Below, piece after piece: positions 1 to 64,000 of a stretch of 64,000 nucleotides of DNA (positions are counted from its first letter, which is position 1; every line of letters begins with the position of its first letter). The position numbers and the translations under genes are program-made. The stretch is from Globodera rostochiensis (Eukaryota; Nematoda; Chromadorea; Rhabditida; Heteroderidae): the NCBI GenBank assembly GCA_018350325.1, contig JAEVLN010000049.1:186001-250000 (forward strand), given 5' to 3'. The notes under the pieces were generated by a model. The model made no database searches and was not told the DNA's origin. It saw nothing but the letters and a program-made list of their open reading frames with translations.

Positions 1-68
1 GCCACGGTCACAACTCGTCCGACCTTTCCAAAAATGCCGGTCGAATGGTTCTCCGGTTCTTCATCACC

Positions 69-74
69 TTTATT
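69..74 (-). terminator. Poly(A) signal of the small-peptide gene
   Basis: On the minus strand this reads AATAAA, about 85 bases past the stop codon of the 34-residue ORF at 160-264. The spacing suits a 3' end, but the motif is common in AT-rich DNA. Confidence 0.4.
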
Positions 75-159
75 TCAATTTAAGGTTAAGTATAATAATA
101 TAGCAAATTACAATTTAGGTCTTTGTAATAAAATTTTAAATTTTAGTGTCAGTAGGGGG

Positions 160-264
160 TCATAAACGTTTTTGTCTCGGGAACTGACCCTTTTTATTCG
201 TAGCAAATGCGAGAGCGAGAACAACGCTCAAAATTAACAGGCAAAGCATTGCGTTCTTGGCCAT
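160..264 (-). CDS. Putative short secreted peptide (34 aa)
   Basis: An ATG-initiated ORF of 34 codons starts MAKNAMLCLLILSVV and has a textbook signal peptide: a Lys in the n-region, a long Leu/Val/Ala core, then small residues (LAFA). The remaining tail is only about 14 residues, basic, and ends QKRL just before the stop. A TATA-like box lies about 75 bases upstream and an AATAAA about 85 bases downstream, so the unit looks like a complete mini-gene. Dibasic KK and KR pairs suggest a processed peptide (neuropeptide- or effector-like), but I recognise no family. Alternatively it is the first exon of a longer gene, because a possible GTCAGT donor lies inside the tail. Confidence 0.5.
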   Translation of the reverse strand: MAKNAMLCLLILSVVLALAFATNKKGQFPRQKRL

Positions 265-336
265 ATTTACTTTATTGAGGAAGCTTTTATTGGGCTTTTG
301 GAAATTATGATGAGTTTTCTTGCCCCAATGAGCAGT

Positions 337-343
337 ATTTATA
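337..343 (-). promoter_or_regulatory. TATA-like box
   Basis: Minus-strand TATAAAT sits about 73-79 bases upstream of the ATG of the small secreted-peptide ORF, a reasonable position for a core promoter with a short 5' UTR. No other promoter element is evident. Confidence 0.4.
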
Positions 344-417
344 GTCGTTATGTTGTCACGCTTTCCGCAAAGATTTTAAATTTTGCCAAATAATACCACC
401 ACGTGCCCGGAAATTTG

Positions 418-503
418 TATTTCAAACTATAATTTTTAAGATTAAATATGAGTAATACAAATTTTCTAAACATATGCTATTTCAAACTATAATTTTTAAG
501 ATT
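418..503. repeat. Direct repeat pair (26 bp)
   Basis: The segment beginning tatttcaaactataattttt occurs at 418-443 and again at 478-503. The rest of 345-925 is AT-rich intergenic DNA in which I see no gene. Confidence 0.7.
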
Positions 504-926
504 TAAATCAAAAATAAAAAATTTAAACATAATTGGTATTTCAAAAACTGTCGGGAACGGGATTCCCGCGGGAAAAGTACGGGAATGTGCCTCGGGCAAC
601 AATGCGTCCAAAACCTAGCCGTTGGCAGTATTTATCGTTTCACGTTTGCTAATGAGAAGTGCGCGCAATTTTGATCAAACAGTTCGTTACATTTTGGTGT
701 ATACTTTTGAGAGCCGAGCCTTTCCAATTATGGTTTTGAATTTTTGTTTGATTTTTTTTTGTTTTCTATTATATCTTCACAGCATTCAATGGCATATTCT
801 CAGCTGGTTCATGAGTAAAGGTCCAAACCTGTTCAGCACTCGCCATTTTTACCATGTTCAGCAACAGCTGTTTTAACCTGCTCATCATCAGCAGGCTTTT
901 CAAACCGTAAAATATCAACTCATTCC

Positions 927-1413
927 CCGCCAACGACTCGTTGCCTTTGTATCAACTCGTTCCCCTCTATAAAAAGGTTTTAAACCCCCAAAAAGTCTTT
1001 ATAACTTGTGCCAAAACACGAATCCAAGTTCCATTTTTGCGTATGTTGAACTCCGGACCCGAAACAAAAAATGTTTCCAAAAAAAAAATTGTTTTAAAAG
1101 TCCTTCAAAAATTCAAAATGCGTGTGAACATGAAGGCAAGAGCGAAAGGATATGCATTTACACGATTTTGAAACAGGAAATTGATTTTGAAAAAATTCGA
1201 AAAATAATATATTTTTAATGCTTTAAACAGGAAATTTTTTTTTGAAAATGTAATTTTGTACGACCAATTGTTCGAATTCAGGTCCGGTGTTCAACTTACA
1301 CAAATTGAAGCTTGGATTCGTGTTTTGGCACGAGTTATGAAGACTTTTTTGGGGTTTAAAGCCTTGGTTATAAAGGTAACGAGTCGATACAAAGGGAACG
1401 AATCGTAGGTATT
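927..1413. mobile_element. Fold-back (long inverted repeat) element
   Basis: The left arm (about 927-1060) and right arm (about 1270-1413) are imperfect reverse complements for about 110 bp. Shared words include tcgttccc/gggaacga, gtttaaa and cgaatcca. The arms flank a short AT-rich centre. It looks like a non-autonomous fold-back or MITE insertion between the small-peptide gene and the 3' end of the galectin-like gene. Clean target duplications were not found. Confidence 0.5.
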
Positions 1414-1477
1414 CAGAATTTATTCAAATTTAATGAGTGGTTAAACAAGGTGCCAACAAAATCAATGCCATGCCAAA

Positions 1478-4400
1478 TTAAATCTGAATTGAATCTTTTT
1501 CAATATGATATTGTTCTTTTCGATTTTTTGGTCCATTGCAGCGCTCTTTCGGCGCACAAGTTATGCTCGGAGGGTTGGACAACGTGACATCGTTGTGCTC
1601 GAACTATAAATTTAATTATTCAAATTTTGGCATTCTGTTTTCTTTCTGCAATATTTGAAAAATAAACATTCTTACTGTAATGTATTGAACTGCCCATTTT
1701 GGGAGTCCGTTCTTGTAGATGCACGTCGTGCTGCTGTCGTTGTTCAACGTCAACGTCACATTGAACCCGTCGTCCATGACACGGATTTCCAATTCCTTCA
1801 ATTCCTTGTCCAGCTTTCCTTTGATACAAGCTTCTTTCTCTTTCCACCCTGGGCGTAAGTTCGATCCGTTGATGGGCTTCTAAAAAGAGTTTGAAAGCAA
1901 ATAAGTTTTGAATAGTGAGAAATTTTCTGAAGAAAATCCAACAAAATTATTTTAAAAAAGCTTACAAAACTGCTGAAATAAATTGCAGTCGAATTAAGCA
2001 TCACTTTCATCACCGTTTTTCCAACTTTAAAAAATCAGTTAAAAGTTAAACTAAGTCATCTTTTTAATTAAAAAAAAACATAAGAAACCGGGATTAGAAA
2101 TATCCAAAAAGCGAAAATTTGTATCAGATTCCCGAACAGTGGCCAGTTCAAGATCATTTATTCAGGTTCTCATGATCACTTCGAACGAGTCTAGGTAAAT
2201 TACTCTCCGACAATTTCGGAAAATTTCTCTCCGTGAAAAAAAATATAAAATTCTGGTGGTTCGAACCCCGATTATCTTATAACATTCGGAGGAGTAAACA
2301 ATTTTTAAAGACCTTTTAAATTATTTCCGATTAAAAATATTTATGGACTGAATTAGAATTAACAGGGGAAAAGTTAGAGACTTGGGGTTCGTTGGGTTTA
2401 CAAATTAGGTCTAACTCACCCTCACTCGGAATTTGTTAGGCTTAGGCCTAAGTCTGGGATGAATTTTTATTTTTTCTCACGGAGAGCAATTTTCCGAAAA
2501 TTGTCGGAGAGCAATTTATCGGTTCCCCCAAAAATTTCCCGAAAATTGTCGGAGAGCAATTTACTAGTGATGCACGAGAGTCTCGGTCTCGAGTCTCGAC
2601 TCGAGAAATTTCTCGGGTTTTTTGGGTCTCGGTCTCGGTCTCGACTCTCGGGTTTTTAGTCTCGGAAAACGAGACTTTTTTGCACTGGTAAAGATGGCAT
2701 TTTTGGAGAGAATTTGTTTAGAATTCAAAGCTTAGATTTGAAAAACATAATGACAAATCAAATTTAAAAATCCTTTAAATAAATCCTTTGCACAGCGCAT
2801 CCGTTGGATCCTCTTATGACTCAGTGGTTAAGCTCTATATCGTAACTTATGTATCGGCGGTTCTATTCCCATAATTAAATTCGTAGTTATTTTTGGTGTG
2901 TAGACATTTGCGGCCCAGACATTTGCGGCTTAAAACAAAATAGACATTTGCGGCCCGACATTTGCGGCCCAGTCCAACTCTCTGATAATTCCACACTCTC
3001 TAATAATTCCGCCCTTTCTGAGGAGGTTGAAAAATAATTCCACATGTGGAATTACAAGAGGTAATACGGTAACCCAAAAATACACTCCTAAATTTAAACT
3101 AAATAAATTCTTGTTCGCTGCGGCGCCTGCCGGCACCGCTGGTCCCTGCAAAACCCTTTAATAAAAATTGCAAAAATTTTTTGATTTTTCCAAATTTTTG
3201 AACCAAAAAATTAAAAAATTTTCAAAAAAGTCTCGGTCTCGAGTCTCGACTCGAGAAATTTCTCGGGTTTATTGGGTCTCGGTCTCGGTCTCGAGTCTCG
3301 GGGTCAAGTCTCGGTCTCGGTCTCGAGTCTCGGGGTCAAGTCTCGGTCTCGACTCTCGAGTCTCGGTAAATTTTGGGTCTCGTGCATCACTACAATTTAC
3401 CGGCCCCCGAACATTGAAAAATTGATCAATCGATTCAGATCATTTCACCCACCTTTATTGTGCAATTCCAGCGCCTCGTGGAAGAGGTTAATGGCCACAC
3501 TGGAGTTGTCATTCAAATCCTTGATCGCCAATTTCACAGTGATCAGATCACCGGCCTGCACCAAGTTTTTCGTGTCATTGATTTGCTTCATGTTTCTCCG
3601 GGAAGTTGGTGGATGCATTATGTTCATCGCATGCACTTGCACATCGTCTTCAAACTAAAAAAATAATTTGTTAACAATCAGTTAAAAATAAAGCCGTAAA
3701 TGTGGACAATTCACTGCCGGCGGACAATTCGTCGCCGGACAATTCAGCACTAAAATGAACGGGTCTCCGAATTATATTGTACTAATTGTTAGCTCAGCGA
3801 TTTTGTTATGTTTAAAATGCAAAAGTGAATGGGGATGAATTGGCCGGCGTTGAATTATCCGGGGTCCGGCGATGAATTGGGAAACATCAATCGTGTGCTA
3901 CCGTTTTTGGATAGTAAGCAAAAAAACAAAACATTACTCGGATATAATCGACGGCCCACGGCGGATAGCGGATGGCACTGTCATTGCTTTTTGGATAAGG
4001 GCAAGAATGAGTCAAATTGACTTCTTGAATAGAAATTGTAAAATTATCTTCCGAGGCCGTAATGTCCATGTCGAATTCTTGGCCATATTTGTTCAGTCGG
4101 CCATCAACGCTTGCAGTAAGTTCTCGGTAATTATCTTTGGCACTGGCATTCTTGTCCTAAAAAAATAACTTTAAGACGAATTGTTTGTTGACGAAACGTT
4201 TGGAAAAATTTAAAAAATGAACGCATCTTTCAAGTAAAAGTTACAACATTTTACTTTTCGTTTTTCAGAATAAAAGAACCCAAAATTTAATTCGGTACTC
4301 GAGACTTGACCTCGAGACTCGATAGAGGACCCAAAAAAACAGAGATTGGCCAGGAACTGGTTTTGTACGGCTTGTTGTACGTGTATTCTAATGAAAAATG

Positions 4401-7400
4401 TGATTTTGAAATTGGATTAGATTTTTTGCTAATTGGGCAGTCCAACCAGAACGGATGCATCAAAAATTACATAAAAACGCGAGGTTATAAAGAATTGGGC
4501 ATTTTTTCGATTCACGCCCGGCGCTACCATTTTGCAAATTTATTATTAATTAATGGCCACTTTTTTGGGGGTTAAGCATTTAACCTTCTTCTCCGTCTCT
4601 GCGCTGAGTAAGTATTGACATGAGAGGGAGCAGTTGTACCCATTGAATTCGAAGGTCATTTTCAGCACAACATCACCAACTAAATGTAGCTGCTAACTCT
4701 TTGATTGCAAAAAAACAAATTTTTGAAAATAGTAAAAATTATTTACCAATCAATAATGCCTGGCTATAGTAATGATGTGTAAGAATCCCGAATTTCAAAA
4801 ATGTCCGGGTGTTGGGGTCTCGATTTTGAGTCTAGGGTTTTTAGTCTCGAAAAACGAGACTTTTCTCTTTGATCAGTTCAGGGTCAATTGCAGTTTTCTG
4901 AACAGATCAGGATCAGATTTCATGTCTCTGATCAAATCATATTTCGATGCATCTCTCTGATCAGATCAGGATCAGATTACAGGTTCTCTGATCAGATGAT
5001 GTTTGATCAAATCAGGATCAGATTACAGGTTCTCTGATCAGATGAGGTTTGATCAAATCAGGATCCGATTACAGGTCTTTAATCAGATACCAAAGACATA
5101 ACACCACCGACTTATATTGTTCGCTTTCAACGCGTCGTGCAGCAACAGAATGCTGAAATTTTCGCCTTGATTTTCCAACTTCAGTTGGATTGTGTCGTTG
5201 TAATCGAGCAACGTTTTTAATTGTATTGTAAAGTTGGAAAAAGTAAGGTTGGACTTCTAAAAAAATTCAAAATTTTTAATTCTTTTTGGGAACTATTAAT
5301 TCAATGTTTTGAAAAAATATGAATTTTGAATCCAAAATTTAAAAAATGTTTATCCAAAAAACAAATTGAATTTTTACTCACTTTTGGCGGAACAACCTCG
5401 GGCTTTGCCAGCAATGTAACATTTCCATCAATCTAAATAGTTTTTGTTTTTGTTAAAATGCCATCATTTTTTGAAAACATTTAATTTGGCACTTACCGCT
5501 ACAAAATTAGTGGCCCAAAACGGCAACTTTGCATTGTCTTGTTCTCTGGCTTGCTCACTGTCTTGCTCACTGTCTTGCTCTCTGTCTTGCTCACTGTCTT
5601 GCTCTCTGTCTTGCTCTCTGGCTTTCTCACTGTCTTGATCACTGTCTTGATCACTGGCTTTCTCACTGTCTTGCTCTTTGTATAGTTCTAAAAGATTGTT
5701 GTTCAGTCGGATCTCGTATTTGTCTGAGAGCACGACAATGACAAATTCGTAGGCATTTTTGGCTTTCAATGTGTTATTATTGTCCAAGAGGATATTTCCA
5801 TACGTAACGAGATCTCCGTCCTTAATTAAATATAGATCATTTTTATAATTTCTTAAATTTAATAATAATAAAAAATTACGCACATAATATGCATACAGCC
5901 CTATTAGCTTCGGCTCCACTACCAGTATTTCTACTGCTGCACCAACTGAAAAGGTTCGATTAAAATGGCATTCAACATCACAATTAGACAATAGGGATTG
6001 ATTGTTGAGAATAGATAGAGACCGGCATCTCGACCCAAAGCTAGAACGGCATTCTCGAGTATCCCAAAAGTAAAACGGTATTCTCGAGTATCCCAAAACT
6101 AAAATGGCATCCTCGAGTATCCCAAAACTAAACGGCATTCTCAAGTAGCCCAAAGTATTGTAGAGCAGGCCGTACCTAGTCTTGATTTTGTTGTGGGTGG
6201 GTCGACGGCGCCGACAGGCTCCGTCGGGAAATTTTTTTTTTAATTTTTAACTAGAAAATCTTGATTATCGAATTTTTAAAAATGTAATTTCTTTTTGCGA
6301 ATTTTGCTTTACAGGGAGGGAGTGGAGGGGTCGTCGAGAAAATTTTGCTATTTTATACTGAATTGTTAAGAGATTTGCAAGCAAAATTAAAGTTTGCCCG
6401 GCATTCTCGAGTATCCCAAAGCTAGAACGGCATTCTCAAATATCCCAAAGTTCGAGCAGCATTCTCGCGTACCCAAAGCTAGAACGGCATTCTCAAGTAT
6501 CCCAAAGCTAAAACGGCATTCTCAAATATCCCAAAGTTCGAGCAGCATTCTCGCGTACCCAAAGCTAGAACGGCATTCTCGAGTATCCCAAAGCTAGAAC
6601 GGCATTCTCGAGCATCCCAAAGCTAGAACGGCATTCTCGAGTATCCCAAAGCTAGAACGGCATTCTCGAGTATCCCAAAGCTAGAACGGCATTCTCGAGT
6701 ATCCCAAAGCTAGAACGGCATTCTCGAGTATCCCAAAGCTAGAACGGCATTCTTGAGTATCCCAAAGCTAGAACGGCATTCTCGAGTATCCCAAAGCTAG
6801 AACGGCATTCTCGAGTATCCCCGAATTGACTTACTCGAATCTCCCGCTTTGGACGAACTGATTCGGTTGTGCAAAAAATATATAACAAAGGTATCGTTAT
6901 TTGAATGCAGTTTGACTCGGAAAGTCACATTTGCGCCTTGCTGAAGGTTGGGAATGCGTTCCGTGTATGAAGCTTTTTGTTCCTGTGGCACCTAATAAAA
7001 TATATATATAAATTGGCATTTTTCAAAGAAAATTGTAATTTAAAAAGAATCATTATTAAATGCTTGCACTTACATAATTTTGCTGACCAAACATATCAAA
7101 TGGCATAACGAGTGGATCAGTGAGCAGCAAAAATTGACCGCTCAACTTAAAATGTTCAAAATGAAAAAAACCAAAAAATTTATTGATCCCTCTCTCTTTG
7201 TCCTTGCCGGAAACAGTAATTGCTGTATTTTGTTTCCGGAATCCTTCCAGAACACTCCCTCCCACTCTCTTTGTCCTTTCCGGAAACAGTAATTGCTGTA
7301 TTTTTGCTTCCGGAATCCTTCCGGAACACTCCCTCCCCTTTCTCTTGTTCTTCCCGGAAATAGTAATTGCTGTATTTTGTTTCCGGAATCCTTCCGGAAC

Positions 7401-10400
7401 ACTCCCTTCTTCTCTCGTTGTCCCATCCGGAACCATTTATGTTTTCGGAACACTCTCTCCCTCTCTTTTTGTCTTTGCCGGAAACAGTAATTGTTGTATT
7501 TTTGTTTCCGGAACACTCTCTACCTCTCTCTTTATCCTTGCCGGAAACAATAATTCTTGTATTTTTGTTTCCGAAACACTCCCTCCCTCCCTCTATCGTT
7601 GTTCTTTCCGGAAACAGTAATTTTTGATCATTCCGGAACACTTCCTTCTTCTCTCGTTGTTTTATCCGGAACAATTAATTTTTGTTTATGTTTCCGGAAC
7701 ATTCTCTACCTCTCTCTTTATCCTTTCCGGAAGCAATAATTGGTGCATTTTTGCTTCCGGAATCCTTCCGGAACACTCCCTCCCCTTTCTATTGTTCTTA
7801 CCGGAAACAGTAATTTTTGATCATTCCGGAACACTTCCTTCTTCTCTCGTTGTTTTATCCGGAACAATTAATTTTTGTTTATGTTTCCGGAACATTCTCT
7901 ACCTCTCTCTTTATCCTTTCCGGAAGCAATAATTGGTGCATTTTTGCTTCCGGAATCCTTCCGGAACACTCCCTCCCACTCTCTTTGTCTTTTCCGGAAA
8001 CAGTTTTGCTGTATTTTTGCTTCCGGAATCCTTCCGGAACACTCCCTCCCACTCTTTTTACCTTTCCAGAAACAGTAATTGCTGTATTTTTGTTTCCGGA
8101 ATCCTTCCGGAACACTCCCTCCCACTCTCTTTGTCCCATCAAAACCATTAATTTTTGTTTATGTTTCCGGAACACTCTCTACCTCTCTTTGTCCTTGCCG
8201 GAAACAGTAATTGCTGTATTTTTGTTTCCGGAATCCTTCCGGAAAATTCCTCCCACTCTCTTTGTCCCATCCAAAACCATTAATTTTTGTTTATGTTTCC
8301 GGAACACTCTCTACCTCATTTTTTGTCCTTGCCGGAAACAGTAATTGCTGTATTTTTGTTTCCGGAATCCTTCCGGAAAACTCCCTCCCACTCTCTTTGT
8401 CCCATCCGGAACCATTTATGTTTTCTGAACACTCTCTCCCTCTCTTTTTGTCCTTGCCGGAAACAGTAATTGCTATATTTTTGTTTCCGGAATCCTTCCG
8501 GAAAACTCCCTCCCACTCTCTTTGTCCCATCCAAAACCATTAATTTTTGTTTATGTTTTCGGAACACTCTCTCCCTCTCTTTTTGTCATTGCCGGAAACA
8601 GTAATTGCTATATTTTTGTTTCCGGAATCCTTCCGGAAAATTCCTCCCACTCTCTTTGTCCCATCCAAAACCATTAATTTTTTTTATGTTTCCGGAACAC
8701 TCTCTACCTCTCTTTTTGTCCTTGCCGGAAACAGTAATTGCTGTATTTTTGTTTCCGGAATCCTTCCGGAACACTCCCTCCCACTCTTTTTGCCTTTCCA
8801 GAAACAGTAATTGCTGTATTTTTGTTTCCGGAATTATTCCGGAACACTCCCTCCCACTCTCTTTGTCCTTTCCGGAAACAGTAATTGCTGTATTTTTGTT
8901 TCCGGAACACTCTCTACCTCTCTCTTTATCCTTTCCGGAAACAATAATTCCTGTATTTTTGTTTCCGAAACACTCCCTCCCTCCCTCTATCGTTGTTCTT
9001 TCCGGAAACAGTAATTTTTGATCATTCCGGAACACTTCCTTCTTCTCTCGTTGTCTTATCCGGAACAATTAATTTTTGTTTATGTTTCCGGAACATTCTC
9101 TACCTCTCTCTTTATCCTTTCCGGAAGCATTAATTGGTGCATTTTTGCTTCTGGAATCCTTCCGCAACACTCCCTCCCCTTTCTATTGTTCTTCCCGGAA
9201 ACAGTAATTGCTGTATTTTGTTTCCGGAATCCTTCCGGAACACTCCCTCCCACTCTTTTGCCTTTCCAGAAACAGTAATTGCTGTATTTTTGTTTCCGGA
9301 ATTCTTCCGGAACACTCCCTCCCACTCTCTTTTTTCCTTTCCGGAAACAGTAATTGCTGTATTTTTGCTTCCAGAATCCTTCCGGAACACTCCCTCCCCT
9401 TTCTCTTGTTCTTCCCGGAAACAGTAATTGCTGTATTTTGTTTCCGGAATCCTTCCGGAACACTCCCTTCTTCTCTCGTTGTCCCATCCGGAACCATTTA
9501 TGTTTTCGGAACACTCTCTCCCTCTCTTTTTGTCCTTGGCAGAAACAGTAATTGCTGATTTTTGTTTCCGGAATCCTTCCGGAACACTTTCTCCCACTCT
9601 TTTTGCCTTTCCAGAAACAGTAATTGCTGTATTTTTGTTTCCGGAATCCTTCCGGAACACTCCCTTCTTCTCTCGTTGTCCCATCCGGAACCATTAATTT
9701 TTGTCTATGTTTCCGGAACACTCTCTACCTCTCTCTTATCCTTGCCGGAAACAGTAATTGCTGTATTTTTGTTTCCGGAATCCTTCCGGAACACTCCCTC
9801 AGCTTTCTCTTGTTCTTCCCGGAAACAGTAATTGCTGTATTTTGTTTCCGGAATCTTTCCGGAACACTCCCTTTTTCTCTCTTTGTCCCATCCGGAACCA
9901 TTACTGACCCGAAGTGACGTCATGTCGTTGAATGGCAATCCGGCCCACCAATTTGCCGGGAAAAATTCTTTGTCACCCAAAAGCACGCCGTTCATTACGA
10001 TGCCGTAGCTGTAATTGGTCAGTGCAATGATGAAGTCGGCGTAACGAGTGCCATTTTTTTTTGGCAGATACGCAGCCGGCATATTCTTCTCATCTGACTT
10101 AAAAGCAAAAATTTTGCCACAAATTTTGTATCAAAATGTTTTACCCCATTCATTTGGATAGTTCCATTTTGTCCACTCGACATTTTGAATGTCATCAGTG
10201 CGCTTTTGCCTGAAAATTCATCAAACTCCGATAATAAAAAAAACGCCAAAATATTGTAAGTGGGAATATCTTATAGGAGAGTCGGTTACATGCCAATCGA
10301 ATCAAACAATGCCTAATTAACAAAAGAAAATTCATTTGGGTATTTTTTGAATTCCCACATTAAGGATTTTGAATGGACAAAACGTCGACATAGCCATAAC

Positions 10401-11804
10401 GGGGGGACAATACACCGATTCAGAGAACACAGGACAAAGGCCGACTCGCGCAAAGTGGAAAGTTTTTTTGTATTGTCGCATTTTACCGAGTCGACGTTTT
10501 GTCGCATTTCTACTGCTTATGTCCATTTGTTTTTTTATGTTTAGTCAACATTTTGGCACCGTAATTACTTACCCGACAGAATCGCGAAGCTAATGCTATT
10601 ATTCTTTGCATTCCCATCGATTAGCATTTGGATCCGGATCAGATGGTTAGCTTTCAGACTCAATGGCACTTCCTTGGTTGTGTTAACGATGCATTTTGCT
10701 TTTGGTCCTCCGATTCCGGTTGATGGCTCTTTCGGGTCATTTGGCATTCCATCGGTCGGGCGGATGAACTTTTTTTGGTTAAGAAAATTAGCATCTGATC
10801 GGCTTAATCAAAAAAAAAAACTGCTACCCAAGCTTCCATGGAACAGCCACAGGAGCGGTTGATGAACAGCTCCACTTCGTGGTCCATCCACGGCAGCATG
10901 TCCAGGCCCAAAGTCCAAAATCCGACGAAATCCTTCAGATGCGCACCCTTTGGTGCCAATTCAGTGAATGCTTTCAGTTTAGCTTTATCGTCAGCAATTT
11001 CAAAGGGTTCTCCTAAAAATTAAAAATCAAATTATTTCTTTTAAAATATAAGAAAATCACCTCCATCGACCGTCACATAGGCGGAAAAGTCATTTTCATT
11101 GCCAAAATGAATGAACAATTGGCGTTGGGCGTCAATTTCGAAGCTGAAGAAGCCTTTAATTCAAGATTCTCGGAGTTTTTACCTTTCCTCATCCCCAAGT
11201 CCGAGAAGCGATGTGCTCAGCTTGATGATGTTTTTGCCATTCGATTTCTCAGTGCGGACTTTGACGCCGTGCCATGAAATGTTCAATTTGCCGGCGCAGT
11301 AATTGCCCAAAGAATTCTGTAATTTTTTTTTTGAATATTCAAATTTGTCCAATGCTCCTCCAAACTGCATACATTGACGGCGTTGTCCACGTTGAACAGC
11401 TCGGCATTCACTGTCAAGCCATTCATGCTGTGCGCGTTGTCCAAGGTCCGGGTTGCCAGTGAGCCGAGATAGCAGATGATCAGGCTAAGCAATTTTTGAA
11501 TTTTCGATTTTTTTAGAGCATTTTCGATCGAACCCATCGTCACATCTTCCGCCCGTTGGCGGGAGGCGAAATTCGATTCCGAACGTTTTCGATTCCTCGT
11601 GCGGAAAGCATTGGTCCAGCAGAGCGACGGGGATCGTGGAAATGTTCTTGCCAAGTCCGGTCAGTCGAGTCCTATTAAAAAATATGAAATTTGTAAAAAA
11701 ATTGACAAAAATCCTTACGGTTTCGTTTCTTCTTGCGCTTGCGCGGCATAAAAAAGCATCCAAAAACAGAAAATAATCATAGCAAAATTTGTTTTAGCAA
11801 CCAT
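1478..11804 (-). CDS. Secreted multi-domain galectin-like protein, 21 exons
   Basis: Predicted exons 5' to 3': 11719-11804, 11534-11671, 11373-11484, 11183-11316, 11061-11143, 10828-11012, 10573-10768, 10145-10209, 9909-10097, 7074-7145, 6835-6991, 5884-5945, 5497-5820, 5382-5432, 5112-5256, 4585-4679, 3938-4156, 3453-3654, 1966-2024, 1676-1879, 1478-1603. Every junction is GT-AG and in phase, giving 967 codons plus stop. The start MVAKTNFAMIIFCFW begins a signal peptide cut near AQA|QEETK. About five tandem galectin-fold units follow. The clearest signatures are C-terminal strands such as LPFWATNFVA+IDGNVTL, PPWAVDYIR+FEDDVQV and LPKWAVQYIT+FEHNDVTL, preceded by x-FxIxV-xxxxYxIxxN stretches. 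The usual galectin sugar-binding HxNxR/W-E-R residues are mostly absent (only domain 3 keeps FLHNR), so classical beta-galactoside binding is doubtful. Function is inferred: an extracellular lectin-like or adhesive protein. The first ~250 residues are less clearly galectin. Confidence 0.75.
2565..3392. mobile_element. Non-autonomous hAT-like element, 828 bp
   Basis: The ends are perfect 15-bp inverted repeats (TAGTGATGCACGAGA ... TCTCGTGCATCACTA). The element is bounded by an exact 8-bp direct repeat CAATTTAC at 2557-2564 and 3393-3400. Both features fit hAT-superfamily DNA transposons. Inside are arrays of tctcggtctcgagtctcg near both ends and a tRNA-like segment, but no transposase ORF. It sits in the intron between the exons at 3453-3654 and 1966-2024 of the galectin-like gene. 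Confidence 0.85.
2805..2875 (+). other. tRNA-like sequence (SINE head or tRNA pseudogene)
   Basis: An A-box-like TGACTCAGTGG is followed about 33 bases later by GGTTCTATTCC, which fits the pol III B-box consensus. I cannot fold a convincing acceptor stem, so this is probably a tRNA-derived fragment carried inside the hAT-like element, not a functional tRNA. Confidence 0.35.
4860..5092. repeat. TGATCA-rich tandem repeat in an intron
   Basis: Four to five degenerate units (about 40-50 bp) built from ctctgatcagat and caggatcagattacagg lie in the intron between the galectin-gene exons at 5112-5256 and 4585-4679. Confidence 0.6.
5530..5685 (-). repeat. In-frame 12-bp coding repeat (EQDSEQDR-type)
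   Basis: Within exon 5497-5820 a run of 12-bp units (gctctctgtctt / gctcactgtctt on the plus strand) encodes about 50 residues of only D, S, E, Q, R, K and A, such as EQDSEQDREQDSEQ. It lies inside galectin-like domain 3, between the ...LELYK strand and the LPFWATNF strand. It therefore looks like a hydrophilic loop expansion that kept the reading frame. Confidence 0.85.
6030..6825. repeat. 29-bp minisatellite in an intron
   Basis: Units of about 29 bp (aacggcattctcgagtatcc plus caaagctag) run nearly continuously from about 6395 to 6825, with further degenerate copies at 6030-6150. The array fills the intron between exons 6835-6991 and 5884-5945 of the galectin-like gene. Some copies have diverged to gttcgagcagcattctcgcg. 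Confidence 0.9.
7195..9905. repeat. 2.7-kb intronic minisatellite (ccggaa family)
   Basis: Roughly 75-80-bp units contain ccggaaacagtaattgctgt, a tttttgtttccggaatcctt block, a ccggaacactccctc block and a pyrimidine-rich ctctctttgtcc block. They fill almost the whole intron between the galectin-gene exons at 9909-10097 and 7074-7145. Units are variable, and longer blocks (for example 7624-7740 and 7817-7932) are nearly identical, showing higher-order duplication. The many open frames here are repeat artefacts. Confidence 0.9.
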
Positions 11805-12579
11805 TTTTCTGTTAATTTTTGACTAAATGAATTAAATTTTCACAATCAATTCCTTTTGAATTTTTAAATTTTAAGTAAAAATGAATCGCTAAACGACTAA
11901 ATCGGAGTGCTCAATCCGTCCAAATGACGAATTGGAAGAATGAATGAACGAATGGATGATTCCGTGTGGGGCAAACAAAATTGTCCACAGATTTATGGTA
12001 ATTGGAATCACAAAAACGATATGTTCCCCCACCGAGGCCAATGGGGCCGGATGATCGATGATTCAACAATTATTATTTATATTATTTTAAATTATTTTAT
12101 TATTAAGTGTAAATAAATGTTACGGTATTGTGATAAAGCTGTAACTACTTGTCAATCAATGGCGCGAAAGATGCTGTTCATTTTTAGAAAATTTTAATTT
12201 TTATAAAAGAAAGTTGAAAAACTTGGGGGTCCTTAATGACACCTAAATACCCTTATTTGTGATTTATACTTGAAGTTCTATCTATGTCCCACCAAAAGCC
12301 TAAAAAATTGCTGAGATGGCATCCATATTTGTTTTAAAAGGCTAATTTTATTTTTGTTTTTTGCAATTTCCGAAATCATAGTCCGGCTTGGGTTTCACCA
12401 ATCCGAACTCGGGTGTAGCCACAATTCCGAGCCCTGGAGCTGATGACCTTTCTCGATTATACGGATTCCTGTTACTTTAGTCGGCAGTCACAAAATTAAG
12501 GTTGTAAAAACCCCTAAAAAATTTTCTAATTAAACCATTTGCATAAGACTTCTCTGCCGTTTCTATGCAAAAACTTACG

Positions 12580-12950
12580 CGGTGTCCGGACATTTCGCAC
12601 ATTGGACATTTTGCACACCGGGGGAAAAAGGACGTTTCGCACACTGGGGGGGGGGGGGGGAAGGACGTTTCGCACACTGGACATTTCGCACACTAGTGAA
12701 AAAACGGACGTTTCACACACTGAGGGAAAAAACAGACGTTTCGCACACTGAGAGAAAAAACGGACGTTTCGCACACCAGGGAAAAAAGGACGTTTCGCAC
12801 ACTGAGGGAAAAAACGGACGTTTCGCACACTGAGAGAAAAACGGACGTTTCGCACACTGAGATTAAACGGACGTTTCGCACACTGAGAGAAAAACGGACG
12901 TTTCGCACACTGAGAGAAAAAACGGACGTTTCGCACACTGGACATTTCAA
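12580..12950. repeat. 27-28-bp minisatellite (gacgtttcgcacactg)
   Basis: About a dozen units of ggacgtttcgcacactgaga followed by gaaaaaac, including a poly-G run near 12648. No gene overlaps it. Confidence 0.85.
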
Positions 12951-13225
12951 ATTTAATAAAAGCTTGCAAAGTATTTTATGTAGATAGATGGATAAATTTG
13001 AAACTAAGCCAAAGTTGAATTATTTGACTAAAATTGCTCCTAAAATTCAATTAGTAATGATCAAAACAAACTGAAAAAAACAGAATGCCAACTCATTTTG
13101 GCCAAGTTTTAGTGGTTCATAACTTTAGTCATATTGGTTTCCGGCACAAAATTTTTGCGGATTCTTACTCAGCTCGACGAGAGGAATCGATTGGTATCAA
13201 GGACCCCTACCGATTTGGTTCGTAC

Positions 13226-14015
13226 TAGAGAAAGGACCGATCGAGATTCTCGATCGTAATCTCGGAAAATCTCGACGAGATTTTTTCGAGATTCTCGATC
13301 GAAATCTCGATCGAAAAAATTTGGCCTGACCGAGATTTTTCGAGATACGAGATTTTTTGAGATTCTCGATCGTAATCTCGATCGAAAAGTTTCGAGATTC
13401 GATCGAGATTCTCGATCGAAAAAGTACCGAGATTTACAATTTTGTTTAAATTTACTTTAAAGAAAATACCTCAAAATTACACATTTTAATTCAATTTTTC
13501 TTGTTAAAATTGTTCAAAAAAGGCAAAAAGTCAGATTATCCCAGAGGTCGGGTCGGATACAGGGATGGGCGGAAATTTATTTTTAAAAAACGGACAACGG
13601 AATTCCGCCCATCCCTGGTCGGATATGTACTTTTTTTAAAATTAACTTTTTTTATTATTATCTAATTTGCGGTTAAAAATTCCAAAGTGTAACTCATTTT
13701 TATCCAAATTTCTAAAATTTTAGAGCATAGTAAACTTTGTTAAAATCTTTAAAATTTTCTCGGGTCTCCTTTCCAGAAAAATTAAATTTCTTGAAGAAGG
13801 TTGGGCACTTGTTATTTTCCCCTTCCAGCACTGACGATAAGATTTGCAATAATGAATAATAAATTCACTTTGGAAATTGATAATCAAAAATTTTTTGAAT
13901 CTCGAAAAATCTCGTGAGATTTTTCGAGATTCTCGATCGAACAAATTTTTTCGAGATTCGAGATTTTTCGAGATTCTCGATCGTAATCTCGATCGGTCCT
14001 CAAGTCCTATCTCTA
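13226..14015. mobile_element. hAT-like MITE, 790 bp (ACCGATCGAGATT family)
   Basis: An exact 8-bp target duplication GTTCGTAC at 13218-13225 and 14016-14023 flanks imperfect inverted termini (TAGAGAAAGGACCGATCGAG at the left; the right end reads TAGAGATAGGACTTGAGGAC in reverse complement). The inner arms are rich in gagattctcgatcg. No transposase is visible. Short relatives are at 16770-16913, 27460-27602, 61085-61262, 62129-62301 and 63311-63466. Confidence 0.85.
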
Positions 14016-14044
14016 GTTCGTACGCCATTTACTCAAATCAAATT

Positions 14045-14375
14045 TAATTGGTTTGGATTGGTGTCCCGACATTTTAGGGTCCGGATTGGTTTCCGGATTT
14101 GGGAACGGTTTGGTTTCAGGACATTTTTGGTCCGGATTGGTGTCCGGACATTTTAGGGTCCGGATTGGTTTCCGGACATTTTTGGCCGGTTTGGTTTCCT
14201 GACATTTCTGGGTCGGGTTTGGTTTCCGGACATTTTTGGCCGGTTTGGTTTCCTGACATTTCTGGGTCGGGTTTAGTTTCCGGACATTTTTGGCCGGTTT
14301 GGTTTCCTGACATTTCTGGGTCGGGTTTAGTTTCCGGACATTTTTGGCCGGTTTGGTTTTCTGACATTTTTAGGG
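14045..14375. repeat. ~54-bp minisatellite (ggtttccggacatttttggc)
   Basis: About five to six units combine ggtttccggacatttttggc with cggtttggtttcctgacatt and a tctgggtcggg link. They lie immediately right of the 790-bp MITE, in intergenic DNA. Confidence 0.85.
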
Positions 14376-15404
14376 CCAAAATCTTTATATATTTGCATAG
14401 AATTATTGTAAAATTTAAATGAAAATGTCTTTAATAAATTTATTGAAGTAATTTTTACATTTTTTAATGTGTTAAAATACTTCGAATTTCAATATCTGAG
14501 CGTAGAAAACTCAGCCATGTTCGACTTGGTCGAGCAACTCAGAATCCTTAGAAAACGATCTAATGCTTGGGTACTAGGGATGTTCGAGACTTGAAATTTA
14601 CTGAAAAGACCGAGAAATGACCCCGAGTCTCGAAACCGAGTGCAAAAAAACCGATAAATTTCCCGACTAGAGAACCGAGAAATTTCGAATTTTTTTTTAA
14701 AATTCACTAAAAAAATTTGGATTTTAAGCTCCACAAATTCTCAATGTCGATTTTTAAGGGTGCATTTTCCGTTTTTACTGCTATTTTGTTAAGGAAATTA
14801 CAAATACGATTTTTTGAAAATTCTGATTCACTTTTAGGGGGGGGGGGGGCGGTCGGCGGTGCCGATAGGCCAAGAAAATTTGAATGTTTTACTCAATTTG
14901 TTAAAAGATTTGCAACAAAATTTTAAAATTCGGAATTTTTTGAAGCTTTTTAGGAGTGATAAGGGGTCCGGCAGTGCCAACAGGCACCGCCGGGGAAAAA
15001 AATAAAAGTTTTAATGATTTTAATTAGGGCATAAGAATCAATAAAATCGAATAATTATTAAATTAAAAGAATAAAATACGGTTACACTCGGGGAGTAGAA
15101 CCCGTATCTATTCTTAGATTTTGTTATTGATGGGTCCGACGGCGCCGACAGGCGCCGTCGGTAATTTTTAACGAAATGCTAACAAAATTACTTTAAAGCA
15201 ATTTTAGAGGCAAATTTTTATGATTAGTTACAGTATTTATATCACCTATGAGGCTATGCATAGCAGAAATTTTTCTTCACATATTTTGGAGTGTTTCAGG
15301 ACCAAAAATCCGGGCATTAAATGATCACAAATAGAACCAAGGTTTAATACGTTATGGCGGTATGGGAAATGTCGCGGAAATTTAGCGTTTCCTTTCTTAA
15401 TCAA

Positions 15405-18400
15405 TCAAATCGGCACAAGGCGCTCCATCGCCCAAAGGGACATCACTAAAAAGCGACAAAAATTATTATATTTAAATTCAAAAATTTGATACCCAAACAA
15501 AAGATAGTCGTCGATGAAATGGTCTCAACATCCGCGCCACTTTCAGCAGTTGAAGATGGCTCCGTCGATGGAGTCTCCTGCTCCGGCTCGGTAGTTGTCG
15601 TCGTGCTCATTGCAGACGTCGTAGTGGTGGGTGCCGTTGTAGTCAGTGCCGTTGTCGTCGTAGTGGTCGTCGTCGTTGTAGAGGCGCCAAAAGGCTATAA
15701 AAAATAGAATTTTTTTTGAAACTAGACCTAGACCCAAATTTCAAAGCAGTTACAAATAACATTTAAAGACCAAACTTTAGGGTTTTTGGTCTTTTTTTTA
15801 ATTTAAAGGTTTTTTCAACTTTATTTTTGTTTTAATCGGGTCAAATCGCCTAGCAGGTCGGCGGTGCCGATAAGCGCCGCCGAGAATATTTTGAATTTTG
15901 ACTTAATTTGTTAAGAGATTTGCAACAACAATTTAATTTTGCGACAATTTTTTGAAGCTTTTTTTTTAGGAATGGTAGAGGTCCAAAGAAATTTTTTAAA
16001 AGATTTTGATAGAATTTGTTAAAAAATTTGTCAGAATTTTTAAAATTACAGAATAAAAGGGTCCCCCTATGGAAGTGAATTCGTTGAAGCAAAAAAAAAA
16101 ATACAAATCGAGGACTCGAACCTCAACAATCGAAAATTTAGGGACACAGTTTTACTGCCACATAAGTTTTGAAAACAGTAGGGAAAATTCAAATATATTA
16201 CCCAATCAGGTTCAATTTTGACCCTGTTCTGTTCCAAAAAATAACCGGAACAGTCAAAATCTGTTCTGTTCCTGTTCCAAGAATTTTGAATCTGTTCTGT
16301 TCTAAAATCCTAAAATAGAACAGGAACAGAACAGAACAGGCCAAGCTGGAACAGCAAAACACTGGTATGTATATGAGTAGTCAAAAAATTTGTGCAATAA
16401 ATCTGCGAAAAAAGGTACCAACCGGCGCATCCCTGGAGCAACAACGGAACTCATGGCCTGGATAACAACATTCGCCGCCCCGGAAGCCAGGATTGGGAAT
16501 GCACCGGTAGAAGTCGCATTTCTTACAAATTGCCTTGATGATCGCTTTGTTGCAAAGTGGCGTTGATGTCGTCTTCACAAATAAAAGTTATTTTTTCAAT
16601 TTAATTAAGTGAAATTGTAATTGTTAAACACGCTGATAATTCACCTACCGTAGGCTGTTTGGTTATCTGAAAAGATAAAATTATGTACAATAAAAAGTGA
16701 CAAAAAATGCTTTTTCAAATAGATAGTCATAAAAGAATTAAGACAACATAAAAACATTGAACGCGTCGCGGACCGATCAAGATTCTCAATCGAAATCTCG
16801 GTCAAGACTTGTAATTTTCAGTGATCTCAAACGAATCATTATTGTTCAATTTTTTCCGGAATTTCCGAAATTTTCGATCGAAATTTCGATCGGGCCTCAA
16901 GTCTGGCCGCTAGTATATAGTAGAAAAAAGTTGAGCAATAAAAACTGCAAAAAAAAGCACCAGACGGTCCATGGAACAGCAACGGTACTCATTGTCTTCG
17001 GGACAGCAGCCGCTGTCCGAAAAGCCAACAGAGTTGGGCATGCACCGGTAGGAGTCACATTCCGTGCAGACGGCCTTGATGATTGACTTGTTCTGGCAAG
17101 TGTCCTGCAAATTTAATGATGTAATTGTTAAACACGTTGCTAATTAATTCACTTACCGTAGTCAGCTTAGCCGTCTAAAAAGACAAATGACGATACGGTA
17201 ATTATTCAAGTGTTATAAAATAGCAAAAAAATTAGGGCTTTAGTTCAGTTTATGCGTCTAAAACTGACTTCAAACGTAGGTAACCGATTCATACCTTATT
17301 AAAGCCATTTAAAAGTTTTCAAAGAGCTGAAGCGTTAATCTAAAGCTTTTGATTGGACAACAATCAAAAACGTATGATACGAATTTAAAAATCCCCGAGT
17401 TTTGTAGTTTCTGGTCATAGCTTTTTTTTTGATATTTGTCCAATCGAAATTTTCAGCTTATAAACTAAAATAAAGCCAAAATTTAATAATGTAATTAGCG
17501 TAAAACATCCCGTAGTAGTGGGAGTTGTCGTCGTCGAAATCTAAAAATAAAATAACAGGACATATTTTGTTAGGTTGGATTATAAGCATAAATTTATTGT
17601 TCAAATTAGGGTTGAGCCCCGAGCCCTAAAATGGGAACGCCTCCGACATGGCCAACCCCGGCCTCCCCGACTTTCCTGCCCCGAGGGGCCGGGGCTCAAC
17701 ACTAGTGTTCAAATTTAGATGCTATCATATGGCCCGGATTTTGGGTGAAAAAAGAGTTTTTCTTTTTTTTATGGAAAGTATCAAATATGTATAAAAATCA
17801 GATAGGTGTTCAGAACACCTGAAAACCCAGAAAGTTGTTCCCCATTCAGTTTTACCGTAAATGCATAAAACATACCGTAGTGATCGTTGGAGTTGTACTC
17901 ATTGGAGAACCCCCCTAAACGGTTAAATGGGTACTTTTCGGTTCTACGACAATTTAAACACATTTTCAGTGGCAATTTGGAAACACGAATATGATTTAGG
18001 TATTGATAAATTGATCGAATTTTTCATTATTAAACAAAAGTTGAGTAAACAAAAATTTTATGTTTTTTTTAGAAAAGTAAGGTTTTCTGTTATGATGGAT
18101 GAACTGTAACCGGTTCAAAAATGTTATACATTGAAGAACAATCACATTTTTGCAATTAGAAAGTAGGGTTGGACAAAACCGGATATTCTGGAACCGGTAT
18201 GGGACAATTTTGAATAAAAATTATCCGGTCTTGAACGACGGCAGCTAAATTATGCTTGATCCGGGACCGGTATCCGGGTGTTTTTGAGCTATCCGGTATC
18301 CGGGGGACACGGATAATATCCGGTTTTGTCCAACCCTATTAGAAAGAATCACCGGCTTTGTGACACAGCACGTGAACAAATAATGATCAGCGCAGCAGGC

Positions 18401-20246
18401 GCTGCCGTGGAACCCGGTAAAGGGGGAGCATGTGTAGAAGTCGCAGACCTTGCAAATTTCCAGGATCTTCGCCTTGTCATTGCAATATTTTTCCTCGGTG
18501 ATTTCAAAGGGCGCCGACTAATTGTGAAAATGGTTAAATACTGTCAATTAGCGTACCGTAGGCTCCTTGGTTGCCTGAAAGTGAAAATGCACCCGGTTAT
18601 TAGCGAAAATAGTTGTTAAAGTTGACAATAAATTGGTCTTAGTTTTAATTCTTGGCGTTTTTTATGCAAAAATTTAGTTTAAATTTAAACGGAATTGAGA
18701 TTGGTACATTATTGAACTAAAAACAATCGCTTTAGAAGATTATTGTTTATAAGTTTTTAAAGTTGTACCAATAAAATTCGAGAATCTTTGTTTGTAAGGC
18801 TTAGGGGCTACATACCCGAATCCAGCCCGTGCCGAATACAGACCGGAGCAATAACTGTCTTTAAACTTAACCGATTCAGACTTTCTAAAAACCATTCGAA
18901 AGCTCACGAAGAGATGAAGCTATAGTTAAGCTAAAGTTTTTGCGATTAGACAAGTCTCAAAAAAGTTATGGCCAAAAAACTTTAAAAAAGTTTAGATTTT
19001 TTAATTTTTGGCCACAACTTTTTTTTGAGACCTGTATAGTTTAAAGACAGTTATTGCCCCGGTCTGTATTCGGAACGGTCTGGATTCAGATCGTACGCCC
19101 TCTCAGGTGGCAAATTGTGCCTACATTGGTGCAGCACTGAAATTCGTAGTGATTGTCACAACAGATGGTGTTCGTCTCATAACCGACAAAAACGCAGCTG
19201 CCATGCCCACACGAGACGCATTCATATTTCACCTTCTGCCCGCATTCCTCGTTCACCGGCTTTTCCAGGGGATAAATATATCCCTTAAGAAAACATTTCA
19301 TGTTAAGTACAATAATTACTTTGAATTACGTCATTTTGCAAAAAGCAAAAAAAATTTCGGGGCTAATAACCGAGACCATTAATGAGTTTTGAAATAAACC
19401 CCAGGGCCAATTTTAGTTTCCAAATAGACAGTTCAGACTCAATTCCGTACATTAGGGCTGCTCCCCGAGGGGTGGTAAATCGGAGGTTGGGGTTCTTCGG
19501 GGGGCGCTAAATTTGAGGGTCGGGGATGAAGCCCAAAAATGTCGGGGGCACCGAGAGTTTGAGTTGGGGATTGGGCGCCGGGGCGATTGTCGGGGAAAAA
19601 CGGAACTCAGTGGTAAATATAAATGAACGTAAAATCATAATCGAACACGAATCTCATCAATCATAAAAGCCGGTTCAAAAAGCTTTCATTTACATACAGG
19701 GTAAGGTTCGTCGTTGTAATGGCACTCAAATGTGTAGTTTGCTACACAACATGGACTGGCCGAAGTCCCCTCCTTCCGGGTGCATTTGCCACGACCACTT
19801 GAACAGAGCGTCTTCACTTCTTGGCACTCTTTGGCACGTTGCAATTGCGGAGGCAATTCCTGTTTGGATAAATTAGTGGTAAAATGCCCAAAAAATAAAC
19901 ACACAGGGAAGTAGAATTGTATTCCGAACATTTTAGGTTGGAATTGCGGGGTCTTAACAAAATGAGCAATGTTCTAATTTGTTGGACGTGACCAGGTCAA
20001 AAGGTGATCAAGGGGCAATTTACAAAATTCCAGGCCCATGTTACATGATCACGGGCATGCCCAAATGGCCTTGGTTTACGTGATCACATCCAACCCTGAT
20101 CACGGGTCTAAAGCCAACCGATTGTACAACGCTCAGGCAGAAGATGATTAGGAGCAGGGGACGGATTTCTAAAAATGCAAATCGGGTATTGGACAAAAAT
20201 GTGGGAAGCTGTTACTGGATTTGAGTTTGCCGACGAAAGCCGACAT
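15405..20246 (-). CDS. Secreted cysteine-module/Thr-linker protein, copy A
   Basis: Predicted exons 5' to 3': 20216-20246, 20104-20168, 19698-19859, 19125-19283, 18557-18574, 18353-18517, 17876-17914, 17511-17540 (donor doubtful), 17157-17174, 16961-17104, 16649-16666, 16423-16572, 15493-15694, 15405-15445; about 413 aa. The first two exons give a signal peptide (MSAFVGKLKSK then IRPLLLIIFCLSVV). Five exons (19698, 19125, 18353, 16961, 16423) each encode one 48-55-residue module with the pattern C-x6-9-C-x2-C-x4-C-x10-11-CC-x7-CC. The most 5' module is degenerate. Linker exons of 18, 39, 30, 18 and 18 nt encode ATKEPT, GGSPMSTTPTITT, ISTTTTPTTT, TAKLTT and ITKQPT. The last long exon is a Thr-rich, probably O-glycosylated stalk. 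The start might instead be the ATG at 20531, since the frame stays open. I do not recognise the module family; role unknown, extracellular by inference. Confidence 0.7.
16100..16165 (-). other. tRNA-derived (SINE-like) fragment
   Basis: On the minus strand GGTTCGAGTCCTC is a perfect pol III B-box, with an A-box-like ATGTGGCAGTAAAACTG upstream. No complete cloverleaf can be drawn. It lies in the intron before the Thr-rich exon of gene A, and a weaker relative occurs near 15085-15115. Confidence 0.35.
16770..16913. mobile_element. Degenerate short MITE (ACCGATC family), copy A
   Basis: It begins ggaccgatcaagattctc and ends with cgatcgggcctcaagtctgg before ctagtatatag. The same element, in the same intron position, is in copy B at 27460-27602, so it inserted before the duplication. 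It lies between the 18-nt exon 16649-16666 and module exon 16961-17104. Confidence 0.65.
17225..17485. mobile_element. Inverted-repeat element, copy A
   Basis: Arms around ggctttagttcagtttatg (left) and cttataaactaaaataaagc (right) are imperfect reverse complements around an AT-rich core. A homologous element is at about 27915-28175 in copy B, and the core resembles that of the 18818-19087 element. It lies within an intron of gene A. Confidence 0.45.
17607..17706. mobile_element. Short GC-rich inverted-repeat insertion
   Basis: The left end TAGGGTTGAGCCCCG and right end CGGGGCTCAACACTAG are near inverted repeats, with gttcaaat on both sides. Copy B lacks this block at the corresponding place. 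A related element, TAGGGTTCAGCCCCG ... CGGGGCTGAAC, is near 54270-54448 in the gon-1 gene. Confidence 0.55.
18164..18338. mobile_element. hAT-like MITE with perfect ends, 175 bp
   Basis: Terminal inverted repeats begin TAGGGTTGGACAAAACCGGA and end in its complement. An exact 8-bp duplication TTAGAAAG lies at 18156-18163 and 18339-18346. Copy B has a single TTAGAAAG at 28825-28832 at the homologous site, an empty target. It lies in the intron just downstream of module exon 18353-18517. Confidence 0.92.
18818..19087. mobile_element. Long-terminal-inverted-repeat MITE, 270 bp
   Basis: About 50-bp arms (GAATCCAG...CCGAATACAGACCGG ... CCGGTCTGTATTCGG...CTGGATTC) continue into ataactgtctttaaac/gtttaaagacagttat. 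It lies in the intron between module exon 19125-19283 and microexon 18557-18574 of gene A. No clear target duplication. Confidence 0.75.
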
Positions 20247-20531
20247 GGCAACTTCCAGCAAGCCAAACACGAGAAGCAAAGCGGTTGCAAGCGGCAAGTT
20301 GATGCCGAATCCGGATTTTGATGCCAATTGGGAGACGGTCATTGTGCCCGTTTCGGCATTGCCATCAGACGACGATTGGTCGGCGCTTTCGATGGCAATG
20401 GCGACATTTTTGAGCGAAGGAGAATGGGGGAGCACCAAGTTTCCGATTTCAGCTTTCAAGGCCACAATGATGAAGAGGAGAGTCAGGCAGGAAATGAGGA
20501 GGAAAAGCGGTCGGCACGGCATGCCGATCAT
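20217..20531 (-). other. Possible N-terminal extension of gene A (open on both strands)
   Basis: In frame with the MSAFVG start, the minus strand stays open upstream to MIGMPCRPLFLL, adding 95 residues with two hydrophobic segments. Copy B (30954-31268) is also open, with the same length and about 24 substitutions. The plus strand is likewise open here (charged ORF containing MATSSKPNTRS). Which strand, if either, is coding beyond the signal exon is undecided; it may simply be 5' UTR. Confidence 0.3.
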
Positions 20532-20960
20532 TCCTGGAAACCCCGGAAAGTTAACCAATCGCATAAAAAGTCAAGTGTTCGAGTTCCAGAGTTGGAATAG
20601 GAATGCCCCCAAAAAACTTTTTTATTAAGGAAACTCGGGTTTTAGGACTCAAATTTCCAAATAAATGAGAATATAATTTTGATCCTTCAAATGATGGACG
20701 AAATGAATCATCCGGGACGGAGTGGACTGATCGGACTGCTATTCCCCAACCGACAATTTTGCTGTGTGAAAAATTCTCTTAATAGCGGCCACATCATCAT
20801 ATTGTTGTGAACAAATTCGATCATAGACATTTTTGGGTCCGGAATTCCGGTTTCCGGACCTTTTTTGCATCCGGTCATCTTGCTATAGTTCCCTAGTCTG
20901 TTTCTCTGTTCTGTCAAGGATTTCAGAACGAGACAGAAACAGACCAAAATTGACTGTTCT

Positions 20961-21086
20961 TATTTTTTTTAGATCAGAACTGAGTTTTAATACATTTGAA
21001 TTTTTTCAACATTCTCAATAAGCTCAGTGGTAATAATGTCTGGCGTAAGTTAGAGTCCGGTAAAAATTCGGTCAAAAAAATAAACA
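20961..21086. other. Short spacer before the satellite
   Basis: AT-rich bridge between the edge of duplication copy A and the first satellite units. I see nothing coding here. Confidence 0.5.
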
Positions 21087-24000
21087 GAAAACCAGAATTC
21101 TGGTCTTTTTTTAAAAAGCAGAAAAGAAAACAGAATCTGCTCGCCATAAAACCAGAAACAAAATTCTGGCGCCATTTTTAAAATCAGAAACCAGAGAAAA
21201 TTCTGGTCGCCTTTTAAAATCAGAAAACAGACATAATTCTGGTCGTCTTTTAAAATCAAAAACCAGACATAATTCTGGTCGCCATTTTTAAAATCAGAAA
21301 CCAGAGATAATTCCGGTTGCATTTTAAAATCAGAAAACAGACATAATTCTGGTCGCCTTTTAAAATCAGAAAACAGACATAATTCTGGTTGCCTTTTAAA
21401 ATCAGATCCAGACTAATTCTGGTCGCCATTTTTAAAATTAGAAACCAGAGATAATTCTGGTCGCCTTTTAAAATCAGAAACCAGACATAATTCTGGTCGC
21501 CTTTTAAAATCAGAGACCAGAGATAATTCTGGTTGCCTTTTAAAATCAAAAACAGACATAATTCTGGTTGCCTTTTAAAATCAGATCCAGACTAATTCTG
21601 GTCGCCATTTTTAAAATTAGAAACCAGAGATAATTCTGGTCGCCTTTTAAAATCAGAAACCAGACATAATTCTGGTCGCCTTTTAAAATCAGAGACCAGA
21701 GATAATTCTGGTTGCCTTTTAAAATCAAAAACAGACATAATTCTGGTTGCCTTTTAAAATCAGAAAACAGACATAATTCTGGTCGCCTTTTAAAATCAGA
21801 AACCAGAGATAATTCTGGTTGCCTTTTAAAATCAAAAACAGACATAATTCTGGTTGCCTTTTAAAATCAGAGACCAGACATAATTCTGGTCGCCTTTTAA
21901 AATCAGAAACCATACATAATTCTGGTCGCCATGTTTAAAATCAGAAACCAGACATAATTCTGGTCGCCTTTTAAAATCAGAAACCATACATAATTCTGGT
22001 CGCCATGTTTAAAATCAGAAACCAGACTTAATTCTGGTCGCCATTTTTAAAATCAGAAACCAGAGATAATTCCGGTTGCCTTTTAAAATCAGAAAACAGA
22101 CATAATTCTGGTCGCCATTTTTAAAATCAGAAAACAGACATAATTCTGGTTGCCTTTTAAAATCAGAAACCAGACTAATTCTGGTCGCCATTTTTAAAAT
22201 TAGAAACCAGAGATAATTCTGGTCGCCTTTTAAAATCAGAAACCAGAGATAATTCTGGTTGCCTTTTAAAATCAGAAACCATACATAATTCTGGTCGCCA
22301 TGTTTAAAATCAGAAAACAGACATAATTCTGGTCGCCTTTTAAAATCAGAAACCATACATAATTCTGGTCGCCATGTTTAAAATCAGAAACCAGACATAA
22401 TTCTGGTCGCCATTTTTAAATCAGAAACCAGAGATAATTCTGGTCGCCTTTTAAAATCAGAAAACAGACATAATTCTGGTCGCCATGTTTAAAATCAGAA
22501 ACCAGACATAATTCTGGTCACTATTTTTAAATCAGAAACCAGAGATAATTCTGGTCGCCATTTTTAAAATTAGAAACCAGAGATAATTCTGGTCGCCTTT
22601 TAAAATCAGAAACCATACATAATTCTGGTCGCCATGTTTAAAATCAGAAACCAGACATAATTCTGGTCGCCATTTTTAAATCAGAAACCAGACATAATTC
22701 TGGTCACTATTTTTAAATCAGAAACCAGAGATAATTCTGGTTGCCTTTTAAAATCAGAAAACTGACATAATTCTTGTTGCCTTTTAAAATCAGAAACCAG
22801 ACATAATTCTGGTCGCCATTTTTAAATCAGAAACCAGAGATAATTCTGGTCGCCATTTTTAAAATTAGAAACCAGAGATAATTCTGGTCGCCTTTTAAAA
22901 TCAGAAACCATACATAATTCTGGTCGCCATGTTTAAAATCAGAAACCATACATAATTCTGGTCGCCATTTTTAAATCAGAAACCAGACATAATTCTGGTC
23001 ACTATTTTTAAATCAGAAACCAGAGATAATTCTGGTTGCCTTTTAAAATCAGAAAACTGACATAATTCTTGTTGCCTTTTAAAATCAGAAACCAGACATA
23101 ATTCTGGTCGCCATTTTTAAATCAGAAACCAGAGATAATTCTGGTTGCCTTTTAAAATCAGAAAACAGACATAATTCTGGTCGCCTTTTAAAATCAGAAA
23201 ACAGACATAATTCTGGTCGCCTTTTAAAATCAGAAAACAGACATAATTCTGGTTGCCTTTTAAAATCAGAAACCAGATATAATTCTGGTTGCCTTTTAAA
23301 ATCAGAAAACAGACATAATTCTGGTCGCCTTTTAAAATCAGAAAACAGACATAATTCTGGTTGCCTTTTAAAATCAGAAACCAGAGATAATTCTGGTCGC
23401 CTTTTAAAATCAGAAACCAGACATAATTCTGGTTGCCTTTTAAAACCAGAAACCAGACATCATTCTGGTCGCCTTTTAAAATCAGAAACCAGACTAATTC
23501 TGGTCGCCATTTTTAAAATTAGAAACCAGAGATAATTCTGGTCGCCTTTTAAAATCAGAAACCAGAGATAATTCCGGTTGCCTTTTAAAATCAGAAACCA
23601 TACATAATTCTGGTCGCCATGTTTAAAATCAGAAAACAGACATAATTCTGGTCGCCTTTTAAAATCAGAAACCATACATAATTCTGGTCGCCATGTTTAA
23701 AATCAGAAACCAGACATAATTCTGGTCGCCATTTTTAAATCAGAAACCAGAGATAATTCTGGTCGCCTTTTAAAATCAGAAAACAGACATAATTCTGGTC
23801 GCCATGTTTAAAATCAGAAACCAGACATAATTCTGGTCACTATTTTTAAATCAGAAACCAGAGATAATTCTGGTCGCCATTTTTAAAATTAGAAACCAGA
23901 CATAATTCTGGTCACTATTTTTAAATCAGAAAACAGACATAATTCTGGTCGCCATGTTTAAAATCAGAAACCAGACATAATTCTGGTCACTATTTTTAAA

Positions 24001-25672
24001 TCAGAAACCAGAGATAATTCTGGTCGCCTTTTAAAATCAGAAACCATACATAATTCTGGTCGCCATGTTTAAAATCAGAAACCAGACATAATTCTGGTCG
24101 CCATTTTTAAATCAGAAACCAGACATAATTCTGGTCACTATTTTTAAATCAGAAACCAGAGATAATTCTGGTTGCCTTTTAAAATCAGAAAACTGACATA
24201 ATTCTTGTTGCCTTTTAAAATCAGAAACCAGACATAATTCTGGTCGCCATTTTTAAATCAGAAACCAGAGATAATTCTGGTCGCCATTTTTAAAATTAGA
24301 AACCAGAGATAATTCTGGTCGCCTTTTAAAATCAGAAACCATACATAATTCTGGTCGCATATTTAAAATCAGAAACCATACATAATTCTGGTCGCCATTT
24401 TTAAATCAGAAACCATACATAATTCTGGTCGCCATGTTTAAAATCAGAAACCAGACATAATTCTGGTCGCCATTTTTAAATCAGAAACCAGAGATAATTC
24501 TGGTCGCCTTTTAAAATCAGAAAACAGACATAATTCTGGTCGCCATGTTTAAAATCAGAAACCAGACATAATTCTGGTCGCCATTTTTAAATCAGAAACC
24601 AGAGATAATTCTGGTCGCCTTTTAAAATCAGAAAACAGACATAATTCTGGTCGCCATGTTTAAAATCAGAAACCAGACATAATTCTGGTCACTATTTTTA
24701 AATCAGAAACCAGAGATAATTCTGGTCGCCATTTTTAAAATTAGAAACCAGAGATAATTCTGGTCGCCTTTTAAAATCAGAAACCATACATAATTCTGGT
24801 CGCCATGTTTAAAATCAGAAACCAGACATAATTCTGGTCGCCATTTTTAAATCAGAAACCAGACATAATTCTGGTCACTATTTTTAAATCAGAAACCAGA
24901 GATAATTCTGGTTGCCTTTTAAAATCAGAAAACTGACATAATTCTTGTTGCCTTTTAAAATCAGAAACCAGACATAATTCTGGTCGCCATTTTTAAATCA
25001 GAAACCAGAGATAATTCTGGTCGCCATTTTTAAAATTAGAAACCAGAGATAATTCTGGTCGCCTTTTAAAATCAGAAACCATACATAATTCTGGTCGCCA
25101 TGTTTAAAATCAGAAACCATACATAATTCTGGTCGCCATTTTTAAATCAGAAACCAGACATAATTCTGGTCACTATTTTTAAATCAGAAACCAGAGATAA
25201 TTCTGGTTGCCTTTTAAAATCAGAAAACTGACATAATTCTTGTTGCCTTTTAAAATCAGAAACCAGACATAATTCTGGTCGCCATTTTTAAATCAGAAAC
25301 CAGAGATAATTCTGGTTGCCTTTTAAAATCAGAAAACAGACATAATTCTGGTCGCCTTTTAAAATCAGAAAACAGACATAATTCTGGTCGCCTTTTAAAA
25401 TCAGAAAACAGACATAATTCTGGTTGCCTTTTAAAATCAGAAACCAGATATAATTCTGGTTGCCTTTTAAAATCAGAAAACAGACATAATTCTGGTCGCC
25501 TTTTAAAATCAGAAAACAGACATAATTCTGGTTGCCTTTTAAAATCAGAAACCAGAGATAATTCTGGTCGCCTTTTAAAATCAGAAACCAGACATAATTC
25601 TGGTTGCCTTTTAAAACCAGAAACCAGACATCATTCTGTTTTAAAATCAGAAACCAGACATAATTCTGGTTA
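21087..25672. repeat. 4.6-kb satellite array (~36-bp unit)
   Basis: Units of about 33-38 bp are built from cagaaaccagacataattct and ggtcgccttttaaaat (variants: ggtcgccatttttaaa, ggtcactatttttaaa, ggttgcc). The array separates the two segmental-duplication copies. Diagnostic variants such as aactgacataattcttgttg recur near 22760, 23047, 24190, 24930 and 25228, showing larger blocks duplicated inside the array. The reverse strand reads as repeated DFKRxPELCLVS or FLILKGDQNYVW; these are artefacts. Confidence 0.95.
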
Positions 25673-25851
25673 AAAATCTGCACGCCAATATCAACTTTTC
25701 CTAATTCAAATCTTTTTTGTTAATAATGTTTTTTCATTGTAAAAATTTTGCTTTACATATTTTGGAGTGTTTTAGGACCAACAATCCGGGCCTTATAGTT
25801 AGTGGGAAATGTCGGAATTATCGAGAAATTTAGCGTTTCTTTCTTAGTCAA

Positions 25852-28800
25852 TCAAATCGGCAAAAGACGTTCCATCGCCCAAAGGGACATCACTAAAAAG
25901 CGACAAAAATTATTATATTTAAATCAAAAATTTGATACCCAAACAAAAGATAGTCGTCGATGAAATGGTCTCAACTCCAGAGTCATTTTCAGCAGTTGAA
26001 GATGGCTCCGTCGATAGGGTCTCCTGCTCCGTCTCGGTAGTTGACGTCGTACTCATTTCAGTCGTCGTAGTGGTGGTTTCCGTTGTTGTCGTAGTGACGT
26101 CCTGGAGCTAACAAATAAATGTTAAAAGAAATTTGTGTTAGAAAATTAGACCCAATTTCAAGGATAAGATAGAGAAGAATAGTGATTGTATAATAAGTCT
26201 AATGCCCAGTTCGAGTTCGAATAGAGCTCCCCACGGGGACTCTAGTTGAGGAAATACGGGTCGTCTTGTGAATGTGTTGGTTGCCGTATTTCCTCAAATA
26301 GAGTCCCCCCCCGGGGGCTCTCTCTATTAAGGAAATACGGTATGTCGTCTTGTAAATGTATGTTATTACAATCAATCAGTTGTTAATAATCAATCATCGC
26401 GCTTTACCGTAGTCGGCAGAATTGCCTAAAGCAGTGATCTTTATAGAAAATATTTGAAGTTGAGACCGACATTTTGAAAGATCCTGGATCTGGATACTGG
26501 AATTCGCAAAGGTCTTATTGGTCAAAAAATTACTATTTTCACATATTTGAGTTTTTGGGGGAAGGTTTTTGAAAATTTGGCGATTTGTCACTAAAAATTC
26601 AAATTTGCGGGTGAAATCCACCGAAATTCCTGCTGTTTGTTGCTCAGAAACACCATCTTTAGAGGTGTATTTTTAATCCAGAAAATCCAGCTCTGATCCA
26701 GATCCAGATCGGTCTCTAATTTAAAGTAATATCTAATAAAAAAATTTAAAATTTAAAAAAGATTGAATAATTTTGGAAACAAAAACGATTTTGGAAATTT
26801 TTGAATTTAAAGTAATTTAATTTTTAATATCATTCGCGCTTACCGTAGTCGGTTGAGTTGCCTAAATAAATGAAAAATGTGTAACTTATCAAAACACTGA
26901 TTCCGCGAAACAGCAACGGAACTCTAGTGATCGGCCAGAAGGTTCGCTCGGTATTTTTCGGTAAAGTACCGAAGCCTGAGTACCGAAAAGTACCGAAAAA
27001 GCGGCGGTACTTTCCCGTACCGACCGAACACTAGTATGTATATGTAAATAGTCAAAAAATTGAGCAATAAATCTGCAAAAAAAAAGGCACTAACCGGCGC
27101 ATCCCTGGAGCAGCAACGGAACTCATGGTCTGGGTAACAACATCCGCCGCCGTGGAAGCCAATATTGGGAATGCACCGGTAGACGTCACATTCCGTGCAG
27201 ACGGCCTTGATGATCGCTTTGTTGCAAAGTGGCGTTGATGTCGTCTTCACAAATAAAAGTTATTTTGTTCAATTTAATTAAGTGAAATTGTTAAACACGC
27301 TGCTAATTCACTTACCGTAGGCTGTTTGGTTATCTGAAAAGTTAAAACTATATACATATATACCTAAGGGGCATTTGCAAATAAAAAGTGACAAAAAATG
27401 CCTTTTCAAAAAGGTAGTCAAAAAAGAATTGAGACAACGTAAAAACATTGAACGCGTCGCGGACCGATCAAGATTCTCGGTCGAAATCTCGGTCGAGATT
27501 CGTGATTTTCAGTGATCGAAAGAATCTCTATTGTTCAATTGTTTCCGAAATTATCGAGATTTTCGATCGAAATCTCGATCAGGCCTCAAGTCCGGGCTCT
27601 AGTATATAGTAGAAAAAAATTTGTGCAATAAAAACTGCAAAAAAAAGCACCAGACGGTCCATGGAACAGCAACGGTACTCATTGTCTTCGGGACAGCAGC
27701 CGCTGTCCGAAAAGCCAACAGAGTTGGGCATGCACCGGTAGGAGTCACATTCCGTGCAGACGGCCTTGATGATTGACTTGTTCTGGCAAGTGTCCTGCAA
27801 ATTTAATGATGTAATTGTTAAACAGGTTGCTAATTAATTCACTTACCGCACTCAGCCTGATGGGTGTCTAAAAGAAAAAATGACCTTACAGTAATTAAAT
27901 AAAACGGAAAAACTCTGGCTATAGCATTCAATGGCTTAGCACCAGTTAAAATTGATAACTTCAACCAATTAAGAGCTTTCGAAATGTCCAATCAAACTTT
28001 ATGCGTCCAAAAGCTAAAGAAGTTATGACCAGAAACTTTGGCCATAACTCTTTTGATATTTTTCCAATCGCAAAGCATTAGCTTAAGCTCTTTGGGAGCT
28101 TCCGAATGACTTTAAGAATTTAATGAATCGGTTAAGTTTGAAGTCAGGTTTGGACACATAAACTGAAATAGAGCCAAAATTTAATAAATGTAATTAGCGT
28201 AAAACATCCCGTAGTTGTAGGAATTGTCGTCGTCGAAACCTAAAGAACAAAATATATTTTTGTTTGTTGGGCTATAAAAACATAGAATTTTTGTTAATCT
28301 AAATTAGAATTACCGTATTTTAAAATTTTGGTTACCAACAAATTACCTAAGTCAAAAAAATCAAAATTTTCTCGGTGGCGCCCATCGGCACCGCCAACCC
28401 CAATCACCCCAGAAGCAATGCAGAATTTCGTAAAAATTATACTTTTTTAAATTCTTTAACAAAGTGCAGTAAAAACATACCGTAGTAGTCATAGTAGTTG
28501 TACTCATCAAAGAAGCCCCCTAAAGGCAAAATGGTACTTATCGGTTCTGCGACCTCCAGCCCAAATTGCATTTAAACGCACTTCTAGAGGCAATTTGGGT
28601 TTAGCGTTTTTGGACCTCTTTCAATATTAGCAAAACCATGGGGGGCGGGAACAGTAGTAAAAATTTTGTAAAATGTTTTTGTTAAAAAGTTATATTGACG
28701 AATTTTTGTAAATATAACTTATTTTTATAAATATAAGGATCCCTTTTATGATTTTGCGCATATTGAAACGGTAACCGGTTCAAAAATGGTATAAATTGTA

Positions 28801-30983
28801 AAAAACAAAATCACATTATTACAATTAGAAAGAATCACCGGTTTTGCAGCACCACAGCACTTAAACGAATAATGATTAGCGCAGCAGGCGCCGCCGGCAA
28901 AGCCAGTCTGCGGGATGCATTCGAAGAAGTCGCAGACCTTGCAAATCTCCAAGATCTTCGCCTTGTCTTTGCAATATTTTTTCTCAGTGATTTCAAAGGG
29001 CGCCGACTAATTTGGAGAAAAAGTGCAAAATTAATTGGCTAATTACTGTCAATTAGCGTACCGTAGTCTGCTTGGTTGCCTAAAAGTGAAAATGCACCCG
29101 GTTATTAGCAAAAATAGCCGTTTAAGTTGAAAATAAAATGAATGGGTCACAATTTTGTTGCTCGTGGTTTTTATGCAAAATAAATTAAAGGATCAATTAC
29201 TGTCAATTCGTGTACCGTAGGCGACTTGGTTGCCTGAAAATGAAAATGGTCCCGGTTATTAAAAAATTGTTGTTAAAGTTGAAAGAGTGAATGGGACAAA
29301 TTCTCAATTTTATTTCTCGTTTTTAAATTTATAAAATTAAAAATAAATTGGTGCATTTCGGACCAAAAACATTCGCTTTAGAAGGTTGTTGAAATTTTTA
29401 AAATTACTTTTAACATTATTTAATCATTTTAATATTTAAAAAAACACGAGAATCGTGGCCTGATTTATTAAAAAACAAAATTATGAATTCACATTCACAC
29501 TCCAGCAGAGCTGAGCGAACGGGATCGGGACTGAAATGTTGTTTTAAGACTCTTTTATATATAATGCCGGTTTTTGCCCGCCGGTATATTTCCTCCTCAT
29601 AAAATCGCGATTTTTTAATACTCAATTCCGATTTTTTTTAAATCTCGATCCGCTCAACTCTCGGGAGGCAAATTGACTTTGCGTACATTGGGGCAGCATT
29701 GAAATTTGTAGAATTGCGGGCAACAGGCGCTGACGGGGTTATCCTTCTGATTACCGACAAAAACACATTTGGCATGGCCGCCACACGAGGCACACTCAAC
29801 TTTCTCAAAGTCCAAGCAAAGCGTAAACACCGGCCTTTGCATCGGATAAACATAAAAAGAAAATACCGTATTACCTCTTTTAATTACCCATACCCCCACT
29901 CTCTAATAATTAAGGAGGTTGAAAAATAATTAGACTCTCTAATAATTACCCGGAATTTTTTCAAAAAAAGTTGGCTTTTAGTAAAAATCTTTAAAAAATG
30001 TCCCCGGCGGCGTCTATCGGCATCGCCGACCCCCTGCCTCCCCCCCCCCCCGGAAGACCTTGTACATATGTTGAAAAATTCGAAAATCGGCAAAATCCGG
30101 AGAAATTTTTTAACAATTATTTGCCCGATATTCGGATTTTTTCAGAAATCCGGGCTAAAGCTTGGTATTCGCCTGGCAAACAGCGCCCGGACGAAAAATA
30201 AAAATAAAAGCCTGTCCGGAAAGCCCGGCCGGCCCATTTTGGGGTGCCCGGAAAAAAGCCCGCGCGGTCCCAAGCCGATTCACCATAGAAGGGACCCTCA
30301 AGTCTATCAGATCCTCAATGTCAACTTTTTGGATGGATTTTGGGTCTAATGTAAATAGACGTTCTTCCTTAGCCCTTTTCAGTAGAGATTGGCTAAATAG
30401 ATAGAGCTTTTTCTGGTGTTGCTGTTCCGAACCCTAGTAGGTTTGTTGGGGACACAGCACTCAAATGTGTAGTTCGCTACACAACATGGACTGGCCGAAC
30501 TCCATTCCTTCAGGATGCATTTGCCATAACCACATGGACAGAGCGTCTTCACTTCTTGGCACTCTTTGGCACGTTGCAATTGCGGAGGCAATTCCTGTTT
30601 GGATAAATTAGTGGTAAAATGCCCAAAAAATAAACACACAGGGAAGTAGAATTGTATTCCGAACATTTTAGGTTGGAATTTTCGGGTCTTAACAAAATGA
30701 CCAATGTTCTAATTTGTTGGACGTGATCAGGTCAAAAAATATGTGGTCAAGGGGCAATTTACAAAATCACAGGCCCGTGATACGTGATCACGGGCATGTC
30801 CAAATGGTCTTGATTTACGTGAATTTAACCCTGATCACGGCGGGTCTAAAGCCAACCGATTGCACAATGCTCAGGCAGCAAAAGATTAGGAGCAGAGGAA
30901 GGAATTCTAAAAATGCAAATTGGGATTGGACAAAAATGTGGGAAGCTGTTACTGGATTTGAGTTTGCCGACGGAAGCCGACAT
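25852..30983 (-). CDS. Secreted cysteine-module/Thr-linker protein, copy B
   Basis: Predicted exons 5' to 3': 30953-30983, 30839-30906, 30433-30594, 29687-about 29850 (acceptor not found), 29216-29233, 29062-29079, 28839-29006, 28481-28519, 28210-28239 (donor doubtful), 27847-27867, 27651-27794, 27316-27333, 27095-27244, 26844-26861, 26408-26425, 25939-26107, 25852-25892. The signal peptide spans the first two exons (FLPLLLIFCCLSIV core). Modules keep the C-x8-9-C-x2-C-x4-C-x10-11-CC-x7-CC pattern; the exon at 29687 has a longer loop. Microexons encode ATKSPT, ATKQTT, GASLMSTTTMTTT, VSTTTIPTTT, TPIRLSA, ITKQPT, ATQPTT and AILPTT. The Thr-rich stalk exon starts LQDVTTTTETTTTT, and the C-terminus VMSLWAMERLLPI matches copy A at 12 of 13 residues. 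All modules and linkers sit in phase 0, so any could be skipped without a frameshift. Family not recognised. Confidence 0.65.
26215..26345. mobile_element. Inverted-repeat insertion private to copy B
   Basis: Words gaggaaatacgggtcgtctt, ccgtatttcctcaaatagag and aaggaaatacggtatgtcg form direct and inverted repeats around tagagtcccc blocks. Copy A has nothing like it. It lies in the intron between microexon 26408-26425 and the stalk exon. Confidence 0.5.
27460..27602. mobile_element. Degenerate short MITE (ACCGATC family), copy B
   Basis: Counterpart of 16770-16913 in the same intron, with the better preserved right end cctcaagtccgggctctag. Confidence 0.65.
29880..29950. mobile_element. Short insertion next to a module exon of gene B
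   Basis: The segment ccgtattacctcttttaatt followed by ctctctaataatta and a gaggttgaaaaataatt block resembles 2980-3070 inside the first hAT-like element. It abuts the 5' side of the module exon at 29687-29850, where the expected splice acceptor is missing. Confidence 0.4.
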
Positions 30984-31971
30984 GGCAACTTCCAGCAAGC
31001 CAAACACGAGAAGCGAAGCGGTTAAGAGCCAAAAGTTGATGCCAAACCCGGATTCTGGGCGCAATTGGGGGACGGTCATTGTGCCCGTTTCGGCTTCACA
31101 AGCAGACGACGATTGGTCTGAGCTTTCGATGGGAATTGCGAAGTTTTTGAGCGATGGCGCATGGGGGCCATCCAAGTTTTCGATTTCGGCTTTTAAGGCC
31201 ACAATGAAGAAGAGGAGGGACAGACAGAAAAGGAGGAGGAAAAGCGGGCGGCACGGCATGCCGATCATTCCTGGAAACCCCGGATAGTTAACCAGAAAAT
31301 TGGTCAAAAGTCTAAAAAGTGTCCGAGTTTCAGAGTTGCTAAAGGATGACCCCCAAAAAACTTTTATTATAGAAAATTGGCCTTAGGACAAAATTTAGAA
31401 ATAAATGAATAAATGGAATATAAATTTGATGCTTCAAATGAAACGGACAAAAATGAATCATCCGGGATAGAGTGGAGTGATCGGACTGGCTGTCACACCA
31501 ACAAATCCCACAACCGCGTCCCAATAACATCATCATTAAACGTGTTTTTTTGCATCTGGTATTTCCCTGGTACAATTCTGTTCTGTTTCTGTTCTGTTAT
31601 GATTTCAGAACAGAATTGACTGTTCTTGTTATTTTTGGAAAAATAAACTCTCGAACATCACTTTCTTTAAGGCAATGTTCCTAATCATCATCATATCTCA
31701 AACAGTGTTCTTTTTTTTGACATATCGTCAATTTTTGTGTTAAAACCAATCTGCCATATTTATATATTTATTTTCTGTTTTTATTTGTGCATATCGAACT
31801 TTTTTAAAATAAATTTTAAATTAAATGCAGAAATGTATTTACAAATAAAATTGTTTGGCGAATCGGACAAGAACTTTGCAAAAAAAAAAACAAGAAAATG
31901 CCTTTTTATGTTGGCATTATGTATTTATTATATAATAAGTTTGAATTTCGAGTTAGCCAAACACTGATCAG

Positions 31972-32673
31972 CAGGGATTGTACTTTTAGGTAAATACCTA
32001 TTTTTTCTGCGAGTTTGGCACGCTGAGTTAAGCACGAAAAACACATTTTTAGCTCAGTCTGAGGCTCCTAGAATGGTCTTTATAATAACTATTTCTACCT
32101 ATTTCGGCTTTTTTCTACCTATTACCTAGGTACCTATTTATCTACCTATTTCGACCTTTTTGTTACCTATTTTCAGGTTTTTGAATTTTTTTAATATAAT
32201 TCTGCTGAAAATGCCAAACAAAAAAGGCCAAAATACGCACCAAAAATACCGAAAAATGGCAATTCCGGTAGTTTTAAGCGCCAGGTCAACTCATAACTCT
32301 GGCCATTTCGGCTCCAGCGCCATTTGGGCGCGGCCTTTTCAGCGCCGCATTTGTTTCCTTATTTTTTATGCGAGTTTTATGGATTTTTTTCGAAAATGAC
32401 TAAAAGGCTATCGTTAAAATATGAATTATTTTTTAAAAACAGTCAGAAATCGATAAAAAATGCCAAAATATGCTCGAAACCCCAAAATATGCTTTTATTT
32501 ATAATCGTTTTTTTTTGTTTGGTGTTTAAAAATTTTCAGTAAAAATTTTTTACTTACCTATTTTTGTACCTATTTCACGATTTTTGTACCTATTTAGTAC
32601 CTATTTTGACATTTTTTCTCACCTATTTAGGCACTTACTTTCCAATTTTTCTTACCTAAAAGTACCATCCCTG
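31972..32673. mobile_element. hAT-like non-autonomous element, 702 bp
   Basis: The left end CAGGGATTGTACTTTTAGGT and right end ACCTAAAAGTACCATCCCTG are inverted repeats. Exact 8-bp duplications CTGATCAG flank it at 31964-31971 and 32674-32681. The interior is rich in tacctatttt words near both ends. Short ORFs inside show no transposase features. Confidence 0.88.
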
Positions 32674-32709
32674 CTGATCAGTAGCAGGCAAAGTCAAGTG
32701 GAGATCAGA

Positions 32710-32855
32710 CTTGAGGACCGATTGAGATTTCAATCGTGAATTTCGAAACAGTACTAAGATCGCGTAGATCGAGATTTGAATTGAAGAATCTCGAAAAATC
32801 TCAATCAAGATTTACCAAGAATGAATCTCGATTGGTACGAACTTTAAAGTCAAGC
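32710..32855. mobile_element. Degenerate ACCGATC-family MITE
   Basis: Begins agacttgaggaccgattgag and ends with aatctcgattggtacgaact before ttaaagtcaag. Same layout as the other short family members, but eroded. Confidence 0.45.
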
Positions 32856-33107
32856 CCGGTCCACTTCTCACACATATTGCACAATCACCCAAAACTAATT
32901 CGTCCAATAATTTCTGTGGTGTGTAAATGTCCCCTTTCATCGCCGCCGGCGCCCCTCCCTTCGTTTCCGATGTCCGGCGGCAAAAGTGTCATGATGAATT
33001 AGATGTGGAAGGTTTCCGGGGACAGCAGCTGAAGAGGGGGGACAAACTGCCGCTGAGTGGTCCGTCCATCCGTCCGATTCACTTTTCCCCTCGGGGGATG
33101 AATGGAT

Positions 33108-33158
33108 TGGGTGGTGGTGGTGGTGGTGGTGGTGGTGGTGGTGGTGGTGGTGGTGGCT
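33108..33158. repeat. (ggt)n microsatellite
   Basis: About sixteen uninterrupted ggt triplets. No coding frame is supported around them. Confidence 0.95.
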
Positions 33159-35059
33159 GACAGGTGAGGAGCAGAAGCAGCATCAAGGGGCACGAATGTG
33201 TCCGTCCCCACCCTCCCCCCCCCTCCCCCCCCCGTCCTTTCAATTGTCCCCGTAATTTGCTGCTGCTTTTCATCTGCAGATGGGCCATCACCCACCTGAG
33301 CACCCGTTAGAGGTGCAATGATCTGATCAGAGCAATCTGATCACCTTCGCAAAAAAACCTGAAATGCAAAGAATAGCTCTTTGATCATATAATGAGTGAG
33401 TGTGATGACCTTTCACACACCTAGCATCACAAAAAAAAAACCCCATTGAATCGATAAAGTTTTTTCTAGAGATTTACCGGACCGGACCTTTCCATGGCAT
33501 GGGACGCGGGACAGCACGCGGGGGGGGGCACTTGTTCCAGCAAAAACCACGGGTTTTTAAAATAAATTTTGTTGAAAAATATTTATGGCTCCAATCAATC
33601 AAACAAATATTATTTATAGTAAAGTGTGTCGTGTCCACTATATTTGTCTCCCGGCCAGCCCTCTCCCATTCCAAAAATGGTGCTTTTTTGGGGGGGGGGG
33701 GAGGCTTAACCAAATTAACAGGGACAGAGACTTAGGCCCTGTGCAACAATGTCCGGGTTGGCCCCATGGGACTGATTTTGGTGGTGCTATCTGGAGGGCA
33801 TTCCTTCACCCCCGCCAATCCGCCGTTCTATGCCCGGAAGGTCCAAAGAATAGGGAATTGGGGGGGGGGGGGAGTTTTACAATTTTAATTGGACTAAAGA
33901 AGCTCAGTTTGTTGTTTAATCGCACACAAATTTGCAAAATTTTCAAATTTTATTAGCCCCAAAAATGGTGCTTAATTTTCAGCAAGAAATTTAAACATTT
34001 TTTAATTATTGTAAAAATTTATTAATTTTTATTCAAAAAGTTCTTGTCGGGTTTTTTGGCTTTTTTGAAGCGTTTTAATTCTAATTAAAATGGCTCCCCT
34101 TTGTGTTCTTCTTTCCGCCCCACTCATTTCCCGTTCTGCCCAACCTCAGAAATTGAAATCGATCCCTCCCCCCCCCTCCGTTAAACCATCGCCGGGGGGG
34201 GGGGGGACATGTTGCAAATTATTATTATTCAATTTACATATGTTTGGAGGGGTGGGGGAGAGAAAAGCGAACTTTGATCGGACGAGAGTTTGTGTGTGTG
34301 TGACTGTTCCTTTTTATTCCATCCCGACACCCCCAAAATGTCGTGAGTCCCCCCGAGCGAAAAAGTTTTTTGAAATATTGACAATTTGTCGTTGCATAAT
34401 TTTATTAATTTCATTTTTTGCCAAAAATTTTATTTCCATTTTTTTCAATTTGCATAAGCGCCATCCATCCGAGACAAACTAGCTTTGATCGGGGTGGGAA
34501 TAAGGGTTAGCTAAACGTTTTGATGTATTTACGGATGACAGGATTAATGAATTTTGCCATTTGTTTGGGTACACGTAATTAAGGAAGATTTTGTTGATTT
34601 TTTTTCAAATTTCATCACTTTCACCCATTTTAAGAGATTTTGAAAATAAAACGGGATTTAACCCTTTATTTTTAATTTATAGAACCCTTTTTTGACATTT
34701 GCCGTATCCATCTCTGTTCGTCCGTCGGTTGGGCGGACCATTCATTCATTAATTCCCCCATATTTTTTATAAAAAAGTGTGTTTATTTTAATTTTTTATT
34801 AATTTTTATTGTTTATTTATTGCAAATCTGTAATGGCAAAGATGTAACCGGATGATCCGGACATTCTCGTGCCTAAAATCTTTGTAAACATTTAAAGAAA
34901 AGTAAAAATTTAATAGTTTTTGTAATTATTCATTGCAATAAATATTTTCAAAATTTTTGGACTTTTTGGACTTTTTTGGAACGTTATTTTGGTTTTTGGA
35001 TTCCAGTCATTTTTAGGAGCCAACATTTCGGATTTCGGAGTTTTTTTTTTGTTCGTATT

Positions 35060-35275
35060 CGGTTACATCTCAAGGATACAAATTTTTAAATCCGAGTCCG
35101 GATTATCCGTGCCTTTTGTATCCGTCTCATTTTTCGGTAATCATATCCGTATCCATCCGTTATTCGGAATCCGCGGATACAGCGGATATATCCGGATAAG
35201 TTGGATTTTCATATCCGTATCCATCCATATCCGGATAATCCGCGGGTATCCGGATATGCGGATATCCTTGATTAT
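35060..35275. mobile_element. Inverted-repeat element rich in ggatatccg
   Basis: Starts ctcaaggatacaaattttta and ends gcggatatccttgatt, with many internal atccgtatcc/ggatacagcgg words. Termini CAAGGATA and TATCCTTG are inverted, but no target duplication was confirmed. Confidence 0.45.
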
Positions 35276-38200
35276 GCCATCACCTCAAAAAGGTCAAAAA
35301 TGTAGTCTCGACAGAAGAGAGTTTATGGAATTTTACAATTTTTAAATTTTCCGCGCGGCGATTAACAACAACAATAAAATCACACTGCACATCGGGCACA
35401 CAAAAATTTGACCGGATGGGAGGGAGGGTGAACGTAATTGGCACACATTCTTTCGCCCCTTAACTTTCGTGCGTCTTGACCACAATTCAATTTATAAAAC
35501 TGCTTTTTGCTTATTGTTCAATTTGTACCCCAAAAATTGTCGAGAGTTTTCGACCGACACACAGCGCCTCGCATTTCCCCTTCCCCCCCCCCCCCCCACC
35601 TCCGATGGGCGAGAATCTTTCGGGAATTTTATTAAATCAAAAAAATTTTCGGGTTAATTTACTCGCAAAGTGTTATTCAATTTACATACATGAATGAAAG
35701 TGCCGTCGTCCATCTCCGCGCCGCCACATCCGGCGGTTGGACGGACGAGAGCGAGCGAGCGAAGCACGCTAGGCGGCGAGAGTGACCATTCACATTATCC
35801 CGTCGAGAGTCTCGACCACCGACGAGGCAGGCGCACAGCGTTTTAAAGTGCGGGTTTTGTGGTGCGCGAAGGGGTGAGATGGAAATTGGCGCGGGCGATT
35901 TGCTGACCTTACCCATAACCCTCCGATCCATATACATATTCATCATTCAAGTCTTCTGCTGCTGCTGGTGCTGCTGCTGTCTGTACACACTGAACATCAG
36001 CAACCAACCTTTCTCCCCCCCCGTCCCCGCCCTCCACTTTCTGTCCCCCCCTTGCCCCCTGCCCCTCCGTTTGTGTGTTGTTGTTGTTCAACGATGAATA
36101 TCGATGACAATAATTAACAGTAAAACACCGCCGGGTACAAGAAACCCGGGGGGTAGAGTTTTGCAGAAAATATGGGGGGGGGGGGGTTGGCACTTTTTGT
36201 TCAGAGCATATTGCCTTGGGCGTTTTTTTACGGGGGTAGGATGAAAGTAATCGTCGACTACCCGCTCGAGCAGTATTCAGTAACCAAAACCTAACCGTTA
36301 GTTTAACCCCAAAAATTTCGGTAACTGAAACTTAACCCCGGTGACCAAAACGGTATCGAAAAAATGTCGTCCGTTTTTCGATGTCGGTCCGGGGATGATG
36401 GACGAAAGGCGTGTGGTGATGGCGACTCAGAGTGTTCTGTTGATGAACATTAAACACAGAAACAAACAGAGCAAGAGCAGCAGCAGATGTACACACATGG
36501 CGACGACCCTAGCCCAGTCGTCGCCAGAGTCCATCATCTCCAAATCTACATATACTACTCCATCATTGTTGTGTGACTGTTTGTTTGCTTTCCCTTCCGG
36601 CGCAAATCCCTCTCTTTTTCAGAAGATTTGTTTGTTTGTGTGTGTGTGTGTGTGCGCGAATCGCAACAACATTAAGTCCGCCCGCGCGGCGGGCACTGTC
36701 CATTTTGTTCATTCATTTCCATATGCCCATTTATTTGTGCCTCTCCCCGCCTGCCCCCCCCGCATTCTCCCCGTTTTTATTCTTCCCCGACCCCCGTCCC
36801 CCGCCTTCTCCCCGTTTTTATTCTTTCCCCGCCCCTCCCCCGCACTTTTGTCTGAATGGATCGGCGCGGATCATCCGGTTCGGGGGGAAGGGAAAGCCGA
36901 ATTTCCGTTGAATGACCACCAAAGTGCAGCCAATTAAAGTGCAATTTGTCGGTCCTCTGACCGATCAGATTTGTGCTGATTTTGTGCACTCAAATTTTGT
37001 CAAATTTCCAACTTTCGTTTTTATGAATTAAATTTTGCGGAAATATTGAATTTAAATTTTAAAATACCGGTGTTTTTCTCCTTTTTATGGAATGTGCTTT
37101 TTATTTCTTTTTATTTGATCATGATCATTGATCGGATTGAAAGTGGTCAAAATTTCAATACCCCGTCCCCGACTTTTAACCCCGAGAAACCCCGTCCCCG
37201 ACTTTTTTAACCCCGATCCCCCGTCCCCGACTTTTCAATTTAACCAATTATGATAGATATTAAATTTTCTTGACTTCTTAAAAATTTATATAAATTTTTT
37301 GTTCTTTTGTAATTGAAACTTCACACTTTTCCGTTAAAAAACTGCTTCAATTCGCCCCCCCAAGGGACAATTGATCGGCTCTGCTTAGCTCGGACCGGAC
37401 CGAGCTTCTCCCCGTCCATTGATTTGATCTGAGGGGGGGGGGGAGAACCATTCATTTTTCTTGGCAAAAAAGGGTCTGCCCTGCCGTTAACCCTTTTTTG
37501 TGTAACAATCGCATCACTCTCCCCTCCCCCCGAAGGGCTAACACACATAGCCGCAGCCGCCGCCTCCGACAGGTTAATGATGATGTGATATATATGTTGG
37601 CGAAGAGTCCATCATCGATCCTCTAACAATCGACGGCGGGGCCCCGGGGCTCTGCTGTTCCCAAATTGTCCAAGCACAGCGACCACTTTCCCCCCCCCCC
37701 CCCCCTCTCCCCCCCGAACCTCCGTCCATATTCATTTGTCCAATTTTTCCAAAATGCATTAAATTAGTCCACCAATTTAGAGTTTGTCCCACTCAGCTAA
37801 CACAGAAAAAGCAGTTTTGGCTTCAGCGCCTTGATCCCTCCTCCCACTCACGCCTCGACATGATGACCCCTCCGGGCGATCCCCTATGCCAGAACAGACC
37901 GCGCCGCCAAAAGCGGTCGCCTCATTTGGGGGTAATGGAACATTTTCTAGGGCCGGGACAGTTTACAGCGGGAACAAAATGTTTGATGCTTTTTTGAATG
38001 GGAAGGCAACAAAGCCACATACATACCAAAAACGTAACCAACTCCCAAACAAAAAAAAAGTTCGGAATCCGGCATGCCGGGCCCAAAAATGTCCGGAATC
38101 CCTGCAAATTTCGAAATCTTAAAGAAATTTGACTTTTATAATTTCTAATCATTTTTCGCCCTAGGTAATCAGCCAATTTTTGTAAAATCCCGGATTTATT

Positions 38201-40244
38201 TGCCAAAAAGTCCGGAAATCCGGCATCCGGTTATATGCATGCCCCATGCCGATGTTTCCGTCCGAAAATTTCAAAAATGTGTCGCCCGTCCGTCTGGCCA
38301 TATCAAAAAAACATATGTCCATCCCCATCATCATCTCAACCCCCCCCCCCCCCCCCCCGCCCGGTGCCCTTTCACATCATTTTATGGACGCAAAAAATGA
38401 ATGAATGTTTATTATGCATACCGGCGGAGGCACCGGACGTTCCCATAACCGTAATCTTTGGCACCACCCGGGGGAGGGGGGGGTAGTTGAAAAAACTACA
38501 AAAACCAAAAATTTGTCGGCTTTTTTGCCGTCCGAAACCCAATTTTAGTGAGTTTACTTGACCCCCCCCCCCCTAAACCTCGGAAATTGTCGTATGTTAA
38601 ATTAACCCGACAAATAATAAATATAAATTACTTTCTCACCCCAATTTGAATTATATAAAATATTTATTCTACATATCGATTGAGCGTTTCTTAATTACTT
38701 TCTCACCCTATTTATGTACTAATTTTTTACATTATATCAAATAATCCATTCCCCCACATTCATTCTTTGCATCCGAATTTTTTTTCTTAATAAAACGTAT
38801 TAATTTGGCGGCGACCTTCCCCCCCTCCCCCCCAGTGTGCCCCCTCCGTCCGTGTCCATTTGCATTTTTATTCATTGATCTAGCTTTTTAATGATCTGCT
38901 CTGCTCCTACAACTCTGATCAAAATGTCAGCAGCAGCAGTAGGAGATCGTGTGCTCAATTTTTTTTTATGAAAAATTTGGAATTCTGAAACATTCAAGGG
39001 TTGGCACAAAATTTGCGTTTGCACATTTTGTCGATTATGCTTATTTTTCGAATTTTAAGTGTTTTTTTTTCATAGAGAAATATTTAAATAATCCTATTTC
39101 TGGTCTGATCAAAGCCTCCTTCTGATTATGGTTTACGCTTTTACCATTTGAAATCAATTCACAGAACTTCAGCAGAGGGGTGCTACACCAAAATTTTTTG
39201 TCGATTTTTTGACCAAATTTTGAAATATCCCCCCCCCCCGCATTGCGACTTATTAATTTGGTGATGACCTTCTTCCCCCTCTCTTCGGTCCGCTTCCGTC
39301 CGTCTGCCCCATCTCCTCCTCTGCTCTGCTCCACATTCTCAAGCAGTACACTTCGTCACAAAATTAAAATCCCCCCCCCCTCAATAATTTGTTTCATGAA
39401 AAAAATGAATGATCGCCAGCCAGTAATCGGCAACGAAATTGAGACACGGACCGATGGGGCGGGGATGATTGGGGGCAATATAATGAATGAATGGGAAAAA
39501 GGCCAAAGATTCTCGAGCAAAAAAAAAAAGGGCCGCACCCATTCCATGCAACTCTCGACACCTCCCCCCCCCCCCCGGGGGGGTTATCGGACGCTGAATT
39601 GCCCAAACGGGAGCCCCAAAGCACACGCTCAGCAAAAGTGGAGCAATCAAATAAAAAAAGATAATAAAAAATGGGACAAAACCAATTAAAAAACGAACTC
39701 GAAGCTTCCGATCAGTATCAGTAGTAATGGCCATTTGGACGACACGATTATTATAAAATAATATTTTATGCCCCTTTGGTCGGCTCCCGCATCAATCAGA
39801 CCATTTTAAAATTCAAAGCCTTAACAATCAAAACTAATCATGCATGACACTTCCTGATCAGATCGAGTATTCAGATGATCAGGGAATCCGTGGACCTCAG
39901 ATCATAATCAGATCACCCCAACTACGCCTTCCCCCCCCCCCCCAGAATTAATTATTTTGACACTTGAATGCGAATTCATCGATTTTTGTCAATTAATGTA
40001 ACACATAAATTACAGCTTCCCCCCCCCCCCAATTAACAGACAAAAATTAAAAAAGGATTTTTTCCATGTTATTTTGTGACGTCTGATGAGCGAATTGTTT
40101 ATCCCCCATTCATGTCATTATTCTCTGTTTTTGCTTGTCAAAACCAATCTATCGTTTTCTTCCATTTTTCTTCTAGACTTGTCAAAAGCATCTTCCTTTT
40201 CATTTAAAATCCGGCCACGACTTTCGGCTTCGATCCAGTTTCTT

Positions 40245-41215
40245 GAATAACCGGGTTTTGACTGGGATTAACCGGGTTTTGACTGGGATTAACCGGGTTT
40301 TGACTGGGATTAACCGGGTTTTGACTGGGATTAACCGGGTTTTGACTGGGATTAACCGAGTTTTGACTGGGATTAACCGGGGTTTGACTGGGATTAACCG
40401 GGTTTTGACTGGGATTAACCGGGTTTTGACTGGGATTAACCGGGTTTTGACTGGGATTAACCGGGTTTTGACTGGGATTAACCGGGTTTTGACTGGGATT
40501 AACCGGGTTTTGACTGGGATTAACCGGGTTTTGACTGGGATTAACCGGGTTTTGACTGGGATTAACCGAGGTTTTGACTGGGATTAACCGGGTTTTGACT
40601 GGGATTAACCGGGTTTTGACTGGGATTAACCGGGTTTTGACTGGGATTAACCGGGTTTTGACTGGGATTAACCGGGTTTTGACTGGGATTAACCGGGTTT
40701 TGACTGGGATTAACCGGGTTTTGACTGGGATTAACCGGGTTTTGACTGGGATTAACCGGGTTTTGACTGGGATTAACCGGGTTTTGACTGGGATTAACCG
40801 GGTTTTGACTGGGATTAACCGGGTTTTGACTGGGATTAACCGGGTTTTGACTGGGATTAACCGGGTTTTGACTGGGATTAACCGGGTTTTGACTGGGATT
40901 AACCGGGTTTTGACTGGGATTAACCGGGTTTTGACTGGGATTAACCGGGTTTTGACTGGGATTAACCGGGTTTTGACTGGGATTAACCGGGTTTTGACTG
41001 GGATTAACCGGGTTTTGACTGGGATTAACCGGGTTTTGACTGGGATTAACCGGGTTTTGACTGGGATTAACCGGGTTTTGACTGGGATTAACCGGGTTTT
41101 GACTGGGATTAACCGGGTTTTGACTGGGATTAACCGGGTTTTGACTGGGATTAACCGGGTTTTGACTGGGATTAACCGAGTTTTGACTGGGATTAACCGG
41201 GGTTTGACCAGGTTG
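40245..41215. repeat. 21-bp tandem array, about 46 copies
   Basis: Almost perfect repeats of accgggttttgactgggatt plus one a. Because 21 is a multiple of 3, frames stay open on both strands: VLTGINR repeats on plus, QNPVNPS repeats on minus (up to 226 codons). Variation is limited to a few cgag or ggtttg units at the edges and one at about 40567. No splice sites or gene context support translation. Confidence 0.97.
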
Positions 41216-41696
41216 ACCGGGTTTGGCTCTTAAAAAGACCAAATTTTTGTTCTCGAATGAGGGATATAAGCCGCTGGCCCAACTCTAATCCACTAGTAGT
41301 ACAATTTCATCAAAAGCCCGAACATCATTTCCCCTCTCTTCTGCTGTCGTCTGCAGCAGATGACAATGGCGGGCTGGCTGCTCTTAGAAAGAAGGACGGG
41401 GGGGGGCGGCGGTCTCTCATTGAAAAGTTGCAAAATTTCCTCCGCCTGAATAAATCATAAAAAATGTGTTTCAATCCGTCCCCATTCATTCCATTCCATT
41501 CATTTTGCCCCCATATGTGCGCCGCCGGCGACCAATTCAATTCATTCATTTTTTGGGGGTGGGGGGCTCCGATCTTCGCCCATTCTCCCCAATTGAGAGT
41601 GGCTCCAAAACGCCGCACAAAAGGCACTCAATCTAAACCAAAAATCAAACAAAAAAAATATACTATTTGGGACAATGACGTTTTCCCACATATTTT

Positions 41697-42364
41697 TGTT
41701 GTCGTCCGTTTGTCCCATCTACCCCTTTATGTCGTCCGTTTGTCCTATCTATTCCTTTATGTCGTCCGTTTGTCCCATCTACCCCTTTATGTCGTCCGTT
41801 TGTCCCATCTATTCCTTTATGTCGTCCGTTTGTCCTATCTATTCCTTTATGTCGTCCGTTTGTCCCATCTACCCCTTTATGTCGTCCGTTTGTCCCATCT
41901 ACCCCTTTATGTCGTCCGTTTGTCCCATCTACCCCTTTATGTCGTCCGTTTGTCCCATCTACCCCTTTATGTCGTCCGTTTGTCCCATCTACCCCTTTAT
42001 GTCGTCCGTTTGTCCCATCTACCCCTTTATGTCGTCCGTTTGTCCCATCTACCCCTTTATGTCGTCCGTTTGTCCCATCTACCCCTTTATGTCGTCCGTT
42101 TGTCCCATCTACCCCTTTATGTCGTCCGTTTGTCCCATCTACCCCTTTATGTCGTCCGTTTGTCCCATCTACCCCTTTATGTCGTCCGTTTGTCCCATCT
42201 ACCCCTTTATGTCGTCCGTTTGTCCCATCTACCCCTTTATGTCGTCCGTTTGTCCCATCTACCCCTTTATGTCGTCCGTTTGTCCCATCTACCCCTTTAT
42301 GTCGTCCGTTTGTCCCATCTACCCCTTTATGTCGTCCGTTTGTCCCATCTACCCCTTTATGTCG
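41697..42364. repeat. 30-bp tandem array, 22 copies
   Basis: Units gtcgtccgtttgtcccatct plus acccctttat. The first five or six copies carry t-variants (gtcctatctattcc); the rest are identical. Ten-codon periodicity leaves two plus-strand frames open (VVRLSHLPLY and SSVCPIYPFM). A lone gtccgttcc/gtcgtccatttgtc block recurs near 42880-42930, beyond the MITE. Confidence 0.97.
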
Positions 42365-42408
42365 TTCTGTTTTGTAACCATTTTTGTCGTCAATTTGTAC
42401 TTGTACAT

Positions 42409-42860
42409 CAGGGATGTAACCGGATTCCGGAAATCTTTGGCTCCGGATTGCTTTTCCCCGACGGCGCCTATCGGTGCAGTTTAAACTCTCGCATTTCTAA
42501 AAGCTTCAAAATTTCTGTATTTTTAAAATTGTGGGCTTGCGAATCTCTTAATAAAATGAGTCAACATATTTCCTCGGCACCGCCGCCGACATCCCCTTGC
42601 CCCCTAAAAGTAAAAAAAGCAGAGTTCGCAAAAAAAAAAATGTATTTTAAATTTGAATTTTGGATGAGATTTGTTAAGAAAAATGGTCCAAAAACTGTGC
42701 ATCGCGTAAGGGCGAAAAAATGATCAAAAAAAAAAATAAGAAAAAATCAAATTTTTGAGATTTAGAAATTTTACGGATTCCCGGTTTCCGAACATTTTTT
42801 TATGATCCGGAATTCCGGTTTCCCGTTCCCGACTTTTTTTGGCGTCCGGTTACATTCCTG
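42409..42860. mobile_element. hAT-like MITE, 452 bp (GGGATGTAACCGG family)
   Basis: Ends CAGGGATGTAACCGGATTCC and CCGGTTACATTCCTG are inverted. Flanks TTGTACAT (42401-42408) and TTGTACAC (42861-42868) are a 7/8 target duplication. Relatives are at 51166-51250, 53906-54174, and fragments near 34845 and 46478-46560. Confidence 0.8.
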
Positions 42861-43089
42861 TTGTACACCCCTTTATGTCCGTTCCTTGGTGTTGGTCTTT
42901 TGTCCAACAATTTTTGTCGTCCATTTGTCTTCTTTTTGTGTCAGCCTTTTGTCTATCCGTCTCCATTCCCACTACTGAACGCGTAAAAGTTTTTTGCTTT
43001 GTTTCCCCACAAATTTGGCGGGGGCGAGGGGAATATGACCTCGGGCGGCGGCCCGGACGAAAGGGCCATTCATTCACTTCACTTCAATG

Positions 43090-44235
43090 AGAGAGAATGG
43101 AATAATGATGACCTTTAATTATTCACTAAATGAAAAGGGGGTCAACCACAATTTTTGATAGAGTTCAGTCCATTTATTAATTATCCTTTTTTTTTTGTTT
43201 GCCAAATTTTTTGTCAGAATTTACATATTTATGAAGATGATTTTAATTTTGTAAATTGTTTCTGCAATATTTTTTTTAACAAAGAAAATGTTTAACAAAA
43301 TTTTGGAAATTATTTGTTTTTGCAACAATTTTTGTTTTGCTATTTTTAGCCTCGTATCGATGAGAAAGAAGCTCAAGGCCAGTGCATATTAGGCCAAATT
43401 TGTTGTGTTTGTAAAGCTTTTCATTCAGTGAGTTTTTCAAGCTGTACTATTAAAGCACTTTTACCAAAATAAAACAAAAACAAATTTAAAAACAATTAAA
43501 TTTTTTTCAATTTACCCCGTCCAATTTTGAATTTTTCACTTCGCGCGCCCGACATGTTGCGCAGGCCGTTGTTCCGGAAAAGCCGAATTCCGGTCTTAAA
43601 AATGTCCGGAATTCCGGAACCCGGGGGGCATATCCCTGCCGGCGTTGTACACTTTTATTCATTTACAAAAAATTTACATATCGTTGAAGCTCAGCTTACA
43701 GCTCTTCAACACAATCATTTTTTTCTCCCTCCCTTTCCTCTCATCCGTATTAACTTAAGAGCCGCCCCCCCCCCCCCCCTCCGGGGCCACCTTCCGTCGT
43801 CGTCGTCGTCGTCGTCGTTCGTTTTGTGTCCCCCCTCCCCCCTCAGGGCGTCCCAATGGTTCCGCACCCGGTCCACCTCCACCGGCGCCACAACATCTGG
43901 ACACGGCGGACAAGGACCCCCCCCCCCCCCCCCCACCCCCCGGGGGGACGGTCCCACCCACGCCCTTCCACCATTTCACCGTCCCCCCCCCGTCCGTCCG
44001 TCCGTCCACAACGGTCGGCGGCTAATAATGCAACGGGTGGGATGGACATTTTGTCCCCCTTCCCCCACCGTCGCTACTGCAAAGTGTATTGTGTGGTATC
44101 ATCTCCTTTTTTTGCCCGACCAGACCCAATTTTACCCGCCCCGCACAAAGCCGCTCAAGTGCTTTTCATAAAGCGTTTGTTTCTTTAAAAAAAAGTTGGT
44201 TTTTTTGTAAAAAAAATGACCCACCTGTTTTTTTT
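43090..44235. other. Non-coding stretch
   Basis: AT-rich to 43700, then C-rich with a (cgt)n tract near 43797 and poly-C runs near 43767 and 43918. Open frames here are proline- or glycine-rich repeat artefacts. I see no gene. Confidence 0.5.
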
Positions 44236-44239
44236 AGGC

Positions 44240-44765
44240 CCGATCAATTCTCGGCATGAACAGCTCCAAAAGCTCGGTTTTGTCTTTTAAATTTGTCCCT
44301 TTCCTTTCCAAGCCTATGATTTTTATGGTTGGAATGATGATCAAAAACCTTCAGGTTCGATCAATTCTCGACATGAACAGCTCCAAAAGCTCTGTTTTGT
44401 CCTTTAAATGTGTCCCTTTTTCCAAGCCTATGAATTTTATGGTTTTAGAATAGTGATCAAAAACCTTCAGGTTCGATTAATTCTCGACCGAACATCTCCA
44501 AAAGCTCGGTTTTGTCCTTTAAATGTGCCCCTTTTTCATGCTTTTGATTTTTTGTGGTTTTAAATGATGATCAAAAACATAAGTCCGATTAATTCTCGAC
44601 CGAACATCTCCAAAAGCTTGGTTTTGTCCTTTAAATGTGCCCCTTTTTCATGCTTTTGATTTTTTGTGGTTTTGAAAATGATCAAAAACCTTTAAGTCCG
44701 ATTAATTCTCGACCTGAACATCTCCAAAAGCTCGGATTCATCATTTTCTCTTTTCTTAAGCATTT
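44240..44765. repeat. ~118-bp tandem repeat, four to five copies
   Basis: Each unit contains ctccaaaagctcggttttgt, a cctttaaatgtgccccttttt block and a gatgatcaaaaacc block. On the minus strand each unit can read LKDKTELLEMF, followed by stops in different places. This might descend from a duplicated exon, but no intact gene is visible. Confidence 0.75.
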
Positions 44766-44779
44766 GTTGCCATAATATT

Positions 44780-44899
44780 TCAACAACAAAGCATATTGGC
44801 ACCGTCAGCAGAAGTTGTGCAGCCTGTATAATATACCTCTAATTGCAATGACGTCATTTGCGGGACCTGCTCCGTGTACGTCTTGACGAGGTCGTTCAT
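44780..44899 (-). CDS. Doubtful 39-codon ORF
   Basis: An ATG ORF starting MNDLVKTYTEQVPQMTSLQL precedes the 118-bp repeats, which themselves can read KTELLEMF on the same strand. It could be the remnant or first exon of a small coiled-coil protein, but no splice chain holds up and no family is recognised. Confidence 0.2.
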   Translation of the reverse strand: MNDLVKTYTEQVPQMTSLQLEVYYTGCTTSADGANMLCC

Positions 44900-44989
44900 T
44901 CTTTGATGGAGTTTTTTGAATTTTTAAATTCAAAAAGACCAAAACCAATTAATTGAAAAGTAGAAATCGTGCTTTTGATCATTCGAGAT

Positions 44990-45780
44990 TCTCGGTGAGC
45001 CTAATTAGAGAAAATTTGCAAAATGTTTTTGAGTCTTTTTGAACTGATTGAGAGGATTTTGTCGAGAGTCGGCTCATAAAATATACATACGATGAGGGAA
45101 TATGACTAATTGTGGGTCGAGAATCGAGAATGAGGAAGAGGGGGGGGGGGGGGGGCTGTAGAACACCCTTTCATTCTCATAGAGGGAAAAGGGAAAGGTA
45201 GCGATCGGGGGGGGGGAGGGGGGGGGGGTGGTCGGTCCTTCACCCCCCCCCCCCCGCATTATTTGCCATTTTCATTCCCACAGCCCCTCACCCCCCCCCC
45301 CCCCCCCCCTCCCGACCCCCTCGTGTTTCTTCCGTTGCCTCCTCCAATACTTCCTGCTCCCACCCCCCCCCCCCCCCAATCCCCCGCTCTCTTGAATGAA
45401 CAAAAAACTTTCAATCTCTGTTCCTCCCCCCCCCCCCCGCCCTTCCCCGAAAAAAAATTTTGACACTACACACCTCCTCTCTTTTCTTTGAGAAATTTTA
45501 ATTTAAATTCCAAGACCCCTTTACGGATAAAAACAGGTTAAGCATTCTCCCTACGAAAATTTTACAAATTCATTAAGCTCCAACTTCCCCGGCCCCCTCC
45601 CTCTTCCAATGCAAAAAAAATACTTAAATTTCATAGTGTGACAAAATTTTACAAGCTTTAATTATCTAATCGCTTAGCATCCGCTAACTTATAACTTCCA
45701 TCACTTAAGCAAAATTTTTGAATGCTACCAATTGCGCTCGATTTAATTGAATTTTTGAAAAAATTCTAATACACCAAACA
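44990..45780. other. Poly-C/poly-G cluster and AT-rich spacer
   Basis: At least six G or C homopolymer runs lie between 45138 and 45440. The remainder is AT-rich. I see nothing coding. Confidence 0.55.
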
Positions 45781-45941
45781 GTAGCAAAAATGCCTAAAAA
45801 ACTATGCTTTTTAATTAGGTAATTTACACTCCATTCATGGGTAAGAAAAAGCATTACTCAGTCTCTGCTGATCAAAAAATGTTACTTTCTTTCTCTGCCC
45901 TCACAATCGCTTCAACAACAGTTCCCCAAACTTTGTTCAGG

Positions 45942-46234
45942 TGGACGAAAATGCATCCGGACGGAACTGCTGCCGATCGTCATGAGGGAGACAGAAGCGG
46001 TGGCGATGACGCGGCGGCAGCGGCTTCGAGGCCGGGGCCAAGCACCTCCCCGCTGCTGCTGGTCACTGAAGCTGCTGAGTGCTCAAACACCGTCAGAACC
46101 AGCACTTGCAGCAGTAACAGCAACAGCAGCAGCAACAGCAACAACAGAAGTTCAAGGAGTACACGGACGGCAAATGGCCATCTGTACAGCTCGCTGCCGC
46201 TGAAGAACAGCCCCAACAAAAGTGTGAAATTTTG
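45942..46234 (+). CDS. Possible C-terminal exon, Ser/Asn-rich
   Basis: After a tttgttcag acceptor an open frame reads WTKMHPDGTAADRHEGD, an Ala-rich stretch, a Ser/Asn run, and ends NGHLYSSLPLKNSPNKSVKF before TGA. The ending looks protein-like and GC content rises sharply. However, the cag repeats keep another plus frame open, and no upstream exon is established (an ATG at 45837 is followed by a good gtaaga donor). It may belong to an unidentified gene. Confidence 0.3.
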
Positions 46235-47465
46235 ATTAATGAACCCCAAAATTTCCAAAATTGCGTAAATCAAAATTTTCGTTCGATGAACTGCTGTTAA
46301 ACAATTTATTAAATTGCTAGCCGAGATCGAAACGACTATTTTAAATGCCAAAAAAGTTGAAAAAAAAAACCAATTTCCGCATTCTGTAAATTTTTGGGAC
46401 GGGCTTTGGGGGGGGGGGAAGGTTGGTCACATTGCCAAAAATTGACAAATACATATAAAAATATTTGTGTGTGTTTGTCAGGGGTAACCGGATGCCGGAT
46501 TTCCGGACATTTTTTAAAACCCGAATATTTTGGTTTTTTTTAGGCATCCGGTTGGGGTTAAGAACGATCTTATAAAATATTAAAAAGCATAAATTCTGTT
46601 TATGAAAAAGAGTTAAAATTTGACAAATAATCAAGATTTGGCATCTTTAAAAGGTTATCCATCGATCAGTTTTAGAAATTTGAAAAACTATTTTATTAAA
46701 TTTAAATAAATATATTTGTGGAAAAAAGTAAATAAAAAATTTAATTAGTATTTCGAAAATTTAAATTAATTGACGAAATACAAATGTAAATTTTAATTCA
46801 AATGAAGCATTTTGACAAAATTTCAACTTTAAAATTTCAGAATTTTGCTCCTTTACGCATATAAAGCTTTACAAAATTGAAATAAACAAAAATGACTAAA
46901 TTAAACAAATGTAGAGGCAAGAATTGACTAATTTTGTTCAAACAATGCTCAGATTGTCGCCTTTTAAAAAGCGGTCCATTCACTCCGCCGCCGTCGACGA
47001 CGCCGCAGGCGCTGCCGCCACAAATTCGCCGCGTCCTCCTCCACTGTAATGTCAACGACAGAAAAAGGGCGGCGGTGGCGGTGGCATCATCATCGTCGTG
47101 TTCATCATCATCATCATCATCATCAGCGGTCGATGAGTCGGCGGCGGACCAGCAACGACGAGGTCGGGGACGACGACAGCCGCCGTCTTCGTCCTTTTTT
47201 GGGCAAGAATCCCGGCGGCGACAAACGAAGGTGGGGGGAACTGCAGAGAAAAGCCAAATAAATGCCATCGAATGAAGCTCCCTCCCTCCCCCCCCCCGGC
47301 GTTAAAATGTTAAAATTTTAATTCTGTCGAATTTCGGAATATGTCAGCTTATCAGTGAACAGAAAAGTGTCCGGGATGGGACTTTTTTTGGGGACCAAAC
47401 TTCCGCCAGGGTTCAACCGGGACCGGGAACATCTCGGATTTGCATCTTAAAACCGACTTTTTTTA
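46235..47465. other. Intergenic stretch upstream of the gon-1-like exons
   Basis: Mostly AT-rich. A GC-rich island at 46975-47275 contains (atc)n/(cat)n tracts open in several frames on both strands. One plus-strand reading could splice at 47230 (gaag|gtgggg) into the gon-1 exon at its gttaag acceptor, which would supply the missing 5' end, but it has no in-frame ATG. A MITE fragment lies at 46478-46560. Confidence 0.35.
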
Positions 47466-47469
47466 AAAT

Positions 47470-47672
47470 TGGCATTTTTGGCCTATTGGATAATGAATTG
47501 ATCTGAGGAAGGCATTAAATCCAAATTGGCATTTTTTTGGCATATTGGATGAATTGAATTGATCTGAGGAAGGCATTTAAACCCAAATTGGCATTTTTTG
47601 GCATATTGTATAATTTTGAATTGATCTGAGGAAGGCATTTAAATCCAAATTGGCATTTTTTGGCATATTGGA
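47470..47672. repeat. ~60-bp tandem repeat, about four copies
   Basis: Units combine ttggcattttttggcatatt, a ggatgaattgaattgatctg block and aggaaggcatttaaatccaaa. The array abuts the first recognised gon-1-like exon and removes any obvious upstream ATG. Confidence 0.85.
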
Positions 47673-47679
47673 TGATCAT

Positions 47680-50600
47680 TGAATAGGAGCATTTTTAAAT
47701 CCGTCGTGATCGGACCCCAGGAAAACTTGGGCTTGAAATTGGACCAGTTTCAATGTGTTAAGCGATCAACAACTGATCAGCATGTTCGGCGACGGCTGTT
47801 GTTGATCACCTCAGTGATCTCATGTGCATCTCTTCTGCTCTTCACTCTTATCACCTCTTTGATCTTTATCCGCCGCCGACCCTTTGATGACGTCACCCGC
47901 ACGGATCTCAACGACGAATTGGGCGGCAATGATCAACAGTTGATCAGAAAGCTGCGCGGGGCTTATTCAGGTGATCAAATTGAGACGGTGCTTGGCTTAG
48001 ATCCGGGATTGATCAAATTTGGATAAAATTGATCAGGACATTTATTGGGATTTGGGGGGCAATAAATAAAATATGATTAGAAGGAAACCAAAGACTTTTT
48101 TTGCTAAACTGATCGAATAGCAGTTGATCATCCTCAAGCTCTGTCAGTTGTTTTTTATTCACTGATCGATTGTTGATCGATCACTCACTGTCTTCATCTG
48201 TCATTTTAGGCAAAAATTTTATTCCAGAAATTTTTTACTCAACTGATCGATGGCTGTTGATCAGTGTTGAGTGATCATTCACCTCCCTCCCCTCCCACTG
48301 GACGTGTTGAGAATGTGATGGTGAAAATGTTGCGATTTTTCCCCTCTCGCCCGTCATCGTCACATTCATTGTTTGTGTTACGCTTTTTCTCCCCCCCCCC
48401 CCTCCACCCTCGCTGAATTGGTGAAAAAAGTTTGGCCAAGTGCCCACATCGAACACTTTGCAATTTTTTTGGTGATTGATTGACTGACTGGCAGTGTCGG
48501 GGGTTGGCCAATTGACTTTTGGACAAATTAACGAGCAAATAATAGGGGGGAGGGGGGAGACAAAAGTATGGGCGCCATGTCCGAATGTCCGCCGGTCAAA
48601 TGGCCGGGCCAGACACCAACAATGCACGATTATGGCGGCCCTTGAGAGTGGGGGCGGCAATTTGGCCACGGATTAGAGACACCCCAGGCCCGGGTCCTTG
48701 AGTTGGGGCTGAGTCGGGAATTTGGCCACGGATTAGAGGACCCCAGGCCCGGGTCCTTGAGTTGGGGCTGAGTCGGGATTTGGCCACGGATTAGAGACAC
48801 CCCAGGCTCGGGTCCTTGAGTTGGGGCTGAGTCGGGAATTTGGCCACGGATCAGAGACACCCAAGGCCCGTGTCCTTGAGTGGGGCTGAGTCGGGATTTG
48901 GCCACGGATTAGACACCCCCCTGGCCCGGGTCCTTGAGTTGGGGCTGAGTCGAGAATTTGGCCACGGATTAGAGGCACCCCAGGCCCGGGTCCTTGAGTC
49001 GGGCTGAGTCGAGAATTTGGCCACGGATTAGAGGCACCCCAGGCCCGGGTCCTTGAGTCGGGCTGAGTCGGGATTTGGCCACGGATTAGAGACACCCCAG
49101 GCCCGGGTCCTTGAGTGGGGCTGAGTCGGGATTTGGCCACGGATTAGAGGCACCTCAGGCCCGTGTCCTTGAGTAGGGCTGAGTCGAGAATTTGGCCACG
49201 GATTAGAGGCACCCCAGGCCCGGGTCCTTGAGTCGGGCTGAGTCGGGATTTGGCCACGGATTAGAGACACCCCAGGCCCGGGTCCTTGAGTGGGGCTGAG
49301 TCGGGATTTGGCCACGGATTAGAGACACCCCAGGCCCGTGTCCTTGAGTAGGGCTGAGTCGAGAATTTGGCCACGGATTAGAGGCAACCCAGGCCCGGGT
49401 CCTTGAGTGGGGCTGAGTCGGGATTTGGCCACGGATTAGAGGCACCTCAGGCCCGTGTCCTTGAGTAGGGCTGAGTCGAGAATTTGGCCACGGATTAGAG
49501 GCACCCCAGGCCCGGGTCCTTGAGTCGGGCTGAGTCGGGATTTGGCCACGGATTAGAGACACCCCAGGCCCGGGTCCTTGAGTGGGGCTGAGTCGGGATT
49601 TGGCCACGGATTAGAGGCACCTCAGGCCCGTGTCCTTGAGTAGGGCTGAGTCGAGAATTTGGCCACGGATTAGAGGCACCCCAGGCCCGGGTCCTTGAGT
49701 CGGGCTGAGTCGGGATTTGGCCACGGATTAGAGACACCCCAGGCCCGGGTCCTTGAGTGGGGCTGAGTCGGGATTTGGCCACGGATTAGAGACACCCCAG
49801 GCCCGTGTCCTTGAGTAGGGCTGAGTCGAGAATTTGGCCACGGATTAGAGGCAACCCAGGCCCGGGTCCTTGAGTGGGGCTGAGTCGGGATTTGGCCACG
49901 GATTAGAGGCACCTCAGGCCCGTGTCCTTGAGTAGGGCTGAGTCGAGAATTTGGCCACGGATTAGAGGCACCCCAGGCCCGGGTCCTTGAATCGGGCTGA
50001 GTCGGGATTTGGCCACGGATTAGAGACACCCCAGGCCCGGGTCCTTGAGTGGGGCTGAGTCGGGATTTGGCCACGGATTAGAGGCACCTCAGGCCCGTGT
50101 CCTTGAGTAGGGCTGAGTCGAGAATTTGGCCACGGATTAGAGGCACCCCAGGCCCGGGTCCTTGAGTCGGGCTGAGTCGGGATTTGGCCACGGATTAGAG
50201 ACACCCCAGGCCCGGGTCCTTGAGTGGGGCTGAGTCGGGATTTGGCCACGGATTAGAGACACCCCAGGCCCGTGTCCTTGAGTAGGGCTGAGTCGAGAAT
50301 TTGGCCACGGATTAGAGACACCCCAGGCCCGGGTCCTTGAGTCGGGCTGAGTCGGGATTTGGCCACGGATTAGAGACACCCCAGGCCCGGGTCCTTGAGT
50401 GGGGCTGAGTCGGGATTTGGCCACGGATTAGAGACACCCCAGGCCCGTGTCCTTGAGTAGGGCTGAGTCGAGAATTTGGCCACGGATTAGACACCCCCCC
50501 CCCCCTCCGGGCGCCCATTCCCACGCCAAAATGTACAAAAATGGGACGGACGGAACAAACAAGTGGTCCCTAAAAATGATACGAGCAAAAAGTGATGGAC

Positions 50601-53600
50601 AAAAAGCTGATTAAAAATTTGGAGAAAAAGTACAGAGATTTTATAAATGGAGCATTGACTAAAAAACGTGAAATAGGGGCATCTAATGGGGGCTTAACCC
50701 ATAAAAAGTGCCAAAATATGGACTAAAAAATGTGCAACAGGCCAAATCAAGTCAATTTATGCAATATTTATCTGATTTCTGCTCGCAATTGTAAATGTAA
50801 TATTTTTCACATGTTTTTGAAATTTTATAAACATCAAAAATAAAAATTTCTTGTAAAATATCGATTTAGGCGTACATTTTTAGTTGAGATATTCTTTAAG
50901 GGTACATTTTTCGTTTTTATTGCATTTTTTAAAGAAAATTTTCAGAAAAATGCTTAAAATTTTTGAATTTCTTCAAGAAAAAATTGCTGAAATATTGATT
51001 AAAACCTGAAAATTCCGAGCTCTATTGATTAGCGTTGGATTAAATGGATTTGACCAAGAAGGCCCGGGTCATGTGATCTGATCCCTGATTTGGTGTCATA
51101 ATACACAGGTCTGTAAAGCAGTCAGGTACAAAATTGTTGTGTTTACAACTTGCTCTGGATAGGGCCAGAGATGTAATCGGCACCCAAAAAAATTCCAGAA
51201 TTCCGTAAAAATGTCCGGAAACCGGACCCGGTAATCCGGTTACATCCCTAGTAGGGGCCAATTGAGTCTGAGCAGTTTAACATTGAGTTCTCAACTGGCC
51301 GGGCACGGTCCGAGAAAGTTGAGCGCCGGGACGATTCAGCGCCGGGATGGTGCAGCGCCGTTGGGCAATAACTTTGTTCACCTTTAACAAAATCAGAAGT
51401 GCTTGGGTGTCATACGAAAGCTTGTAGGCTCTAAATACGTTAGGGTTAGAAGATAAACGATCGGATAAAACTCTTTAAAAAAATTATGTGATTAAAATGC
51501 AACAAAAATTTTTCTTTAATTTAGAAATGAGTCCGTACAGCTCCGAAAACGCGCAAATTTGGTTGCTGAACACGCACGAATTTCGCCGACAACGACGGCA
51601 GCAACGACACGACACGCACGGTGAAGCGAACGACCAATTTTTGTTCGGTTTGGCCCGGAATTGTGGCCAATTCTGCACGGTCAGACTGAAGCACGGGGTC
51701 GTCGGCAAGAGCGGCGGCGGTGGTGGTGGTCAACTGCAGCACATGGAAAGTCTCCGAATTCGACTGGAGCGGCGGCGCCGCCAATGGACGAGCGGCGACC
51801 ACGACGATGGCAGTGGGGCGAGGAGACGAAGAAGGTCGGCCACCACCATCGAGAGTCGAGAGCTTTACTATTAGCATCAGATCGAGAAAAATCTGAGGTT
51901 TTTGGTTTCGATACTTAAAACACCGATTATTTTTTGACTTAATCTAAAAGGGGCAGGTTCAAAACTCACCCACACCATAATTCTCCTTCCCCTCCCCCCC
52001 CCCTCTCACTCTTATCACTTCGATTCACTATTTTTGTTTTGGCAGGATTTTCTGAAGGCCCCCCTGGCAATCAATATGTGTAGTGTCCCTACCCAAATGA
52101 ATAATATTTATGGATTCAGCATTTCAACAACACTCCAAAACTCCCTCCGGGGACTCTATCCCACAATACTTTAAATTCCGATTATTTTTCGACTCGATAC
52201 TCAAAACCATGGTTATTTTTCGACTCGATACTCAAAAGATCGGCCTTTTTTCGACTCAATACCCAAAAATCCTTTCTTTTTCTGTCAACCTAACGCTTGA
52301 TCAGAAAATTTTGCGTATTTTTTTAAGCCCAAATCAGCAGCAAAATGTTGACGATTTTCGCCCCATCGTGCAAACAATGGAATTTGACAACCAAACAATG
52401 TTTCGGCACTCGCACGTTTCGCCCAAATGCTTCTACACCGCCCGTGTGGCTGAACATTTGGAACAAAGTGTTGTCAACTTGTGCGATCGGAATGGCGGAT
52501 TGGTAAAAAAATGTTTTTTTTATTGATTTAAAAAATTGATCATCGCTGATCTGCTTGCTGCTGGTCAAGATGTGCGCTTCAGACAATTTCACTGATTCAA
52601 AAAGTGATTGGTTTGATTGATCTGACTGATCACTGCGCAAAAGCCGCTGCTTTCGATCATTTCAGATCAAGTGATGGGTTTTGGTCATTGACCTCTAAAA
52701 ATGAATGACGTAATCTGAGATTTAAATAGAGGATGGACAGGACCGGACAGGATTTTCCAAGACTCCTGATCAGGTTGAAGCAACATGATCAGGATATCCT
52801 GAAAATCAGGATGTCGATCCTGGTAAATCCTGGTCATTTTTAAAATCCTAATTAGGTATGATCTTGGATTTTTAAAAATCCAGGCTCCAGATTTTATATC
52901 TCAATCAGCATTAAGCTCCAAAAAATGATTGCTTTTGAATCCGATCACTTTTTGAAATTAAAACAACTTTTGATCAGTTTTTGACCCAAAAATATGAATT
53001 CTGATCTGTCACTGATCATTAAAATTGAAGGGCAAATCTTTTTGATCAGAGATTATTGTAAATGATTTAAAATTGTTTGCCTCTTAGTTTGGCACTTTGG
53101 CATTGGTGGAGGGTGCTTTTGTGATAGAGCCGTTGGTGGACATTGAGCAGGAGGAGGAGATGGTCAACGGAATAAGCGGCGAACAGCTTCAAAATGTTGG
53201 GGTGCGCAAACGGAAGCGCCATTTGACTGCCGAGTTTGCCTCCGACCTGCGCGCACATCTCGTCTACCGTCTGCAGCCGCACCATTTTGAAGTGCCAAAT
53301 GTTTTTTCAGCAAATTTTGATCAGATTAAAATTTCAGGACGATTTTCACAAACGCACGGCAACAGCTGCAGCAGCAACAACAGAAGCCGAGGAGACGAAG
53401 CAGGGCACTGAACATCACCAGAAGTTAAAAGCATCAACGTCAACCGTTGATGATCAGGGCGTTCGATCAGCAAAATCAGTGCCACCGTGGCCAAATCGTC
53501 CACCACCGTTGCTGACAGCCGATGCTGATCATGAGAATGGCACGTCCGTGCCGCACCAACGCCTTCTTCTGCAACGTTCGACGCGTTCCGCCAACTCGTG

Positions 53601-56600
53601 GGAACATTTTGTGGAGGTGCTGGTGGTGGCCGACTACAAAATGTTGCTGTACCATCAACACAATTTGGAGAACTACGTGCTCACACTGTTTTCTACCGTG
53701 TCCTCCATCTACCGACACTCGTCCCTTGGCGCAGCGATCAGTAAAAAATGATTTGATCAATTCAAAAAATCAATAATGCCGCAAAAAAAAATTTAAAAAT
53801 CCATGACGAGTTGCCAAAAAAATGGAAAAACAAAATTGAAGTGCAAAGCATTAAACATTTGTTGTGCTGCTCGAAATTCACGAATGTTTTCCCGATGTCG
53901 AGGGCCAGGGATGTAACCGGTTTCTGGATTTTTGGACATTTTTGGGTTTGGAAGTTCAATTCCTATGCCAAAAAATCCTAAATTAAATCCAGAAATTTAC
54001 AAAACTGGCAGATTTTTCATAGTATTTGGATCAGTTTTGCATCGCGGAAAGGCGAAAAACTGATCAAAAAAATTAGAAAACATCACATTTTTAAGATTTT
54101 AAAATTTTCCGGATTTCCGCGCATCTTTGGGTCCTGATTCTGGACCTTTTTTGGCATCCGACTACACATCCCTAGTCTGGACTCACGAAAAATGGCAGTA
54201 TTTTTTATCACACCATCAAATCCCGGGGTTCCGGTCCCGATGCGCGATTTATGGGAAATCACTGGTAATTAGGGTTCAGCCCCGACCCCTCGTGGGCGGA
54301 AAAAGTCGGGGTCGGAGTTTTCGTCCCCGACCAAAAATCTCTGAGTGCGGGGTTTTTCCCAGCAACCCCGTAAATTTCAAAAAAGCGGGGTCGGAGACGA
54401 AATCCCCGACTAAAAAGAGTCCGGGGTTCGGGGACGGGGCTGAACTTTATTACTCGAGAAGCCCGCCTCGTTAATAAATCCCGGTTTTTAGGTCCCAATT
54501 CCCCCCAATTTCCGTTCCCGAATACCGGGCTATAATTCCCGCCGAGATAGAGCAGCACAAAAAAAAATGCTTATTGTTGTCCTTGTCCCCCCCCCCCATT
54601 CACTGTTCTTTTTCCCCCTTTTCTGATGTGATTGTCGTCCGATTGGTTGTGCTGAAGCACGAACGTGCGGGCCCTGACGTGTCCAACCGGGCGCAGGAGA
54701 CGCTGCAACAGTTTTGCCAATGGCAACACATGCTCAACGATCGTAACGACGACGCGGTGAACCATCACGGTACGTGCGGGGTTGGCACTGCCGCGAGTCG
54801 GCACGTCCTGATCAAATTTGAAACGCGGTGCCATAATGACCTGCTGATCATTGCCTGGGCTTGGTGGTCTCATACCGAATCGAAAAACTGTGAAGTTGTT
54901 CCGATTTCGGTTAGATTTCAGTTAATCAAAAAACTAGACCCAGGTTTTTTGGAGTGTGTGATACAGAACAAAAATGTCCAGGACGCAAAGTCCGAGGCCA
55001 CAAAGTTCAGGACACAAATATCCAGGGCACAAATATCCAGGGCAAAATATCCAGGTCACAAATATCTAGGGCACTAATGTCCAGTGCACAAATGTCCAAA
55101 TAATTTTTGGAAAATTGGGCCTCAGACATAATGCCCCTAATTGTTGTTAATTGTATACAAAAACAACAAGCGCAGATGTGGCAATTCTGTTGACACGGCA
55201 CGACATTTGCCGTGCCACCAACAAATGCGACACACTGGGGCTTGCCGAACTGGGCACAATGTGTGACGGGCGCAAGAGTTGTGCCATCATTGAGGACAAC
55301 GGCCTGTCAGCCGCGTTCACCATCGCGCACGAGCTTGGCCACGTGTTCAACATACCGCATGACGACGAGCGGAAGTGTGCCGAGTTCATGCCGCTCAACA
55401 AACACAGTCAGTCAGTGGTGGCTGCCAGCAATATTGCCAATGCTTAAGGGGAGGGCAATTGATTGATCAGATCGATCGCGGAGACGATCCCTTGATCACT
55501 TTGAGAAAGGATCTCGGCGAGTTGATCTCGCCGGTTTTGGCATTCCTAAAAGCTCAATAATGCCTAGCGAATCAATAATCGTTGTTATTAACATTTTTGT
55601 GTCATCAATTTAAAACTTTTTTTGAAGGTCCATTTGTGCCAATCTTTTCAATTTGATGAAGCAATTTATTCAAAATTTATTGAGGAGACGGGGAACGGGG
55701 ACGGTGGCAAGCCTGGATTTGATCAGATCACAGAGGAACAAAACATGATCAAAAATTCCACCAAAAGGTTACCACATCATGGCACCCACGCTGGAGTACA
55801 ACACCAACCCGTGGTCCTGGTCGTCCTGTTCGTCGGCCATGCTTTTGCGCTTTCTTGACCACCAGAGGGCACAGACGCAATGCCTTTTTGACAAGCCAAC
55901 GGAGCGCCGATATTATGAAAAAATGTTCGAAACGCCGGCACCGGGCGCAGTGTTTGTTTTTTTGATTTTTGTTTATCAAACAAACTGATCAGGCTTCTCA
56001 AATGCTTCATGATCAGAGTTATCCTCATAAAACACAATTAATCTCAGATCTAAAATCCTTGATCCCTTCTTAAATTTGCATTAATCAGTCATTTGGCCAA
56101 AAATGATCAAGATTACAACTAATCAAGATTGATCAGCTTACAAGCCCCTCGTTATCAGTCATTAACCACTAAACATTGAGCAGAGCTTCCCGTAATACAA
56201 ATCCAGTGAAACTGATCAGACACCAATCAGATCACAACTTTGTTCCCGTTTAAAATGATTGATTTGAAAATGATCAGAGCTTTGTACCAATCGTTTTTGT
56301 GATTTTTCTGTTCTCCAAAATTGATCAGATAAAGACACAAATATTTTTTTTTACAGTTACACCGTTAGCCAACAGTGCAAGTTTGTGTTCGGAGCAGCTG
56401 CCGAAATTTGTCCGTACATGCCGACTTGTCGTCGATTGTGGTGCTCCGTGTCATACGGTTACCAAATGGGTTGTCGAACACAGGTGGAAGTTTGTTAGAA
56501 AAAAACTTGGCAATTAAAATTTAAAAAAAAAAAAAAATTTTTTAAACACTGAAATATTTTAAAGTTTTGTTTTTTTAAATAAATGTTTATTTTAAATAGA

Positions 56601-59600
56601 TACCTACCTATTTAAATTTTAAAACAAAAAATAAATATACCTAAATAATTTTAAATTATATTTGGAAAAATTATTTACTATTTTAATAATTAAAATTAAA
56701 TTAATTATTACAAAAAATAAATATACCTAATTAATTTTAAATAATTATTTGTAAAAATTATTTACATAATAGAAAAGAACATTATTTAATTGATACGAAT
56801 TTGAATTTAATTTATTTTAATAATTAAAATTGAATTATTTATTACAACCATTTAATTTCCAGCATATGCCTTGGGCCGACGCGACGCCCTGCGGGGACAA
56901 TATGTGGTGCCATCGGGGACAATGTGTCGGCATGTCACCAATGCAACGGCAACCCGTTGACGGAGGATGGGGCGAATGGAGGCCATGGCGAGAGTGTTCA
57001 CGCACATGCGGAGGAGGTTTTGATCAGTAGGCTCCGGGATTTGAGTGTTTTGATCAAAAATGATCCAACCAAACTGATCATATCAGTGGGGCCCAATCAT
57101 TTGGACGTTTGCGTGCCAGGATGAGATTTTAATTGAACTTGATCAAAAATGCTCTGGTACTAAACGGATCTGATCAGTCAGACCTGGACCAAATCGCTCC
57201 TCCTCGTGTGGAGTCAACTGCTCTTAAATTGCCCAGGGATAGAAACCTGTGTCTTGAAACTGATCAGATCACTAAGCACATATCATTTTGTGTCGGAATC
57301 ATTCTCTTTGAGTAAGTGATCTGATCTCGACGAGGATTCATTATCAAATGTTCACATTTTAAGGTGTCCAAAAGGCATTCCGGGATTGCGACTCGCCACG
57401 ACCCGAGAATGGCGGCAAATATTGTGTTGGACAGCGGGAGCGTTATCGGCCATGCAATGTTCAGGTCAATAATATTTCGTACCGATAAAGAGAGGAGATA
57501 TTCTTGGCACATTTTGAGCATAGTGAAACGGCATTTAAGGAATTCCGCACATCCGCTGATCGCTGCATATTTTAGAAAAGCTCATGCGTGATCTGGACGC
57601 CCCAAAATTTTTGCCTTTTTTTCTTTACAAAATTCAACTTCTGTTAGAGCTTGAATCGCGCGGGTCCCGAGTTCAGCAGGTCCCGGCGCCACGGGATTCG
57701 GCTTTCAAAAATGCCCAGGATTTGGGACCTAAAAAATTTTTGGATTTGCTTTGATAGTTTACAAAAAAAATGCCGTTATCAACTGAAATGTTCAGGACTG
57801 TCCCTGGGACATGCCCGGTTTTCGCGAGCTTCAATGCACCGAATTTGACGGCACCGACATTGGCATTCACGGGGTGCCTAAAGAGATGAAATGGGTGCCA
57901 AAGTACACCGGTGTGGCGGACAACGAGCGGTGCCGGCTCTACTGTCGCGGGACTGACTCAGCAGCGTTCTATCTGTTGAAGGACAAGGTTGCGGATGGCA
58001 CGCCATGTGATCGAAACGGAGATGACATTTGCATTGATGGCACGTGCCACAAGGTGGTGGGGGGAGGGGGGGCAAGTTTGGTAGCGGTTTCTGAAATATT
58101 ATTTGGTGTGAACTAGTACTGAATTTAACCGAAACAGAAACTTTTGGTCAACCGAAACTAGGCTTCCTACGTAAACCGGCATTTTTGGTCCGGTCTCCGA
58201 TGCCGCACCCAACGGTTTGTACACCGTCGGTTGACCGTCCCTGATCGAGATTGCTCCCCCGTCGGTTTTCTCCCGATCGAGATCGGTTCCCTAATGGTTT
58301 GTCCCCCGATCGAGATTGGGTCACCGACGGTTTGATCGAGATTGCTCCCCCGTCGGTTTTCTTCCGATCGAGATCGGATCCCTAATGGGTTGTCCCCCGA
58401 TCGAGATTGGCGATGGTTTGCCCGTCCTCGATCGAGATTGGTCTCCCGAGAATTCCCGATCGAGATTGCTCCCCCGTCGGTTTTCTCCCTATCGAGATCG
58501 GTTCCCTAATGGTTTGTCCCCCGATCGAGATTGGGTCACCGACGGTTTGCCCGTCCCCGATCGAGGTTTTCTCCCGATCGAGATCGATTCCCTAATGGGT
58601 TGTCCCCCGATCGAGATTGGGTCACCGACGGTTTGCCCGTCCCCGATCGAGATTGGTCTCCCGACAATTCCCGATCGAGATTGCTCCCCCGTCGGTTTTC
58701 TCCCTATCGAGATCGGTTCCCTAATGGTTTGTCCCCCGATCGAGATTGGGTCACCGACGGTTTGCCCGTCCCCGATCGAGGGTTTTCTCCCGATCGAGAT
58801 CGGATCCCTAATGGGTTGTCCCCCGATCGAGATTGGGTCACCGATGGTTTGCCCGTCCCCGATCGAGGGTTTTCTCCCGATCGAGATCGGATCCCTAATG
58901 GGTTGTCCCCCGATCGAGATTGGGTCACCGACGGTTTGCCCGTCCCCGATCGAGGGTTTTCTCCCGATCGAGATCGGATCCCTAATGGGTTGTCCCCCGA
59001 TCGAGATTGGGTCACCGACGGTTTGCCCGTCCCCGATCGAGATTGGTCTCCCGACAATTCCCGATCGAGATTGCTCCCCCGTCGGTTTTCTCCCTATCGA
59101 GATCGGTTCCCTAATGGTTTGTCCCCCGATCGAGATTGGGTCACCGACGGTTTGCCCGTCCCCGATCGAGGGTTTTCTCCCGATCGAGATCGGATCCCTA
59201 ATGGGTTGTCCCCCGATCGAGATTGGGTCACCGACGGTTTGCCCGTCCCCGATCGAGATTGGTCTCCCGACAATTCCCGATCGAGATTGCTCCCCCGTCG
59301 GTTTTCTCCCTATCGAGATCGGTTCCCTAATGGTTTGTCCCCCGATCGAGATTGGGTCACCGACGGTTTGCCCGTCCCCGATCGAGGGTTTTCTCCCGAT
59401 CGAGATCGGATCCCTAATGGGTTGTCCCCCGATCGAGATTGGGTCACCGATGGTTTGCCCGTCCCCGATCGAGATTGGTCTCCCGACAATTCCCGATCGA
59501 GATTGCTCCCCCGTCGGTTTTCTCCCTATCGAGATCGGTTCCCTAATGGTTTGTCCCCCGATCGAGATTGGGTCACCGACGGTTTGCCCGTCCCCGATCG

Positions 59601-62578
59601 AGGGTTTTCTCCCGATCGAGATCGGATCCCTAATGGGTTGTCCCCCGATCGAGATTGGGTCACCGACGGTTTGCCCGTCCCCGATCGAGGGTTTTCTTCC
59701 GATCGAGATCGGATCCCTAATGGGTTGTCCCCCGATCGAGATTGGGTCACCGACGGTTTGCCCGTCCCCAATTGAGATTGGTCTCCCGACAATTCCCGAT
59801 CAAGATTGCTCCCCCGAGGGTTTTGCCCCCGCTCCACTACCTCTCCCCTCCCCGCTCGAAATCATTCCCCGACGATTTTTTTCCTCTTCGGGATCGGAGC
59901 TCCGATCCACGACATTCTCGCCTCCGAAACCTAAGACGAAAAATGCCAAAATTTAATTTTTCAATTCTACCCTTCTACAAAGGCCGGCTGCGACCATCGA
60001 CTTGGCTCGGAGATGAAGCGCGACGTTTGCGGCGTTTGTGGTGGCAATGGGAGCAGTTGTCGCGCGGTGAACGGCCTGTACAATGAGCGGAGCACATTTG
60101 GGTACAACGAAGTGCTGCGAATACCGGCGGGTAAGCCTTTTTATCATGATTTTACTCCTTATTGTATCTGATCAGGGATGGAAAATGTACTGCTCGAGAG
60201 TCTCGGAATCGTCCAAAAAATTTTGTTTTTCCGGGTCATGCATGATACTCGCTTGAACCAATCGCACGAACCGACAAAACCCCTGATTCAGAAATATACT
60301 TCGTTTTGGATTCCGACCGATCTAAATTCGGAATTTCAGACCCAATATTTATTGGATTCCGGTCAATGTATTCAGAAATATTTTGATTTGGATTCCGATC
60401 TATCTAAATTCGGAATTTCAGACCCAATATTTATTGGATTCCGGTCAATGTATTCAGAAATATTTTGATTTGGATTCCGATCTATCTAAATTCGGAATTT
60501 CAGGCCCAATATTTATTGGATTCCGGTCAATGTATTCAGAAATATTTTGATTTGGATTCCGATCGATCTAAATTCGGAATTTCAGACCCAATATTTATTG
60601 GATTCCGATCAATGTATTCAGAAATATACTTTGAATTGGATTCCGATCGATCTAAATTCGGAATTTCAGACCCAATATTTATTGGATTCCGATCAATGTA
60701 TTCAGAAATATACTTTGAATTGGATTCCGATCGATCTGCATTCAGAATTATATTCGTTTTAGATTCCGATTGGGGTTCGGTAGCCCATATATTTCTTTTG
60801 TAACAATTAGAGAATCAAATGAGCATTGCACAGGTGCTGCTGGCATTGACATCACTCAGACGGCACACAACGGGCAAAAGGAGGACGACAATTATTTGGC
60901 ACTTCGCACATTCACCGGAGAGTTTTTGCTCAATGGACAATATCAAGTGTCCGTGTTTCGACAACAAATTCCAATTCTGGACACTGTTCTTGAGGTCAAA
61001 AAAGCAATCAACAATTTTTATATTTTATTTATTATAAATTGGAAAAACACTGATCACTCTGATCACCAATGCTCTGGGTAAAGCTTTTGGCACCGGAGCA
61101 GATCAAGATTCTCGATCGTAATCTCGGAAAATCTCGACGAGATTTTTTTGAGATTCTCGATCGAAATCTCGATCGAACAATTTTTACATCGTTTAAATTT
61201 TTTTCGAGATTTTTCGAGATTCTCGATCATAATCTCGATCGATCCTCAAGTCCGATCTCTATTTAATGGATTTTTAGAGCGATCAAGAATTCCCAAAAAA
61301 AAACATCGATGATCGAAAATTAGAGAGAGATCGATCAATAATGTTCAAAACGTTATTCAACTGTTCGTTTTTGAACCATTTTTATGAGAAATTTTTCGAA
61401 AATTTTACGGCAAGCATAGGGCTTTCAAGAAAATTCATTAAAAAAAAACTGATCAATCCAATCACCACCCCACCCACTGCTTTTCTAGTATTCCGGCAGT
61501 GATCAGGCGGTGGAGCGGATCAACGGCACCGGACCACTGCGTTCAGACATTTACCTTCACGTGCTCAGTGTGGGCAACCTGAACAAGCCGAACATCCGCT
61601 ACCATTTCATGACACCAATCGCCGCTGGTGCTGCTGCTGCTTCAGCAGCTGCGACAGCAGCAGCGACAGCGACAGGTGCAAGCAACTTCTACTGGCGAAC
61701 GGAAAGCAATTGGACGGAATGCACGCTGAAGTGCCAGGGAGTGCAGGTAAGCGCGCGCACGACGCAGGCTTCACGGACAAAATGTGTCGAGTTACTTAGT
61801 ACCTTTTGTCTTAAAATGGACAAATGTGAAAAATTGGACAAATGAGCTAACATCTTTTTTATAATTTTGTATAAATTTTTTATTTTAAACTAATCCATGA
61901 ACAGGGCCAACATGTTCGTTGCGCGGACAGCTTCACCAACCGTCCGGTTGCGGAAGCGCACTGTGCCGGCATACAACGTCCGGACATGCAGAAGCGAGCG
62001 TGCAATGTGGACTGCTTCCACAAGTATTTGCAGCGGCTGAACACCGACTCGGCAGGCCGAAAATGGTATCAGGTAGAAGCAATTTTGAACATTACCCCCG
62101 TACAGTACACGTTACATACAGTAACCATTAGAGCCCGGAACGAGACGAGATCTAGTCTCGAGATCTCGAAAAATCTCGACAAGATTCTCGAGAAATCTCG
62201 ACCTCGAGATCTCGCTCGACTAAAAATGAGCTTCACGAGATTTTTTGAGACCGAGATTTTTTTTGAGAATCTCGACTCGAAATCTCGCTCGAAGCTCTCT
62301 AGTATCCATAGACCTTTCTTTTACCGTAAATCAGCCAGCCAGCCATTGGTTGTTGTTTTTCAGTACATTTGCGTCCGCTCCTACACCAACGGGAAGGAGG
62401 AGCAGGCGTTGGAGTCGGAATGCCAGGCCACCGGACTGAAGGCGCCGGTGCCGTCCGCTGGCGGCAGCGCCAACGTCGCCGCCGGCGGTGCCAATGCTCA
62501 GCATCATCATCAGTCGCCACCGGCGGCGCCGGCACCGGCACCATCCACAGAACATCGTCAACATCAACAACAACAAGC

Positions 62579-62624
<46 letters not shown>

Positions 62625-63728
62625 CAACAGAAGTTGATGGCGTACTCGCCTTCGCAGAACCGCTGGACGGTACGGTGTGACGTGACCTGAGAGTTGGCTC
62701 TATAATAACACCCGAGGCCCCCGTTGCAGCGGCAAGGGCTCTTTAAGTGTTTCGGCCTGGTCCATAGAGTGCCTAAAAGGAGGTCCCCGACCATTTCGGG
62801 CATGTCGGGTACAGGCCCGCAATGATGATGATGATGCTCAAGACCTTACATTTTACAAAGAATTGAGACCGAGACGCCAAAAACTCGCTGTTCTCGGGGG
62901 TCTAAGCCCGAGACTGAAGACTCTCGAGCATTACACAGGTGGTTTTGGGATCCCTGAAAATGTTGAGAAGCCCATTTATTGTTGTAAAAATGTAGTGTTT
63001 TTAGGCGCAGTGGGCCTATTCACAATGGAGTCAGGTGAGCGCCGCATACTGTGATTTTTAAATCCAAAATTTATAAAATTGTAATTTTTAAAATTTTAAA
63101 ACAATTAATTTATGCCTTCATTACAGTGTTCTGAGACTTGCGGATCCGGTGGTCTGAGTCGACGAAGTATGTGTGGGATCCATATTGGCTTAAACAAATT
63201 TATAAAAGATGGGACAAACCAACAACAAAAAAGAAAAGAACGGAAAACCAAAAATATATTTTTTTGCATTTAATTTAAATGAATTTTTAAACAATTTAAA
63301 GGGTTAGGTGTAGAGCACGGACCGATCGAGATTCTCGATCGTAATCTCGGAAAATCTTGACTAGGTCTTTTCGAGATTCTAGATCGAAATCTTGATCAAA
63401 GACATTTTTTCGAGATCTTCGAGATTCTCGATTGTAATCTCGATCGGTCCTCAAGTCCGGGCTCTAGTTAGGTGTAGGCGTCGTTGACAATTCTAAGCTG
63501 AATAGAAAATTTTTGGACCTATTCCGGGGTTCGAAAAGTATTGATTGACAATCCGGCCACCGCTCTCTAAACAATTTGTTGCACCCCCCGGCAGGTCTGC
63601 ACTGCATTGACACAAGGAATGGGAACAAGTTGGACGCACGCTTCTGTGAAGGCGTACCGCACGAGCCGGTCGAGACGGAGTGCAACCGCACGCCGTGCCC
63701 GCGCTGGGTGTACTCGCAATGGTATCAG
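47680..63728 (+). CDS. gon-1: GON-1-like ADAMTS metalloprotease (both ends incomplete)
   Basis: Predicted exons: about 47680-47971, 51525-51834, 52328-52502, 53088-53291, 53338-53740, 54626-54769, 55176-55406, 55768-55951, 56357-56483, 56863-57016, 57364-57464, 57796-58053, 59983-60130, 60834-60994, 61489-61746, 61905-62072, 62364-62669, 63128-63167, 63595-63728; phases agree throughout. Order: hydrophobic signal-anchor ([19 protein letters not shown]), propeptide, furin-type RSTR|S, reprolysin domain with [12 protein letters not shown] and the HIMAP Met-turn, disintegrin-like region, TSP1 (GGWGEW...CSRTCGGG), Cys-rich domain with [13 protein letters not shown] and [11 protein letters not shown], spacer, then more TSP1 repeats. 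In C. elegans GON-1 this family remodels basement membrane and guides gonadal cell migration; the same extracellular role is inferred here. No in-frame ATG is found in the first exon, and further TSP1 repeats must lie beyond the right edge. Confidence 0.93.
48236..48640. other. First half of gon-1 intron before the 58-bp array
   Basis: Rich in tgatca hexamers, with a poly-C run near 48391. Open minus frames here are not supported by splice signals. I see no exon. Confidence 0.5.
48655..50490. repeat. 58-bp minisatellite with ~467-bp higher-order period
   Basis: About 31 units of ggccacggattagagacacc followed by caggcccgggtccttgagt and ggggctgagtcgggattt fill much of the intron between exons 47680-47971 and 51525-51834. 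Identical open-frame blocks recur at 49028, 49495 and 49962, and at 49203 and 49670, spaced exactly 467 bp (eight units). That shows recent block amplification. Confidence 0.95.
51166..51250. mobile_element. Short MITE of the GGGATGTAACCGG family, 85 bp
   Basis: Ends CAGAGATGTAATCGG and CCGGTTACATCCCTA are inverted. Flanks gatagggc and gtaggggc are only a weak 8-bp match. It lies in the first large gon-1 intron. Confidence 0.65.
53906..54174. mobile_element. MITE of the GGGATGTAACCGG family, 269 bp
   Basis: Starts CAGGGATGTAACCGGTTTCT and ends CCGACTACACATCCCTA, the inverted counterpart. It lies in the gon-1 intron that ends at the unusual acceptor near 54625. Confidence 0.7.
54626..54769 (+). 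CDS. gon-1: gon-1-like catalytic-domain exon with non-canonical acceptor
   Basis: The exon encodes [16 protein letters not shown], matching the beta-strand that follows [12 protein letters not shown] in GON-1. To join in frame with exact family spacing (AAI-N-VIVV) the intron must end ccttttctg|ATGTG, that is GT...TG. The nearest in-frame AG is 54 bases earlier (gagatag|AGCAG) and would insert 18 extra residues including a Pro run from a poly-C tract. Confidence 0.75.
54970..55105. repeat. 16-18-bp repeat (acaaatatccagggc)
   Basis: About eight degenerate copies of cacaaatatccaggg lie in the short intron before the zinc-site exon. Confidence 0.8.
55176..55406 (+). CDS. gon-1: gon-1-like zinc-binding exon
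   Basis: Contains [14 protein letters not shown] and the catalytic motif [17 protein letters not shown]. Three His ligands, the Glu base and the reprolysin Asp are all present, so this protease should be active. Splice phases in and out are 1 and 1. Confidence 0.95.
55960..56345. other. gon-1 intron rich in tgatca
   Basis: Contains many copies of tgatca/ctgatcag within AT-rich sequence. No ORF or element ends are recognised. Confidence 0.5.
56490..56850. other. Low-complexity AT-rich gon-1 intron
   Basis: More than 85% A/T, with repeated words aataaatatacctaa and aaaattatttac. No ORF or conserved element. Confidence 0.6.
58232..59838. repeat. 1.6-kb intronic repeat array (ccgatcgagattgggtcac)
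   Basis: Alternating units (cccgatcgagattgggtcac with cgacggtttgcccgtcc; ttctcccgatcgagatcgga with tccctaatgggttgtcc; gattgctcccccgtcggttt) fill the intron between gon-1 exons 57796-58053 and 59983-60130. Frames of 546 and 414 codons are open through it (repeats of [17 protein letters not shown] and similar), but they end in non-coding DNA and are frame-neutral repeat artefacts. Confidence 0.95.
60300..60775. repeat. ~82-bp tandem repeat, five to six copies
   Basis: Units of ttggattccgatcgatctaa, a attcggaatttcagaccc block, aatatttattggattcc and ggtcaatgtattcagaaata fill most of the intron between gon-1 exons 59983-60130 and 60834-60994. Confidence 0.92.
61085..61262. mobile_element. Degenerate ACCGATC-family MITE
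   Basis: Starts gagcagatcaagattctcga and ends cgatcgatcctcaagtccga before tctctattta. Same arm sequences as the 790-bp element, in a gon-1 intron. Confidence 0.6.
61620..61685 (+). repeat. gon-1: Ala-rich coding triplet tract in gon-1
   Basis: Within exon 61489-61746 gct/gca/gcg codons encode [20 protein letters not shown] between the conserved spacer strand (HFMTPI) and the TSP1 start ([12 protein letters not shown]). It is an in-frame low-complexity linker expansion. Confidence 0.85.
62129..62301. mobile_element. MITE, 173 bp, in the TSP1 intron of gon-1
   Basis: Starts TAGAGCCCGGAACGAGACG and ends GAAGCTCTCTA. The flanks GTAACCAT (62121-62128) and GTATCCAT (62302-62309) match at 7 of 8 bases. 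The interior is rich in tctcgagatctcg. It sits in the intron where the core exon of a TSP1 repeat would be expected. Confidence 0.78.
62364..62669 (+). CDS. gon-1: gon-1-like TSP1 exon with poly-Q expansion
   Basis: The exon begins [20 protein letters not shown] (the second half of a TSP1 repeat). It continues through Ala/Gly/Pro/His-rich spacer with a run of about 16 Gln after QHQQQQAQ, and ends SPSQNRWT, the start of the next TSP1 repeat. Phase 0 at both ends. The poly-Q comes from cag repeats at about 62577-62631. Confidence 0.85.
62690..63115. other. gon-1 intron between TSP1 exons
   Basis: No recognisable repeat array; contains (gat)n near 62822 and no supported exon. Confidence 0.5.
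63128..63167 (+). CDS. gon-1: 40-nt TSP1 core microexon of gon-1
   Basis: Encodes [13 protein letters not shown], the signature core of a TSP1 repeat, spliced between ...NRWT and SLHCID. It shows that this gene keeps the CSxTCG core on its own tiny exon. Confidence 0.88.
63311..63466. mobile_element. hAT-like MITE, 156 bp, perfect target duplication
   Basis: Ends TAGAGCACGGACCGATCGAG and TCCGGGCTCTA are inverted. GTTAGGTG is duplicated exactly at 63303-63310 and 63467-63474. It is the best preserved short member of the ACCGATC family, in a gon-1 intron. Confidence 0.9.
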
Positions 63729-63779
63729 GTGAGGGGGAGAGAGTGTGCAGGCAGGCGTCTGGCCTAGCTAATATGTATA

Positions 63780-64000
63780 CAGAAAATTTTAGGGAATTTC
63801 GGTCCCCCCCCCCCCGGAGGGGTTTTTAAACATTTTTAGGGTCCGAGACCGTAGTCCCATGTGGAAAAATTTTCCGGTCTCCCCTGAGGGGTTTTTAAAC
63901 ATTTTCAGGGTCCGAGAATTGACCACATAAGGCTTTCTGATCCAATTACAGAAATTTTAAGGAATTCCGGTCCCCCCGGAGGGGTTTTTAAAAATTTTTA
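63780..64000. repeat. ~85-100-bp repeat at the right edge
   Basis: Units of gaaattttagggaatttcgg, a tcccc...ggagggg block, tttttaaacatttttaggg and tccgaga occur at about 63780, 63870 and 63955 and run off the window. It is another private repeat in a gon-1 intron. Confidence 0.75.

What the first reader, a model, noticed from the sequence alone, without database searches (positions are those of the whole stretch)
15405..31268. Modular secreted genes built from phase-0 cysteine exons joined by 18-nt Thr-rich microexons
Each of the two paralogues has five cysteine-module exons (C-x6-9-C-x2-C-x4-C-x10-13-CC-x7-CC), nearly all separated by tiny exons of 18, 21, 30 or 39 nt encoding linkers such as ITKQPT, TAKLTT and ATQPTT. 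All modules and linkers have phase-0 borders, so any combination of skipped exons keeps the frame. With a signal peptide and a Thr-rich stalk, this architecture could produce many secreted isoforms with different module numbers and spacing. I recognise no known family.
Basis: partly seen in the sequence, partly recalled or inferred. Interest (0 to 1): 0.88.

Follow-up and report, generated by a model that had tools for sequence, protein, structure and literature searches.

The report
Cyst-nematode bead genes with microexon linkers
A potato cyst nematode carries an apparently unnamed family of predicted extracellular proteins built from small cysteine-rich beads, many of them joined by tiny linkers that have their own very short exons; whether the worm uses this to make many protein versions is untested.

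Summary
The observation largely holds. Two minus-strand paralogues (A 15405-20531, B 25852-31268) each have five cysteine-module exons, tiny exons of 18-39 nt and a Thr-rich exon. Two of thirteen tiny exons (the 30-nt pair) lack a GT donor, and B's module 1-2 borders are unclear. Database models of both genes exist (P0002, P0003, Globodera rostochiensis) and carry 5 of 5 and 7 of 8 tiny-exon peptides; G. pallida models keep some of them. Modules lie on nine contigs. Elsewhere too, module exons are often preceded by a short Pro/Thr-rich exon: 13 of 49 modules against 102 of 3535 random sites. No Pfam match above cut-off and no convincing PDB match was found. Best reading: an unnamed extracellular Cys-module family that changes by duplicating linker and module exons and by gene conversion (200 identical bases around module 4). 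'Signal peptide' is incomplete: three N-terminal hydrophobic stretches suggest tethering. New variant of the microexon-gene kind.

The parts
20216..20531 (-). Gene A exon 1: start codon, hydrophobic stretches 1 and 2
   Evidence: phase-1 end, donor gtaaca; an acceptor-like tttccag lies just before the ATG
20104..20168 (-). Gene A exon 2: third hydrophobic stretch, signal-peptide-like (PLLLIIFCLSVVQS)
   Evidence: donor gtgatc weak, P0002 ends this exon slightly later
19698..19859 (-). Gene A module 1 (6 cysteines)
19125..19283 (-). Gene A module 2
18557..18574 (-). Gene A microexon ATKEPT
18353..18517 (-). Gene A module 3
17876..17914 (-). Gene A 39-nt exon GGSPMSTTPTITT
17511..17540 (-). Gene A 30-nt exon ISTTTTPTTT, donor GG instead of GT
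17157..17174 (-). Gene A microexon TAKLTT
16961..17104 (-). Gene A module 4, inside a 200-nt tract identical to B
16649..16666 (-). Gene A microexon ITKQPT
16423..16572 (-). Gene A module 5
15493..15694 (-). Gene A Thr-rich stalk exon
15405..15445 (-). Gene A last coding exon, with stop
30953..31268 (-). Gene B exon 1
30839..30906 (-). Gene B exon 2, signal-peptide-like
30439..30594 (-). Gene B module 1, donor unclear
   Evidence: not whole in P0003
29687..29848 (-). Gene B module 2, acceptor unclear
   Evidence: not whole in P0003
29216..29233 (-). Gene B microexon ATKSPT
29062..29079 (-). Gene B microexon ATKQTT
28839..29006 (-). Gene B module 3
28481..28519 (-). Gene B 39-nt exon GASLMSTTTMTTT
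28210..28239 (-). Gene B 30-nt exon VSTTTIPTTT, donor GG
27847..27867 (-). Gene B 21-nt microexon TPIRLSA
   Evidence: absent from P0003, but TPIRLS is in G. pallida P0006
27651..27794 (-). Gene B module 4, identical to A
27316..27333 (-). Gene B microexon ITKQPT
27095..27244 (-). Gene B module 5
26844..26861 (-). Gene B microexon ATQPTT
26408..26425 (-). Gene B microexon AILPTT
25939..26107 (-). Gene B Thr-rich stalk exon
25852..25892 (-). Gene B last coding exon, with stop

Best explanation
These are two tandem members of an unnamed Globodera family of extracellular proteins. Each protein is a string of about 45-residue, mostly 8-cysteine beads spaced by Thr/Pro linkers that are probably O-glycosylated, ending in a mucin-like Thr stalk; the N-terminus probably tethers it to a membrane or is cut to release it. 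A frequent genomic unit is a two-exon cassette: a linker microexon, a tiny intron (39-76 nt in A and B) and a module exon. Such a short intron is probably recognised across itself, so microexon and module would be spliced in together. Because the borders in the middle of the gene are phase 0, cassettes or single linkers can be added, lost or exchanged without frame damage. The layout therefore mainly serves evolution (module number, linker length, module exchange by gene conversion); regulated skipping is possible but secondary. Shown here: exon anatomy, phases, family spread, recurrence of linker exons before modules, identical tracts. Inferred: extracellular location, glycosylation, disulphides, tethering, co-splicing.
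For: Exon table with phases and splice signals. Database models carrying tiny-exon peptides in G. rostochiensis, and some of them in G. pallida. Conserved islands around the 39- and 30-nt exons. Modules on nine contigs. Cassettes before 6 of 10 window modules, before 6 of 8 module exons in a C67 run, with five of six introns 44-49 nt (four of these six linkers were picked by eye), at C67:3.37 Mb, and 13 of 49 outside-window modules by scan against 102 of 3535 random sites. The linker region of A occurs twice in B. Identical 200-nt and 143-nt tracts between A and B; longest run in 2000 permutations 107. All five modules come out as helix plus two-strand hairpin in a low-confidence model, and one module does so at moderate confidence.
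Against: No transcript or protein data were available, so location, glycosylation and splicing are untested. Seven of the 13 tiny exons (both 39-nt, both 30-nt, ATKSPT, ATQPTT, AILPTT) are not in the microexon-tiny intron-module arrangement, and modules 1 and 2 of both genes have no microexon before them. The splice matrices were trained on the window's own exons, and many module acceptors outside the window scored poorly. Of the 13 outside hits one is an artefact and one a duplicate. A module 1 has lost two cysteines and the B module 1-2 junction is irregular. Structure confidence is moderate (72) for one module and very low (35) for the whole protein. Public models place several exon borders differently from my reading.
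Confidence: 0.55

Rival explanations
1. Splicing-based diversity generator, like schistosome micro-exon genes: regulated skipping of phase-0 exons yields many isoforms from one gene.
For: Middle-gene borders are phase 0. A review describes symmetrical exons and exon-skipping variants in schistosome micro-exon genes (passages of PMC4015677). The G. pallida model P0009 joins module 4 directly to the Thr stalk, and P0006 and P0007 lack module 3.
Against: Models of A and B include 5 of 5 and 7 of 8 tiny-exon peptides. Symmetric phase follows from exon duplication alone. The short or gapped models may reflect draft assemblies or prediction errors.
Confidence: 0.22
2. A secreted effector family delivered into the host plant, with module variation driven by plant recognition.
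For: Plant-parasitic nematode, cysteine-rich secretory-type proteins, local tandem duplication; tandem clustering of effectors is reported for this species (passages of PMC4901422).
Against: No dorsal-gland box (ATGCCA) within 1 kb upstream of A on either strand; B has one at 649 and one reverse at 948. Three hydrophobic N-terminal stretches fit a membrane or surface protein better.
Confidence: 0.13
3. Partly decayed locus: B and some tiny exons are relics and only part of the array is used.
For: GG donor on the 30-nt exon in both copies; unclear B module 1-2 borders; A module 1 has 6 cysteines.
Against: Exon frames are open, a similar gene pair exists in G. pallida, and several microexon peptides are conserved there.
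Confidence: 0.08

Closest known systems
Schistosoma micro-exon genes (MEGs)
   Same: Most have a signal peptide; tiny symmetric exons that keep the frame (passages; here).
   Different: In MEGs microexons make up to 75% of the coding sequence; here they make up 93-123 nt of gene A and carry linkers between large cysteine-module exons. No sequence relation was tested; no isoforms shown here.
Nematode cysteine modules ET (PF01684), CC (PF04942), DB (PF01682)
   Same: Short, cysteine-rich, repeated in nematode extracellular proteins (recalled).
   Different: None of these appears among the Pfam matches of the modules or full-length models tested; no ET match in the genome, though that search's control is weak. 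One G. pallida model, P0008, bears the automatic name 'DB domain-containing'.
Somatomedin B (SMB) domain
   Same: Eight cysteines with a CC pair shortly before an aromatic residue (recalled); one G. pallida model, P0007, is auto-named 'SMB domain-containing'.
   Different: Not among the Pfam matches, and 0 of 9 proteins fit the SMB cysteine pattern as recalled.
Globodera hyper-variable (HYP) effectors
   Same: Same genus, variable secreted proteins (recalled).
   Different: No relation was tested; I saw only methods passages of PMC11228951.

Membership tests
Schistosome-type micro-exon genes | Symmetric tiny exons that keep the frame | tested here: met
   13 tiny exons, all divisible by 3; 11 with a canonical donor
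Schistosome-type micro-exon genes | Signal peptide or secretory start | tested here: inconclusive
   three hydrophobic N-terminal stretches by hydropathy; no signal-peptide program was available
Schistosome-type micro-exon genes | Microexons form much of the coding sequence | tested here: not met
   93-123 nt of tiny exons in gene A against 1527 coding nt
Schistosome-type micro-exon genes | Exon-skipping isoforms | not testable with these tools
   no transcript data
ET / CC / DB modules (Pfam) | Match to the Pfam profile | tested here: not met
   not listed at E up to 10 for 7 window modules, 4 relatives and 2 longer frames or 9 full-length models; the tool's filters drop most matches above about 0.1
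Somatomedin B domain | Pfam profile and cysteine pattern | tested here: not met
   not listed; recalled pattern 0 of 9 proteins
Dorsal-gland effectors of Globodera | DOG box upstream | tested here: inconclusive
   A none within 1 kb; B one at 649 and one reverse at 948; no chance expectation computed

The most novel reading that the evidence does not exclude
Cyst nematodes hold a MEG-like system in which a linker microexon and its module exon form one splicing cassette, and regulated use of these cassettes, together with module exchange between tandem paralogues, tunes bead number and spacing of a surface protein family.
Probability: 0.2. Interest if true: 0.8.

Novelty: new variant of a known kind. 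Interest (0 to 1): 0.5.

Why it matters
It points to an expanded, apparently undescribed protein family of a major potato pest, with a recurrent gene design (linker microexon plus module exon) that lets module number, spacing and exchange evolve without frame damage. Transcript data would show at once whether this is also a source of isoforms.

Tried and rejected

Literature: ten searches. From their listings I saw no paper on this family; alone matched 1,865 papers of which 8 were listed. Of the 5 papers holding 'Globodera' and 'microexon' I read the passages found: four name a read-mapping option and one takes lists of microexon genes from earlier papers. Papers outside this open-licence library were not seen.

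Full report
WHAT IS THERE. The window lies in a 92.6-Mb genome, contig C44:186001-250000. All 12 exon translations of gene A that I tested occur letter for letter in the Globodera rostochiensis database protein P0002 (A0A914HFD4). For gene B, 11 of 15 occur in P0003 (A0A914HCK1); the four that do not are exon 1 (the model starts later), modules 1 and 2 (my unclear borders) and TPIRLSA. So the source is this potato cyst nematode or a very near strain. One search placed the exons of gene A (15405-20531) and gene B (25852-31268), both on the minus strand. Each has two N-terminal exons, five cysteine-module exons, several tiny exons, a Thr-rich exon and a short last exon. The 8 module exons with clear borders and the 13 tiny exons are divisible by three.

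ARE THE TINY EXONS REAL? Three lines speak for most of them. First, gene models contain their peptides: 5 of 5 in P0002 and 7 of 8 in P0003. G. pallida P0004 and P0005 hold ATKEPT, GGSPMSTTPTITT, AKLTT and ITKQPT (of A's five, ISTTTTPTTT is absent and TAKLTT reads MAKLTT). P0006 (B-like) holds only ITKQPT and TPIRLS of B's eight, plus ISTTTTPTTT, and lacks module 3. P0002 and P0004 are 86% identical overall. I did not verify what evidence the models rest on; a Globodera genome paper describes BRAKER annotation with RNA-seq (passages of PMC11228951), but I cannot tie these models to it. The models draw some borders differently from mine, for example around the 30-nt exon and the end of module 3. 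Second, conservation between A and B. Many non-coding windows align at only 33-56%, and 1089 of 3600 non-coding bases of A fall in alignable islands, yet all five tiny exons of A do. The clearest are the isolated islands around the 39-nt exon (74 columns, 78%) and the 30-nt exon (108 columns, 87%). For TAKLTT and ITKQPT this says little, since nearly the whole stretch from 17220 to 16364 is conserved at about 92% including introns, and TAKLTT itself aligns at 61% with a 3-base gap. ATQPTT and AILPTT of B have no counterpart in A. Third, other members of the family have such exons too.

THE FAMILY AND THE CASSETTE. A profile of the window's modules finds modules in all 14 fetched 10-kb stretches (chosen for earlier hits), on C67, C21, C20, C24, C51, C8, C65 and C23, besides C44. 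A scan with splice matrices trained on the window's exons found a microexon-like exon upstream of 19 of the 55 modules with a phase-0 acceptor (4 more had none), against 1.0 expected from Markov shuffles. In the window this is 6 of 10, outside it 13 of 49; one of the 13 is an artefact (the tail of another module) and one a duplicate, and many outside acceptors scored poorly. At 3535 random AG sites of the same stretches the rate was 102, or 2.9%, some of them the same exons. The 11 distinct outside peptides have a Pro+Thr share of 0.47 against 0.25 for 34 distinct random hits. In a run of 8 module exons on one strand of C67, taken as one gene, 6 have a microexon upstream: APK, PPPPPP, PKT, PPK, KPPQTT, ATALTTTT, 9-24 nt, with the intron to the module 44-49 nt in five and 318 nt in one. 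The scan had found two of these; the other four I picked by eye. C67:3.37 Mb shows IPTTTV (by eye) and APTTEATT in the same position. In A and B the corresponding intron is 39-76 nt for six tiny exons; the other seven tiny exons stand apart. So 'microexon, tiny intron, module exon' is a frequent unit, not the only arrangement.

EVOLUTION. The ATKEPT region of A matches two places in B, holding ATKSPT and ATKQTT, so a linker exon can duplicate alone. Modules 4 and 5 are related, with their upstream flanks. Between A and B there are identical tracts of 200 nt (A 16935-17134, covering module 4 and parts of both flanking introns) and 143 nt (A 19803-19945); the longest run in 2000 permutations of the island columns was 107. 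G. pallida has an A-like model (GPALN_006047, P0004) and a B-like one (GPALN_006041, P0006). There the B-like module 4 differs, whereas in this genome B has the A version. The simplest reading is gene conversion of one module in the G. rostochiensis line.

WHAT THE PROTEIN IS. No Pfam match above cut-off and no convincing PDB match was found. One module was predicted at mean pLDDT 72 as a helix followed by a two-strand hairpin, without a convincing Foldseek or VIA match. In the full-length model (mean 35, unreliable) all five modules again come out as helix plus hairpin. The 9 homologues found are all from Globodera; one search scored only the 7998 candidates sharing most words, so relatives in Heterodera are not excluded. 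Another G. rostochiensis member (P0001) has an N-A-S repeat, an RQKR site and modules. Hydrophobic stretches lie at residues 20-38, 93-111 and about 118-140 of P0002, with a basic loop between the last two; the last 19 residues are moderately hydrophobic (1.42, below the 1.6 used). By the positive-inside rule (general knowledge) the modules would lie outside the membrane, tethered or cut free. Exon 1 was found only in these two genes in this genome.

MECHANISM. I take the gene design as mainly an evolutionary device: phase-0 exons can be added, lost and exchanged freely. Co-splicing of microexon and module across a very short intron is inferred from general knowledge of intron definition in nematodes. 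Alternative isoforms remain possible; no transcript data could be consulted. GC donors are frequent in Globodera (3.46% of introns; passages of PMC4901422), and two apparent ones follow C67 modules, but the GG donor of the 30-nt exon is not explained by that.

LITERATURE. From ten search listings I saw no description of this family; 'microexon' and 'cysteine' do not occur in the main text of the 2016 genome paper. MEG statements are from passages of a review (PMC4015677).

Noticed in passing
17511-17540 and 28210-28239: A 30-nt Thr exon is conserved in both paralogues (island of 87%) yet has GG in place of a GT donor in both; G. pallida P0006 carries its peptide too. Unexplained.
   Followed up: partly
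16935-17134 = 27625-27824; 19803-19945 = 30538-30680: Identical tracts of 200 and 143 nt between the paralogues, suggesting recent gene conversion.
   Followed up: yes
21149-25670: A 36-bp satellite array of about 124 copies lies between the two genes.
   Followed up: no
40248-41224 and 41700-42365: A 21-bp array (46.5 copies, 98% match) open on both strands over much of its length, and a 30-bp array (22 copies) inside a 419-codon open frame.
   Followed up: no
48660-50499 and 58238-59795: Long GC-rich tandem arrays (periods 175, 292 and 467; and 64 to 432) with long open frames.
   Followed up: no
L042:2941-3951, L047:3554-4888, P0001: Family members in which a long low-complexity repeat is followed by a basic RQKR-like site and then a cysteine module.
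   Followed up: partly
L049/L052 and L050/L051: Module stretches that are identical on two contigs (C8 and C23) or 12.6 kb apart on C65: recent duplicates or assembly duplicates.
   Followed up: no
L039:5935 and L039:7029: Apparent GC splice donors after cysteine modules, a donor type reported to be frequent in Globodera.
   Followed up: no
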